Below, piece after piece: positions 1-64,000 of a stretch of DNA of 64,000 nt. Source of the DNA: Sordariomycetes sp. S80-01Y (taxonomy: Eukaryota > Ascomycota > Sordariomycetes); assembly GCA_037042185.1 (NCBI GenBank), contig JAXQJY010000026.1, positions 1,736,001-1,800,000 of the forward strand. Direction: 5' to 3'. The first letter of the stretch is position 1. Each line of letters begins with the position of its first letter. The notes beneath the pieces are model-generated. The model ran no database searches and had not been told where the DNA came from. It saw only the letters and a list, made by a program, of their open reading frames with translations. Made by a program: the position numbers and the translations under genes.

Positions 1-1760
1 TTATAATAACGTAGTTCTTCTATCTATAAGCTAACCCAGCGGAACCTAGACCTATCAGTGACGCTCCCGTAGGCGGTTATGGGAAAACGCACATACCTTG
101 CGCATTGGCTTTAAGCTTAATACTAATTTTCCGACGTAGCTCGTCTTTTTATGGGCTTCCCCGTAGTAGCTCCTGGCTCTTAATGCGGCGATCGAGTTTA
201 GAACGAATAAAAGCCCGGATATCCACCGCGTTACGATCGGACAATAGCTCGAGCGTGGGATAGCTCTATAAGCGACAGATAAGGTCCTGGTTATCACGGC
301 TCGAGATAAAGATTTTCAGGAGGCATGGTACCTCTTTTAAGAAGCGCTTAAGCGTAGCGAGGAGCGCCCCCCTGGTCTATCGGTTGCATTTATCTAACGC
401 ATTGAGGACCAGGATTGCCATCGAGGCTTTATACTCGCTAAGCAGTTAGAGAATAAGCTATTCGCTCTTGCCCTAGGTGAGCTGCTATTTGGCAAAGCCC
501 TTGTCCTTATACTCTTTATAGAGCCGCCTGGCTGGCGCGAGAACTTTAGCACCCTGAGGTCTTGTAAGCTACCTGGCGAGACTGGCAATAATATAAGCGG
601 GGTCGGAGCGGCCAGGCTTAGCAGAGTTACGGGCATAATAGAAGTATACCGGCGCGGGTGCTTTTTGCTCGCGAAAGGCATGACGCGTATTTTTAATCAC
701 AATTGACCTGCGCCGTATTAGCAAAGGCTCAGAAGGCAGCGACCAGATATACACAAGCTTACTCTTACCTAATCCGGGGATCCCATGTAGCCAAAGAATG
801 GACGATACGCTCTTATTCTACCAGGCCAAGAACTTAGGGTCCTATAGCAGCCATTGCCCTATTCCATTAAGGATATCCGCCTTCGCTTGCTTGTGATAGT
901 CGATGTATCGCTCTTAAGAAATCCACTATAAAATCTCGTTCTGCCTCATGCCTATAGTCGTTAGAACTAAAGAAGCGTAAGTTGTATAGATATACGATCA
1001 AGGTACCCTCTAACCTTCTAGAGGTTGTTATCCCAATGCGTAAGGGGCATCGCAAACTTAGAGAGAATCCTTTTAAGAGTGCTATACGACTTAAGTTACA
1101 CTGCGATGGTAAGTAATAGGACTTAACTAAAGTGAAGGGCTCACCTTATACGCCGATGCGGAGAAAGTAGGCGTTGACTATTTGCTACGCTTCCGTTATC
1201 TTAATAAAGGCCAAAGGCAACGATTAAGAGTTAAGGATGCTATACTTCAGCGTTCGCTCTGCATCATTTAGTCGCGGTCAAGCCCATGATTATGATTTTG
1301 CTTACCTAGCGTGTTCTTCTTATAATATCTCGTGGCCTCGCCAAGGAAGGTAAGAATAGAGGCATACAATTTAACAAGCTCGACATATAATATCTCATGT
1401 CCGGCCAGCAATATCTGCTTCGTTATATCCTTGACTATAGCACTACGGCAAATGGTCTTAGCCATGGCAGGGAGCCAGTCTAGTAGAGCACCGTATACTT
1501 CGAGATCGCCGACCGTAGCCTAAAATGGGTGAGAGTAGAAGCACCACAGGGATGAGGAGACGGATATTTAGCAAGAAATGGAAACCGGCCCATGGCAGGG
1601 CGGCGTGTGCGGGATCGTACTGGACCATAACATCGCCCACGGCCTTAAAGTGGTTTACCCATTTAACGACCTTAGCGAGTAGATCGCAAACGATTACCTT
1701 CTGGCCATTGGAGCGCGAGATAGACCACACGTTTTCAGTAGCCCGCGTCTAGGCTTTTTT
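1..1760 (-). pseudogene. Decayed NACHT-type NLR (STAND) gene, RIP-like
   Basis: Read on the minus strand, pieces in several frames line up in the order of a fungal NLR. An N-terminal effector-type segment lies at about 1460-1730, with the family hallmark VQYDPAHAALPWAGFHFLL. A NACHT nucleotide-binding domain follows, with an intact Walker A (WLHGIPGLGKSKLVY, about 752-798), then a Walker-B-like region (VLNALDKC, about 380-415), then KIFISSRDNQDL (about 300-335) and NAVDIRAFIRSKLD (about 190-240). These pieces are separated by several stops and frame changes, so no single open frame remains. The DNA is rich in TA steps and CTA/TTA/ATA codons, as expected from C-to-T RIP, unlike the genes to the right. 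NLRs of this kind act in fungal non-self recognition. The C-terminal sensor repeats would lie beyond the left edge. Family call is firm; loss of function is very likely. Confidence 0.8.
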
Positions 1761-3508
1761 AGCTAACTGTTGGAGCTCTTATATGTTTGCACGCTTCTCG
1801 TGCGCCCAGTCGATCTGAGACTTAACATGCTGAGGCAAAGTCTCGACGGCGCGTGTCCAGAGGTCGTCGTCGCTAGGGTTGTCAGCGCGGAGGGACGAGT
1901 GAATTCCAACCGATGTGCGAACTCACCTTCGCGTCGGAAGGGGACGGGGCGGCTCCAAGGTCATGCTGTTGACTATATCATGAATGTGGACAGTGTTGCT
2001 GATGTATCAGGAAATGGACGTGCGACCGCATCCAATTTAGGAGCCACCACACTTGGGCAGGTCACCGTCGATCGAGAGACCAATAAATGAGCAGTCTGCC
2101 CAGCGTCGCGCTTCAGCCGCAGGCAGAACGCAGCGCAGCGAATGATAGGTAGCTGCGGCACGATGGCGAGGCGCAGCCAGCGACTCATAAGTGCTCGCCT
2201 TTGCACAATGCCAATCGAGCCACCACGCTATCAGCCATGTGCGACGCATGGTAGGCTGATGAGGCATTCTGCCGCCTCGGACAGCCACTTCGCCCGCAGC
2301 CCATTTTAGCTCGGCCAAGGTGAACACAAAACACAATGTGGCCTCCGATGAAGACAGTCGGCCTCTAGGTGAGCGGGTGTGTCGCATGAGGACACTGGTG
2401 CCGAGCGCGTGCTAAGGCTTGGCTGCTACTGCGCATCTTTCACCACCAGGTGGTCTACCGCAATACCACATCGCGGCGCGGCGAGACGCGTACGGCTGCG
2501 AGCGCGTGTCAGAGCGCGCGTTCTCCGGGCGGCGGGTCTGCGCAGGGTGAAGAATAGCCTAGTACCAATTGTGGGGTAGAACCGACCGGTTTAAATCGCC
2601 GGGGTCTTCCCAATTCTGAGAGGATCAGATGTAGCCTGGCGGTCGCGAGCCAGTCATCACTCGCGTCATCAAATAAGCCTTCTACGAGTGTCGCGCCTTA
2701 ACCTGAGGGCACATGTTCAGCGGAGCTTGAGTGCAAGGGTAACCCCCTCGCCCATCGGAAGACGGCTTACACTTGACTACCCTACACACTGCCTAAAGTC
2801 CTCCCACGACGCAGTCGAATCGAAATTGTGTTCTTCCCTCTGTGCCTCTTCAGCGACATCTTCTGAGCATTGTTCATAAACCTACCAATACATGATTCAC
2901 GCACGTCGAGAGCGTGTGTCAGGCTCTCTAGGGATCGTCAACGCAACCGCCGTGAACAACCATTGGGTCATTTTTGAGGGGAAAATTGTCGGCTCGACAC
3001 GGTAAAGATTAGTGCGAAAGTTACAAAAACGACTTCCAGTGACCTCCTCAAATGTTAGGCGTTGCACGTGACTTTGTCCTATCAATGATCCTCGCAGATA
3101 ATACCTAGAGCTCTGACTTCTCATTGATCTGATAAATTTGTAGCTGAGCTGTGGCGTCATCCTCATCGCCGCTCTGCTTTCACCTAGACAAGCCGTGCAT
3201 CCGTCTCCGTTTGGATGAATGTTTGTACGATAACATTTCCGGTACACAACTGGTGTTATTATTCACGTGCTGAGTCATGACTTTGGCCAACAAAGCCAAG
3301 GACTTCAAGCATTAGTTCAGATTAGGGCGGGGTTGCCAACGGCCGGGCGCGGCCAGGATCCTGGCAGTGGTGCTGGTTAGGGGAAGGCTAGCAAACGAAT
3401 ATTCAATTTGATACTATTTTCAGCCGGCTAACTTCCTGGGAAGTTCGTCTAGCTTAGGTGCAATGCGACAGACCCAATGCTCAGCAACAGCTTTGGTGCG
3501 ACATTGCT
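1761..3508. other. No supported gene
   Basis: Open frames here are short, overlap each other on both strands and show no recognisable protein family or plausible splice structure. A GC-rich patch lies around 2460-2560. I see nothing else. Confidence 0.5.
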
Positions 3509-6496
3509 TTACTTGCGCTGCCTTTTCCCGCTTCCCTCGTACCAAGACGGATCTACCGCCTTTCTCTTGTGGACACTGTTACCAAAATATGTAGTTAAGC
3601 CACCACGACTGACAAGAGTGTCGATGCGGAATGGGGATCCGCTGATCGGGAAAGGCCGCTCAAAATTGTTTTCTTTGATCTCCACGTGGATCGTGTCTCC
3701 TGAGTAACAGGAAACCTCCTGATAGATATTCCCACGTGTGTCGCTCTCAAAGCGTGAGGACGTTGCTTTACCGTTGATCCGAATATTGCTATGACTGAGC
3801 CGTTGAAGTATTTGGGGCATCGCTGGATCATTACATGTGCGGCTGCAGAGGAGCCTTCCTCGCACACTGAACTCCTGGTTGATTCGCCGAGGGGGCTCTG
3901 CGAGCTCCAAGTAAAAGAGAGTTGCAAAAAGTCGAGCCGCTATTTCCCGAATAGTCTTCTGGAGCTGCAAATCTTTACAGACTAACGACTTGAGAATAGG
4001 TATCTTGCTGACATCGTCCAGGGCTGGGGGGTTTTCTAGCGTGATGTCTAGTCTGTAGTGGCCATCCTCGACCGGCGACTTTCTCATCGCACGAGAGGCA
4101 TCCGTCCAAGGCTTCGAGCCTTCCATCAGACTCATAAAGGCTCGAGGAACGCGGCATAGCCACGAGTCGCGGAAGAGCCGCACTTTACGATCAACAAGCT
4201 CAGGGAGGGGCGCATTTCCGCAGCCGAAGTTCGCCACTACGTCTGGCTTGTCCTCCCCGTACATCGCAACAAACTCGGACATCGCAATAGGGACCGGGTT
4301 GTTTTGAAGGACAGCGGCATCTTGGAAGCTGTCCAAGCCTGCAAGGTACTTCGGAGGAAAGTATCTGCATCTGCTTAGCTAGAACCTTTATCACAGTAAG
4401 GGTAAGTATGCTTACAACGGTGCTGCAGAATTGACTTGTCCGCTGCGCAAGTTCTGTTAGGAGAAGTAACCATTCGTCGGCATCAGACTTACACCTGGCA
4501 GGCTTTCACGTTTTCAAGGCTTCTAGGCACGTGATAGCCACTTCTCGGATCCCCCACGCCGTTGTAGTTTCCGAAAACGCAAATCGAAGGTTGTGCCACG
4601 CTCGCGGCCAAGAGACCAAACTTGGCCCCTATTTCTGACGCATAAGATAAGTCTGACATATTCCGATCGCCACATATGTCCTTCAAGGCTTCTTCGATCC
4701 CTGTAGAAGGATATAGCGAATCCAAGATAAGTAAGTGTATCCATTTCCTAATGAGATTCCTTGACTTCGTTTGGAAAGCCTTACCAGCGAGAGCTTCATA
4801 CTCTGCGATACATTTTCCCAAGTCCCAACCCTTCATATACAGAAGCAGGAGAATTAAAGCACCTATAAATGAGAATGAATGATCAGACAATAAAAAAACA
4901 GGGAAATCTCGAGGCTCACCAACGCTAGTCCCGTAAGAAAGAGTGAAGAACTCCTGAACAGGTATAGGAAGATCCAATTGCTCTTGAATGCCAGCTAGCA
5001 TCATCAAGGGAATGATCCCTCGAACACCCCCACCGTCGATACAGAGGATGTTTTGGCCAGCAGTGGGCGGGCGAACTCGGATATTGATGTCGGCTGGCTC
5101 ATGACACAGTAAGCACGAGTTCAGTCGAAAGTTCCAGGGACTTCCAGAAATCTGATCTCCAAAGATCTCAAGACACAGTTCACAATATTTGTGTCCACAC
5201 GGCGCTTTGTATTGTGGCACACGTGCCAGACACACTAGACACGTGTCGTCACTTTTGACATCAGTCCATCGGAACTTGGTTAGAGTAGCTTTGTGAAGCT
5301 CCGATGCAGACTTGGTTTCGTCTAGCTTTTCGAACAGTGTTACAAAGTGCTGAAGGACTAAGTTGCTGAATGCGTAAGGTGTGACTGCCCCGTCAAAGCG
5401 ATCTAGGCTAATGGCGTTCTCGCTCGCCTCAGAGCACACCGATTTATAAAGATACTCAAATACTTCATTTGGTTGGAATACTGTGATTTGAAGTTACTTT
5501 TGAGCTTTTTGATCTCCCAAGTGACTTACGATGCATTCCTGGAGGGTACTGTTCAAGCAGTATGCTTGACGCAACTACTTCTGCAACCATGTTTTCAAGG
5601 CCGTTGGCTGTTCTCACCAAGCTCATAAATGTCTCGATATGGCGTGATCTATCCTTCTTTACGGGGAAATCTTGCCTTGCAAAGTGGAGGTATCGTTGCG
5701 GTGACATCTGGCGATTGGCAAAACGATCGAACAAACTGTTGGCGTGTCGCACCGAGAAGAGATGACCTGACAGTTTCCTCTGATCTTCTACTAATTTTGC
5801 TTTCATCATGGCGTAAGACTTTAGAGTCTTGAACGATCCGTAAGTTCTTACGAAATCAAGACTCGAGAAGTGGTTGACGAAGGTGTGTGCGTCCCTGTTT
5901 AGTAGACCCTCGAACTCTTCAACCTGCTTATTTCTGGACTTCCGCCAGTAGTTCCCCTCCAGTGCGATAACTATTCGAGGCTGACTCTCTTGTCGTACAT
6001 TGAGACTACTTTGTTTCATCCAGAGGACAAGGTGTTCCGCAATCTTGGTCAGGTCCCGTGTGCCGTATGCGTAGAAGCAGAACACGTCAACGAAGGGATA
6101 CAGAAGCGTCGAGTAAAGGTGGGTATGGCTGTCTTTGCGAGAGTCCCCTTTCTCAAATCCATCGAAAGCGGTGCAGCAATTGGAACCGCCCCGCAGACGT
6201 GGTTTAAGAGATGCTGTGCCAACTAGAACTGGCTCATGGTCATCCGTACAAAGATCTAGGCAGAGTCTATCAGGTCTACGCGCTGGTCTAGGTGAGCAAC
6301 CCGGGCGGTTTTGGCCTCCAACGAACAGTAAAAGTTTTGGAAAGGTCGCAGAAGCAGGTAGACCTGAAGTGCATTCCCGCATGCGATCAGATCTGGTGTG
6401 AATGAGATCATCCCCGCCAGCATGCCAAATCCAATGAGAACAAGATGGTGCCATGATTGTTTTGTCACGATATTCACCACTTGACGCGACATGCAA
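3509..6496 (-). CDS. RING-finger plus patatin-like phospholipase protein
   Basis: This is a large fungal patatin-family protein, expected to be an acyl hydrolase acting on lipid esters. The exon at 5530-6496 ends with the helical region typical of these proteins and a GTAAGT donor near 5529; the next exon starts near 5475. It holds a RING-type zinc finger (CLVCLARVPQYKAPCGHKYCELC, about 5158-5230), then the patatin oxyanion motif DGGGVRG (about 5010-5035) and the nucleophile elbow GTSVG. An intron splits GTSVG from ALILLLLYMKGW and is closed by TTATAG near 4865. Downstream come FGNYNG, then after two more introns YFPPKYLAGLDSF and LQNNPVPIAMSEF, and the family-type tail with FPISGSPF and a basic end. 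The short exon around 4410-4450, expected to carry ARATSAAP, reads only as AQRTSQFCST, so it may be diverged or damaged. The N-terminal start is uncertain because two frames compete before about 6300. It sits on the recombinase side of the window, a common setting for patatin cargo in Starships. Confidence 0.7.
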
Positions 6497-6977
6497 GGCT
6501 TTTATATCTTCTCGTGGTATCTATTCCAAGAAAGCTTCTATATTTATCTCACATCCGAAACATTCTTCCCGGTTCCCGACTCCTAAAAATAGACTGACAC
6601 AAATCAACAGACCCGTAGTATTTCTAAACAAGCTTTTCTCGGGTCTTCTTCCACTTCGAAGCTGATCTGAATGAAGAACGATGAATTTAGCTTATTTGAA
6701 GCCCTCTACGCATCATGACAACTAGAACATGCCTACTAAAACGCGGGGCTGAATGCCAGGCTCGAGATTGCTGCCATAATAAGAATTTTATAGAGATCTC
6801 ACGGAACACATAAGTGACAAAAGCGGGAGAAGAAGCTTCCAATAATAGATAATTGTTATTTTTACTTTGAATGTGGCTAGAATTGTTCCCTTGACTATGA
6901 GATGAAGGAGTAGCTCGCCCTATTTTCACTCTAATCCACTGGGGCCTGATTCATTCCCACGTTCGCTCCTACCAACC

Positions 6978-7349
6978 TCAGTCCAAAGATCCATAGCTTG
7001 AGGGGTTCCTGGACTTGGAAGGCCGTATGTTCCGAAAGTTGAGGTTGAGTGCTCCGACTGCCATAGACATTAGCATTAAAGCATCACAAAAGGCGGGCGG
7101 CTGTACCTTGGACAGCAAAACGACATCGAGCTTTCCGTTCACACTTTGAATTTCCTGTAATATCTGAAGAAGAGCGTTCATATGCTCTTTATGTTGGGCA
7201 TGCTGGAAAGCGAAAGAAGCAGGAAAGCTACTCTTCGTAGGACTTTTGTCCAAAAAGAGGCGTGGGAGAAGTCTCTGGCTGCAATTGCAAGCAGTAGCAG
7301 AAGGAGAAGGATGCCCTTCGGATCCCGCAACTTGATTTGTGTTAGACAT
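6978..7349 (-). CDS. Short hypothetical protein with amphipathic helix
   Basis: An ATG-started frame of 123 codons that I do not recognise. Its centre has a convincing amphipathic/coiled segment (HMNALLQILQEIQSVNGKL, about residues 56-74), and the N-terminal third is rich in Ser/Pro/Cys. A GTACAG donor after LLSK and a CTTCCAAG acceptor near 7016 could remove about 95 nt and leave a protein of about 91 residues ending the same way. It lies just upstream of the patatin gene on the same strand, about 480 bp away. It could also be a non-coding open frame; no family supports it. Confidence 0.35.
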   Translation of the reverse strand: MSNTNQVAGSEGHPSPSATACNCSQRLLPRLFLDKSPTKSSFPASFAFQHAQHKEHMNALLQILQEIQSVNGKLDVVLLSKVQPPAFCDALMLMSMAVGALNLNFRNIRPSKSRNPSSYGSLD

Positions 7350-7490
7350 GTTTGAGTTCTTGAGAGGCCAAAGTTCTTTGAAGGGATGACAGTGGTTTTC
7401 AGAATCGAGATGATATTAGTATGTGGTGTCTTGGTTTTGTCTGACATTGATTTCGAAAAAGGGACGCAAAGGATGATTCTAGTTGCAGAA

Positions 7491-7735
7491 ATGGCCCTCA
7501 TAAGGAAACGGCCCCTCCTGTTTGCGAGAAATAGCATGGTTGCAGGAAATGGCCCCTCCTGAGAATCGGCTCTCATGGTTGTGGAAAACGGCCCCTCCTG
7601 TTTGCGAGAAATAGCATGGTTGCAGGAAATGGCCCCTCCTGTTTGCGAGAATCGGCCCTCATGGTTGTGGGAAATGGCCCCTCCTGTTTGCGAGAATTGG
7701 CCCCTCGTGGTAGGGGAAACGGCCCCTGCTGGAAC
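7491..7735. repeat. Degenerate minisatellite, ~22-bp GGCCCCTCC units
   Basis: About ten units of 16-23 bp, each starting GGCCC(C)TC, arranged in a higher-order pattern of about 41-45 bp (GGCCCCTCCTGTTTGCGAGA followed by a CATGGTTG-type half). Two 41-bp copies starting near 7510 and 7590 look identical. The array lies about 160 bp upstream of the glycosyltransferase start. On the minus strand it translates as a repetitive Gly/Phe/Arg frame, which I regard as fortuitous. Confidence 0.85.
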
Positions 7736-7895
7736 GATGGAACGTTGACCAAGTCTCGAGCCACCAGTACAAGGATTGAAGCAGTAATGAGCCTTTACAA
7801 ACCCATCATTGCATGAGACGTTCCAAAGTCGCAAGCGATTTCTCATTCCTACAAGTCGCGCAATATTACAAACTTCAGTTTTTCTTGTAAGCAGA

Positions 7896-8822
7896 ATGAG
7901 TTTCCAGCTCCTCCGACTCTTCACACAATGGAAAATATGCCTTCTCATCGGTCTTCTCTTGATTCTCTCCTTCTTCCACAGGCGAGCGACACCCCTCAGC
8001 ACAAACGCATACATCTTCTACGCCACCGAAGATACGTACGCCTGCTCGGTGCTTATAAATGTATTCTTCCTACGTCACGTGTTCCACAGCAAGTTACGGA
8101 TCATCACACTTCTCTCCGACAACATTGCTGCATTCTACTACGACGCGTTTTCAAGTCTCGACGTGACCGTCATCGCAAGATCCCCACCTGCCCTCAACTA
8201 TGACAGCATTGGCTGTGGTCGAGGCTGCCTGCTCAAGCTACTTGCCTTTGAGCCATTCGATCTAGAGCCCCCAGTAACGCGTGCTATCATAATGGACTCG
8301 GATCAGCTTATACTGAGAGACCTGGAACCCGTTTTCGACATCCCTTCGTCCACAATTTCAGCGCCAAATGCCTACTGGATCAATGACCATACCTTCAGCA
8401 GCACATTCATGATGTTCCAACCAAGTTCTGTACTGTGGGAAGAAATTAGAGATGCATTAAAAAACATCCCGGCCGACACCTACGTGATGGATCTTATCAA
8501 CGAAATCTTCCATGACAGACTCACCGACCTTCCTCCGACTTACGGTACGCTTAACAGTCATTGGGAAGACAACGAGATCCCTCTGTGGTTCCGGAGCTCC
8601 ATACATGACGAATCGCAGTCGTTTCTGGCCCGGGATTTGCGGGAGCTTTTTACCGATGTTCACGTACTTCACTTCACGGCGGTTGGAAAACCTTGGATGT
8701 ATGATACGGCCCAGCTTCGCTATATGAGGCCAGAAGCGCACCCAATCTTGGCAGAGCAGTGGGCATACTGGAGGACTTTGGCTTTGCAGCTTTGTCCTTC
8801 GGGCATCATCACTCATGTGTAG
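7896..8822 (+). CDS. GT8-like glycosyltransferase, type II membrane protein
   Basis: A single-exon gene of 308 codons. The ATG at 7896 is used because the longer frame has only a TTG start. A short cytoplasmic tail is followed by a membrane anchor (about residues 14-27), the layout of Golgi glycosyltransferases. The luminal domain has YIFYATEDTYACSVLINVFFL (a nucleotide-sugar-site-like start, residues 39-59) and a metal-binding DxD motif, MDSDQL, at residues 134-136. LEPVFDIP and a later HFTAVGKPW (the H-x-GxxKPW region of GT8 enzymes) are also present. This is the fold of yeast Gnt1-type N-acetylglucosaminyltransferases and glycogenin relatives, so it probably transfers a sugar from a UDP donor to a glycan. 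The acceptor cannot be told. The minisatellite just upstream may affect its promoter. Confidence 0.75.
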   Translation: MSFQLLRLFTQWKICLLIGLLLILSFFHRRATPLSTNAYIFYATEDTYACSVLINVFFLRHVFHSKLRIITLLSDNIAAFYYDAFSSLDVTVIARSPPALNYDSIGCGRGCLLKLLAFEPFDLEPPVTRAIIMDSDQLILRDLEPVFDIPSSTISAPNAYWINDHTFSSTFMMFQPSSVLWEEIRDALKNIPADTYVMDLINEIFHDRLTDLPPTYGTLNSHWEDNEIPLWFRSSIHDESQSFLARDLRELFTDVHVLHFTAVGKPWMYDTAQLRYMRPEAHPILAEQWAYWRTLALQLCPSGIITHV

Positions 8823-9909
8823 CTTCGTCAGTTAACGACAGCACCCAGTGGCAGAGCGAGGTGTGTTCTGACCCGAAGCTGAGTCCGATAGAAATTTCAG
8901 ATAGCCAACATGTGCTCACAAATTGATAATTTGCCACGGTCGCTCTTCTCATCCTGTTCGTGTTGTTTTGGGTTCTTATCGTATACTCAGAGTGGACCTT
9001 ATGTGATATATCAGCCAGCGCTTCACCAATCACGGCCAGTGTAAGCAGAACGGTTTATCCACAAAGCGGAGGTCAGAACCTATCAAAAGTTTCCTCGCCT
9101 GTGATTCAGTACCGACTGTCCGGAACTCGCGCAAACTAATGTTGGCTAAGCGTGCGAAATTGCCAGGCCGGACTGATGTCGCATCGCTTTCCAATGGCAA
9201 GCGTTAGATGGATCGAAGGAATGCCTGCAGCCCAAGCCATCCGAGCGAGCTTCAGCGCCTAATTGCGTGTCCCTTCGAAGGTTGCGGGATGTGATGCAGC
9301 CACTTCTTCCGCTCCATATCCATCTAGCACAGGACGCACCCTTGGAATGGTCTCGACCGTCTCCGATATCTTGACCATCGTGTAATGAATCGAAAGCCAT
9401 GCAGATCACGTCCGGTCGAGCCGACGTTGCAGGGCGTCTCGTTCGCATATTAACGCACGGGGTTGCGTGATTGACGGCCCGTGCCCTGCCTTGTAGGTAG
9501 GTAGGGCTGATGACGCTACGCCTTGTGATTGGTGGCTTGACATGATGTGTGCAGTACGGAGTATGTATGCACACCTGGGCGATTCGTACAACCCCGCTAT
9601 GGCACATAACAAATGAACCCGCCCAAATCTAGGTGACCATCGACCTGACACGGCGCTAGTATGTGGTCATAGTCGCTATGGGCACTTGATGCACGCGTTG
9701 CATTAGAATAACAATCAAAGCCTAATGTGCAAAGAATCTACAGTGATCGATTTTGAATATTTAAGGATTGTGATTCCGGTCGGCCAAATAGCTTCGCGGC
9801 AAGTCGTATTGCACCAACATTCGAAACGGCGTGATGACCCCAACTGGAATAGCCCCGCAGCCTCGCTTACTCTGAACCACTCTGTCGGAAATAGCTAGTC
9901 CCATAACAG
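8823..9909. other. No supported gene
   Basis: The 153-codon minus frame at 9146-9607 has an ATG but no family, no low-complexity protein features and no codon bias that would support it. No RNA gene or repeat was seen. Confidence 0.5.
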
Positions 9910-10330
9910 TCAAGCATTGTTTTGACCAGCCACTAGGGGGTCCCCTCTGCCGTCTGTAGGTCCGCGTCTACCTCCGGTCTCACGCATTGCATGTTGGTGC
10001 TCCGGCGATATCAGTTTTGAGGCTTCGAGATTCTCAAGCGTCAGTACTCACTTGCAATTCACTCAAACAGTCGCGCAGCTGACGGTTCATGCGAGCCGAC
10101 TCAGAGTGCGACTCCTCCAAAGCCGCTACCCTCGATTCAAGCCGCGATAAATTTTCGTCGCATCTCAAGACCATTGCCTTGGTCTTATGGTGCTGTTCGA
10201 GGCTGTCGTGGAAGGACTTTGACAGTTGCGTGAAATAGACCGGCAAGTCAGGGACATTGCTAACCGTTGGGGCAAGACGAACTGCGGGCCTGATCTCGTC
10301 TATTGAGCAGAGGCGAGAATCGACGACCAT
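9910..10330 (-). CDS. Small coiled-coil protein, two exons
   Basis: Exon 1 (10052-10330) has a clean ATG and 93 codons. Residues about 45-93 form a coiled coil with heptad-like leucines (ENLSRLESRVAALEESH). It ends at a perfect GTGAGT donor. A GCCGGAG acceptor, 52 nt on, gives a second exon (9910-9999) that stays in phase for 29 residues to a TGA, for a total of about 122 residues. No enzyme or DNA-binding motif is visible. It is the first of a series of short coiled-coil genes running to 13.7 kb, which suggests a shared origin or a family typical of accessory regions. The second exon rests on splice signals and phase only. Confidence 0.45.
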
Positions 10331-10704
10331 CGCGTTCTATACTTTGATGAAGCATGCGAAGTAGCCTCAGACGGATTGCTAGAGTTCATATGCACCCCCA
10401 TGGTTCGTGTTGGTTGGGAGACCATGCACGAGACCTTCCGGTTTCAGGGGTCCAAAAAGAGATCCCTGTAAACCGGACTTGATAGCGGATCTTTTCACGC
10501 GTCCAGGAGCGATCAGGTGATTACGCAACCAAAAATTGTAGGAAACATGGGTGCGGTTTCTGCTGCTGCCTGGGGGCTGAAAAGGGACTTCGGGGCCATT
10601 TTCTTTTGTCGAGAACACAACGCAGACAGGGATCCTTTTTTGGCACCTCGGGATTACAAGCATGAACTCAGAAGGAATCGACGACAATTGTTCTATTCGC
10701 AGAA

Positions 10705-11131
10705 TTACTGAAGCTCCAGCCTACTTGGAGGCTCCGGAAATCTCAAGTTCCGCACGCGCTCTTCCATCATAGCTGAGTCGGCATAGCCATCGGCCGGTAC
10801 ACTCTTTGCCTGTTCCGATATGCCTTCAAGATTGGACTTTGTTAGAGAGTCAGTTCAATACTCAAGTCGAGAGCGATGGGGTTCATACGCCGGACTCCAG
10901 TACAAAGCACCAACGGCGGTCATCGTTCGATGTGTGGGCCCTGCAATATCCCGTCTTTCTGTGACGGAAGACGATCGCAACATCGAAATCAAAGAGGCTA
11001 GAGAATTCACGCATTTTGCTGAGCAACGTGTCGTGTCGTTTATTCTGCTTCGGGCCATTCGTCGGCATGTTGGCGAGGGGGGCGAGAATTGTCGTGAGAC
11101 TACCAGGAGATATGAAGGGAGATACAGACAT
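10705..11131 (-). CDS. MADS-box-like mini-protein, two exons
   Basis: Exon 1 (10889-11131, 81 codons) carries a segment aligned with the SRF/MADS fold: KRHDTLLSKMREFSSLFDFD followed by VAIVFRHRKTG, matching the MADS pattern KR..LLKKA.ELS.LCD..V..I.....G. Exon 1 ends at GTATGA. A 52-nt intron with the branch CTCTAAC ends AAAG, and exon 2 (10705-10836) continues in phase to a TAA, giving 124 residues in all. Proteins this small have only the dimer/DNA-contact core, not the K or activation regions of full MADS factors. The basic DNA-contact helix is weak, so DNA binding is not certain. An in-phase junction to the coiled-coil frame just upstream (11197-11556) is possible and would make one longer protein. 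Confidence 0.6.
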
Positions 11132-11196
11132 ATTTATTTCAGTAGATGTGGCTAGATTCCGAAAGGTCCTTCTTTCTCCATTTATTCCACTTTCCT

Positions 11197-11630
11197 TCAC
11201 ATACCATCATTTTTTGGCACCCCTGTCTCCTGTACTCCCCCCTCTGGAAAGGCAATCGGAATACTTCCGTGGCTTGCATCCCGAGCTGCGGCGGTGCCCT
11301 GCATCAGGAGGTTTCCAAGGTGGAAACATTCCTCTTTCATAGTTTCCAGCTCCTGGATCGTCTGCCAATGCGCCGAGGATAGGGCATCGTATTCTCGGCG
11401 CCACCAGAAGCATCTTCCATATGAGTGCTCCAGCAGTTCCTCCAGAAACTTGATCTTCTCTAATGCAGAAACGAGCTCACAGTTCTGCGAAGACCAGAAC
11501 TCACGAACAGAGGCGCGTTGCCACTGTCCTTCTGTTGAGCCATCCTCAACGGCGCTCTTCGATACGTTGGTGTTCGGTGCCGGCGAGAATCAGCACAGCT
11601 CATTTTTTGACAGGACCAAACACTTACCAT
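11197..11630 (-). CDS. Small coiled-coil protein with ATG|intron start
   Basis: The main exon (11197-11556, 120 codons with stop) is open and helical: EKIKFLEELLEHSYGRCFWW and HWQTIQELETMKEECFHLGN give a broken coiled coil over residues 30-85. The likely start codon is ATG at 11628-11630, followed at once by a textbook GTAAGT donor. The 71-nt intron ends CGAAG and restores the frame. No family is recognised. The last codons overlap a GTATGT donor that could instead splice in phase into the MADS-like gene 65 bp downstream; transcript data would decide. Confidence 0.5.
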
Positions 11631-12125
11631 GTTGACAATAAGAATCTGTTTTCGTGAAGAAGGAATTTATTAGTTGTGAGGAAGGAATAAGTGAGTTGTG
11701 AAGAAGAACATCGATAGTAGCGAGGGGAACTGTCAGGTTTATACTCGAGGCAGGTATCAAGGAGTCAACCCTCCCAAAAAAAGGGGGAGCGCGAAGTTGT
11801 TCCTGGACATGAGGCCCATGTTACCAAAATTAGTTCAGTGATAAGCGCGCGCCTTCAAAGGCGCTTCTAGGTGAGCTGCAACAGGTCAGATTTTGTTACC
11901 TGGCGTGGCTTCTGATCGGGCTTGTGATGGCGAACAGAGCCATGCAGGGTTTCATGCTACCTTTGCAGGACCAACAATCTTTGCAGGACCAACAAGCCAT
12001 TGACTCGCTGGGGTTTAAATTGGGACGATATCCACCACCGGAACTTTCATTTAGAACCTTCTCAATCATCACGAGATACTTCGCGTCTTTTGTGCAATAG
12101 AAAGATCATATTCCAGTTGACTGCC
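11631..12125. other. Divergent upstream region, no gene seen
   Basis: This stretch separates the minus-strand coiled-coil gene from the plus-strand gene at 12126. It contains a short direct repeat (CTTTGCAGGACCAACAA, twice near 11960-11998) and a poly-A run. Nothing else is supported. Confidence 0.4.
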
Positions 12126-12785
12126 ATGGATTTTAACAACAATTCAACGCCAACACTTCCTTCGTCCGAGTTGAACATTACCTCTCCCGATAAGGTAGTG
12201 TCCGAGTTGAGCGATACCTTCACCGAGAAGAGGGTGTGCTTTTGTTCAGAGGGGACGCCATTTTTGTCATCTCAGTCTGTTCTTTCGGACAATCTTGACA
12301 CATCCTCTGGCCCCGTCTTCGATGTTTTTAATCCACAATTCTTGCTAGGGGTTGGCAAATCAGATACTGCTCATTCGACGCTAACCCCTGGCTTTGAATT
12401 CGACATCAATGCGCATATGCATCTAGGAGAATGTCCTCCTGTTCCCAATCTATTCCAGCCTGGATGGGAGGGCTGTGCGAACCAAGCTACCGCTTTTCGG
12501 GAGATTCAACACGAGGATCACTGTTGGAGAGAATATGTCAACTCCTCCATGCTTCAAGTTCATATTTTGACCTCAAAGATTGAATCGTTGGAAGGTTCTC
12601 TTCGAGGAGCAGAACAAAAAATCGAAGAGTTCCATTCTTGGTCGAAGAAGATGGAGGAATACAACGACAAGTCCCAAGAGATCATTTTGGCTCTCGCTGA
12701 AAAGCTTAGACATTGCGAGACCACGAAAGTAGAAGCGGCTACACAGGCGAGTCAATCATACTTCTTTTCTCTCCTTCTTGGCTAA
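12126..12785 (+). CDS. Hypothetical protein with C-terminal coiled coil
   Basis: The ATG at 12126 sits in a strong context (GCCATGG) and opens 219 codons without an intron. The N-terminal half is Ser/Thr/Asn-rich and probably unstructured. Residues about 150-205 form a coiled coil (LTSKIESLEGSLRGAEQKIE). The upstream part of the open frame lacks protein-like character. I know no family. It resembles in size and architecture the neighbouring genes at 9.9, 11.2 and 12.9 kb (short, low-complexity head, coiled-coil tail), although it lies on the other strand. Confidence 0.5.
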   Translation: MDFNNNSTPTLPSSELNITSPDKVVSELSDTFTEKRVCFCSEGTPFLSSQSVLSDNLDTSSGPVFDVFNPQFLLGVGKSDTAHSTLTPGFEFDINAHMHLGECPPVPNLFQPGWEGCANQATAFREIQHEDHCWREYVNSSMLQVHILTSKIESLEGSLRGAEQKIEEFHSWSKKMEEYNDKSQEIILALAEKLRHCETTKVEAATQASQSYFFSLLLG

Positions 12786-12938
12786 TTCATCACACAGACG
12801 GAAGATTCGGGATCTAGCCCGAGCGGATGACACAGTAATTGATCGTCATCGTGATCACGGGTAGTGGTTCATACTTCTCGAAGCAGGACATGGGTAGTCG
12901 CGAGGTTCCTGTAGTATATTTAATATAATATATTTGAT

Positions 12939-13701
12939 CTATATGAAACCTTCCATCGTGATAGGCGGATTCTTTTGTAGTTCGTTCACCATTGGACCAA
13001 GTTGCGAGAAGACTTTCGAATACCTCAGAGAGGCATTCCTAAAGAAAGTCTCCCTCTGATTCGCCTTCAGGGCATCTTCGCGGTATTCTTCTTGCCTTTC
13101 CTGCGATAATTTGACCTTTTCTTCCAGGCTCAGCCTTAGCTTGATCTCGGCATCTAGTTGTAGTCTGATAAAGTAAAGCTGCTCTGACAGGTATTCATTT
13201 TGCACTTGTAGCTCATTGATGCGGCCTGTAAAGCTCACAGACTCTGGCTCGGTATCCTGCTGTCTAATTAGTCATGTCCAGGAGTACAGTGGATGAATGC
13301 TTACGAATACGTGCTGACCGGGTAAGTCTTGTGGGGTTTCCATCGCCTTCACAGCCTCGAAAGACACGCCTACACCGTCATATAATTCCTTGTAAGCCCC
13401 AATGGAATGGTCACTCAGATTCTTATGAAAAAGGTACATCTTCTCGGGCAAGACCTTCCAGCTGTAGCCGTCATCCCTACTAGTGTTGAGCCTTACTTGT
13501 GAGGGATCGAGATGGATTCCTATTGTGTTGCCTACGTGGAGAGTTACGAATTGGGCGGCTATCACGACCTGTGTACCTACTAATGTGCTGGCTGAGCGCT
13601 TGGCGGCACTTTACCCTCCATTTTGCCCGTTCTAGATTACTCTGTTTTCTCACAGCAAACGCTTTCATTATGACGGGTCTGTAAATTCTTCCTGTTGACA
13701 T
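12939..13701 (-). CDS. Three-exon hypothetical protein with coiled coil
   Basis: Exon 1 starts at the ATG at 13701 and ends at a GTAAAG donor after KWR. A 46-nt intron ends GTACACAG. Exon 2 encodes VVIAAQFVTLHVGNTIGIHL and about 70 further residues to a GTAAGC donor after GQHVF. The 47-nt second intron contains ACTAAT. Exon 3 begins QDTEPESVSF and encodes a long coiled coil (QVQNEYLSEQLYFIRLQLDA onward) ending TMEGFI at 12939. All junctions keep phase 0, which supports an intact gene of about 225 residues. The globular middle segment is unknown to me. Confidence 0.6.
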
Positions 13702-13814
13702 GAATGTGTTATGGAGTGTGTGACTGCTTATATATTGCTAAAGTGTCTTGTGTCTCGCGCCAAAACATTCACCACATGCAAAAATGGCCCCCTCCTAGCG
13801 CGCGGCAACCCGAA

Positions 13815-16426
13815 TTAGCCAGATGGGGTTTCGAAAATAATCCTATCAAGGGTAATTGAGGCGACCTTCTCATCACTGCTTCTAAAAATACCATCGTCTG
13901 CCCGGTTCCCGCTCACGAGCTCTTTTCGGATCCTGTGTATGTCATGCAAGTGGTTCCACAGGTCGTTAAACGAATCGTGTACCTGTTCGCAACGCGGATC
14001 TGGGCAATCCGCTCGTGCCCAGTTATGGGAAACAACATGGTCTTCCCAGGTTTTCCTAGAGCAAAAAGGACGGAGTCTGCATGAAGCGGAAAGATCAACG
14101 TTCCATAAGCACACAAGACAATAGCCGGGTAGAAACGTTTTGCTGACTTTGCCCCAACCCAACTCGACTGGCATGAATTGATCATCGAGGTGTGCCGCGC
14201 AGTGTATGTCCCACGATTTCGGGTCAAAGTACCACTGGTTGCAAAAGAAACAGAACTCTGCAACAGAAAATTGCTTCTTCACACATTCGTAGACGTGAAG
14301 GTCACTTGGAATTTCGTGTTAGCGCAGCCGTAAACGTCTGGGTCGCGAACTCACTCTTTCGAAATCCGAGATCTCTTGCAGGAGCAATGAGTCGGATCCA
14401 AACCGGGGCGAGAAAACTCTGAAGTGGTTTCGTAAAGCGTTACCAGGTAGCAAAAGGCTTTTTTTCCATCTTCGCTGCGTAGCTTAGTCGTCGTAAGTAA
14501 AAGGTCTGCAAGCTTGTCTCGTAGTGGCAGCACTGTCCGTAGACGCGAAAAGGGTAGATCAACACCGCAAGCCCTGAATTCCGTGTGATTTCCCCTGCCG
14601 ATATTTTCGAGACGGAACTTTGATAGCTCTTTTTGCTTCAAGGCCTCCATCTCTCTTCGTATGCGACGAACATCTGGGTTGGTGATCTCGTCTTCATCTT
14701 CCTTTTGTCGTTTCTCGGCATCTTCGTCATCCGGACCCCTGACCAAAAGTCCGACTTCTTCCTCCGACTTGGTTTTGATCTTCTCAGGGTTGATCTCTAC
14801 GAAGTGGTGAGTATACTGCTTGGTTTTGTCCTCCACACCATCGATCTGTTCTGCAAGTGCGCGGTATTGGTCGGTACGTTTGAGCGCTTCGGACCTTCCG
14901 ACTGGCAGTGTTTGCCATAGCTGGGGCTCCCAGACGAACTCATAGTGCCGAAAAAGCCCGGCAATATCAACGATACGGGCGGGCTGTCCTAGATATGAGG
15001 CTTGACCATCGACTCCGCCATTCCTGGCGGCGTAATGTTGGCCGTGCATGCCGGCATTGTCATGCCCAGCGATTCTTTGCCTCTGAACAGTAGAGTACTG
15101 TGGCAAATTGTCTGCTTCGTTAGTGTATATCTCGAGCTCAGGGGCTTGAAAGCCTACCTATCTTAGTCAAGTTCTCAGCTCGTATATCTTGGAGACCGGC
15201 CGGCTGCGGAAACCCGGCGCGAATCTGAAGTTCTCGGAACTCTCTATGGAAGACACCGGCGGTGAGTATCCTCCCCTGAGTGCCCTTGAAAACCGGCTTC
15301 ATCAAGACTTCTGGATCCCATTCTATCTTCTTGCTGTCATGAACCGAAGAGACTTCGAGATCCATGAGCTCTAGAAAGCCCTTGCATCCTCGGTAATCTC
15401 TCAATGCACCCGTAGAGCAGAAGATTGCTAGCCAAAAGAGCATCGGATTTGTGTATAATGGCATCATATTTTTCCAAATGCCTTCGTGTATATGTGCCTG
15501 GGACCTGCGTACTGTTAACCTCTAATAACAGCTTTGTCCGGGAGACTTGCGTGTGGTTCGATTCTGGATGTTTGCCCTTGAGGAATTTTGTGAGTTGAAT
15601 GGCGAACTCAGGATCGCCATATTCATTCCGAAAAACAATGAGAGTTATGTCCTCTCTACATTAGCCAAGTTTCACATTCATATAGTATTGAGTTACCTTG
15701 TAATGAATGCCGATATCGCTGTTCGAACGTGCGCTGGACTCAATATAATCAGAGACCCTGGCTGCAGTGAACACATTCGCTGACAGTAAGGCCCAGCGGT
15801 CGATCCGGATTGAAGGACGACTGAGGATCTTCCAGTCGTGAGCCCAGGTAAACTCTCCAATCCAAATAAAGTGCGTGGCGGCCATATGCCGTCTCGCTTT
15901 TGGTGGTGCAATTTCGAGTTCTTTCCCCAGCTGCCCGTTAGGTTGGATCAGCTTCTCAGTTGTCAGTTAAGTTTCGTAGAGGGTGAAATCGTCACAAACC
16001 GTGCTGATGGATGCGATGTGAGACTCTGGAATTTGTCCGCGATGTCGTTGGTAGCCTGCGGTAAAGCGCTTCCAGTAGGACTTGAGGCCACCCGCTCGCA
16101 TCCTCTCCTCAGGCTTTCGGCCCACGCGCATTGCGAGACCCATCCTATAGATGAACTCTTTCAAATGCGCCAGGTCATTGACGCTGCGCTCACCGTATTC
16201 CTCGATGCTCATGGTGTGTCAGCGAACGCTTTCAAGCAAGCGAGTCTAAGGGGCCTTACAAATCGTCCCAGTTGCGAAGTTGTCGTTCGTATTGTTCGTC
16301 CGTGTGATCGACCAAGTTCTTGAGAACAGGTCTGTTGTTCACTATGCCAGGCTTCAAATGGACTCCTTTTTGACATTTCATGTAATTCTTGGGTCGGGGC
16401 CCTCGTTTGCGTTGCTGGGGACCCAT
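13815..16426 (-). CDS. DUF3435 tyrosine-recombinase-like protein (Starship captain-type), intact
   Basis: Seven exons join with consistent phase into 775 codons: 16260-16426, 16000-16207, 15697-15954, 15547-15651, 15158-15497, 14355-15114 and 13815-14304. The introns are 43-52 nt, several with ACTAAC/CTGAC branch sites. The N-terminus is basic (MGPQQRKRGPRPKN); a SAM-like core-binding segment precedes the catalytic fold. Tyrosine-recombinase landmarks are visible: Arg191 in TAARVSDY, Arg352 in LQDIRAENL, and His377 with Tyr387 in RIAGHDNAGMHGQHY. Downstream is a charged region (about 430-480) and then C-terminal Cys/His fingers (CFFCNQWYF, CLVCLW and CPDPRCEQ followed by HLHDIH). DUF3435 proteins are often misnamed 'FluG-domain'; a subset are captains that excise and insert Starship elements. 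The gene starts next to the core block and points into the accessory segment, as a captain at an element edge would. A stand-alone DUF3435 gene is the alternative. Confidence 0.85.
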
Positions 16427-16902
16427 TGCGCGACGAAAATGGAGCTGTTGTGTCGACGCGCCTGCTGGGGCGTCTGAGTAAAAGCGTTAGCCGCCGAGGC
16501 CTTGAGGATGGGGAGGTCGACAGGTTTATATACTTTCCCAGTGGCCACGGTATCCACCGAGACTCCTTTTTCAGATCTGCTGAAAATAGCTGGCCATCAA
16601 CCGTCCTCTGCTCTCATCGACCCGTGGCACGCTGGCACCTCGCCAAGTCGTGACCGCTGCCACTCAATCAGTACAGTCCGCCTCAGCACAGCCATACTGA
16701 AACAATCCATTGGCAATCTCTTGATTCCATAGCTTTCCAAACTCTTCCCTTCGTATCTCAATTGGGCTGCTTACAGATGGACACGGCCTGTGTGAAGGGT
16801 ACTTAAACCTACCTGATGCCCCGAATCTCTTGATCCCTTCCTCACTTTTCCATTGCCTCATCTTCGCCTTGGTTCACTCAAGTCATCTTTCTACCCGCCT
16901 CA
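16427..16902. other. Divergent promoter and possible element edge
   Basis: This 476-bp stretch lies between the recombinase gene and the plus-strand gene at 16903. If the recombinase is a captain, the Starship terminus and target-site repeat should lie here. I could not identify a convincing short direct repeat or terminal inverted repeat by eye. A CT-rich tract (about 16795-16900) precedes the 16903 start. Confidence 0.4.
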
Positions 16903-17892
16903 ATGTTGCCTCCAGATACCCAGATGCCTCCAGAGCAATGCAGCCACGATTGGGAGACAGTCTTGCATCCACTTCTCCCTCCTGACCCAGTCTTCGGAGA
17001 CATGAGCTTGGATGACTTCAGCGACCTGCTTGATTTCACCCTCACTGATGAAGTATTCTCGGTTGCGGAGGAGCCTGGCATGAGCCTCCCAGGCCCGCAA
17101 ACAGTTGGAGCTTTCGGTGGGGTTGAATCGGTCAACGATATGAACTCCCTCTCGCCGCCCATTCTGGGGGCTGCACTCCTACAAGACGATCCCGTCAAAG
17201 ACAAAGATGTTGGGCTCGCTCCCGAAGAAAGTGGCAAAATCCCACACACCACGCGAACAGGCACTACCTGCGAAGAAGGATTGAGCCAGGTAGTAGTCCA
17301 CCCGCCCGACAAGGTCAGCGAAGTGATGGCATGCATTGCCGACCTTCGACAGAGAGTCGACAACCTTGGCGATATCTTTCGTCGAAGCTTCCAAGGCAAC
17401 CCGTCTTCTGGAGGAGTCCGCAAGGCGCGTTCACGCAAACCCACACCCAGGCGCCAGCGACAGACGGGAAAGGCGAAGCGGACGACTATGCCTGCGGGCT
17501 TGGAGCCAGGGCATGTGCGCCTTCGGGTGCAGCAGGCCTTCTTGGGGGTCCATGAAATCACTTGGTGCGAGGCAATCGATGGGAGCAATGGCTGCTGGAG
17601 ACCTCGTGACGGTCAATTTGCGGTTGATGATGGTCTGGGGTTTCATGGCGAAGAGCTGCTGAGTTTCGGCTCCGATCTCTCCATCAAGCTTCAGCCGACT
17701 TCGGGCCAGAGGTCAATCTTTGTTAGCTGGAAGGGGGATGATGATGAACACGGTCTTCAGTTTGGCCATTTTGAAGGGACTGATGCAGTCGATGAGCAGC
17801 GTCAGCTCGTGGTTTGTGAGGAAGCCATCCTGAGCATGATGGATGATCCTGTAAATAGTCGGGGAAGTGGTTGCGTAGTGGACGTGAAATGA
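16903..17892 (+). CDS. Hypothetical acidic/basic protein
   Basis: A single-exon frame of 329 codons starting at an ATG after a CT-rich leader. The first 130 residues are acidic and proline/leucine-rich (DMSLDDFSDLLDFTLTDEVF). A leucine-rich short helix follows, then a strongly basic nuclear-localisation-like patch (RKARSRKPTPRRQRQTGKAK, about residues 174-193). The C-terminal third looks globular, with Trp and Gly. Acidic head plus basic patch suggests a nuclear regulator, but no DNA-binding domain is seen and the function is unknown. Confidence 0.6.
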   Translation: MLPPDTQMPPEQCSHDWETVLHPLLPPDPVFGDMSLDDFSDLLDFTLTDEVFSVAEEPGMSLPGPQTVGAFGGVESVNDMNSLSPPILGAALLQDDPVKDKDVGLAPEESGKIPHTTRTGTTCEEGLSQVVVHPPDKVSEVMACIADLRQRVDNLGDIFRRSFQGNPSSGGVRKARSRKPTPRRQRQTGKAKRTTMPAGLEPGHVRLRVQQAFLGVHEITWCEAIDGSNGCWRPRDGQFAVDDGLGFHGEELLSFGSDLSIKLQPTSGQRSIFVSWKGDDDEHGLQFGHFEGTDAVDEQRQLVVCEEAILSMMDDPVNSRGSGCVVDVK

Positions 17893-18448
17893 TAGCCTTG
17901 TGCGATTGAAGGAGAAAGTTGATTGCAATATGATAGAGCAACGTCAAGAGGCAGCGAGGTGTTGAAAGAGTAGCAAAAGCACAATTGAAGAGATAACTGC
18001 ACCTTGTTTTGCCGCTGCTTTCCTCATTCCAGTTTGCACGAGTCGCGACCGGGGTGGTGTTTGTAGAAAACGGTGGTGGTGAACCACGGGACGGTTGGTG
18101 AAAACGGCGTGGTTCGGTCTGCACAAAATAATGCATGATTTACTTGGCGCTGATTATTAGCGAGCGGCCCTGAGGCTGGACTGAGCTGCGGCTGAGCCAG
18201 GGCAGTCAAAAAGCGGCGAGAGCGCTAGGTCACTCTTGGATACCTTGGCGTTAACGGTCAGACCGATAACCGCTGTTCAAACAAATGAATTGAAATCAGC
18301 TCATGTAGTCATGATGCCCTACACACGCCCGACGCCTGCTAAGCCAGAGATGGGACTAGCTAACAAATGCTAAATGAGTCGAGCCGAAACGCCCCTTTAC
18401 TAAAAGAAACCAGCCAATCGTATTGGCAACCAAACAACCTCGTGCTTC
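17893..18448. other. Convergent 3' region, no gene seen
   Basis: This lies between the 3' ends of the genes at 16903 and 18449. It contains a GGTGGT/CGGTGGTGAA-rich stretch at about 18050-18115. No gene is supported. Confidence 0.4.
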
Positions 18449-21400
18449 CTACAACCTTCTGCTCCCCGGCTCAACACCCGGTCTCGGCGCGGGTCTTCCC
18501 GTAGTTGCGAAATACTCCCCCATCACACCCACGGCATAGGCTCCCCCGGCCACATAAGCCGTTCCCAGAATGACCCTCTTGCCCAGACCCCTCTTCTTCT
18601 GCCCCTTGCCCACGCCCGTGGCCTTGGGACCAGAGTAGACAGGCTCCTCCCTCCGCACGTCAATGCCGGAGCGGAACGGCGGCTCGGGCTTCGGCTCGTT
18701 GGTGTCAGCGACGGAGTCGTAGTTCACGAATCCGGTAGGCGAGGCAAAGTTTCCAGTGATGGGGGGCTTGCCCATCATGTCGATTGGGTTGACCTTGCTG
18801 GCTGTCTGGGGGGTGGATCTAGTCGAGGGAGAGGAGCGTGTCTTGCGGAAGACGAGCACGTCCTTTTCACCCGAGACGATCTCGTAACCTTCTCTTTGCA
18901 AGCCGGAAAAATGGGCGAAGAACTTGGCCGGGTTAGACAGCTTTGGAATAACGTCGGCGGGGGTGAGGGGGCCTGAAGTGTCGTGCACCGCAGATGAAGT
19001 TTCGGCTGTGCGGATGAGGTCAGTCGTCGGGTCGTAGGCGAGGATCTTGTAGGTAACGGGCCCGTCTGACTTGGCACTTGTGGACTCAGCGGCCGAGGAG
19101 CTCCCCGGGCTCAGTTGGCGAGCGAGTGCCTCTTCCGCGTCCTTCACAGCATTGTCAAACCGAGCGTCAGGTACCGATGATGCTTTCGGCGATGTAGTTT
19201 TGCGACGGGCGTGGCGGTTCAATGCCGGCTCCAGCCTCGGGCTCTCACTGGGGAAGCTCTCGTCCATTGAGCTGGGTTCCGTCTCCTGCGCCTCACTCTC
19301 ATACTGCATGATCTTCTCTGCCTTGTTCTTAGGGAATAATGTTGACTGCGACGGCGAGTTTTTCGTGCTCCAAGACGTCGAAAATTCCTCTGGGAAATCC
19401 CGAGTGTAGTTGCCCGTCATCTTCTTCGGGTGTTCCTTTGCGAGCTTTTCATGCGCCTCCTTCATAATGGGATCCCACTTGTTGCGATATACCGCTGCGG
19501 CGGCTTTGCGATGCTCCTCCTTGCTCAGATTCTGCTTACGAACCCGTCGAAGCACATTGGCGCGGATCTCCTCAGGCGTCAAGTTGTCAAGCTTCGAATC
19601 ATTCTTACCATCCTCACCGTCGTCATTGCCGGATGAGCCGCGCGACCCCTTGGAGGAAATGCCTTGCGGCTGTGATCGCTGGGTGTAGGAACCGAGGTCG
19701 CTATAGCTGTTGGAAGCCTCTCCTGGAGTACATGTTTCAGCAGGTGCCGGGGAATCAAAGTTCTGAGGATCGTACCGGTCCAAATCGGAGTAGTTCTTGC
19801 TAAGCTCCTCAGGGTGGATGTGCTCCGTCTTCGACCCGTACGTGCGGTTGTATGCGGCCAGGTCGCCATATTTCTTGGAAGCCTCTTCGGGGTGCACGTG
19901 GTACGGAGTGTCGACATCATCAATCACGGGTGTCCCGTAGTTACCGAGATCTTCGTAGTCCTTTGTGACCTCCTCGGGGTGTCTTCTGACAGAGTGGTTC
20001 TCGAGGCCGGATGAGCCCGGTCCGTAAGCTGACAGATCGGCGTACTTCTTCGATAGCTCCTCGGGCGTAAGCAGTGGCAGACCATCGGGTTCATTCCAGC
20101 GGACAGCACCGTAGGATCCGAGATCCTTGTAGTCCTTGGAAACTTCCTCGGGATGCCTGCGAGGGATGCGATCCGAGAACTCACGCGGGGCGTAGCCAGC
20201 CAGGTCCTTGTAAAACTTGGACCTTTCCTCGGGGGTCAACTGAGGAAGACCATCAGGTTCATTCCACTTCACCTGCCCGTAAAGGTGGAGGTCGTCGTAG
20301 TTCTTTGAAAGCTCCTCCGGTGTGAGCTTTCGTAAGCCATCTGGCTCGTTCCAGTAGACAGCCTTGTACTCGCCAAGATCAGTGTACTCCTTGCCAGGTT
20401 CCTCAGCGGCCACCTCAACCTTGGGAGGCAGTTCGTTGCCCTTCACGGTGGTGTCCATCTGAATCGCCTCATAGTCGCGGATCAGGGAGTCCTTGGCTGT
20501 TCTAGGGCCGTCGTACGTGTCGAGATCGTCGTAGGCTTTAGACTTCTCCTCTGGCGTTAACTTGCGCAGACCATCGGGCTCGTTCCACCTGACTTGAGTG
20601 TAGGAGTCGAGGTCTGTATAGTTCTTCGACAGCTCCTCGGGTGTCTTCATCTGAAGACCGTCAGGCTCGTTCCAGCGCACCGCTGTGTATTGGTCGAGAT
20701 CGGTGTAGTTCTTAGATAGCTCCTCGGGGGTTTGCTTCTGAAGGCCGTCGGGCTCATTCCAGTTGACCTGGCCGTACTGATCAAGGTCGGTGTATTGCTT
20801 TGAAAGTTCCTCGGGGGTTGCCTTTTGCAAGCCATCCGGTTCGTTCCACTTTACTTGGCCATACGAGTCAAGGTCGCTGTAGCTCTTCGACAGCTCTTCA
20901 TCGGTTGCCTTCTGCAAACCATCAGGCTCATTCCATCGAACGGCTTTATATTTCCCGAGGTCTTTATATTTCTTCGACGACTCCTCTGGCGTTTGCTCTG
21001 GCAAGCCATCGGGCTCGTTCCACGTTTGCGGCTTGTACTTGTGAAGATCATCGTATTCCTTCGACTTTTCCTCGCTAGTAACGCGGGGCAGACCGTCGGG
21101 CTCGTTCCACTGTACTTTCTCGTAGTTTTCTTTGGGCTGCTTAGCCTGCAAATTAGGGTGATGATCGACGTCTTCGAATTTTGGGGTGAAGGAGGACTCG
21201 GGTTCTGCAGCTCGACTCTTCGCAATGCGACGGTTGGTGATGGGGTCAATCTGCCCTTCGTCGATTTCGGCGGCTGTTGTGGTGGCGTCAATCACCTCTG
21301 CAGGCGTGACCTCTTTGGGCGCTTTCTCAGCGTGAAGCATGTTGCGAATGTTTCTCAGTGGCTTCTTCCAGATGTCGTATTGCGCCTTGGCGTGCTCAGA

Positions 21401-21811
21401 ATTTCCCGCGAAGAGGTGATTCATGGCATCGCGCTCGACATCCTCAATGCCCTGACCTGGCCGCGTCCACGCCGCGCTGTCGGCCTGCAGATTCTTCTCG
21501 ATATTTATGTGCTTGGGCTTCCCGGGCGTTGGCTTTGACTCCATGCTCTCCTTAAGCAGCTCGGTAGCCTTCACCAATTCCGGGTCTGCCTCGGTAGCCT
21601 CGCCACGATACCAGTTCGTCTTGCGAGCCGACTTCATGTACTTGTAGCCAAACGCAGGACGTTGACTCCTCTTGCCGTCGCCTTCGGAACCGCTGCCGGA
21701 ACCGGGGCCGAAGCAGTAGCTTCGCTGCTGACACGCCGTGCATGCAAAAGAGGCACGACGAGAATGCAAGGCTCGCGCCCTGGGCGCACTGCGTGAAGCG
21801 GTGCTCAACAT
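18449..21811 (-). CDS. Mitochondrial-type protein with ~30-residue WNEPDGL repeats
   Basis: A 1120-codon intronless frame from the ATG at 21811; the frame upstream of it lacks an ATG. The N-terminus (MLSTASRSAPRARALHSRRA) is Arg/Ser/Ala-rich with no acids, as in a mitochondrial presequence. After a conserved-looking 130-residue segment comes a long array: WNEPDGL...TPEELSK.Y.DL..Y repeats, with ten exact WNEPDGL copies and about sixteen Y-x-DLxxY half-modules, the later ones losing WNEPDGL and keeping HPEE..K.Y.DL. The C-terminal part has a DnaJ-like charged stretch (LRRVRKQNLSKEEHRKAAAA), a globular region ending about residue 1040, and one predicted membrane helix near the end (VILGTAYVAGGAYAVGVMGE). 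A membrane-anchored mitochondrial scaffold is an inference; I know no assigned function. Confidence 0.7.
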   Translation of the reverse strand: MLSTASRSAPRARALHSRRASFACTACQQRSYCFGPGSGSGSEGDGKRSQRPAFGYKYMKSARKTNWYRGEATEADPELVKATELLKESMESKPTPGKPKHINIEKNLQADSAAWTRPGQGIEDVERDAMNHLFAGNSEHAKAQYDIWKKPLRNIRNMLHAEKAPKEVTPAEVIDATTTAAEIDEGQIDPITNRRIAKSRAAEPESSFTPKFEDVDHHPNLQAKQPKENYEKVQWNEPDGLPRVTSEEKSKEYDDLHKYKPQTWNEPDGLPEQTPEESSKKYKDLGKYKAVRWNEPDGLQKATDEELSKSYSDLDSYGQVKWNEPDGLQKATPEELSKQYTDLDQYGQVNWNEPDGLQKQTPEELSKNYTDLDQYTAVRWNEPDGLQMKTPEELSKNYTDLDSYTQVRWNEPDGLRKLTPEEKSKAYDDLDTYDGPRTAKDSLIRDYEAIQMDTTVKGNELPPKVEVAAEEPGKEYTDLGEYKAVYWNEPDGLRKLTPEELSKNYDDLHLYGQVKWNEPDGLPQLTPEERSKFYKDLAGYAPREFSDRIPRRHPEEVSKDYKDLGSYGAVRWNEPDGLPLLTPEELSKKYADLSAYGPGSSGLENHSVRRHPEEVTKDYEDLGNYGTPVIDDVDTPYHVHPEEASKKYGDLAAYNRTYGSKTEHIHPEELSKNYSDLDRYDPQNFDSPAPAETCTPGEASNSYSDLGSYTQRSQPQGISSKGSRGSSGNDDGEDGKNDSKLDNLTPEEIRANVLRRVRKQNLSKEEHRKAAAAVYRNKWDPIMKEAHEKLAKEHPKKMTGNYTRDFPEEFSTSWSTKNSPSQSTLFPKNKAEKIMQYESEAQETEPSSMDESFPSESPRLEPALNRHARRKTTSPKASSVPDARFDNAVKDAEEALARQLSPGSSSAAESTSAKSDGPVTYKILAYDPTTDLIRTAETSSAVHDTSGPLTPADVIPKLSNPAKFFAHFSGLQREGYEIVSGEKDVLVFRKTRSSPSTRSTPQTASKVNPIDMMGKPPITGNFASPTGFVNYDSVADTNEPKPEPPFRSGIDVRREEPVYSGPKATGVGKGQKKRGLGKRVILGTAYVAGGAYAVGVMGEYFATTGRPAPRPGVEPGSRRL
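19680..21110 (-). repeat. In-gene tandem repeat array (~87-90 bp units)
   Basis: The coding sequence holds tandem units of about 87-90 bp encoding WNEPDGL-x3-TPEELSK-x-Y-x-DL-x2-Y. The first seven units are nearly regular. Units eight onward are interrupted by longer spacers and lose the WNEPDGL part. DNA identity between neighbouring units is clearly lower than protein identity, so the array is old and under selection. Confidence 0.85.
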
Positions 21812-22742
21812 GGCGGAGGGGCGCGAATGTGATGACGCAGGGGTCGCTGTGGCTGGTGGCCTGTTAGCGTTCTGTAGGCGGGCGGGAAGCGTGTGATGGC
21901 GGGGGAATGACAGAGTAGGTCGCTCGTATCGGAAGTGAAAAGTAGGGGGAGGACTCACGATGATGGAAGTTAAGAAGGGCACGTCGGGCGAGCGGACAGA
22001 AACGTCCGTCTGGGTCAATGGGCGCCTCCGATCACGATGTTGCTCCACAGGCTCGATTGCGAGTCGCGTGAGGCGGGTAGGCGATGATGTCAATTTGGGG
22101 ATGGGTACAGAGGGCGGAGGGCGTGGCTTGGACAGCTAATGAGCCGAAAACAACAGACGCTGATGTTGGAGAAGCAGAAAAGGATGATGGAAAAGGACGA
22201 AAGTCGATGATGAGAAGGAGATCAAGTCGAGGCCGCCGCGGCTTCTCACTCAAGAGCTCTCGAGTTGCTCTCTATCGCCCTCGGCCAAGCCTGAGGGGCC
22301 TCGCTATTGGTCCGACTCCACAGACCCACCGTTGGGGCACCGCATCAGCCGCCTATTGCGGGGTAACACTGGCAGTGACTGGCAGTGGAACGCGCCTCTG
22401 TCGCCCTGAGCGCCGCCAAGCCGTGAGGAGAAGCGCTGTAGCCGTCGATAAATTCGAGGCGATCCACTGTGTTTGCTGACAGTTCCAGTGGGGTCCCAGC
22501 GAATATTCGCCAAACCCGCCGCTGACGCTGAGACGCCGCGTGCTGAAATCGCCGAGAACTCCCGAAAAGGCCCTCTTGACCACCAATCAAAGCTTCCCGC
22601 CCTTCAGACAAGAATCACCCCGCGGTTTTGTTTTCCCCATCCGTCTCATCGATCTTCACATGTCGACGTCACATTGCGATTGCCTTTTTGTGGTTCACGT
22701 CTCACGAAGCCATCGTGAATCAGCCATCGCCCAACAATTTCC
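21812..22742. other. 5' region of the repeat gene, no further gene seen
   Basis: A GC-rich upstream region. Plus-strand open frames at 22084-22479 and 22473-22966 have no family or splice logic, and the second overlaps the F-box gene. Nothing is supported. Confidence 0.45.
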
Positions 22743-24705
22743 TTAGCACTCAAACCGAGACTTGCCCAGCGCCACGCTACACCATTGCTCTGCCCGGTCG
22801 CCATCTCGTCCTGGCCAGATACTCGTCCAGATCGCACGCAAGTCCTCACGTGGCTGGTCTTCAAAGTCCCCCGTACGCCCAAAGTCTGCCCGCAAGAGAC
22901 TCTCGCCTCGCCATGGGCCGCCGCCGTATGGGCCTTCGCGAACGCATCCTCCCCTCGAGGCGTTGACCTCGCCAAGCGGACTTCTTCGTACTACCCAATC
23001 GCGGGCGATCCAGTCCAGTAGTTCCATCGCTTGCTCGTCATACCAACCTCTTCCAAGTTCGTCATGGCCCCAGGGCTTGAGCCGCAGGTACTCGAGCTTA
23101 GAGCTGAAGCGATGGAATATATTATGCGCGAGAGTCTCGTCAATCGCGGTGTTGATGAGCGCTTGGCGATAATCCTTGACCGACAGATGCGTGCCTTGAC
23201 CACCTTGCCCCACGATGGGCTCACCTGTCTCTGGGCTCCGCGTCCGTTCTGAACAGTCCAGGTGGATCTTGACATGTCTCAGGCGCGGCATTCGGGCCAG
23301 AGCACCGTAGCTGATCAGCTCATCAAAGTCGCCATACGTCCTTTTGATGGTCAGCTCGATGCGCTCCAAAATAGGGCAGGGATGGCCGATCTCAACAATT
23401 TCTTCAAGATGTTGGATAGACTCCTGATTCGGACCCAAGCCGCCCACTGCTTTGAGTTCCAAGACTTTCAGAGGCGAACACTGCATTTGGGTGGCGGTCG
23501 ACATCGTGGCGGAGTTGGGGAAACCCGCAAAGTCGACATCCTCCCGCGCCACCGTCATAGCCAGGATCTGGCTCACCAGGAAACCAGAGTCACCCCCTAT
23601 ACCACCGTTTCGCCAAAGCTCCAAAAGGCGCAGGTTTGAAAGCCCATCTTTTCTGATAATCTCCTGGAACGCGATAGCATCTTCGTGATTCAACAATCCA
23701 CGCAGTCTCAGTCTGGTGAGCTTGTTAAAATCGACCATGCTCGCCCAGTACTCCAAGTCCAAATGACGAACGGCATCAACTGACAGCGTCTCGATCTCGG
23801 CCTTCCTGTTGGCGAGTGGGAATGTCGGAGATTCTGAGCATCGATACGAATGCGGCGAAGAACCGCACCAGTTCAAGACAACCTGCTTAAGCTTTGGGGC
23901 CGCTCCTCGAAGCATGCACCTTAGGGCCTTGTTCATACTCGTGTGATGCCGACCGCCCTGCCTCTTCCATACAACGCTGTGCAGAGACGAAGATCTCGCC
24001 AGGGCCCACCCGTCCCTGTTGGCTCCATGCTCTGCATGGCCTTCTGCAATTGTATAACCACCTTGCAGTTGGAGACGATGAACGTGCAGCCGCGCCTCTG
24101 GACATTCTTTTCTCTAAGGACATGAGCAAGCATGACGGAATGTGAATTGCGCAGTCCCACGCCAGATCGCTCAGACTACGAAGTTTTCCGAGCAGGACGC
24201 TCAAGCACCAGTACCGCCGGTTGGTGTCCGCGGCCTCTCCCGGGGATGCCTCCCGGGACCGGTTGCCCAAGGACATGTCGATTCGATTGTTATGAAGCAA
24301 CTGGGTGTCGTGTTTTCGAAAGCGCGGAAGGCGACACAGGTCTTCATCATCGTCATCATCGGCATCGGAATCCTCCTCGAGAGTCTGTCTATCTCTCCGA
24401 ACGAGCTCACTTTTGGTTACGACTTTTGGCGACGCGCTATCCTTGATCTTTACTTGGCGTACACATCTAGAACGGACCGAGCGACTTAAGATGTTGTTGA
24501 GCTCGTTCACATCTTGACGCAGCAAGCTTGCTGTGGAAATGATGATGATGATGATGCGCTCGAGGCGTCTCCTACCCGCGGCTATCGCCCACTTCTTGCT
24601 CGCTAGGGAGAAGTTGGCAATGTCTATCCTTGCAGCTTTTCTAGGTGACAGGAAAGCGCAAATTCTGTAAAGTATCTCATCAGGTAGGCTCTCCAGGTTA
24701 CCCAT
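22743..24705 (-). CDS. F-box/LRR-type protein with apparent 1-base frameshift
   Basis: The ATG at 24705 begins MGNLESLPDEILYRICAFLS, a classic F-box that would bind Skp1 in an SCF ubiquitin ligase. An isoleucine run from a (CAT)n microsatellite (24540-24560) and an acidic run (DADDDDDED) follow. The frame stays protein-like to CLLMSLEK at about 24113, then the conserved-looking sequence continues in the next frame as CPEARLHVHRLQLQ. It runs without stop into MNKALRCMLRGAAPKLKQVV and leucine-rich segments (LTRLRLRGLLNHED; LKVLELKAVGG; RLRHVKIHLDC) to 22743, about 650 codons in total. The shift falls at an AAAA run, and no intron can explain it. Either a sequencing or assembly slip or a genuine recent frameshift is possible. 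Substrate unknown. Confidence 0.7.
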
Positions 24706-25895
24706 CTTGCGATCAGGTCTTGAGAGACCTTTGGCAACCAGACTATCGTTCTTGATATCGGGCGAGGTTCAAGATCATCACAATCCAGAACACATGGCCA
24801 CAAATAGCCAGTGGCCCTTCAGCGTTTCATCGAGCGCCCTTGACGTGATGTGTCCAGTCCAAGTTCCCGACGCGACGCGCAAGGTTACCTGTCTCGGGAG
24901 AGGATCAAGCCCCAGGTATGAGAGGCCTAACATTGAGCATTGAGTAGACAAGCGTTCTCATGTCGGCTGAACCCAGCGCTCTGGTAGCCCATATCTCAGC
25001 CTGATTGATGGACAAGGCAAACTCAGGGGCAGGTTGGTACCAACAACATGTTGGCGCGTCACGAACTTGGCGAGGGCAGCGACCTTTTCCTCCGTGTGTA
25101 GCCAGTGAACGCCCTTGGAGTCGATCAACAAGAAAGTAAACGCCATGGCTGCGGGTTCAAGCGAACATTTGAAGTGGCTACTGTCGCCTTGAGGCTGTTT
25201 TCGACTACTTCTCGTAATGCAGCAGAAAGGGGTGCTTCATCACCATGCTAAGCTTCGCAGATACACTGTGCCTATGCAGCCCCCAATGCATGTAATTTCC
25301 CGCTGCCAACAACGCCATTAGATGTCCTCGTCGCATATGCTGGGGGTGTCACATCATTCTGCCGGATGCAGTCCACTGAGGACTCACGTCGCTTTTGCCC
25401 TTACCTTTGGAAACGTGTAGACCGTCGAGCAGAAGAGGGCGTAAGCCACGAGCTTGATGCCACAAATTCACAACTCACAAGTTGTCGCACAGGGGACAGC
25501 TGCTCATACATGTCGAAGCACAACGGCAGTCAATTACCGGGATCTAATTCAATTCGCCTAGAGACGTGCCTGAATCACATCTCCCGCCTGCGGCCTGCGG
25601 CCTTCCGCGTCACGTCCCATCACAGCCGGAGCTGTCAAGCGCTCGCTCACCACGAACGCGGCGTAGCATCGACACCCTTGCAACCCATGCACGAATCTCT
25701 CTTCTTTTCCCACGACCAACAAGCAAACATCCGCATCCGCGTTCCGTATAAGAGAGCATGTCCTGCCTACTCTCGCCTAATGGGCCTTTCGGCAAACACC
25801 ACGGCCGTCGCCATCGCACGTTCTTTACCTGACGTCTCTAGTAAGACACAACATTCGTTAATACAACCGTGAAGCGCGTCACGCAAGGAGCAATC
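24706..25895. other. No supported gene
   Basis: A 1.2-kb region between divergent genes. Several short open frames exist, none with family, signal peptide or splice support. It serves as upstream region for the secreted-protein gene. Confidence 0.45.
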
Positions 25896-26654
25896 ATGCC
25901 GTCCGCTTCGTCCGTTCTTTTCATCTTTGCTTCACTTCTGGGCGCTGCAACCGCCCGCGTTGTCCCCGATGCCTGTCCCGCTTCGTGCTCCGACGTCTCC
26001 GCCTACGGCATCGAGCACCACCGCTTGCAAGACGTGAGCCAGTGCACCAAGAAGCTTCGCTACAACGAAGTCGTCAGTCTCTCCGGCGATGAGCTCATTC
26101 GCGAGGTCAGCGTCTGCTCCGAAGGCGATGCTCCCCCCGTGGAGAAGCGCCAGGAGAACAGGAACGCTCCAACCGATCAGCTGATCGACTTCCACGTCTT
26201 CTCCAAGACAGATGGCATCGCTATCGAGCCCTGGGCTGTCTCTCACCTAGCCGAGATGATGGCATCGGATGCTCCCAACGCCGACATCCCTCCGTCCGCG
26301 CCCTGGTGGGTGACAACCCGCATCAGCCCTGGCAACATCACCATGGGCGTCTTTGCCGGCCGTGACGTCGACCCCAAGTCTCTGAGCGACGCAATCAGTG
26401 GCTGGGGCAAGCAGTTCGTCAAAGGCACGAGTACTTTTGCCGCTCAGTACTGCGGGATGAGCCAGGATAAGAGCATCGGGTTTGTGTTCGATGGGAGCGG
26501 CATTGAGAACGGGGTCGTGGAAGAGTACATGAATCTGTGGGACGTGGACAAGTGTGTCTTTGATTGGGAGAAGGCGCATGTTTGGAGCGACGTGAAGGTC
26601 ACGTACAGGAACGATGTTTGGAAGGCTGTGGCGGATACTGGCTACCGAGCCTGA
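25896..26654 (+). CDS. Secreted protein with cysteine-bearing propeptide
   Basis: The ATG at 25896 opens 252 codons. Residues 1-20 form a signal peptide (hydrophobic SSVLFIFASLLGAATA). The next 60 residues carry four cysteines (27, 31, 50, 74), and a Lys-Arg at 84-85 looks like a Kex2 site. The mature part (about 167 residues) has a DFHVFSKTDGIAIEPWAVSH start, an NIT glycosylation site, and cysteines in QYCGMS and DKCVFD. I do not recognise the family; it may be a secreted host-interaction or cell-wall protein. The sequence just after its stop is repeated at 31.05 kb. Confidence 0.65.
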   Translation: MPSASSVLFIFASLLGAATARVVPDACPASCSDVSAYGIEHHRLQDVSQCTKKLRYNEVVSLSGDELIREVSVCSEGDAPPVEKRQENRNAPTDQLIDFHVFSKTDGIAIEPWAVSHLAEMMASDAPNADIPPSAPWWVTTRISPGNITMGVFAGRDVDPKSLSDAISGWGKQFVKGTSTFAAQYCGMSQDKSIGFVFDGSGIENGVVEEYMNLWDVDKCVFDWEKAHVWSDVKVTYRNDVWKAVADTGYRA

Positions 26655-26870
26655 GGGGTTGATGTCGTTCAGGCTCAGGGATGCAGTGCGGATATGGATG
26701 GTTTTAGGCGGAAGGGTACGTGACTAAGGGGATGATTGTATACTTTTGCTTCTACATGAATAATTCCGCAGCTACCGACTTTTGCTTCTATATGGAACTT
26801 CCGCAGCTACTACCTTTCCGAACTGCGTTAATGAACCATTCACTGAAGATAGGGCGGAGCCATGAAACAA
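26638..26870 (+). repeat. Diverged direct repeat, copy A
   Basis: This starts in the last codons of the secreted-protein gene (GCTACCGAGCCTGAGG) and covers its 3' flank. It shares several blocks in the same order with 31048-31225: AAGGG..TGATTGTATA, CTTCTACATG.ATAATTC, AGCTACC.AC and GAACCATT. Identity is partial, so the duplication is old. Confidence 0.65.
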
Positions 26871-27154
26871 GGGTTATGACCTCCATAGCTACCACCGTGG
26901 ATATTTTGAGCTTGAATTTCCCTTTCTGGGATGTTCAGCAGGATATCGCTATCTGGGGCGAGCTGTGCGTTTTGGTTCAGGAGCCTCCTCAACTACGCCA
27001 TGCGCCCCACCTGTTTTCACGGACTTCATTGACAACGCGGTGACGGCAGACCTTCGCGTACATGTGTCTATTCAACTGACTGGTCGAGTTATCAAAATCG
27101 TTGCTAAGTGTTCCAGAATTGACTATCTAGTAGCAGGCCTCCAACGTCCAGGTC

Positions 27155-30150
27155 TCAGACCTTCATACTCTCTGGCGGCCCTAAAGCTGTTGTCTTATAC
27201 CCACCCATGTCTAGCACAACCTTTTGCAGAACTACCCCTGGCTCGAGAAGCCAGAGAGATAGCTCATGCGCACCAGTTTCAATTTCGGCGTCGAGCTCAA
27301 TTGTTGATGTCCAACCGTTCTCAACAACGGCTTTGCGCCACGCGTTTCCTTCCTTGTACGGAGGGGCAGTGGACACCGGTCTAACTGTCACTGGCTCGGC
27401 ACCGTCCAGTGAATATGCAAACTTGATGTGACGGGTAGGGTCGTGGTTGTGGGACGCACCCAAGCTAACAATGAGCCTCGGCGCCGTGGACGACGTGGTT
27501 GTGTACATGGAGTATCTCAACGCGGGCCCAGTGTTACTGTATTGGGTATCCATGGTGGCCGGCCATGGCTTGATACCTGAGAGAGTTCGCCCGTAATGCG
27601 GAACTTCGACGTAAGATACCCCATTCTTGGTCTCCGCACTGGTGTAATGGCTGGCTTCGATGGAGATGATTCCGTTAGACTCGACGAACCCGGTAAAATC
27701 TGCTGGGACCGAAGTCTTATTGACTGGAAGCATTACTGTCGTTTCAGAATCGTCGCTCGCGCGCACGTTCAACTCCACGAGCGAGAGACCATCCGGAGCT
27801 GAGTCCCAGTCGACAGTGACGATGCTTCGTGTATCCGATTTGTTACCGGGAGCGGTCAGAGAGCCCTTCTTGTTGGAGACCGTTACGTAAGATTCGTTAG
27901 AAGAAATGGTGTAAGTGAAGGTCTCATTCTTCCTAGAAAAAATGTCGATATAGCGTGACTCTGCGGGCGGCATGTAAGGATCGACGGAAAGAAGCGTCAG
28001 CGAATCGCTCTCAGGGTAAGCTGCAGTGCTCCCCTGAACAGCAACTCCCATAGCCTCAGAGCTATCCGGATTTTCCGTGTAGTTCAGGCTGGGCATAACA
28101 TTGGTGTTGTCCACAGGGTCGTTCCAGGACGTATACCCAATGTGGACTTGGTTGACGAAGTGGTTCCATTTGCCGTCCTTGACGCCATGATACCTATCTT
28201 CAATCTCAGAGTCTTGAGTGAATAAATCGTGAGCTTGCTGAGCGACGAGGTTTGTGCTGGCGCGACCTTGCGCATGGTACAGATGGTTAAACGCAACCTT
28301 GGTGTATAGATCCACCACTGTTTTTCCAGCTAAGACTGGGTGAAGGACCATTTCAAAAAACGGTGTACGTGTCGCCTGGTCCAAAGAGTTGTACACACCC
28401 TGAGCCTGGGCCAGGAGGTCCTCCCAGTCTGCCAAATTTCTCTCTGCCTCGTCATAATGGACAGTACTAAAGGCAAAAGGCAGCTCACTGAGAAGCTCGT
28501 ATTTGCGTCGTGCAATCAGAGTACCGTACCTATTCAGGATATCAGCAGTAGTGCTGGAGATACGCTCATTGAACTCCCGGGCTGCCCATCGCTTCAGCCA
28601 CTCTGTGGTTGACTCGGGCGTCTTGTGGCGATCCATGTTATATGCCATATCCATAAAGTGTGTCATGGGGACCTCCTATTCGAAGTCAGCTATTGGCACA
28701 CTTGGAAGGGGGGTCATCTTACCAGAGGCTTGATATCTCCAACATTGGCAAGCCAGATTTGCCGGGCATTCTTGTTGTACGCGAGATGCATCTGCTCCCA
28801 TGTCTTGACCAGCTGGATGGTATTGATCCACTTGTAGCTGCGAGGACCCCCGACATAATCAAAATGGTAGTATACGCCTGCCCCGGCAGCGCGGTCCGTC
28901 TCGTTAGCGATAGGAACTCGGATTAGGTTCCCGGAGTTGTCGTCAGTCCAAAGAAGTGTTACGGAGTCAGGAACTTCCATGCCGGCGGCGTAGTATTCGC
29001 TCACTTCCTACACGAAGCTGATTAGCCGAACACTGCACGTCCAATACTCTGACATACTAACCTTATAGAGTACCCAGGTCTGTGGGACATCAAGAAGGTC
29101 GGTTACGTTGAGGCCTTCCTTCAAGAGGGATTGTTGGACCCCGATAATTTCTTCCAGGTCTGCGGCAGTCAGCGTGGGCGATGCAGCATCACCCTCGCCT
29201 CTCATTCCTAGAGTCCACACTGTGTCCCAATCTCTGGCACGCTCAATCCCCTCTTGGAAGAATATTTCGATATTCTCCTGGTTGTCTTGCCAGTTCCAGT
29301 CACCTTCGAGATATCTTTGCTGCTCAACCTCGGATCTTGCCATCGGCTCATGGTGACTCGTACCCATGATGACGCCGTAGTCGTCAGCAATCTGCCCATT
29401 CTCGGAATCATCAACGTAGAACATTTTCCCCCACATGGCTGGCCACACGTAATTTCCCTTGAGACGGAGACACAGCTCGAACACGAGACGGTAAAAGTCG
29501 CCGTTGAATTTGTCGCCAATGTTTTCACCGACCCAGCCTGAGAGCGCGGGCGACTCGTCATTGATGAAGAAGCCACGATACTTGACTGATGGAGAGTCCT
29601 GGAACTTTCCATCTGTAGAGACCCAGATATCTGTCTTAGTCTTAATAGGGACATCAGCCCACCAATACCAAGGGGAAACGCCCATCTGCTCGGCCACATC
29701 GTAAAGGCCGTAGATGGTTCCGCGCCGATCACTGCCTGCGATGGCGAGGGCCCAGGGAACATCGCTAGACGGACTCTTGACGATTTGAATTGTGTAGGAC
29801 TCCCATTTATCCTCGACCTGCGATACGTCGAGCTTGCCGTCAGAAACCAGGTTGTCGATGAGAGTGGAGTGCCCGACGGTGCCGGCGATGATGACGGTTC
29901 CCTCAGTGGGGGGAATATCTTCATCGACAACTGTCACAGTGCCGTTGACTCCAACCACTCGTCCAAAGTCGCGGGCGAGGTCCTGCGCAGTTCTTTCGAC
30001 CCCAATAAGCTCGTTCTGGGCAATCCACACATCCGGTGCAGACGTCGTGCTTGCCAGCTGGAAGTCGCTGACGTCCGGTTCGAATAACAACTGTGCATGA
30101 ACAGAGGCCAGACTGCCCAGAAGGAAGGGAATCGCTGAATAGAGGTTCAT
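27155..30150 (-). CDS. GH115 alpha-glucuronidase, secreted
   Basis: Three exons (29062-30150, 28723-29007, 27155-28675) with introns of 54 and 47 nt join in phase 0 to 964 residues, the normal length for GH115. The start at 30150 (MNLYSAIPFLLGSLASVHAQ) gives a clean signal peptide; an in-frame ATG at 30174 would add eight residues. Family marks are RRGTIYGLYDVAEQMGVSPW, YRGFFINDE, GNYVWPAMWGKMF and GTSHHEPM in the N-terminal half, then WTDDNSGNLIRVP and the C-terminal beta-rich domain (SLGASHNHDPTRHIKFAYSL). GH115 enzymes release (4-O-methyl-)glucuronic acid from glucuronoxylan, so the protein serves plant hemicellulose breakdown outside the cell. Its promoter contains a tandem duplication at 30321-30540. 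Confidence 0.9.
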
Positions 30151-30320
30151 GATGTCTGTCTGGGACTTGGACATTCAAGGTCCGCATTCAAGGACGAAGT
30201 TTTAGACATTTATTGCTGCTACCGAAGATCGAGGAGACTCATACCTCTAGATGTGTGTAGCTTCTTATAGTTTTCTACTTTGCCTGAAGACTCTATCCTC
30301 CCCTAAATCCATATGGTCAT

Positions 30321-30540
30321 GTGCCCATGAGGAGTTCTCCCTGTTGTGGCAGGTATGGGCTTAAGGTTCGGGCACTACATACGAAGTAGGCTTGGTGATC
30401 GGCCGGTAGCTCCTCCCATTTAGGCTGAAGCCATTGGGTTCATTGCCCCTGGGGAAATCTCCCATTTCTGGCAGGGATGTGCTTTATATTCCGTCCATAG
30501 AATTGAAGACCGGCTGGTAGTTCCCCTCATTCAGGCTGAA
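30321..30540. repeat. Imperfect tandem duplication in the GH115 promoter
   Basis: Two units of about 109 and 99 bp (30321-30429 and 30442-30540) share GTGCCCATGAGGA / TTGCCCCTGGGGA, TCTCCC.TT.TGGCAGG.ATG, a conserved centre, and the matching ends CGGC.GGTAG.TCC.C.CATT.AGGCTGAA. The unit end nearest the gene start is about 170 bp upstream of it. The copies may multiply transcription-factor sites. Confidence 0.7.
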
Positions 30541-31470
30541 TAGAAAATGGATTGTCGGGGAACCCTTGCATGAATCGCCGTCTTCCTATCTGAGTCTTGC
30601 ACCGTGCAAGCGAGCCATTCGGGAGGCAAGAAATCCCACGAAAATTCACAACTGGAAACTATACTTTCTGCACCGACAAATATTTCGAGGCACTCTTTTC
30701 CTAGAGCGACGACAAGTCCACTTACCTCTACGCCAAGGAAGAGACCAATGGACGGCGTTCCTCTGCGAGCACAACCGTCGCCCAGTTGCCAGCCCAGGCC
30801 ATCCGCATAACATGGCTGCAGTGTAAGTCGATTCATGCAGTGGGTGCCTCACTCGCCGCGACTCAGGATTAAGCAAGGTGGTGCGTTGTGCGATTGGCTG
30901 GAGCGAGCCTAGAGAGCCGTCGACACAGTTTCCTCGGGGTCCATTGAGGGAGGACCATTGAGTAAGGACCCTCCATTGAGTGAGGACCCCTCCCTACTCA
31001 CCTTCCGATCGCGACGATGGCGTGAGTAATTTTAACCCTAAACCCTACTAGCTACCGAGTCTGAGGAGACGATACTGTTTATACCAAGGCAGTGGTGGAA
31101 GTAAGGGATGGCTGTGTATCTTTACTTCTACATGGATAATTCATAAGCTACCAACTGTCGGCATTGGCCTAAGGAGCCATTATTGAACGTAAGGCGAAGC
31201 CTTCAGACTTGTTCATAAGACCTGATAGTGTATACTGTATCTTGCAAGTGCCTACCCTTCACGTGTAGCTTCTAAGGAACGAAGGAACGAATTGGCCGGC
31301 ACGGGCTCCAATGTGAGTGAGTCTTCCGCGACGTGATGTAGTGCCAATCCGTTTCTGTAACGACTCCACGGGGTGATATAATGTTCATAACTATTCATCA
31401 GAGATGCAAAGTGACAGATACACGTTTTCCCCCTTTTTACATGCGCCCTCAGGATAATCTCAGGCAGAAG
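30541..31470. other. Repeat-bearing intergenic region with telomere-like motif
   Basis: No gene is supported. Around 30940-31000 a short motif, (T)GAG(T/G)(G/A)AGGACC, is repeated three times. At about 31031-31049 the sequence TTTTAACCCTAAACCCTACT holds two telomere-like CCCTAA units directly before the copied 3' flank. A related stretch (GAGGAAGGACCC...CTCACCTTC...GCGACGG) recurs near 33030-33080. Confidence 0.5.
31048..31225 (+). repeat. Diverged direct repeat, copy B
   Basis: Second copy of the segment at 26638-26870, beginning GCTACCGAGTCTGAGG and ending near the GGCGAAGCC block. It contains no open part of the secreted-protein gene beyond its last codons. The two copies bracket the GH115 gene. 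Confidence 0.65.
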
Positions 31471-32144
31471 TCACCCACCGAAGAGCAGTATCAAGCGCGG
31501 GAACCGTTCTTGGAGCCTCCGATAGGCCGTAACCCTCCACCTTTCCCTTTCGGCATCACTTTTCTTCAAAGCATCACCTGTGACCTTAGAGCCGAGACTC
31601 AAAGCACCCGAGCCTACAGCAGCCGCCCCAGCAATCGGAGCAGCTGCACCTGCAGTTACTGCAAGAGCGCAAAGAGAACCAAAACAAACAACGAGACCCG
31701 CAGTCTTGTTCTTCTCACATTCCTTAATTCTGGCTTCAGTGATCTCATTCGATCTCAGTAGATTGAGTTGACACATTATAACCTGCAAAAGCAGGTTGCT
31801 GTGGAGCTTCTGGAGTAAGCCGACGTCCTGGGGCCATTTCCGCTTAGAGATTGCGCACGCTACGGCCTTTTTGTCTGGTTTCGAATTTCCGCGTATCCTT
31901 ATATCCTTCATATTGTTAAAGAAGGTGCTGAGCAGACTATTTGTGCCTTGTTGAGATCATGTTCATGCGGAAGGCCCAGTTCAACGATCAAAGAGGATAC
32001 CTTTTCAGCCACTTTAGAAAATACCTTGTAGTCTTTCAACAAACGCTGGAATATTGGCAAGTAGTTCTTCTCCAAGGTACGTATCAGATTCTTGAATGCT
32101 TTAAGCGGGACGCGGACGTTGGTAGAGGATTGATGCTGCGACAT
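31471..32144 (-). CDS. Small protein with Gly/Ala-rich hydrophobic segment
   Basis: Two open pieces on the minus strand. The first begins at the ATG at 32144 (MSQHQSSTNVRVPLKAFKNL) and is a helical 60-residue domain. The second (from about 31909) is basic, then helical, then has a hydrophobic Gly/Ala segment (AGLVVCFGSLCALAVTAGAA and PIAGAAAVGSGALSLGS), and ends ERFPRLILLFGG at 31471. An 80-nt intron from GTTGAACTGG to TTTAACAATATGAAG would join them in phase 0 into about 200 residues. The Gly/Ala pattern suggests membrane insertion or glycine-zipper packing. No family is assigned and the intron is inferred. Confidence 0.45.
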
Positions 32145-33301
32145 CGCGATCGATGTGATCCTGGCGGTAACGACTTAGCCTGGCGTGACTAGGCAAAGGA
32201 AGAAATTGGGAGTTCCAGCAAAGATAAGAGCTGAAAAGGTAGAAATAGCTCTAGAGGGACAAGCTCGCTCGGTCACGCGGGGCAAATATGCAGAAACACT
32301 GAGCAGCTCTCTTTTGCACTTTGTCTGCATCCGGTTTGCGGGAGTAAATAGCTTCCGCTCCTTTAGTGGTGAACGATTGGCTCTTCATGATCATGAGCAA
32401 AAATGTGAGACTCCTGGAGTGTATCACAATGCCTCTATTGGCCCATATCGAAGCGGGTGGTGTGAAGGTCCTTCACCGGAAAGGTGATTTATGGACTCGG
32501 TGCTGTCGAAAGAAGGTCGGCATGGTCTGCAAAGCCGTGAGGAAAGAGTGAACTTCTCTTTACTCCGTCGCAATCCGACTCTATTCCGAGCACCGATGGT
32601 CGGCGTTCATACCCGATGTTCATGGCATCGACGTAGCTACACCACATCACCAAACAAGGCTACGAGAAGAATGCCACAGTCCAAGCTGGCTGAGAGGTTG
32701 TTGGAAGCCCCGGGCTCTGTGCTGGCCGACAAAAAGGTATCACTTGCCCTCATATATTGCTCCCATCTGAGATCAGATGTCACCTGGCTGTTATCTATGG
32801 ATACTGGACACGGTCGAAGTGAGTCTCGTTCGGCATGACTCAGCTCGGCAACATCTGTCTACCTTACGCATGATGGAGCTTCACCTTTCAACGAGCGTTG
32901 ATATCTCGCCGAACAACCTTGGCGAGTGCTTTATTTAATTCCTCCGTTGAAAGAAAGAAGAACTCCCTCCATTGGCTAACTGCTCTAGTCCTCCAACCTC
33001 AGTCCGATATACTGCTCGAGGTCGTGGTCCTTTGAGGAAGGACCCACCCCCGCTCACCTTCTCGACCGGCGGCGACGGTTCGACTGATTTTTGCCAGTGA
33101 CATCACCAGATCTGTCAGCACCACAACGCGCGCCCGCGATCAATACTACGAGGAAGCTCGAATTTGTTCCGAATCCGGCACCTCAACGACGATCACACAC
33201 TCAGAATTGTTTTTCGTCCTACTCTTCTCGCTCATTTGAATGGTACATCGGGCGACGTTGAACTGCGCAACGGCGCCCCTCACCACACCCCACCTCTCAC
33301 T
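32145..33301. other. No supported gene
   Basis: Upstream region of LTN1. Short plus-strand frames at 32185-32838 are unsupported. A GGACCC..CTCACCTTC..GCGACGG stretch at 33030-33080 resembles one at 30970-31020. Confidence 0.45.
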
Positions 33302-36300
33302 ATGAGCAAGTCCTCGAAAACCAAGGGCAAAGCCTCGCGACCAGCCTTTGGCTCAAACCCTTCAGGCACATTCCAGGGCTCAGGCTTCGGTGGTTTTGGG
33401 AGCTCGTCCAGCCAGAGCTCACTTTCCTACCTCGCAGAGCCACCCGCATTCACATCAATCTCCGATCCTAACGTCGTTGTCTCCTTCAAGAACGTGCTGA
33501 AGAAGGACTCTACCACAAAGGCGAAAGCCCTGGAAGAGCTTCTGTCATACGTTCAAGCGCATCCCCATGATCAAGATGGCGGTGTCGAGGAGCCCATTCT
33601 GGAAGTTTGGACGCAGCTGTATCCCAGGACGAGCATCGATAACTCAAGGCGTGTGCGAGAGTTGAGCCATAACCTCCAGTTTGAGCTCATGAAGAGCGCG
33701 AGGAAGAGGATGGAACGCCACATCCCTACAATTGTGGGTGCTTGGTTGGCTGGGTTGTACGACCGGGATAGGGTCGTGGCGAGAGCAGCGAATGACGGAT
33801 TGTCGAGCTTTCTAAATACGCCGGAGAAAGTGCTTGGGTTTTGGAAGAAATGCCAGGCTCAGATTCTGGACTTTTCTATCGAAGGCATCCAGGAGACGAA
33901 GGATACTCTGAGTGACGAGCGGTCAACCACCAGCGAAGATTCCGAGGCCAAGTACTTCCGAGTCGTCACCGCCAGCTTGAGTCTTGTGCTAGGGCTGCTG
34001 CAAAAGCTTGGCGATGAAGATATCTCCAAAGCCCAGGACAAGTACGACGCTTTTTTTGCCGAAGACGATGTTTGGAAGGGCATAACCTACAGCGACTCTT
34101 CTGTGCGGAAGACTGTGTGCCACTTGGTGTTTGTCTGTCTGGATCGCAAACTCCCCTGCGCCGAAGAGACAAAGGTCAGGCAGGCCATCGTCACCGGCGG
34201 CTTGAAGACAAACCAAGCTGGCTCTGCACTGGAGTACGTTCGAGCCTTGACGAAGCTCAGCCAGGCGAACCCCGATATCTGGACCGCAGGGGAGAAGAAG
34301 TCGTCTTTTGCAAGGTTGCAGAGCTTCATCGCCAAGGGCTCGCAGGGGAGCCCACCGAAATTCTGGGAGCACCTGGACCAGCTGCTCAATCTGGTCCCAT
34401 CGAGTATACTCACGCTCGAGAACTCGTCGTCGCTGTTGACGTCGCTAAAGAGCGGTGTCACAAACCGTGAGGAGCCGCGGACAAATACCTCGTTCGCTTG
34501 GAAGTGCTACATTGATACAGCTCAGCGACTGCTGAACAGCCTTTCTGCTGAGGACAAACTCCATCTTGGAAAGGAACAGCTACTGCCTTTGTTCGAGCAA
34601 TTCCTATTCTCGGTCTCGGAACGAAACACTTCGATACCTGTTGGGGTCAACGCCATGTCCGTATTCGTCCAGGCCTATGTCGCTCTTGCGACCGCCGAGC
34701 CGCCCTTATCGACGGCATTCGCTGAAGAGTGGGAACGTCTCGCGTCAGTTTTCAGCGCCAACATATCCGCATCACTGCCCGAGATATCAAAAGAGTTTTC
34801 AAGTTCGCAAGGAAAGATCGGCGAAGAGGGCAGACGGTGGTTCGGTCTCGTGGGACAGATTCATGACAAGGTGGGCAAGCTAGAGGGTACTGTGCCCGAT
34901 CACACGACTGCGCCTTCAGAGAAGGTCCTTACACAGAGCGTTTCTCTTCTCGAGAGTCGAAATTTGAAGCCCTTCGGCTGCTCTCAGATCATCGAATTTG
35001 CTCTAAGCACATCTCCACATCTATTTGAGAGCAGTGGCTGGGGCAGGATCAACACCTTCCTATTGGATGCGGCCAGCGAGGGCATTAGCACTGTTGTTGA
35101 GTCGCCTTCCTCGAAGTACCTGCTATCCTGCGTACGGCTTCTAGGAAACCTTCCGGCTGCGGACACGGAAGGCGATTCTTACAAGGAGCTATGGCGCACC
35201 TGGACTGGAAACACATTGAAGCTTAACGATGAATCCGCACGTAATTCGACTTTGGCTTCCTTAATGTCGCACGAGAAGGGTGCCTCATTCAGCCGGAGCG
35301 ACAGCAATGTGCAAAAAGCGATCTATGACCAGAGTATAGCCAGCGCCAAGGGGCAGACCGATGCTTGGGATCTCCTCGAAGCTTCCGTGACCTACCACGC
35401 GCTTGGTGACGATACCTACCAGAGCCTCGCCAAGGAATTGGTGACACTATTCGAAAGTCAGCCCCAGAGCATTGCCGACATCTTGAGAGCATTGGAGATC
35501 TTGGTCAAGGGACGGCCGCAGCTGTTCTCGATCAACGATGACCTGCACACCACACTGGTCGCTCAACTGTTGAGTCTCTCCGAGCTCAGCGATACTTCTG
35601 TGTCCGAAAAGTCGCGGTCGATAAGAGGACTACTCGACAGCCACGCTGAGGGTAAGCTGCCAATTGTTGGGATCATCCAGTCCAATCTGGATCGCGCCGG
35701 ACCTCAATCGCTTGGGATTGGGACAGTTGCGAGTCAAGCCGAGAACGCCACGGGCGTGCCGCTTGAAGAGCTGTTCCCAAGTACCAATGTATGGATGGAA
35801 CAGCTTGCTGTCTTTTTACATCAGCCTATGGACCCCGCGCTCTCCATCACCAGCAATATTGGAGGTGCTGCTCTAGTACTACCCAACGACAGAAGCATTC
35901 CTGACCCGCAAATCTCAAGAGATCGTAAGGGGCGGTCGGTTCCTGTCCGCATGGCTCTCTATCTCAACCGCATTTTGGAAGGCAAGCTCGATGTGTCGAC
36001 GCTGCCTGAGCAGTTCCAAGTAGAGCTTCTGTGTCTGCAATGCATCACAGCCCAGCTGGTTTCCGACCAAATCACCACCATGGACGTCCACGGCCCTTAC
36101 GAAAGTCTGTTTGAACATGAAGCCGCGCAAGAGGCCGAAGACTTAGTCTCTTTTGCACGCGGCTACCTCAACACTCTGATCATCAACCCCGGATCGCCTG
36201 CCCCTCTGCTCCTCTTGAATCTTCTGGTGGAGCAGTCGAAAAGTGCAACTACCTCTGGTCATTACGCCGCCCGAGCGCTCTGTGAGCTGATTTCCTCAAT

Positions 36301-38202
36301 CGTCGAAGCCCAAGGCCTAAGCCCTCAGCTTGAGGAGACGCTACTCAAAGCGGACGTTCTGAGGGCCTCCCCTGAAACGGTGCTAGTGGCCGCCGCGACA
36401 GTTTCGGGCATCGGCGAAGCTGGGCAAGGTTCTAAGGCTTTCCAGAACTTTATCAACAGGCTCGTGAGTGACGTGGCCGGCGCCTCGCCCGGGTCTAACA
36501 AGACGCACGCGACCCTCGTGCTCCTCACGTTGTGCGCGCAGGCATATGAGCGAGGGGAGTTGCCGGTCGCGAACAACCGTATTGTGTTTGCTGTGCGGCA
36601 GATCACGTCTTGGCTGGACGAGCCCGATTTCAGCCCGGCCTTCAGCGCTGAGGTTTGCAGAGCTTTGGCTGCTCTTTTACCTTGCATGAAGGATGTCTAC
36701 GGATCCTATTGGGAAGCGACCTTGGAGTTCTGCGTTTCGTTATGGCAGACAGTGGCGACCCTCGATCTTCACGACGCCTTGCCTATAATTCATGCTTCAC
36801 TCAAGCTGGTCCGCATGCTGGAGGCATTGCCTGAACCCAACGACGATTTGGAAGATGCACTCAAGGAGACAAGCAACGCCAAGTCAAAAGCCTTGATAGA
36901 GCTTCTGAAGCTACCCCGACCCACCTCCTCACAACCCCTGGAGATTGTTGACGCCATGATTTGCCGAGAGGTCGAAAAGATTCCCTTGAGGCTCTACCCA
37001 GATCTTGGCGACATTTTCCCCTTGGTCGCCACTCACTCTCGGGACGTCCAAACTGCTGCTTTCAATCTGCTTCACAGGGCTATTCCCGCCCAGCAGGAGC
37101 AGAAGTCGGTGGACGTCCTGCTCGATAAGACCGGTAAGCCCACTATGAATGTCCTTCTCAACTTAGGCTTACATTTACAGATGCACGATTGCCCGATGAA
37201 CTGCTTTCTTTACTCCTCGACGCCCCAACTCTCGAGGCTTATTCCGACGAGGCCCTCGCGCTCTTCCCCTCACCAGTCCGCTGCTATCTTCTGGCATGGA
37301 AACTCGTCTTTGATGCCTACACCACGTCTTCCTTCAAGGTCCGCAACGACTTCACTGAGCACCTCAAGTCTGACAATTGTCTCCCTCCCCTGCTAGAATT
37401 CATGTTCGATGTTCTGGGTCACTCGGCCTCCCACGCCCTGAAACTCGACAAAGCGCATCTGGGGCCAGAGCAGATCCGAGACTACGATGTCAAGCTCGCG
37501 GCCGCCGAAACTGATGAGAAGAACATGCAGTGGCTTCTCGTTCACCTCTTCTATCTCATCCTTAAGTACATTCCCGGTCTCTTCCGAGCCTGGTACATTG
37601 ACTGCCGCGTCAAGCAGACTCGCATCGCGGTCGAGGCGTGGACGACAAAGTTCTTCTCCCCGCTCATCATCGATGACACGCTTGATGACGTGCAGAAGTG
37701 GGCGGGAACTCAAGAGGCACCGGCTGCCGACGAGCAAGATCTGCAAATTAAGGTGTCGCGACCCGCGCGCGAGGTCACCGCTGGATACGAAGTCGACGAG
37801 GACCTCGCCTCCATTGCCATCAAGATCCCCTCCTCCTACCCCATTGACTCCGTCTCAGTCGCCGGGCTGCATCGCGTAGCCGTCACGGAAAGGAAGTGGC
37901 AGTCCTGGATCATGACTACCCAAGGCGTCATCACCTTCTCGAACGGCAACATCATCGACGGCCTCCAGGTCTTCAAGCGCAACATCGTGGGAGCGCTGAA
38001 GGGACAGGGCGAGTGTGCGATCTGCTACTCCATCATCTCGAGTGACAAGCGCATGCCGGATAAGAGGTGTACCACGTGTAAGAATTTGTTCCATCGCACG
38101 TGTCTGTACAAGTGGTTCCAGAGCAGCAATCAAAACACCTGCCCGCTATGCAGGAACCCGATTGACTACTTGGGAGCGGATACGCAGAAGAGGAGGCAGT
38201 AA
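33302..38202 (+). CDS. LTN1: E3 ubiquitin-protein ligase listerin (Ltn1/Rkr1)
   Basis: Two exons (33302-37133 and 37181-38202) separated by a 47-nt intron encode 1617 residues, close to yeast Rkr1/Ltn1. The ATG at 33302 is chosen over the open upstream part because MSKSSKTKGKASRPAFGSNP is the usual listerin start. The N-terminal domain (about residues 50-200: FTSISDPNVVVSFKNVLKKD, ELSHNLQFELMKSARKRMER) binds the 60S-Rqc2 complex. The middle is a long HEAT-like helical solenoid. The C-terminus has the RWD-like region and a RING of the C4HC3 kind (CAICYSIISSDKR, CTTCKNLFHRTC, CPLC, residues about 1560-1610). Listerin ubiquitinates nascent chains stalled on 60S subunits in cytosolic ribosome quality control. 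Intact. Confidence 0.95.
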
Positions 38203-38426
38203 GGAGCATTTGGCCAGCATGGTTACATATGTAGAGTTCATGAAATCTGTTTAGAGAAAAATCTACTTCCAACTCACTGCGACTCTTTGGATATCTGTGC
38301 TGCACGCCTCTTCGATTGTCAACTCAAGCTTTACTTTTTACTTGATCTAACCATTCAATTTCTTATGGAAAGCCCAAGTCAAATTTCAACAGCTTGAAGA
38401 GTCGACCGACTTTCTGCGCGCTCGCA

Positions 38427-39768
38427 TCACGACTTGCTTGAGAACGGGCCAGTCGAAAGCGCCTCGTCTGCCGTCAACCTCGTAGAGTACCTCAACAGCC
38501 CCGCGATCAAATCCAGCCACTTCTCATCAACACCCTGCAAGACCTCGTCCAGCGGCTTCGCCGTGAACTCCCTGTACATTCCCCAAGGCGTTACCTTGAA
38601 CAGCTCGGCTTCCGGCCACGTCTCCCTCGTTGGGGTGCCCATCGTCTTGAAGATGCTCAGGATCAGGCCGAGCTGGTTCCCATCCTCGCTCGCCGGCCGT
38701 GACTCGAAGATTGGCGTCGGGGGGTCCGTGACGGCTTCGCTGAGCATGACCCCGAGAGCCCACATGTCGATCGCGGTCGTGTATGACTTGTTGCCGAAGA
38801 GACACTCCGGTGCGCGGTAAGGTCCCGTACCGACGTCGAGGATCTTGTCGTCTGGCGGCTCGTATCCAAAGGCTGTCTCGTTACAGGAGTACTTGGGATG
38901 CCATGCCGTGCCAAAGTCGGACAGGAGAGCGGGCCCGTTGAGAGACTCGAACAGGATAGCGGAGGGTTTGATGTCTCGATGTATGATGCCCTGCTCATGG
39001 ATATCTTTAAGTCCACAAAGAATCCCCGTGAAGATTTCCGTCACAACCGCCCCATCCAATTTCTGCCCTTTGGCAAAGATATCCGCCAGGGTCAGCGGCA
39101 TAAAAGGAAACTCGAGTACGCATCTACGCCCAAATGAAGAGGACTCGTCCCAGTGAACGCCCAGCAGATCAATGACATTTGGATGCTCATCTCCACGGAG
39201 ATCTTGAAGGATCTTGATCTCGCGCTTGGGATTGTGAGGTTCCATGGGCCGGTCGCCGGTGCAGATGACTTTGAGGGCGCTCCTCCCGGACCGGTAAACG
39301 TCTGAGGTCACGCCGTCGGTGATGTATTCGCAGTTGGGGAAGCCGGCTATTCGAAGGCCATCTGATTCTGTCTCGTCTGATGTGGGATTGTACATTTCGC
39401 CATCTCGGGGATTCTGAGTGACCTCAGCCAGCTGTGTGGTGCTGTGGTTCATGAGGGCCTCTAGTCGTTCCACATACTCATCCTAGGAGGGCGTTTTGTC
39501 AGGGATCACAACTCCAGTTTGCTTTGATATTGCGCAAAGGTGCATTGGAGACTCACCTCAAAGGTCGAGTTCTCAAAAGCGTGCTTCTCGTGGGTCATGG
39601 CATCATTCAGACTCAACCCCTCTGATAACATGCTGCAAAGTCTGATGTCAGGAGATGCTCACACTGTCACAGAAAGGATTCGGCGCCTTACATCTTCTGG
39701 ATGCTGTCATAGCGCTTCGAGAAAGGGAATGATTCCTTCCATCCTTGATCACGTTCTACGGCGGGCAT
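38427..39768 (-). CDS. csk1: CDK-like protein kinase, csk1-type
   Basis: Three exons (39692-39768, 39557-39632, 38427-39482) give 402 residues from MPAVERDQGWKESF; the introns of 59 and 74 nt have good donors. Kinase marks are a degenerate glycine loop (ITDGVTSDVYRSG), the ATP-site lysine in ALKVI, HRDIKPSAILF, SDFGTAW in place of the usual DFG context, and GTGPYRAPECLFGNKSYTTAIDMWALG. The pattern matches the csk1 branch of fungal CDK-activating-kinase kinases, which phosphorylate CDK T-loops in cell-cycle and transcription control. The catalytic-loop Asn that normally follows HRDxKxx is Ala here. The gene is divergent to SYP1 over 856 bp. Confidence 0.8.
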
Positions 39769-40624
39769 GGGTTCAGATCTGTCCAAGGCAGATTCGCGGG
39801 ATTTGGTATGGGTTTGCAGCCCTGGCATATAATCAGTACCTGAGTGTGTCCTAGGCAGGATTTTGCGAGACCTTGTGTCTTAAGGGTGACAGCTGTTGAA
39901 ACTGGGATAAGCAGGGATAAGGTTGAGTGTGGTTGCTGGTTGTATAACGATCTTTGGAGCTTCAGTGAGAGCTCTTCTGAAATAGGTGTGGTCGGCAGAT
40001 CCCAACAGGCGTCACGCTAACCTCAAAAGGCACACCGTCTTGGTTCCCAATCGGGCAGGCGTTGCATCCGTTACCCCAGATTCGTCGACTGTTTCCTCCT
40101 CTTCTCAGGTACGGCATGAGCTCAAGACAGGACTCAATCTTGCCATACGTCTGCCGCACGATTCAGTCCTCGTTCATGCGCATAAACAGCCTCAAGGCCA
40201 CAAATTGCATCAACTAACGCTGCCGCCCCAAATGCTCAGCGCTACGGCAGAAATAGACAGCAACGGGAAAACGCCGCTAAACCGCTTCGACGCCGCCCAT
40301 CAATGATGGAGCTCAAGTGGGTCCGGGTTACCTCATCAACCGGCCAACCTCCAACTTCGTCATTCCGACCTCCATCACCGCCAGCTTCACCTCCGTCAAG
40401 CTCCGTTGCTGAGTGCCTGGTAAATCTACGTAGCGGGCTGCTATCACCTCTGACTTCTGCTGCCCCTGCATCTGTATCCGTGTCGTCGGCAGCCCTCGAA
40501 TTCTCCCACGTGCCTTGCCGCATGGCCATGCGCGCATTCTGGCGGCGCAAACCTTAGGACGAGAATCTAATCTATTATCGAACCCGGCATCAATTACGAC
40601 AGTCATCAAATCAGCGCAGTCACG
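39769..40624. other. Divergent promoter region csk1/SYP1
   Basis: 856 bp between the start codons of two divergent genes. Overlapping short open frames (39986-40306, 40242-40609) lack family or splice support. No repeat or RNA gene seen. Confidence 0.5.
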
Positions 40625-43542
40625 ATGGATGAATCTTCGAGGACGGAATACCCGGCCATGCTGGTGAGCTAGTCGGACTCAGTAACGCAGGCCATGGGCT
40701 AACAGACAGTTAGGCCTCGCTCCAGCCGAACCAAGCCGTGCAAACGTTGAACGACCGGGTCAAGCGCATCAACCGAATCAATCTCGAGATTGCCGACTGG
40801 CTCCAGGTACGATCCGAATTCGTCGCCCAACCCCTCCCACCGGGCTCTCGCTCCGTCCCAACTGCAGGTTTCTTAGCCATGTAACGGGGTAGCAGGAGTT
40901 CATTGGGCTTGTCGGAGCAAGGCTAACGTCAGTCTCATAGGAGCGTCGCCGAGTCGAAGAGCAATATGTGATGGGCTTGAAGCGCTTGGGACAGTTCAGA
41001 GTACCCAATGCGCAATCCGAACTTGGGTATGAGCACCAGCAGCCCGCGATTCGCGCGGCAGCAGTAGATCGAATTTGTCGCTGACCATCGCAGTGTGTTT
41101 TCAGGACCATGGTCCAAGATTGTCGAATCCGTTGACTCCATGGCTCGATCGCACCATCAACTAGCCGAGCGAATTGGACGGGACGTCGAAGACCCTCTCC
41201 GAAGCTTCCACAGCCGAAGCGACGTCGGCAACATGAATACGATCTCGGCCAACCTTTCGTCGATGGCTAAGTCTCTGGAGGAGTCGCAACGCGAGGTAGA
41301 GAAGCTCGAGAAGAAGGGTGGAAAGGCCAGTACGCAAAAGGTCGACGCTGTGTCGTCGAAGCTAGAGTCCAACCGACAGCAATGGGAGTCCCAGGCTCCA
41401 TACATTTTCGAATCGTTGCAGGCTATGGACGAGTCGCGGATCAACCAACTCCGAGATCTGCTGACGCAGTACTTCACGCACGAGGCGGACTGCGCCCAGC
41501 AGACCCAGGACAGCTCGGCGGCGGCACTTGCGCAGGTGTTGGAGGTCAGCTCCGAGACGGAGATTCTGGGTTTTACCAACAGAATCACCCAGGGCAGATC
41601 CCGCATCCCCCCGCCGACCCGATCTTCAACGAGGCGATCATCTCATGCGGAGACGCAGCACTCAGCTGCTCGCCCCAGCACAGGAGATGCGAACAGCGAG
41701 GCGGCTCAGCCCTCGTTTCAGCCAACGCCTCTGGAGAGCCAACCCTCCGAACCTCCCACACCCTCGCTCAACGAGCCCAAACAGGAGCCCGCCAAGCCAG
41801 AGTCCAAGCTGCGCCGGTTGGGGACTATGCTCGGTGGTCGTCGCAGACAAAGCATGCTCGGCGCCCCAGGTGCTTCTCCACAGAAGAGCGGCGGGTCTAC
41901 GTTTGGACGTTTGAGTGGCAAGGACAAGGGCGTGTCTCCCAGGGGTTCCTCGAGCAACCTGCATGAGTCGAATCGCTTGGGTGCTCTGCCTGAGGCCCCG
42001 CCATTACCGAGGACTCCTGAGCACGGCGACACGATATCCAAGCCGTCGTATGAAGGCCCTAACGGCCAAGCTGGCAACGAGAACATCATGGACTCGCCGG
42101 TACCTGCTGGTGTCAACGGCACACGGGAGGGCGTCACTCTAACGGATGAGCAACCGCAGAACCTTCCTCAGACCAACCAACCTCAGAGTGCGGCACCCCC
42201 AGGCAAGGACGCCGAAGGCTTCTCGATTCCCGCTCCGATGAATGACCCCATCTCGGCTGCCCAGAGGGAAGCTGCCGCTGGTGAAGAAGCTGATCAGCTC
42301 TTCAAGCTCAACATCGCCAACAAGCCGATCGAGGAGGAGGACCCTGAGGCGAAGCAAGCTGCCCTATCCAGTGTCGCAAATTCTCTGAAGGCAGGCCCAG
42401 CCGTCCGTCGCAGCGGGACCATGAGGGGTCGGCGTGACGTGCGGAACACGATGTACGTGCCGTCACCAACGACCACTGAGGGAGGCGACAGCGGCATTCT
42501 CGGGGTTACTGGATCGCCATCATTCCCAACCTCGTCGTCCAGGCCGACAGCCGTTGCTGCTCTGCAGTCGGAAACCAGCGTTGCCGGGACTTCCGATACG
42601 CAGTCCGTGCGGTCTGGTAACTCCCTGGGGAGCCTTGCCCTCGTCAAGCACCCTGAGATGACTGGTCCCGGTCTCAATGCTTCAATCGTAGAGCAGGTCT
42701 CCGTGACCTACGAAGGTGGTGAGCTGAAGAGCGCAGCCATCAACGGCGAGCTTGCATTTGTCAACAACGCTTCTGGCGATAACGTTTTCAAGAGTGAGTC
42801 TGATCAGCAAATTTCACCATCAGCCCTGCTAACCCGTCCAGACAACGAAACCATTAGGATAAACAACTTCCCCAGCCTAGATAAAATCGGCCCTAACCGC
42901 ATCTTCGTCCAAAACGTCGCCGACCACCCCGACCAGTTCAAACTCGACCTTTCCCACATTGGCAAAACCCACACGGCATTCTCATACCGCGTCTTCGTCC
43001 CGGAAGCCGACCCTCTGGCCCTCGGTCAGAACGCGCCGATGCTGCTGTCTCCGGCGTGGAAACCTCAGGGCGACAAGCTTGGTCTTCTGGTCCAATACCA
43101 GCTCAACCCTGCCAGCTCGTTCGCCGGGCCTCTGACGCTGAAGGACGTCGTCTTCATCGCCACGTATGACGGCAAATCCACCGGCTGCCAGACCAAGCCC
43201 AGCGGGACGCATCTCAAGGACCGCCACATTGTCTACTGGCGTCTCGGCGACGTGACCCTCACCCCCGAGCCCCAGAAGCTGGTGTGTCGCATCATGGGTG
43301 CCGACGGCACCGCCCCCGCGCCCGGACACGTCGAGGCCCGATGGTCCTACACCCTGCCCGATACCACCGTTGCCGGCAGCGGCATCTCCATCTCCAGGTT
43401 GGAAGAGGACAAGGGCAAGGGCAAGGCGGTCGATGAGGATGACCCGTTTGCGGACGAGGACTCTGCCGCGCAGAGCGGGGACAAATGGGTTGACGTGCCG
43501 ATGGCGAGGAAGTTGGTCAGTGGGAGGTACGAAGGCAGATAG
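40625..43542 (+). CDS. SYP1: F-BAR/muniscin endocytic adaptor Syp1
   Basis: Five exons (40625-40663, 40714-40806, 40941-41026, 41094-42793, 42842-43542) total 872 residues. The F-BAR domain starts at MDESSRTEYPAMLASLQPNQ and runs through KRINRINLEIADWLQ, PWSKIVESVDSMARSHHQLA and IGRDVEDPLRSF to about residue 260. A long Pro/Ser-rich linker with basic patches follows. The C-terminal muniscin mu-homology domain starts near GLNASIVEQVSVTYEGGELK and includes FKLDLSHIGKTHTAFSYRVF and the final EARWSY strand. Syp1/FCHo proteins bend membrane and recruit cargo at early clathrin-coated pits and act in septin organisation at the cell cortex. The exon-4 acceptor was set at CGCAG (41093), because TTTTCAG breaks the frame. 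Confidence 0.9.
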
Positions 43543-44010
43543 CGAGGGGGTCCGTGTAGAATGAGAGCGAGCCAGGACGGCGAGGGCAGACTGCGGTATT
43601 TGTAGTAGTATCATCGGCGCAGGTGCATCCTGCCTTGTCTATAGTCCACATACGCACATTAGCAGCGAAAGGGGGTTAGACCCAGCGCAACAGTAGCAGC
43701 TTCTTTCACCTGCGTCTCCCGTTCTTAGATCTCTCGTGGGCTTACGTGAACTGAAGTTCATTATCGAGCGAATACCATCGACCGTAGCATACAAAAAAGA
43801 ACAAAATCTATTCAACACCAATTCCGCCCCGCCAATGCATGACCTCCTCCCCGAGGTGTCTATCCAGTAGTTGAACTCCGCTGTTGATAAGAACAAAGAA
43901 ACGCCGTCAGGCGTGTTGCTTTTCCGCCGCCCCTCCGCCTCCTTCTTTTTTCCCCCCCCTTTGGTGCTATATTTGACAAAAATGTACAGACGACGTGTGG
44001 CCGTGTTCCT
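43543..44010. other. Convergent 3' region SYP1/TAM41
   Basis: 468 bp between the stops of two convergent genes. Pyrimidine-rich runs near 43930-43975 belong to the TAM41 3' side. No gene seen. Confidence 0.5.
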
Positions 44011-45701
44011 TTACTCGGACTTGGGCTTTTCAGACTTTGTCGCGTCGGGCTTCGTCTCCTCGACGGTCGTCTCGCTCTGCTTCTTCTCGTCCTCTGGCTT
44101 CTCCTCTGCGGATTCTTCCTTTGGAGCGCCGGACGCGGCGGCCTTCTCGGCGTCCCGCCCCTTGCGCCACTTTGAGAACTTCTCGCTCAGGTACCGTATC
44201 GTCCTGCCCCAGCCGCTCATGATGGGGCCCTTCAGGCTTTGGGTCGTGCTCGGCCAGTTGACGGTTTGCTTGATGACCTGCCTCACTATGGCGGTCAACT
44301 CATTCGGGTCGTCGTTGGCGATGCGCTTCTCGAACTCGCCGCCCAGCCGCTTCTGCCCCTCGTCGTCGGAGGTGACCTTCATCATGGCCTTGAACTCCGC
44401 CTTGGGAAGCGAGAACTTCTTCTGGTACTGGAAGTACAACCGCGATCGGAACTGCTTCGGGAGGCGGCGGACCATGTTGCCTCGCTTCACGGGATCCATG
44501 TCTTGCTGCAGCTGGGAGTTGGCCTTGGGGTTGAGGACCCAGTCTTCGTCGTCGAGACGACACTGGCCCGTGAAGTCGACGTTGGGAAGGGTCTTGATGA
44601 GGGGAGCGTACAGCCGGCGGAAGTGGACCATGTTGTTCGAGACAATGTTGTTGACCTTGCTCTTGTTTTCGGTGGGGAGGACCATGCGCGGGTCGCCGAG
44701 GTAAGAAATGCCAGAGATGGCGCTGTAGAGCTGCGCCTCGGTGAAGTCCGGCGGCAGCAGCAATAGAGCTGTTCGCAGGGCGGCGATGAGGTTGTGCTGG
44801 TTTGCCAGTCGAACTTGAGGGTGGTCACGTAGGATCTTGACCGGTTTCTGCAACCGCCCAGCCAGGTAAAGGGAGTCCCACGTCGACAGGTCCTTGACCA
44901 GGTTGTCTATGCTCGTCACGCCGTACTTGATGAGAATACCGTTCACCTCCACAAAAGGGTGAAAGTACACGCCAGCACCCCATTCCTGCACCCGACTCAC
45001 GGCGCCACTCCCCAAACTCGCTATACCGGAGTAGTGGTCCCGATGCTGCTTCATGTTGATTGAATGCCAATGCTGCGTGTGCGTCACGCCGAAGATGAAA
45101 TCGATCATCTTGGGCGCGCCCTTCTGGCTCTTGACCAAGCTCTCCGGCGGCTTCGGATGGACAGCCCTGAATTCCGCCTCGCTTATGCTCCTCCCACTAT
45201 CCTCCTGAGGAAAGACGCCGGAGCCGTAGGCGAAGCAATAGACGATGGGGGCGTTGAATTGCCTCAGCATGAGACGCAAGGCTTCCTTGAGCTCATAGTT
45301 GATGATCATGTGCTGGTTGGCGCCGAAGAGGCGATGGGGCAGGTCAGAGAAGGACTGGATCTTGTGGTCGATTGTGTCTTCCCAGTCATCGCCATAGAGG
45401 TTGAACTTTCCGCCAGCCGACTCTCGCTTCGACTTGGCGGGGGACTTGGAGGAAGAGCCGGAAGAGGTCGCGGAGGAGTCGGTGTCCGATGAGGAGTACC
45501 ATCGCGTTGAGTTGACGATGGGGAGCTGGCGGTTAGATAGGGGCCGATAGGGGAAGCATCGCGAGGCTGTTCGGATGGACCGGTACGGAGATGGGCGCAC
45601 TCTGGGTAGGGGTCGAGCCTGAGGGGATGGTCAGCTGAGGTTCGGGAGGAGGGTCAATAGCGGCATAGTGGTCGACATACCCATATCCCTAGGCTCGCCA
45701 T
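44011..45701 (-). CDS. TAM41: Mitochondrial CDP-diacylglycerol synthase Tam41
   Basis: The short first exon (45681-45701, MASLGIW) is joined by a 62-nt intron, with a GCTGACC branch, to exon 2 (44011-45618), giving 542 residues. The main open frame lacks its own ATG at the right place, so the first exon is needed. The N-terminus is an Arg/Ser-rich mitochondrial presequence (RPSPYRSIRTASRCFPYR). The nucleotidyltransferase core has YCFAYGSGVFPQ (GSG motif), the acidic MIDFIFGVTHTQHWH, NMKQHRDHYSG and GVYFHPFVEVNG. The C-terminus is a charged Lys/Glu tail longer than in yeast. The enzyme makes CDP-diacylglycerol from phosphatidate on the inner membrane for cardiolipin synthesis. It is divergent to MAD1. 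Confidence 0.92.
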
Positions 45702-46585
45702 TGCTGTGGCTTTCTCTGAGAAGCTCGTAGAATATCTGAACGAGGCGTGTGCGGGCTCAATGGCTGGAAGGGAGCCGGGTGGTCCGTTGGAGATGCGAAG
45801 AAAGTGGAAGCTCGGGAGGCGAGCAGTCTACCGAGCCTGAGCCTCCATACAGAGAGGCAGCGGCCTAGAATTGTCTGGGGCGAATCGGTTCCACGCTGGA
45901 GGTTTGCGACTTAGCTTGCTTGGTGACAAAGAAGAGTTCGCTGTAGCCAGAGAGCTGCTGATGCTGGAGAGCAAAGAGCTGGAGCTGGGATCTAGAGCAG
46001 CAGCACGCCAAGGAGGGAATGCGACAAGCTCGGCAATCGTGGCTCGGAGCGAATCGCGGGTGGAGGGCAGTCACGTCATTGGCTGCTACCCTGCACCACA
46101 TGTCAGTGTCAAGCAGACTGGACTTTAACAGTTCCTTCCAGCGCCGAGCAGGGATGAAGTCTGGCACACACTTTCCGTTTATTACTTGTTTTCTTATTAG
46201 TATTACAGTATCTCTAGAGCTGCTTTGAATCTCGTAATCATATGGTACTACGTTGCCCGGAGCTCAAAGCAGACAACTTGTAAAGGTGTCGAGTGGACTC
46301 GGGGTGTGCGTAAAACGTCAACCGGTGGTCATTCGAGTGAATTCTTCTCCAACCGTTCCGATGCCGATATAGCTTTCCGAGTCTTACGAACAAACCCTTG
46401 GTCATTGAGAAAGCCAGTCAAATTGCTAACCCTGTTGACGAGAATTGCACAAAGAGTGGCAGGTACGTGCTCTCAGTCACGTGACCATGCGACAAAGCGT
46501 GCTGCGTTGAGCGCCGACGCCAAACGCGTCTTCTCGATCTCGGACCGGCAGCGTCACCAACTTTGCATCATTCACCAACGGCGTC
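45702..46585. other. Divergent promoter region TAM41/MAD1
   Basis: 884 bp. The part from about 46515 to 46585 reads as protein-like sequence in frame with MAD1 (TPNASSRSRTGSVTNFASFT) but is preceded by an in-frame stop; it may be an upstream exon or an extended N-terminus. A CACGTG palindrome is present near 46478. Confidence 0.45.
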
Positions 46586-48921
46586 ATGCGCAAGTTCACG
46601 CCCACCGGGGGCGAGGGCGGACGCAGCCGATCCGGGTCTTCATCCAACATGCGCCACAGCCTGTCCGGACTTCCGCAACCGCAGACCATGTTGCGCGAGC
46701 CACGAGTAAGAAAGTCAACAAACAGGAACACAGCAATATCTAACTTCCAAAGGGCAATTTCCGAGCTTCGTACAACCCAGCTACCGCAGCGCGCGACCGA
46801 TCGAATTCGAGACCCCCTTCACGACAGAGCTATGCCGAGTCGCAGCGTCCAGGATCGCGCGAGAGCCATAAGGAGAACATGGCGCCTCCCGATGCCGACC
46901 AGTATGAGAAGTACCGGAGGGAGATTGAGTCGCTCAAAGCCGAAATTGGCACTCTGAAATATCGCATGCAGACGAGCGAGTCCGAAACGGAAATCACATT
47001 ATCTCAGCAGAACAGCCGAGTTGAGCAGGCGCGGAGGGAGACTCAGGAGCAAGCGGAGAAGACCCAAGCCGCTGAAGCTGAGCGTTCAGCTGCGCACGAG
47101 CAGCTACTGGCTGCCAAGAGGGAAGTCGAAGACTTGAAGGAGGCGGCGGATGCTGAGAAGCGGTCCGCCGAGCGCAGAGCAAGGCAAGCCACAGAGGAGG
47201 CGCGCTTGTTGCAAGAGCAATTGGAGGATGTCACAAACGCGAAGGACGAGGCTGCGCGATTGTCCGACAAGAAGATCAAAGACCTCCAGATGCAGGTTTC
47301 CTCGACTCAAAGTGCATTACAAGAGATGGAGCAAGAGACACAGTCGCGGACTTCCAACTTGCAGCAAATACAGTCACAGCTATCGGAGAAGGATGGTCAC
47401 ATATCAGAGCTCGAGGCAGAGGTCCTGCGTCTCAAAGCACAGAGTGGCGACGCGGAAACCATGGAGATCATCAAGAAGGAGCTTTCAGAGCAAGTTTCCC
47501 ACATCCGCATGCTGGAGGCGACCAACCGCGATCAGCTTTCGGAGCTCAAGCACCTGCGAGCTACCAGCAAGGCTGTTGAGGTTGTCGAGGAGGAGAAGCG
47601 ATCCATGCAGCGAAGGCTCGAAGCTGCTGAGGTCTTGGAAGCGGAGCTTTCCGAAGCTAGGCTGCAGCGCCAGCGACTGGAAGACGAGCGCTTGGCGTGG
47701 ACCTCCTATCTCAAGACAGAGACCGGAGAGCAGCAATTTGATTCCCCGGAGGAGCTGGCACGCGCCCTCACGGAAGAACGTTTGACGTCGGCATCCTACA
47801 TGGAACAGCTGGGCGCCCTGCGAGCGGAGCTCAAATCCCACCAGGACCACATCCGCTCCCTGGAGGATGAGAAGAGCATGCTGTCAGGCCAGATCGAGGA
47901 GGCCAAGGCATCGGCGAACGCATCCAGCGCTGATAAGGCGAGGATGCGCGTAGAGCGACAGCGCGCGTTGGCGGTCAAGGAGGTTGAATACCTGCGAGCG
48001 CAGCTCAAGGCCGTCGACGAAGAGGACGAGACTATGCAGCCTGAACAGTTCGATCAGACCCGAGCCAACCGTGTCCAGGAGCTCGAGTCCATCATCGACA
48101 ACTACAAGACTGAAGTGCAAAACTTGCACGCAGAGATGACCAAGAAAGAAGATGGGCTTTCGGCCAGTCTGCTATCACCACAGCCATCTGCTGGCTCGAA
48201 GCGCTCTCGTGAAGATGACGAGGCCGTCCACGAGCAGCTCGGGCAGCTCAATCGCAAGAACCGTAAATTGCAAGACGAGCTTGCAGGGATGCAAACCCAA
48301 GTCGCCCTGCTCGAGAAAGACCTCTCAGCGAGCCGCGAGCAGCTCAGCGCTGCCAAGGAGCACAGCAAGACCAGAGTCTTGTCTTTACGATCGAATCCCA
48401 CGGCCGATTACGAAGCGATCAAGCGCGCAACCCTGGAGGCGCTCCAGAAGGAGAACAAGGAGCTGCTCGCCACACTCCGTTCAAAGAACAACGACCCATC
48501 CATCTCCTACATCCCAACCTCCGTCCTCGGCGCCATGGAGCGGGAAGTCGCCGACGCGAAAGCTGAAACAGCCTCCGCTCAAAAGTCCATGCGCCGTCTC
48601 AAAGAAGTCTGGGGCAAGAAGTCCAACGAGTTCAAGGAAGCTATCTTTTCTACTCTCGGCTGGACCGTCACCTTCATCCCGAACGGCAAGATGCGTGTTG
48701 AGAGCACCTTCTACCCCTCTCAAACCGACGAACACGAGAACTCAATTGTGTTTGACGGCGAGAAGGGGACGATGAAAGTCGGGGGTGGGCCAAGGAGTGC
48801 TTTTGCCCAGCGCATCAGCGACCAGATCGGCTTCTGGGTGCGCGAGAAGGGTTGCATACCGGGCTTCCTGGCAGCCTTGACTTTGGAATTTTACGAAGAA
48901 CATGCAAAGACGCAGTCGTGA
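46586..48921 (+). CDS. MAD1: Spindle assembly checkpoint protein Mad1
   Basis: Exon 1 (46586-46705) and exon 2 (46753-48921) are separated by a 47-nt intron with a TCTAAC branch; the join REPR|GNFRASYNP keeps frame. Total 762 residues, typical of Mad1. Residues about 80-570 are an almost continuous coiled coil (EIESLKAEIGTLKYRMQTSE onward). The conserved KTRVLSLRSNPTADYEAIKR segment marks the region near the Mad2-interaction motif. The C-terminal domain (FSTLGWTVTFIPNGKMRVES) is the RWD-like kinetochore/Bub1-binding fold. Mad1 recruits Mad2 to unattached kinetochores and to nuclear pores. Protein-like sequence extends about 70 nt upstream of the chosen ATG after a stop, so an extra 5' exon is possible. 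Confidence 0.93.
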
Positions 48922-49339
48922 TAATGCGATGGCATCTGGCGTTAGGGTCATGTACTACTGGAAGGGACGCGAGGTGAGGCATCTGGAAATAGGCATCACA
49001 AGGGGCGTAAAGCCACGCATTTGTCGTGCAATTGCGTACATACTTTGGAACATAGAGCTGAGTCCTCTGATGTGTTTGATGCGACTGGGCAATGGGTGGT
49101 CTCTGGTTGTTTGTGGCAAACACTAGTCTACTTCGTTCACTGTTGAGACGCCTGTCCAGCCCTGTTCATCCTTCACCGGCACATCGGACGAAACTTCACG
49201 AACGTCGTCAAATACAACCATATAACCAAGTAAATTCCCCCGCTGCTCAGGATGTCTTTACTTGTTCCCCTCCCCATTGCCAGGCCAGTCGGCGACCACC
49301 ACCCATATGTGGTCGATCCACACGTAGGAACATGCAAAC
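48922..49339. other. 3' flank of MAD1, no gene seen
   Basis: No supported coding sequence or repeat. This is the 5' region of the orphan gene at 49340. Confidence 0.45.
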
Positions 49340-50539
49340 ATGGCGGCCTCGACGCCCCTGAACCTCGAACGCGCCCTTGACCAGATCATAGAGAACTCAC
49401 CCCGCAGGCTCGGAATCCCCCCAAAGAGTTCGGCCGTCTCCTGTACTCCTGCGCTGGCGCACCCACAGCGATCCGTCACCTTTGCAGACCATGTTGGTCG
49501 AGCGCTGACGGAGGTGTACGAGATCCCCACGAGGCAAGATGAGCACGATTCTGCGGAGGACATACAAATGAGCGAAAATAATAGATGGGAACAGGCGTCT
49601 TATCCAGAGCGCTTCCTGCCGCGGCCTGTGGCTTCGGGATGGTTCAATGTACGGTCTACACCTGCAGTCAACCAGATTATAGAAGTAGACAGCTCGGGCA
49701 AGGAATAATTTGAGAGATGGAGATGGGACAGCGCTACGGTGCCGTCCCCTGAGTCGAATGACACTGACATGGGAGATGCTCCCGCTGCGGCGCCTCGCCC
49801 TGTTTTCGCAATGATCCCTGGGTGGACGTACCCCTTTCAGCCCGGATCTGGTACAGGGTACGATGCGATTCTAGAGGAAACCACTGGCACTGGATCTTAT
49901 ATGGAATGGCAGAGCGAGATGACTGTCGAGGTGTCGATGCCATCGATCGTGGTGGCTTCATGGCGGCCGCAACAAATGCACTCAACGCAGCTAGCTCAGG
50001 ATGAGGAAGTGTATGAAACCATGTCTATCTGCGACTCGGATTCGGGTGATGCCATGTTCATTCGCGACTCGAACTCGTGTGAAGCCATGCTGATGTGTGA
50101 CACGAATTCCGGAGGCCTTTTTGAAAAGGAGTCAAAGTCAGAGCTGGACCTTTTGGAGAGCTCAGCAGCCAACTTCCTCAACCACGCCGAAGACCCACTC
50201 GCGACAGCAAGACTTCAGCCCTCCGGCCTCGACGCAAGCCCGACCTCCAAACGATGGGGCTTCATCCTGGAAGAGATGATCGCGCAGGACGCCGTAGACT
50301 ACGAGCTCGTCGGACGAGATGACCGGGTTGCTCTCTACCGCTTCAAGCTAGAGCGGCTTGTCCTGCGTCGCTCAGAAGGGTCCATGAGGCCGAGCAACGC
50401 CTACGTCGAAGCGCTGCAGAGGCTGGAGCGGGAGGAAGCTCTGGGAGCACAAGCGCAGACCCTGAAGCAGGCGGATTACCTTCAGGAACATGAGCGACTG
50501 CGGGAGAAGGCTGCGCACGGAGAGAGGGAGCTTCAATAG
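49340..50539 (+). CDS. Hypothetical protein, two in-frame parts across a TAA
   Basis: An ATG at 49340 opens 122 codons (MAASTPLNLERALDQIIENS; PERFLPRPVASGWFN) to a TAA at 49706. The same frame then continues for 270 further codons to 50539 without another stop, with protein-like sequence throughout (PVFAMIPGWTYPFQPGSG; a Cys/Asp/Ser-rich repeat CDSDSGDAMF / RDSNSCEAM / CDTNSGGLF; a C-terminal helix rich in Glu/Arg). A 66-nt intron from GTACGG to TTTGAG would remove the stop in phase 0 and give about 377 residues. Alternatively the second part starts at its own ATG (49769), or the stop is a mutation. No family recognised. Confidence 0.45.
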
Positions 50540-50994
50540 AGCAAGATGAAGGCGTTGATGGCGACTGCCAAGCAGAGAGCGCTGAGAGCGCTGGACAGCA
50601 GAAGGGAGACGAAGACCTATGACAGCAGCAGATCTGATAGGAGCACGAGAACTATAACTGGAAGAGTAGAGCGGCCCAGAGAGCTTCAGCGGCGGAGCAG
50701 ACTCGGCCGATACGCAGTTCAGAACGGGTGAGAGCAGCACGGCAACGCTGGCACCGTCGTGGTAAGCAGAATCATCCCCACCCGAGAAGGGACAGGTAAT
50801 GAGAGCTGAAATCCAAGCGCCTGTGTGTTTGTCATTTGCTTGGACACAATCGCTAGAAGGTTGTTATTCGAACTTGTTCAACGCTGGCCGCTGGGTGGTA
50901 GGAACAGTGTAGCCCCTTTTTGGAAAAAGGGGTATCTTCATTTACACTAAAGCTTTTGACTTGTTCCAGGAGCTGGAACCTCTCCAATGTTCTA
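50540..50994. other. Convergent 3' region, no gene seen
   Basis: 455 bp between the orphan gene and the carboxypeptidase stop. No supported feature. Confidence 0.4.
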
Positions 50995-52959
50995 CTACAA
51001 CTCGTCCATGAGTTCATCCCCAGGGTTCTTGTCATCATCGTAGTATTCCACCACGTAGTAATTCTCAATCTTGGCCTTGCCATCGATGACCAGCTGCCAC
51101 TCATCCGGCGTGCACGTCCCGGGCTGCAGCACGTAGCACGTCCCCTTGCCCTTCTCGGGGGGATCCTGCTTGATCCACCTGTAGAAAGCCTCGCCATCGT
51201 TGATCAGGTCGTCGTCCACCGGGATCGTCCCGCTGCCGATGTCCTTGTTGAAGGTGGCGCGCATGAAGATCTCGTAGGCCGCGACCGGCTGGAACGAGGG
51301 CACCATGTGGCCGGCCTGGAAGACGCGGGTGAAGCTGAAGTTGCCCAGCTGGCGGTTGATGCCGCTGAAGCCGTCGCTCGTCCAGAAGAGGCCGTAGGGC
51401 GCCTCGGCGAAGTCGTTCTGTCGCGAGTAGGGCACGGCGAGGGAGGCGGCTTCGCCACCGACCCAGTTGCAGGCGTAGTCCCTGTCGCCGTACATCATGT
51501 GGACCTTGACGCCGCTGTCGAGGAGGTACCCCACAGCGTCCAGGAAGCCGCCGTGGACCAGATCGTGCGTGGCCATGAAGCCCTGCACCACGGCGGGCGC
51601 CGCCCATGTGAAGTTGACGGGGCTGCCGATGGCCTGCAGCACGGATTCCTGGGAGAGGAAGCCGTGGATGTGGGGGGCGGGAAAGTACTCGGACTTGGGC
51701 TGGGCGATGTCCATCCAGCCATTGTCGGCGGCCAGATAGTGCTCGACAGCCTCGTTGGAGCACATGTCGGCGAGCGAGCAGATGGACGACTCAGGCTTGG
51801 CTCCCCGATGGAGTGTGTTGACATCGAAGAGCCTTAGCTCCTCCTGGCAGGCTTTGATCTTGTCCTTGCAGCCGCCGGGCTTGGTCCAGTTATGCATGAG
51901 ATCGTTGTAGAGATCCTCTTCGAAGACTTGGATATCGAAGGTCTGAGAATAAGTCAACTCCGCCCGACAGAATCGTTATCAAATGGACACTCACGTTGTT
52001 GTACGGGAAAGAGATCCAGCTCTCGCCCTGGACAACCGCATCGACATACCCATTCACAATACCCAAGGTATCCAGGTGCAGCTCATGCGCATTCTCATCC
52101 TCGATCGTCCCATCCCTGATCTTCTCGTTCTGCTGCTGGAAGAACCTGAAGAAGCCAGGCCCGTAGTGTCCGCCGTAGCTCTCAGCCCACATGCTGATCC
52201 TATCGTCCTCGGGCTTGTAGTGCGGGAACTCGGCGAACCACGTCTGCGCAAAGTGCCACAGCGCGTGGGCTGCCTGGGCGGTGGAGTTGGTGGTGTGGCT
52301 GACCTTCTGGCTGCTCGAGCGCCCGACGCGGGACGTGTAGGTGCTCTCGGGCACGCCCTCCGAGAAGTCGCGCGGCGTGATGGTGTAGCCCTCCAGGTCT
52401 CCCCTGCCGGGCCCGAAGTCGTACGTAACGTTGGTGGGCTCGTCATACGAGAAGCCGACCTGGTTCGGCTCGTCAATGTACAGCATGTTGACGTACGTGT
52501 TCCAGCTCCAGGGGTTGACCTCTGAGGTCTGCGAGTCGTCGTTCAGGATGCAGGGGCCGTTTTCCTGGAACAGACCCAGCATGGACGACCCGCCGGGACC
52601 GCCGTTGAGCCAGATGGCCAGAGGCGCCGTCTCGGGCTCAATGCGTGCTTCGAAGAAGTAGAAGAAGGTGTTGACGGGGTAGTCCTGCTTCTCACCCTCG
52701 GTGTCGTCTAAGAAACCTGGTGGGAGATGGACGTGGCCAGCGTATGACTTTACGCCTTCCATGCCCTCGCAGATATTCGGCTGCGATTCGGTCAGTCCAC
52801 AGGCAAAATCACAGAGTAAGATGAGCCGCTCACCTCCTTGTACGTGATTGTCACATTCTCGTGCAACTTGCTCTTGAGAACCTTGAGACCTTCTGGCTCT
52901 GGCGGGAACTGTGCCGCCGCAAGGCCAGCCAGCCCGCCAAAGATAAGACTTGATCTCAT
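50995..52959 (-). CDS. Secreted serine carboxypeptidase (peptidase family S10)
   Basis: Three exons (52834-52959, 51995-52780, 50995-51942) with introns of 53 and 52 nt encode 619 residues. Exon 1 gives the signal peptide (MRSSLIFGGLAGLAAAQFPP). The family marks are NGGPGGSSMLGLFQENGPC (oxyanion region), YIDEPNQVGFSY, the catalytic Ser in WAESYGGHYGP, the catalytic Asp in MYGDRDYACNW, and His in AGHMVPSFQP. Several N-glycosylation sites are present. It should remove C-terminal residues from peptides outside the cell or in an acidic compartment. Divergent in sequence from CPY; the insert after YTSRVGRSSSQK is usual in secreted fungal S10 enzymes. Confidence 0.9.
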
Positions 52960-53870
52960 TGCGAGGCTCCAATGAAGAGAAAAGACCTAGTAGCAGATAA
53001 AAACCGACGGTGCGAGGACGTAGACGCAGACATTGAAAGGAGGAGGTTTCGTGAGATAAGCCAAAGTCCGTCTGGGTGTTTCCCCGGACGGGGTACGGCT
53101 TGGCGATCCTTCGCCGCTGGCTGTTCGGCATCTCCAGCAAGTCGCTTCACCAGTACATCATATATCCTCACAAAAACGTATCATTGATTGATGCAGTATC
53201 TTATTAGCTATTGCTTTTCATCCACAAATGTCACTTTTTACTTCACATCTTTCAATCATTGCTGACTTTCAATGAGAGCAGAGTCCTCAGCTTCACTTGC
53301 TGAATGCAGTTCCGTCGTGAAGCGGGATGGGCCTCGACAAGGACTACACTCCGATGCCGCTCAGCAAATACATAACTTCCAATCAAAATTGGCGGATTCG
53401 TGCAAAACAAAACGATGCAATCGAACACATAATCACCAGAAGCACAGTGAATGAACGAAACCCAAGGTATCCTCACGAGAGAAGCCTCTTTTGCTGTAAT
53501 ATCCAATAGCGCGACCAACAATCAGCTTGAGATCGTCAACACAACAGCAGCTATCTACGTAAGGTTCGCTGCATGAACTGATAACCGGCGCGCCGATGCT
53601 CGAGCACCGGCCTCAACGGACAGGAGACGTTTGCCCTAGCCCATGTAGCTCCCCGAAGGTAATACAGAACATCCAAGAACGTCATTGCGAAACATCGTAA
53701 AAGTCTATATACCATACCAACAAGTAGAAGAGATCCAGTTGCATCTCCTGCCGTGCTGAAGCAGTTGGAAGCGACCTCTTTGCACAACAAGTTGTTCAGT
53801 CTATTCGACAATGAAAGCAGCTGAGAAAGGGTATAGTCTTCGTTCTCTATCGCGCGAAATCTAGACACAT
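52960..53870. other. Intergenic, no gene seen
   Basis: The carboxypeptidase upstream region and the 3' flank of the PTEN-like gene. Short frames at 53252-53868 lack support. Confidence 0.45.
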
Positions 53871-55631
53871 CTACTTCTCATTGCCCTCCGCCGCGCCGGT
53901 CTTGGTGATTCTACTCGTTTCATCACCGTTCCCAGCTTTCTTGATGTTCTCCCTAACATCCTCCAAAGCCTTCAACTCCTCCCCCGTAGGCCCGCTGCTC
54001 CTAACCCCAGACAAGCTCCGCTGGTCATCGTCTTCACCCTGATCAGCAGCCTGGCTCGGATCGCTCTTGGCGGACGACTTCGGCTGCGCTGCGGCCGCCT
54101 CGCCGCCCTTGACGCTGTTGTCTCGACTGACATCGGTGCTTGCAGGGCTTTGACCGTTGTCCCCTGCTGCTTCGACGTTCGCGCCCTTCCAATCCGCCGC
54201 CTTCGTCTGCGGCACTGGCTTTCCCTCGGCCGGCTCGTCAACCTCCTCGCCCTTGGCCGTCCCTGCAACCCTCCACACGACGGCCAGCCGATCCAACGCC
54301 CTCGTTCCCTTGCGGGAGGTGCCCTTGATGCCGTCCATCGCATCCCACTCGATGCTGAAGACGCCGCTCTCGCTCGGCTTGTTGTCCTGCTCCGGACCCT
54401 TGCCCTCGAAGTAGGCGTTGAACCAGACGTGCCCCACGGATCGCTTCCTGATCTCGCACGCGATGTTGACGTCGGAGTTTGCCACCTTGATGGGTGCTTT
54501 GGGCTTGAGGATGACGGCCATGCCACCGGGCTCTGACTCGGAGTCTGACCCGTCTTGATGTGTGGACGACGATTCGGAGAAGGTCTTTGACTTCCACTTG
54601 CCGACCTTCTTAACTGAGGCGGCAGATGCCGTCTTGATAAGCTCGGTAGGCCGACGCTTGGATTTCTTGTCGTCGGAGGATGTTGGGTCGGCAGCCTCGG
54701 GGTCGTTGGCCGGTTCTGCTAGGGGTGCTTCCTCGGGCGCCTGTCTTTTGGCAGGATTGCTGGCATAACCCGCCAGGTCCCAGATCAGGTCACTAAGCCC
54801 GCTCCCCTCCGGCGCATCGCCCTCCACGACCATCCTCTCATCCTTGCCAAACGTATGCAGGCACTTGATCTTCTTGCCCTCGTCCTCGAAGCCGGCGACA
54901 TCGATCTTCACACCATTACGCAGGCCCCAGACATGCACTTCCAAGATCTCGATGGGACGGTCGATGTACCGTTTCCCGGCCTTGGTCCAGCGGTCGACGT
55001 AACTCACCCAGCGCAGCTGGCTGGGAATGGAGACGCCAGCGCCGAACTGCGGACGCATGCGACGGGCAGTGAAGCGCGCGAGGGCGTCCTCTGCGCTCCA
55101 GCCCTCTTCAGAAATGAGGTATGAGCAGGACATGCTACCGCTGCGGCCCTTGCCGGCTTTGCAGTGCACCACCACCACCCTATTCTCTGCCCTCTTCTTA
55201 TCCACCGTCTTTTTCTCGTCGATCTTGACAGGTAGGCTCTCATCGCTGCCCCCTTTCCCTTCCTGGGCCTCCTCGTCATGCAGGTGTCCTCCGTGAAGCC
55301 AGTTGCGCATGCTCGCCATGATCAACGGCACCAGCCGAAACGGCGGGGGATGGTGGTCGGGCCACGGATAGTGCCTTACGCGGTTGTAGACCAGCTCGTC
55401 GGGGTACCCCGTCCCCTCGGCCCTGAACTCCCAGATCGCCCAGTCCTCGCCATGCCTCTTGTCGAGGAAGGACACGAGGTCGCTGAGCGGGTTTCGGTAG
55501 GCAAGCTGCGGGTAGGTGTGGCTCGGACCGCTGGTCGCTATGAGAAAGGGCGTGATGTAGGAGAGGTCAAGGTCGGTGTCGGGGTGGTGGGCGCGAGGGC
55601 TGGCGACGATCTGGCGGAGGAGGGACGCCAT
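53871..55631 (-). CDS. TEP1: PTEN-like phosphatidylinositol phosphatase
   Basis: A single-exon gene of 586 residues from the ATG at 55631 (MASLLRQIVASPRAHHPDTD); the frame further upstream is not protein-like. The phosphatase core has DLSYITPFLIATSGP, HYPWPDHHPPPF (WPD-like loop) and the P-loop HCKAGKGRSG, one residue from the PTEN HCKAGKGRTG, with Cys and Arg kept. A charged insert of about 35 residues precedes the P-loop. A C2-like domain follows (RPIEILEVHVWGLRNG to VFSIEWDAMDGIKG), interrupted by a Ser/Asp-rich linker, then a disordered acidic tail. It should dephosphorylate the 3-position of PtdIns(3,4,5)P3 or related lipids and so oppose PI3-kinase signalling. Regulation is not visible. 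Confidence 0.9.
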   Translation of the reverse strand: MASLLRQIVASPRAHHPDTDLDLSYITPFLIATSGPSHTYPQLAYRNPLSDLVSFLDKRHGEDWAIWEFRAEGTGYPDELVYNRVRHYPWPDHHPPPFRLVPLIMASMRNWLHGGHLHDEEAQEGKGGSDESLPVKIDEKKTVDKKRAENRVVVVHCKAGKGRSGSMSCSYLISEEGWSAEDALARFTARRMRPQFGAGVSIPSQLRWVSYVDRWTKAGKRYIDRPIEILEVHVWGLRNGVKIDVAGFEDEGKKIKCLHTFGKDERMVVEGDAPEGSGLSDLIWDLAGYASNPAKRQAPEEAPLAEPANDPEAADPTSSDDKKSKRRPTELIKTASAASVKKVGKWKSKTFSESSSTHQDGSDSESEPGGMAVILKPKAPIKVANSDVNIACEIRKRSVGHVWFNAYFEGKGPEQDNKPSESGVFSIEWDAMDGIKGTSRKGTRALDRLAVVWRVAGTAKGEEVDEPAEGKPVPQTKAADWKGANVEAAGDNGQSPASTDVSRDNSVKGGEAAAAQPKSSAKSDPSQAADQGEDDDQRSLSGVRSSGPTGEELKALEDVRENIKKAGNGDETSRITKTGAAEGNEK

Positions 55632-56619
55632 CGTGGCGTCACGGGGATGTGGTGGCAGCTGCGCAGGAAGAGGCTTATAACATTGACCGGTAAGGACAGA
55701 ATGTTGTCTCGCGCGTAAGTAGATTGTCCAGGTGATTCTTACAGCCGGGACAAGGTGTTCTAGGTGGAGTTGCAATACGGGTCGCAAGTTGGAACAAAGT
55801 CGAGGTCAGACGGTGGGGATGAGGAGGCCTCAGGGCAGCAATGTCTTGGAAGTTTATGTTCACCAGTTGGGGCTTCCAAGCAATTCGCCTCAGTGGGAAA
55901 AGTAAGAAAACCGAACAGCCTCGTCAAGTCAGACGGGCTTCCACACACTTGTTGAAAATTATCCTGCTGAAGCGCCTCGTTGCACTGCCAGGCTGGGCTG
56001 TCGCGTCTCTGTCCTGTCCTACATCAGGGATTTGGAATCGGGGTCCAGCTGGGTCGACGTCATTGCCAGGAACTGCGTCAATGCCCCACCATCGCGATCG
56101 ACACGGGCGGATCAAGGATCAAGGGCACGGAGTGGCTTGGCAATTGGCAGCCTCAGCAACATTCATAGCGAGCACAGCTGCCAGGAGGAGAGAAACGTAG
56201 AAACGCGTAGGTAAATGACAGCTACAAAACAACCAACACCTGCCGGAATTCAGTTGACAGTCGCAGAGCCCCCCTTTTCCATCCCTGAAAGCAAATCCCC
56301 TCCGCACCCGCACCGTCGTCTAGTGACCACTTCGTAACACGAGCAGCCGCCAAACACCGTCACCCAAACCCCGTTTGCTTTCCCCCAAGATCATCATCAG
56401 CGTGCCGTCGTCTGGCTCCATCCTTGTTGCTATATCGATTGTTTGGAAGGCCATTATATCCGTCTCCAAAATGTAGTCGCTCGACGCCCTGGTCACACAT
56501 CTGTAGTTGTAGCACGTGTTATCCGATCCGTTCTTCGAGATTCCTTGACCGACTCGCTATGTGAACGCTAGCACTTCACCTGCACACGTTCTTGCAAGTT
56601 GATCCGTCGCTCACGCCCT
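55632..56619. other. Intergenic, no gene seen
   Basis: 988 bp between the PTEN-like start and the POM33 stop. Short overlapping frames only. Confidence 0.45.
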
Positions 56620-57791
56620 TTATGAAGTCTTCTTCTGAGCGCCGCCGCCGACGTACTTGTTGACGTCCGTAGCGTCGGTGAATTGCCTGGCGCCGTTCTT
56701 GACACCGTCCCACACCTGCCTGGCAGCAGGGGGAGTGCCCTGGGCACCGACAAGCGAGTCGACGCGAGCACCGAGCTGGGAGAAGGAGTTCTGCACGTGC
56801 GTGCTCTGCGAGAAGCGCGCGCGGAGGAAGGCGGTGTACAGGGCAATCAGGATCCACGACCTGCGCTGGAAGAAAACGGCAGCCAGAAGCAGGCGGATCC
56901 AGAGGAGGATCTCGAGGGCGGAGACGACGGCCATGCTGGCGTCGTAGTACTCCTTGACGAAAACGCCAATCTTCTCAGCCAGAGGGTTGCTGGACTTGGG
57001 CTTGGCGGCGGCACCGTCGGCGGGGGCCGGCGCGGGGCTGATGGCGGGGAGAAGGTTGGCGCGCGTGTAGGTGGCGACGTGGAAGATGGAGTAGACACTG
57101 TAGGGGAGGAGGGCGAGGGGGTACTGGGGAGAGAAGAGCCAGACGAGGGCGAGGACTGCCTTGGTTAGCTGGCGTCCTGTTAAGAGGTGGTCGGTACTTA
57201 CGCAGGTACTGGACGTTCTCGTCAGAGGCCAGGCCGAGGACGCTGGGCGGGCTCTTGTTGCCGGTCTTGGCACGGGCGCGCTGGGTCTTGTAGACAACGA
57301 TGCCGTAGGTGAGGGCGGCAGCGATAAAGGATGTGCGGTAGCAGAACTGGGCCATGCCGCTGTAGTAGTTCATGCGCAGCCATGAGAAGGAATAGCGAAT
57401 GGTGGCGAGGATGAGGGTCATATGGCTGTTGTGAAGTTAGTCTAATCGTTCGTGCACGAGGAGACGGCTCTTTGCGAGGCTGTCGAGGCCGCGGTGGTGC
57501 TTTTGGCTGGCGTGGCCGGTCGGTGCGGATGGCGGGGAAGCTCAAAAGCGCTTTGGGCGGCTCAAGGCCTGGCAAAGAGGGGTTTCGTGAGGACTTACCC
57601 AGCGAACCAGGCGACTGTGAGAAGTTAGCAAAGGAACGGTAGCCAGGGGCAGATAAAGACATCGCAACGCCATTTGAAGCTATCGCGAGCTCTAGGCTGC
57701 CGCGGGGGAGAGGACACGCACACTGCAAGGTTTTGGCCAGGGCGAGCAGCCGTTCCTGGAGCGGCAGGTTGGCGGGCGGTGGAGGAGGCAT
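56620..57791 (-). CDS. POM33: TMEM33/Pom33-family ER and nuclear-pore membrane protein
   Basis: Exon 1 (57722-57791, MPPPPPANLPLQERLLALAK) ends at GTGCGT. A 16-nt micro-exon (57599-57614) encodes FAWFAG. Exon 3 (57202-57425) gives HMTLILATIRYSFSWLRMNY, CYRTSFIAAALTYGIVVYK and ends SDENVQYL. The last exon (56620-about 57160) gives AVLALVWLFSPQYPLALLPY and later membrane segments, ending NKYVGGGAQKKTS. The order and the TLQFAWFAGH join match Pom33/Per33/Tts1 proteins, which shape ER tubules and help place nuclear pores. The last junction is unresolved: a good GTAAGT donor and an AACCAAG acceptor 42 nt on leave a one-base phase mismatch, while the in-phase ACAG acceptor would leave only 25 nt. 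A sequence error or unusual splicing is possible. Confidence 0.85.
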
Positions 57792-59580
57792 GGCTGCTGT
57801 TGTATGCGGACTGCGTGAGTAAGTGTGAGGGTCTGGTGTTGGGAGGAAGTGGTGGGTGATGTAGCAGCGAGAGGTGAATGCGAGGTAAGGTAAGGCGAGG
57901 CGAGGTTGGGGAAGACGAAGAAGGTGGAGGAGGATGGCGGAATTCAGTTGGCAGGCTGAGGTGGTGGGTGGGTGGAGGCTTGTCGCAGCGAGCGCTGAGC
58001 ACAGAGCAGGGAGCAGGGAGCAGCGAGCAGGGAGCACCTCAGGCTGCAGTGCCTGTGGCCAGAATGGCGGTGCGGGTGGTGAGGTCACTGCCACGGCCGC
58101 TGCTGTCCTGAGCTGAGCGTCTGCCGCTAACAGTGGGGAGCTCGAGCGCGATACCTCATCGGCGCTCATCACCTTCATCATCATGATTGTTATTATCCGT
58201 GACCTTGTCTTCAATTGCGAGTTTGAGCTGTGATATCACCGCCGACGGTGCTCAATTCCTCAATTACCTGATTTTCGTCAGCTGCTTCCCACCAAAGACG
58301 CTGCGATAAAGATGCAAAGCCTCTGTCACATGCCACAAACCACCCAGAGACCAGCTAAACAGGACCTCGATGATAAAATTCATCGACAGTGGCTAAGTCG
58401 AGAAACTGGTTTGCTGGTTCCATCATCGACGCCACTTTTCAGCTCCGTCGTCTTTCGTCATTGCCGCCGCTAATCGCTGCTAGTGCGTGTCCAAGACACG
58501 CAGCGATAGATCTCGGTGGCCCAATCGGGCTTTTTGTCCTGTCGCGACTTGCCGAGGTGAATTTCGAGACCGACGAGGGCCATGGCGGAGGATAGGCAAT
58601 CCAGAGAGCAGTGCCCCTGAGACATCCTGGCGGCTTCGGGAGCCTCACTGGGTGTTCGAGACAGCTCCTGAGGTCGTGCTGGCCTCTTACTCACTAACAG
58701 CCAAGAAGTACAAGAGCCAATATCAATGACTAGTTATGTTTCCTAGTCTTGAGGTACTCTAGCCCTCTTTGGATATTTGAAGGAATAGAGAAGATGGCGG
58801 CCTCCTTAGAAACCCTCTTCCGAAGCGTTCCAGGCCTCTTGTTTCCCTCCCACGAAGCTTGTAGCATCCTGTCCAACCCCTTCATCACCACATTCCTCAG
58901 ATCCCCAAACCCCCTTTACCCCAAATATGGCAACCTAGCCTTGTAGAATGTTGCCTTTCTTTTCATGTCTTGTCATTTCCACATCACTCATCATAGAATC
59001 TTCAACCGCGTAATTTCCTTCTCGAACGCTTTCTTTGAGTTGATCGAGAAGAGCTTCTACATTTTGAGCCACACTCGCGCTGGCCGTGGGCCTAGCCGTG
59101 CCCAGGAGATCACGCACTGTTGCGTGCTGGTGCTCACTGCCAGGTCTCACTGGATTGCTGTGAATTGCGGGGAGAGGGACATACAGAGCATGAAGGTGGT
59201 GAGCATGGTACACCTCACGCTGCTCGCTAGCAGGGTAAGATTGCTGCGTCACCGTAGCCTGGACCCCATGAGGCTTGATTCGAGGAGCTTGCAAATTGAT
59301 GTCAGCTTGGATGCTTTACGAGGGGATTTGATGGAGTGTAGATCAAACTTCTACACTCCTGTTCAGCTAAGTCCGTGATTCACCGATAGGCCTCTCGAAC
59401 AGCTTCTGGGCAAAGACTCAACACACAACCTCGAGGATTGTGAGTGATCAAGTGTTACAAACATAGTACAAACGTATAGATCGTCTTGAGGTCTCCCGTC
59501 CGAGTCCACTATAAAACATTCAACCTTACTGAGAATCTCGTCCTGGACTTTTCTCCTTCAGCTCAACAGCCATCTTCATA
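57792..59580. other. Upstream and intergenic region, no firm gene
   Basis: Promoter of POM33 with GC-rich and purine-rich tracts. A minus-strand frame at 58935-59294 (EVYHAHHLHALYVPLPAIHS; ALLDQLKESVREGNYAVEDS) looks mildly protein-like but has no ATG and no clear upstream exon, so it is not called. Confidence 0.4.
57994..58035. repeat. Short GAGCAGG-type tandem repeat
   Basis: About five adjoining 7-8-nt units of GAGCAGG/GAGCACA type in the POM33 upstream region, a simple-sequence tract. Confidence 0.7.
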
Positions 59581-60279
59581 ATGTCACATGTTCACAACAG
59601 CCAGAACGAAAACGCCTCTCAGCGCTTCAACTCGGCCGACCTACCTCTTGAGGATCTTCTCGATTGGCAAGCCGAGCTCTGGCCACGCGGCCCAAAGTCC
59701 GACGATACCAAGGCACTCCTCGCCCGTCCTGACCTGAACGATCTGATCGAACAACCCCAGACAATGCACCAGCAGTCCGAGTTCCTTCGTCTGGAAAACA
59801 TAGCCTTTATCTTCTACAGGTGCTACTTCTACACGCAAAATGATCAGCGCGAACCTACGGGACACCCCATCGTCCCTGGCTCGGAGAAGTTCTGGCGCAA
59901 GGTAGCTTTCGACTACGCTGGATCTTCAGACGAGGCAAACTCCGACGCAGGTGATTGGAAGCTGATCAAGAGCCTGTGTTTGAGTTTACTACATGCCAGA
60001 AGGACGTGGCTGGGGGAGAATTGGAATCGGAAGAGGATCCCGGGGAACAAGATGGTCAGCATGATTCACATCTTCGGGCTCGCTTGCAGGCGCAGGGTTT
60101 TGATGGGGCTGCGGATGGACGAGAGCTGTGATCTCAAATATGATATCGATAGAAGCCCTGAGCAGCTTCAGCAAGAGTGCCAGGTGTGCTTGCTGAACTT
60201 CCCGCCGAGGGGAGCTGCAGAGGGCCCGATGTTTTGGAGGACTGGGTATCTTGCACAACCTCGAGGTCGATATGCTTAG
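59581..60279 (+). CDS. Uncharacterised protein, paralogue 1 of a tandem pair
   Basis: The ATG at 59581 starts 232 codons with no intron. It follows a short leader with CT-rich sequence, typical of an expressed fungal gene. The protein is helical with Trp-rich motifs (LEDLLDWQAELWPRG; FWRKVAFDYAGSS) and the segment SLCLSLLHARRTWLGENWNR. The latter aligns with ILLLNARRDYILRYGWEINE in the gene at 61 kb, and both are preceded by a (F/H)WR motif. No catalytic or membrane motif is seen and no signal peptide. The two genes are diverged tandem duplicates of a family I cannot name. Confidence 0.6.
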   Translation: MSHVHNSQNENASQRFNSADLPLEDLLDWQAELWPRGPKSDDTKALLARPDLNDLIEQPQTMHQQSEFLRLENIAFIFYRCYFYTQNDQREPTGHPIVPGSEKFWRKVAFDYAGSSDEANSDAGDWKLIKSLCLSLLHARRTWLGENWNRKRIPGNKMVSMIHIFGLACRRRVLMGLRMDESCDLKYDIDRSPEQLQQECQVCLLNFPPRGAAEGPMFWRTGYLAQPRGRYA

Positions 60280-60786
60280 AGTCACCGCTTCCCGCTTCAT
60301 TCTAGGTAATATCTAATCAGATCACGTATTTGGATTTGGTTCATGCTCATCCATAGTCTGAGTTTCTGCATAGGCTAATAAAAGCTTGCGAAAGCGATCT
60401 GCCTAATTCACAATTTCGTTCCGTGAGGCTCCAGTCATCCCATCAGAGTGTTCACAGCGTAAAGGTATTAGTCCAGGTAAAGTCTGATTCTGAGCGCACG
60501 GGATCGTCCTTGATCCAAGTTGGTCTGAAATTGGCCAGGGTTGGCTCAGCAGCCGAAAGCCGCGTGGTACAGAACGATGAGGACCGCACTTAGAAGACGT
60601 CTCGTTACACCCACGCAGTCGGCGATCTTGAGACACCTCAAATCACGTGGTCGCTATGAGACGACTAATAAACTGGTGCTAGTGGTGGTCCAAACCATTA
60701 TCATACAAAAAAACCATACCTGTATAAGACAACAGCGACGCATGTGGCGGGACATGCATTCGAACATGGCAAGTTCCACAACGGCA
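60280..60786. other. Intergenic between the tandem paralogues
   Basis: No supported coding sequence; it presumably holds the promoter and 5' end of the second paralogue. Confidence 0.4.
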
Positions 60787-61368
60787 CCATGAGCTCGACC
60801 ACCGTAACTTTCTGGCAGAGTATGTCTCCTCTCTCGAGGGTCTCTGCTTTGACTACATCGAAGACCTCTCAATACTTGATAATCGAGGGGCGTCGGTGCG
60901 TTTCGATAGAACCCCTACCCCCGGCCCCCCTGCCTCAGCTTCGACGCAGTACGCAGAAACATGGTTTCCAGATTATGTTTCGTCCTCGACCGCACCCAAC
61001 AGTACCTCCGGCAGGAAGATCCTTACCGGCCGATGAGCGAAGATCATTGGAGATTCATGGAGGACAGTCTCAAGAAACGGCTCCTCCAAGACAACGACCG
61101 CGACTATCACGAAGAGGTCGAGAAAGTTGTCATCCTGCTCCTGAACGCCAGAAGGGACTACATCCTACGGTACGGCTGGGAAATTAATGAACGAAATCAG
61201 GTTGTCGGTCTTCTGACTTGCTTTCTGCTCGGCCTCTGGGAGGCGTGCTATATGCGGGGAGTTATCGTGGCGAGGGAGCCTGCTATTGACACTCTTGTCA
61301 AATGCCCCATCCCATGGGAAGGCATTGAGGATCGTCTGGCAGTGATGAGAGATCTATTCGGCGTATAA
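60787..61368 (+). CDS. Uncharacterised protein, paralogue 2 (5' end unresolved)
   Basis: The 3' part (from about 60933 to the TAA at 61366) is clear: FDAVRRNMVSRLCFVLDRTQ, HWRFMEDSLKKRLLQDNDRD, VVILLLNARRDYILRYGW and a Leu-rich segment ending RLAVMRDLFGV. An upstream stretch in another frame (HELDHRNFLAEYVSSLEGLC then FDYIEDLSILDN, about 60788-60890) also looks coding, so an intron ending near the CCTCAG at 60931 is likely. I could not find a donor that keeps phase, and no start codon can be fixed. It is a diverged copy of the gene at 59581. Possibly intact with an unusual first intron, possibly damaged. Confidence 0.5.
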
Positions 61369-61537
61369 CTTTACTGGTCGAGAAAAAATCACAATGGACA
61401 AGCGAGAAACCCCTGTTACTCCATTTTGTGCACTCTGTTCATGAAAATGGCACTCAACGAGCGCTGGTAGGGGACTCCCATGAGGTAGCGTATATGTGCC
61501 CCTAAGTACAAGATTTTGATACATACCCACTTTCAAG

Positions 61538-63958
61538 TCAGGGCGTTGGGTATGTTAAACCAAAGAAGACATCCTCCAACTCACTCAAGATACCGTGCTC
61601 GAAATCACCCGACAAAGCAGCTCTGAATTTCGGGTTCACTCGGACCCGCGTCATGAGCTCCAAACGCAGCTCGTCATCGACGTAAGAAAGATCGACTTCG
61701 TGACTATCAAGACCTTGATTAATAAGTAGTCTTGACTCTCTTTCAGCAAGCCTCTCAATTTTCCTTATGCCTGCGAAAAGTTTTAGTATAGAGTACCTGA
61801 ACGACAAGGCGTACAACGTACCGCAACAGCGGATGCTGTCTGGGAGACATTTTAGTTTTTGCGTTATAGATGATTGAGCGGAGAACTAACCTGAAGTGAG
61901 AAGCTTTTCTCTGAAATACTTTGCGAGAACACCTGAACCACGCGACATTAGCATCCACATGTGCGCGAATGAGTTGTGTCGTCTATCATTGTCATTTAAC
62001 ACCGTCAAGTGCATAAGCTTCTTCAGAACGTTCGGGTTATAGCAATGAGAGGCTAGCATCGTTAGCTAAACATAGATAGAGGCAAGATTGAGCATGAATG
62101 AATCTGGAAACCAAACTCACTTTTTGCGAACACGTCCTCTGGGCCTTGTCGAATGTCATCAACGGCGAGGATATCCACCAAGTCTTGAGTCCGATCCTTG
62201 TCACCGGAATTAGCCTTCCTCAAAAGCTTCAGATAGATCCAAAGTCTTGCACAACGGGAGTTTCGAAAGGTAGCTGTGAGCAGAGACAACGTTTGGACGC
62301 GCTTGACCATGCTGCACCTCAGGGTCCATAAACCAACTGTCTTCCCCAAAAGGAGCATCTTCCCAGCTTGAGCCAAGTTGTTTAAGAACCCTACGGCTCC
62401 GTCGACTGAAGATAAAGTATCAGAACTTGGCTCTTGAATGTGAAATTGTTTTTAGAGTGAACTTCTTACCCTCCTCAAGCTTTGAATGCAGTTCGAAGAA
62501 TGCATGGGCTGGATTGGGACCAATATTTCCAATGCCTCTTGAAGAGTACATCATCTTGAGGAAAGTATCCTCTTTCTCCGAAGCCTTGCCGGTTGCCGCT
62601 GATATCGGCTCAGGCATGAACCTCCACACTAAAAGCTTTTGGGATCCTAAGGTCCGGATCAGGGCCTCCAAGCCCCTCAGAAACTTATACTCAGCGTCGC
62701 CCGCACCACCAGCGACGATTTTGTAGTGTTCGCAAGGCCCACAGACATATGATTCGACAGTCTTAAGGAAGCTTTCCTGGGTTCGGAAGGCGAGAACACC
62801 AGTCGGGCGAAGATTTTCCAAGAAGATGTTATTGATCTCCTGGACATGGCGGGACTCAATGAGATGATAAGCGAAGGAGAAAACGTCGGTCGGCCGATGA
62901 ATTCCATCATATCCTCCAACTGCACGTACCCTACCATTCACGATCTCGCAGTAGCTGTTCCTTGCTAATCGTATTGGGAGATCTTCGAGTACCGATCTCG
63001 ACTCAGTACCGAAGATCTGACCGTAGGTTGCCCAGTGGAGGTCCTGGCGAGCTCGACAAATCTCCGGGTCGAGGTCCTCTTCTGGTATTGGGAGTTTGCG
63101 GGAACGCAAAACGACCATCAGCCGCGGCGAGATGGGCGCGAACTCATGATATGAAGCATGCGTGCTGCCCGTAATCTCTCCCGTGGTGCTGTCTCGAATA
63201 AAATTGTTCGGCCCCTCGAAAACGTTGTAGCCATTATCGGTCAGAATGAATTCCTCGCCCGTAGCTGGACTTGCGCATATGGCCATGTAGAAGATTTGGG
63301 CATGGGTAATGAACCACCTAGCATCGTCGGGGAACATAGTTCGCGGAAGTTCCTCTATCCACTTGCACTGAGGATCCATCTTCAAATTCATAATTACCTC
63401 CAGATTATGGAACCAGACATCTCTGGGAGATGAGAAGTTCTGTGTCCTCATGTACTCGAGCAGTCGCTCGCGATCGTTACACTGGTAGTCTTCAGGGCTG
63501 TCATGATAGAATCGCCGATGGAATGTTGATCCACGGTATTTCAGCAAGAAGAGGAACTTCCTGACAAGGTCTCTTTCGATCCTCGTAAGCGTGATAGCGC
63601 TATCGCCTGCCTCGTGGGACTTGACAATCCGGCGGAACACGGTGCTTGCTTGGGACTCCATCTTGCCAAACATCGTTTCGATGCGACGCGCTTCGTGTGA
63701 TTCCGCTCCCGCTGGGTTGTGGTACATTGCCGGTGCTCCGAAAATGCGTTTGACGGAATGTACCTCCAGACGGAAAGGCGTTTTCGAAAGGTTGACGCAG
63801 TTCACCACGAGGTCACCGGGGTGTTTGCCTTTTTCATGGCGGCATCTGCACTTCTTTGATCCGCGATTCTTGGCTTCGGGGCAAGTGAATGGGTATGCGT
63901 AATTTTTAAGAAGGAATTGGGGGATGAAGTGTTGAAACTCTGTGCTTGAGGTGGCCAT
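61538..63958 (-). CDS. DUF4238 family protein, five exons
   Basis: Five exons (62470-63958, 62121-62405, 61891-62052, 61822-61839, 61538-61770) keep phase 1 at every junction and encode 728 residues. Exon 4 is only 18 nt. The start MATSSTEFQHFIPQFLLKNY is the hallmark of DUF4238, with a Cys/His cluster (CPEAKNRGSKKCRCRHEKGK) near residue 30-50. FVLTDN-like sequence (EEFILTDNGYNVFEG) and FAPISPRLMVVLRS follow, also typical. DUF4238 proteins occur in bacteria and fungi and have no established function; the core has been suggested to be a nuclease-like or defence-associated fold, which I cannot confirm here. The C-terminal 200 residues are helical and fungal-specific. The upstream open frame continues to the window edge but has no ATG. 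Confidence 0.85.
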
Positions 63959-64000
63959 TGCGGAACGCAAGTCGTTGAACACAGCATTTATACAAGAGCG

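Follow-up and report, generated by a model that had tools for sequence, protein, structure and literature searches.

Within the 64-kb stretch of DNA that was analysed (the window) we found a gene that encodes an apparently intact, probably divergent DUF3435 tyrosine recombinase and that quite possibly marks the present or former edge of a Starship, a tentative reading that stops a little short of an even call. The gene lies near the point where 16.4 kb of DNA with a lower G+C content, which is open at its left side (Starships, cargo included, are expected to span some 15 kb or more), meets a block with housekeeping genes on the right. Its position and direction, the size of the segment and the types of its neighbours match the 5' end of a Starship. 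The candidate is plausible and not very unusual. The following features are located at the proposed edge:

13815..16426, minus strand: DUF3435 tyrosine-recombinase gene, 7 exons, 775 aa, described by a rebuilt gene model, a PF11917 match of 37.5 bits and residue positions
13815..14304, minus strand: last exon of the DUF3435 gene, encoding a C-terminal region rich in Cys and His, which form clusters at residues about 631-736 of 775
16427..16902, no strand: 476-bp intergenic stretch, putative site of the 5' edge, with a TATA-like box and 14-bp direct repeats
16903..17892, plus strand: ORF that follows the putative edge on its right, an orphan with a G+C content like the right side and a GC3 like the left

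To describe the recombinase gene we rebuilt it from the raw sequence, which resulted in seven exons on the minus strand (16426-16260, 16207-16000, 15954-15697, 15651-15551, 15504-15158, 15111-14355 and 14304-13815) and a reading frame of 775 codons plus the stop codon with 0 internal stops. The six introns are each 45-52 nt long and five of them are of the GT-AG type. Intron 4 (15550-15505) was picked by eye as GC-AG (GCAAGT...GCAG), and many alternative pairs of donor and acceptor keep the frame at this intron when GT donors only are tried, including a weak GT donor 4 bases downstream. An intact 775-codon DUF3435 gene running leftward had been proposed in a sequence-only reading of this DNA, and the seven-exon minus-strand model without internal stop agrees with it; the 476 bp claimed to separate the start codon of this gene from that of the ORF at 16903 also came out the same when the distance was measured again. 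The spliced protein is a member of the PF11917 family with a modest score (E 1.8e-9, 37.5 bits against a cut-off of 25.8), its match at residues 187-506 being partial as it covers positions 37-333 of the 418 in the profile.

Matching by motif and spacing only, we could assign a putative catalytic set in the order R191, K236/K238, R353, H377 and Y387, with His377 located ten residues N-terminal to Tyr387. Arg191, His377 and Tyr387 had been named before and keep their positions, whereas the second arginine is residue 353 and not 352 as stated then. By the same matching Gln350 appears to occupy the position of the histidine in the HxxR motif, which is a tyrosine in captains. A well-described captain is that of Sanctuary, a Starship of Bipolaris sorokiniana, and according to excerpts of the corresponding report (PMC12506042) its residues R260, K308, Y424, R427 and Y458 correspond to R173, K201, H289, R292 and Y324 of Cre. 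The spacing of these residues is similar in both proteins, with 45 or 47 residues here and 48 there between the first arginine and the lysine, 162 here and 167 there between the two arginines, and 34 here and 31 there between the second arginine and the tyrosine. In contrast, Gln350 stands here where the Sanctuary captain has the tyrosine of its YxxR motif. The same excerpts show that this position varies across the fold, with a histidine in Cre and a tyrosine in Sanctuary, and they report that Y381 and Y416 of HhpA, equivalent to Y424 and Y458 of the Sanctuary captain, are needed for function (PMC12506042). Of all the features, Gln350 is the likeliest to surprise a specialist. That it belongs to a Starship lineage with a divergent captain, in which QxxR has replaced YxxR and the recombinase is still working as an independent active-site variant, seems unlikely.

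The two proteins also resemble each other in their DUF3435 domain, in their length of about 780 aa (775 here and 786 in Sanctuary) and in having a DNA-binding or Cys/His region at the C-terminus. No zinc finger was matched by Pfam in the protein up to E = 1, and for the last exon the structure predicted from the single sequence had a mean pLDDT of 36.5 and gave an unusable model. As the Sanctuary captain carries a predicted DNA-binding domain at residues 711-784 (PMC12506042, in excerpts), the Cys/His region is no argument against captain status, and the doubt raised earlier over the Cys/His-finger C-terminus can be relaxed; one publication found for DUF3435 together with zinc fingers or FluG contains, in excerpts, nothing on C-terminal fingers in captains.

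Searches for relatives of the DUF3435 protein, run as single-protein queries that detect close relatives only, gave 1 pattern match in viral contigs and 21 in prokaryote genome contigs with 0 confirmed in either set, and a comparison with PDB sequences returned nothing up to E = 10. No relatives in viral contigs were found with single-protein queries for the protein encoded at 18449-22135, the ORF at 16903 and a patatin exon. These missing relatives carry no weight, because the housekeeping control Tam41 likewise gave 18 pattern matches in viral contigs and 0 confirmed.

When the 64 kb were divided by binary segmentation, the G+C split made first, which is also the strongest, fell at 16,390 with a log-likelihood gain of 81.9, close to the start of the DUF3435 gene. 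The G+C content is 0.492 to the left of this point, 0.541 and then 0.577 to the right, and 0.499 beyond 58,690. In all three sub-ranges 16,390 was again the best change-point, with 2-log-unit ranges of 15,710-17,060, 15,680-16,460 and 15,690-16,890. Block bootstrapping spreads the change-point widely (2.5-97.5%: 13.1-18.6 kb), so that its agreement with the gene start is suggestive and not exact. A second stretch that is low in G+C and rich in orphans extends from 58.7 to 64 kb, and no DUF3435 was detected in the 4 ORFs scanned there, which shows that low-G+C patches need no captain as far as these 4 ORFs are concerned.

On the right side 6 of the 9 ORFs scanned have a Pfam family above the cut-off, namely GH115, protein kinase, muniscin, Tam41, MAD and dual-specificity phosphatase, and this side is a block with housekeeping genes. 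Its first ORF (16903-17892) gave no Pfam or NCBIfam match. Measured as 16834-17892 it has a G+C content of 0.554 and a GC3 of 0.567, and the latter falls within the range of the left segment (0.473-0.634, 9 entries) and below the values of all 16 other right-hand ORFs measured (0.582-0.872). With a GC3 so similar to that of the left, this ORF may belong to the segment, in which case the DUF3435 gene would not be outermost. Scans of the whole 64-kb window for tRNA genes (ARAGORN) and Rfam families gave zero matches.

The left segment, into which the recombinase gene is directed, contains the following candidates for cargo:

1..1900, minus strand: NLR (NACHT_N / NACHT) pseudogene with RIP-type decay, identified by Pfam and RIP index and truncated by the window start
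3509..6454, minus strand: patatin-like phospholipase gene of about 4 exons, with 8 frame-keeping options for its third intron and a RING-like motif below threshold
7896..8822, plus strand: GT8-like glycosyltransferase ORF, 308 aa, single exon, with a weak PF01501 match (16.0 bits, below the cut-off of 24.3)
10034..13610, both strands: orphan ORFs, partly coiled-coil, none above a Pfam cut-off
10883-11206, minus strand: degenerate MADS/SRF-TF-like piece (SRF-TF 21.3 bits against a cut-off of 26)

Both gene types that had been taken as cargo in the sequence-only reading were recovered above their Pfam cut-offs, the patatin domain with PF01734 (29.9 bits against 27.7) and the NLR relic, of which three pieces were scanned, with PF24883 NPHP3_N (52.8 bits against 24.8), while NACHT_N and DUF7708 stayed below the cut-off in the relic. 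The NACHT part of the relic has stops at 10 of 266 codons, all of them TAG or TAA. Of the 64 1-kb intervals, the first two alone have a composite RIP index above 0.2 (next highest 0.00), and in 500-bp intervals the index is above 0 in 5 of the first 7 versus 8 of the remaining 246, where the maximum is 0.52. The decay of the relic is as expected of RIP, though positive intervals occur elsewhere in the 64 kb too. Together with the gene types and the short introns, RIP points to a filamentous ascomycete as the probable host. The orphan genes described before as coiled-coil proteins indeed lack a match above a Pfam cut-off, and the coiled coils themselves were called by eye and from sub-threshold Pfam matches only. 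The GT8-like ORF gave no NCBIfam match, and its structure predicted from the single sequence (mean pLDDT 35.9) was an unusable model. The earlier reading mentioned neither this weak ORF nor the RIP-type signature in the relic, nor the change-point in G+C.

The range 1-20 kb is overlapped by 50 stop-to-stop ORFs of 100 aa or more, and 23 of these were compared with Pfam at full length, the spliced protein being used in place of the separate DUF3435 exons. Among these 23 of 50 ORFs neither DUF3723 nor ferric reductase was found, which is, like Gln at the YxxR position, a difference to Starships such as Sanctuary, while the distance of a few hundred bp between the gene and the proposed edge, its inward direction and its patatin-like and NLR neighbours are shared. 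Published passages place captains first at the 5' edge of Starships and name NLR and patatin-like genes among the accessory genes that recur in them. In the Starships of Gaeumannomyces, patatin-like genes, DUF3723 and ferric reductase are described as absent and one NLR was found (excerpts of PMC12134995). Patatin-like and NLR neighbours are therefore no constant mark of a Starship, being mostly absent there.

In the 476-bp stretch that would harbour the edge we noticed by eye the sequence TATATAA, which precedes the ATG of the DUF3435 gene by about 100 bp, and 14-bp direct repeats are present at 16715 and 16824. With up to 2 mismatches allowed, the repeat pair has no further copy in the window; yet 36 of 100 shuffles yield at least 2 matches. 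Compared with positions 1-13,814, the longest exact matches of the stretch are 11 nt in both direct and inverted orientation, and matches at least as long were found in 49 and 44 of 60 Markov-simulated controls, respectively. For positions 1-2,000 the longest direct match is 10 nt and the longest inverted match 9 nt (22/60 and 57/60 controls), and for positions 13,300-13,814 they are 8 and 9 nt (57/60 and 23/60 controls). As the matches of the edge stretch are no longer than chance, no terminal repeat is visible in this test, which is too coarse for a target repeat only a few bases long, and the far end may lie beyond the window.

Observations that fit a Starship edge are the open seven-exon gene model, a PF11917 score above the cut-off, residue spacing and length close to those of the Sanctuary captain, the patatin-like and NLR types both within 16.4 kb, the strongest G+C split near the gene start and the inward direction of the gene. 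This reading is weakened by the modest and partial Pfam match, Gln350, edge repeats at chance level, the left-like GC3 of the first right-hand ORF, the wide bootstrap range, the second low-G+C stretch, the lack of DUF3723 and ferric reductase among the 23 ORFs scanned, the inconstant neighbours in Gaeumannomyces and the usually solo state of published DUF3435 genes. The earlier proposal of a captain at a Starship end facing inward is partly supported, as the direction of the gene, its distance of 476 bp to the next ORF, its nearness to the composition break and the types of its neighbours fit, while Gln350, the Pfam score and the GC3 of the first right-hand ORF weaken it. It is possible, if somewhat doubtful, that we are dealing with a solo DUF3435 gene in an AT-richer, fast-evolving patch of the chromosome, in which lineage-specific genes that have nothing to do with each other, among them the patatin-like gene, the NLR relic and the orphans, lie side by side without any edge of an element at 16.4-16.9 kb. 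Solo DUF3435 genes of Pezizomycotina belong to the same family, and excerpts of PMC12134995 state that DUF3435 genes are more usually solo and that captains are scattered among solo genes in the DUF3435 tree, so that the sequence alone may not tell the two apart. One survey counted 10,628 orphan captain-like genes versus 143 mapped Starships, an imbalance that the citing authors read as many overlooked Starships (PMC12289983, in excerpts). The second low-G+C, orphan-rich stretch at 58.7-64 kb, edge repeats within chance and the GC3 of the first right-hand ORF would also agree with a solo gene. However, the present gene differs from solo genes in having a composition break nearby and Starship-type neighbours on one side. 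The strongest break so close to the gene start, the direction of the gene into the segment and the presence of two types of Starship accessory gene within 16 kb would then all have to be coincidence.

A domesticated or inactive DUF3435 protein that is kept for DNA binding, with an open frame and a catalytic box that no longer supports transposition due to Gln350, is decidedly unlikely. The modest family score, the Cys/His-rich C-terminus and Gln350 at the position of Tyr381 of HhpA, which is reported as needed in excerpts of PMC12506042, would be in line with it, but the remaining catalytic positions are kept and the position of Gln350 is itself variable in the fold as described above for Cre and Sanctuary. 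Very improbable is a small Crypton-like unit, in which the recombinase gene alone (about 3-4 kb) was moved without cargo. Cryptons also use a tyrosine recombinase as mobilising enzyme, and elements below 15 kb called by starfish proved to be indels of captain genes (excerpts of PMC12153272). In contrast, the recombinase domains of captains and Cryptons are reported to be very distantly related and sizeable cargo is given as a distinction of Starships (excerpts of PMC12134995), the main composition break is located near one side of the DUF3435 gene only, and the repeats shared between 13,300-13,814 and 16,427-16,902 are of the short lengths given above, although a very short target repeat would escape.

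The gene with its family, residues, position and direction, the composition break and the neighbours are observed, and the edge, mobility, mechanism and Starship status are inferred from them. If the Starship edge is accepted, a Starship-type element would have, or would once have had, the DUF3435 protein as its captain, encoded at the 5' end. Its edge would be expected at 16.53-16.90 kb, on the upstream side of the TATA box of the recombinase gene, and the element would extend leftward beyond position 1, carrying the patatin-like and NLR accessory genes. By analogy to studied captains and Cre, four protomers might bind the element ends, assisted by the C-terminal Cys/His region in DNA binding, and Arg191, Lys236/238, Arg353 and His377 might activate the phosphate that is attacked by Tyr387, resulting in cutting and rejoining at a short target repeat. 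A Starship would be of a kind already known, and the edge would add one more candidate giant transposon beside the many captain-like genes without mapped elements, and Gln350 would be a naturally occurring change from which to learn which residues of the active site DUF3435 recombinases depend on. If there is no edge, the locus would show that solo DUF3435 genes beside AT-rich patches are easily mistaken for Starship ends.

A minisatellite is located at 7503-7732 in the left segment. Its motif was considered as an element signature and dropped. Of the 12 rows found (1.74 expected), 7 are the array itself. The 5 rows outside the array are located at 4 places and all have 3 mismatches, and one of them lies directly 3' of the DUF3435 stop codon at 13781-13796.

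At the left end of the window the NLR relic, a NACHT-type pseudogene, shows RIP-type decay (1-2000), whereas its neighbour, the patatin-like gene, is open. Further to the right the following features were found:

7503-7732, minisatellite with a core of GGAAATGGCCCCTCCTG type
10883-11206, minus strand, degenerate MADS/SRF-TF-like piece (Pfam E 1.9e-4, under the cut-off)
18449-22135, minus strand, long ORF with numerous degenerate repeats of the type WNEPDGL...PEELSKxYxDLxxY

The reported periods of the minisatellite are 23, 41, 45 and 80 bp, and the GT8-like ORF, a weak PF01501 match, is located directly downstream of it. Coiled-coil-like orphans adjoin the MADS/SRF-TF-like piece, and a Pfam scan of the repeat-bearing long ORF gave no matches.

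The G+C content is lowered again at 58690-64000, the second such stretch in the window, which carries small orphan ORFs. A Pfam scan of four of 16 ORFs from this stretch resulted in no matches above the cut-off. In a protein comparison ORF 59533-60276 showed 28% identity over 103 aa (E 5e-9) to ORF 58947-59375 (+), and from their sequences both look like a paralogous pair.
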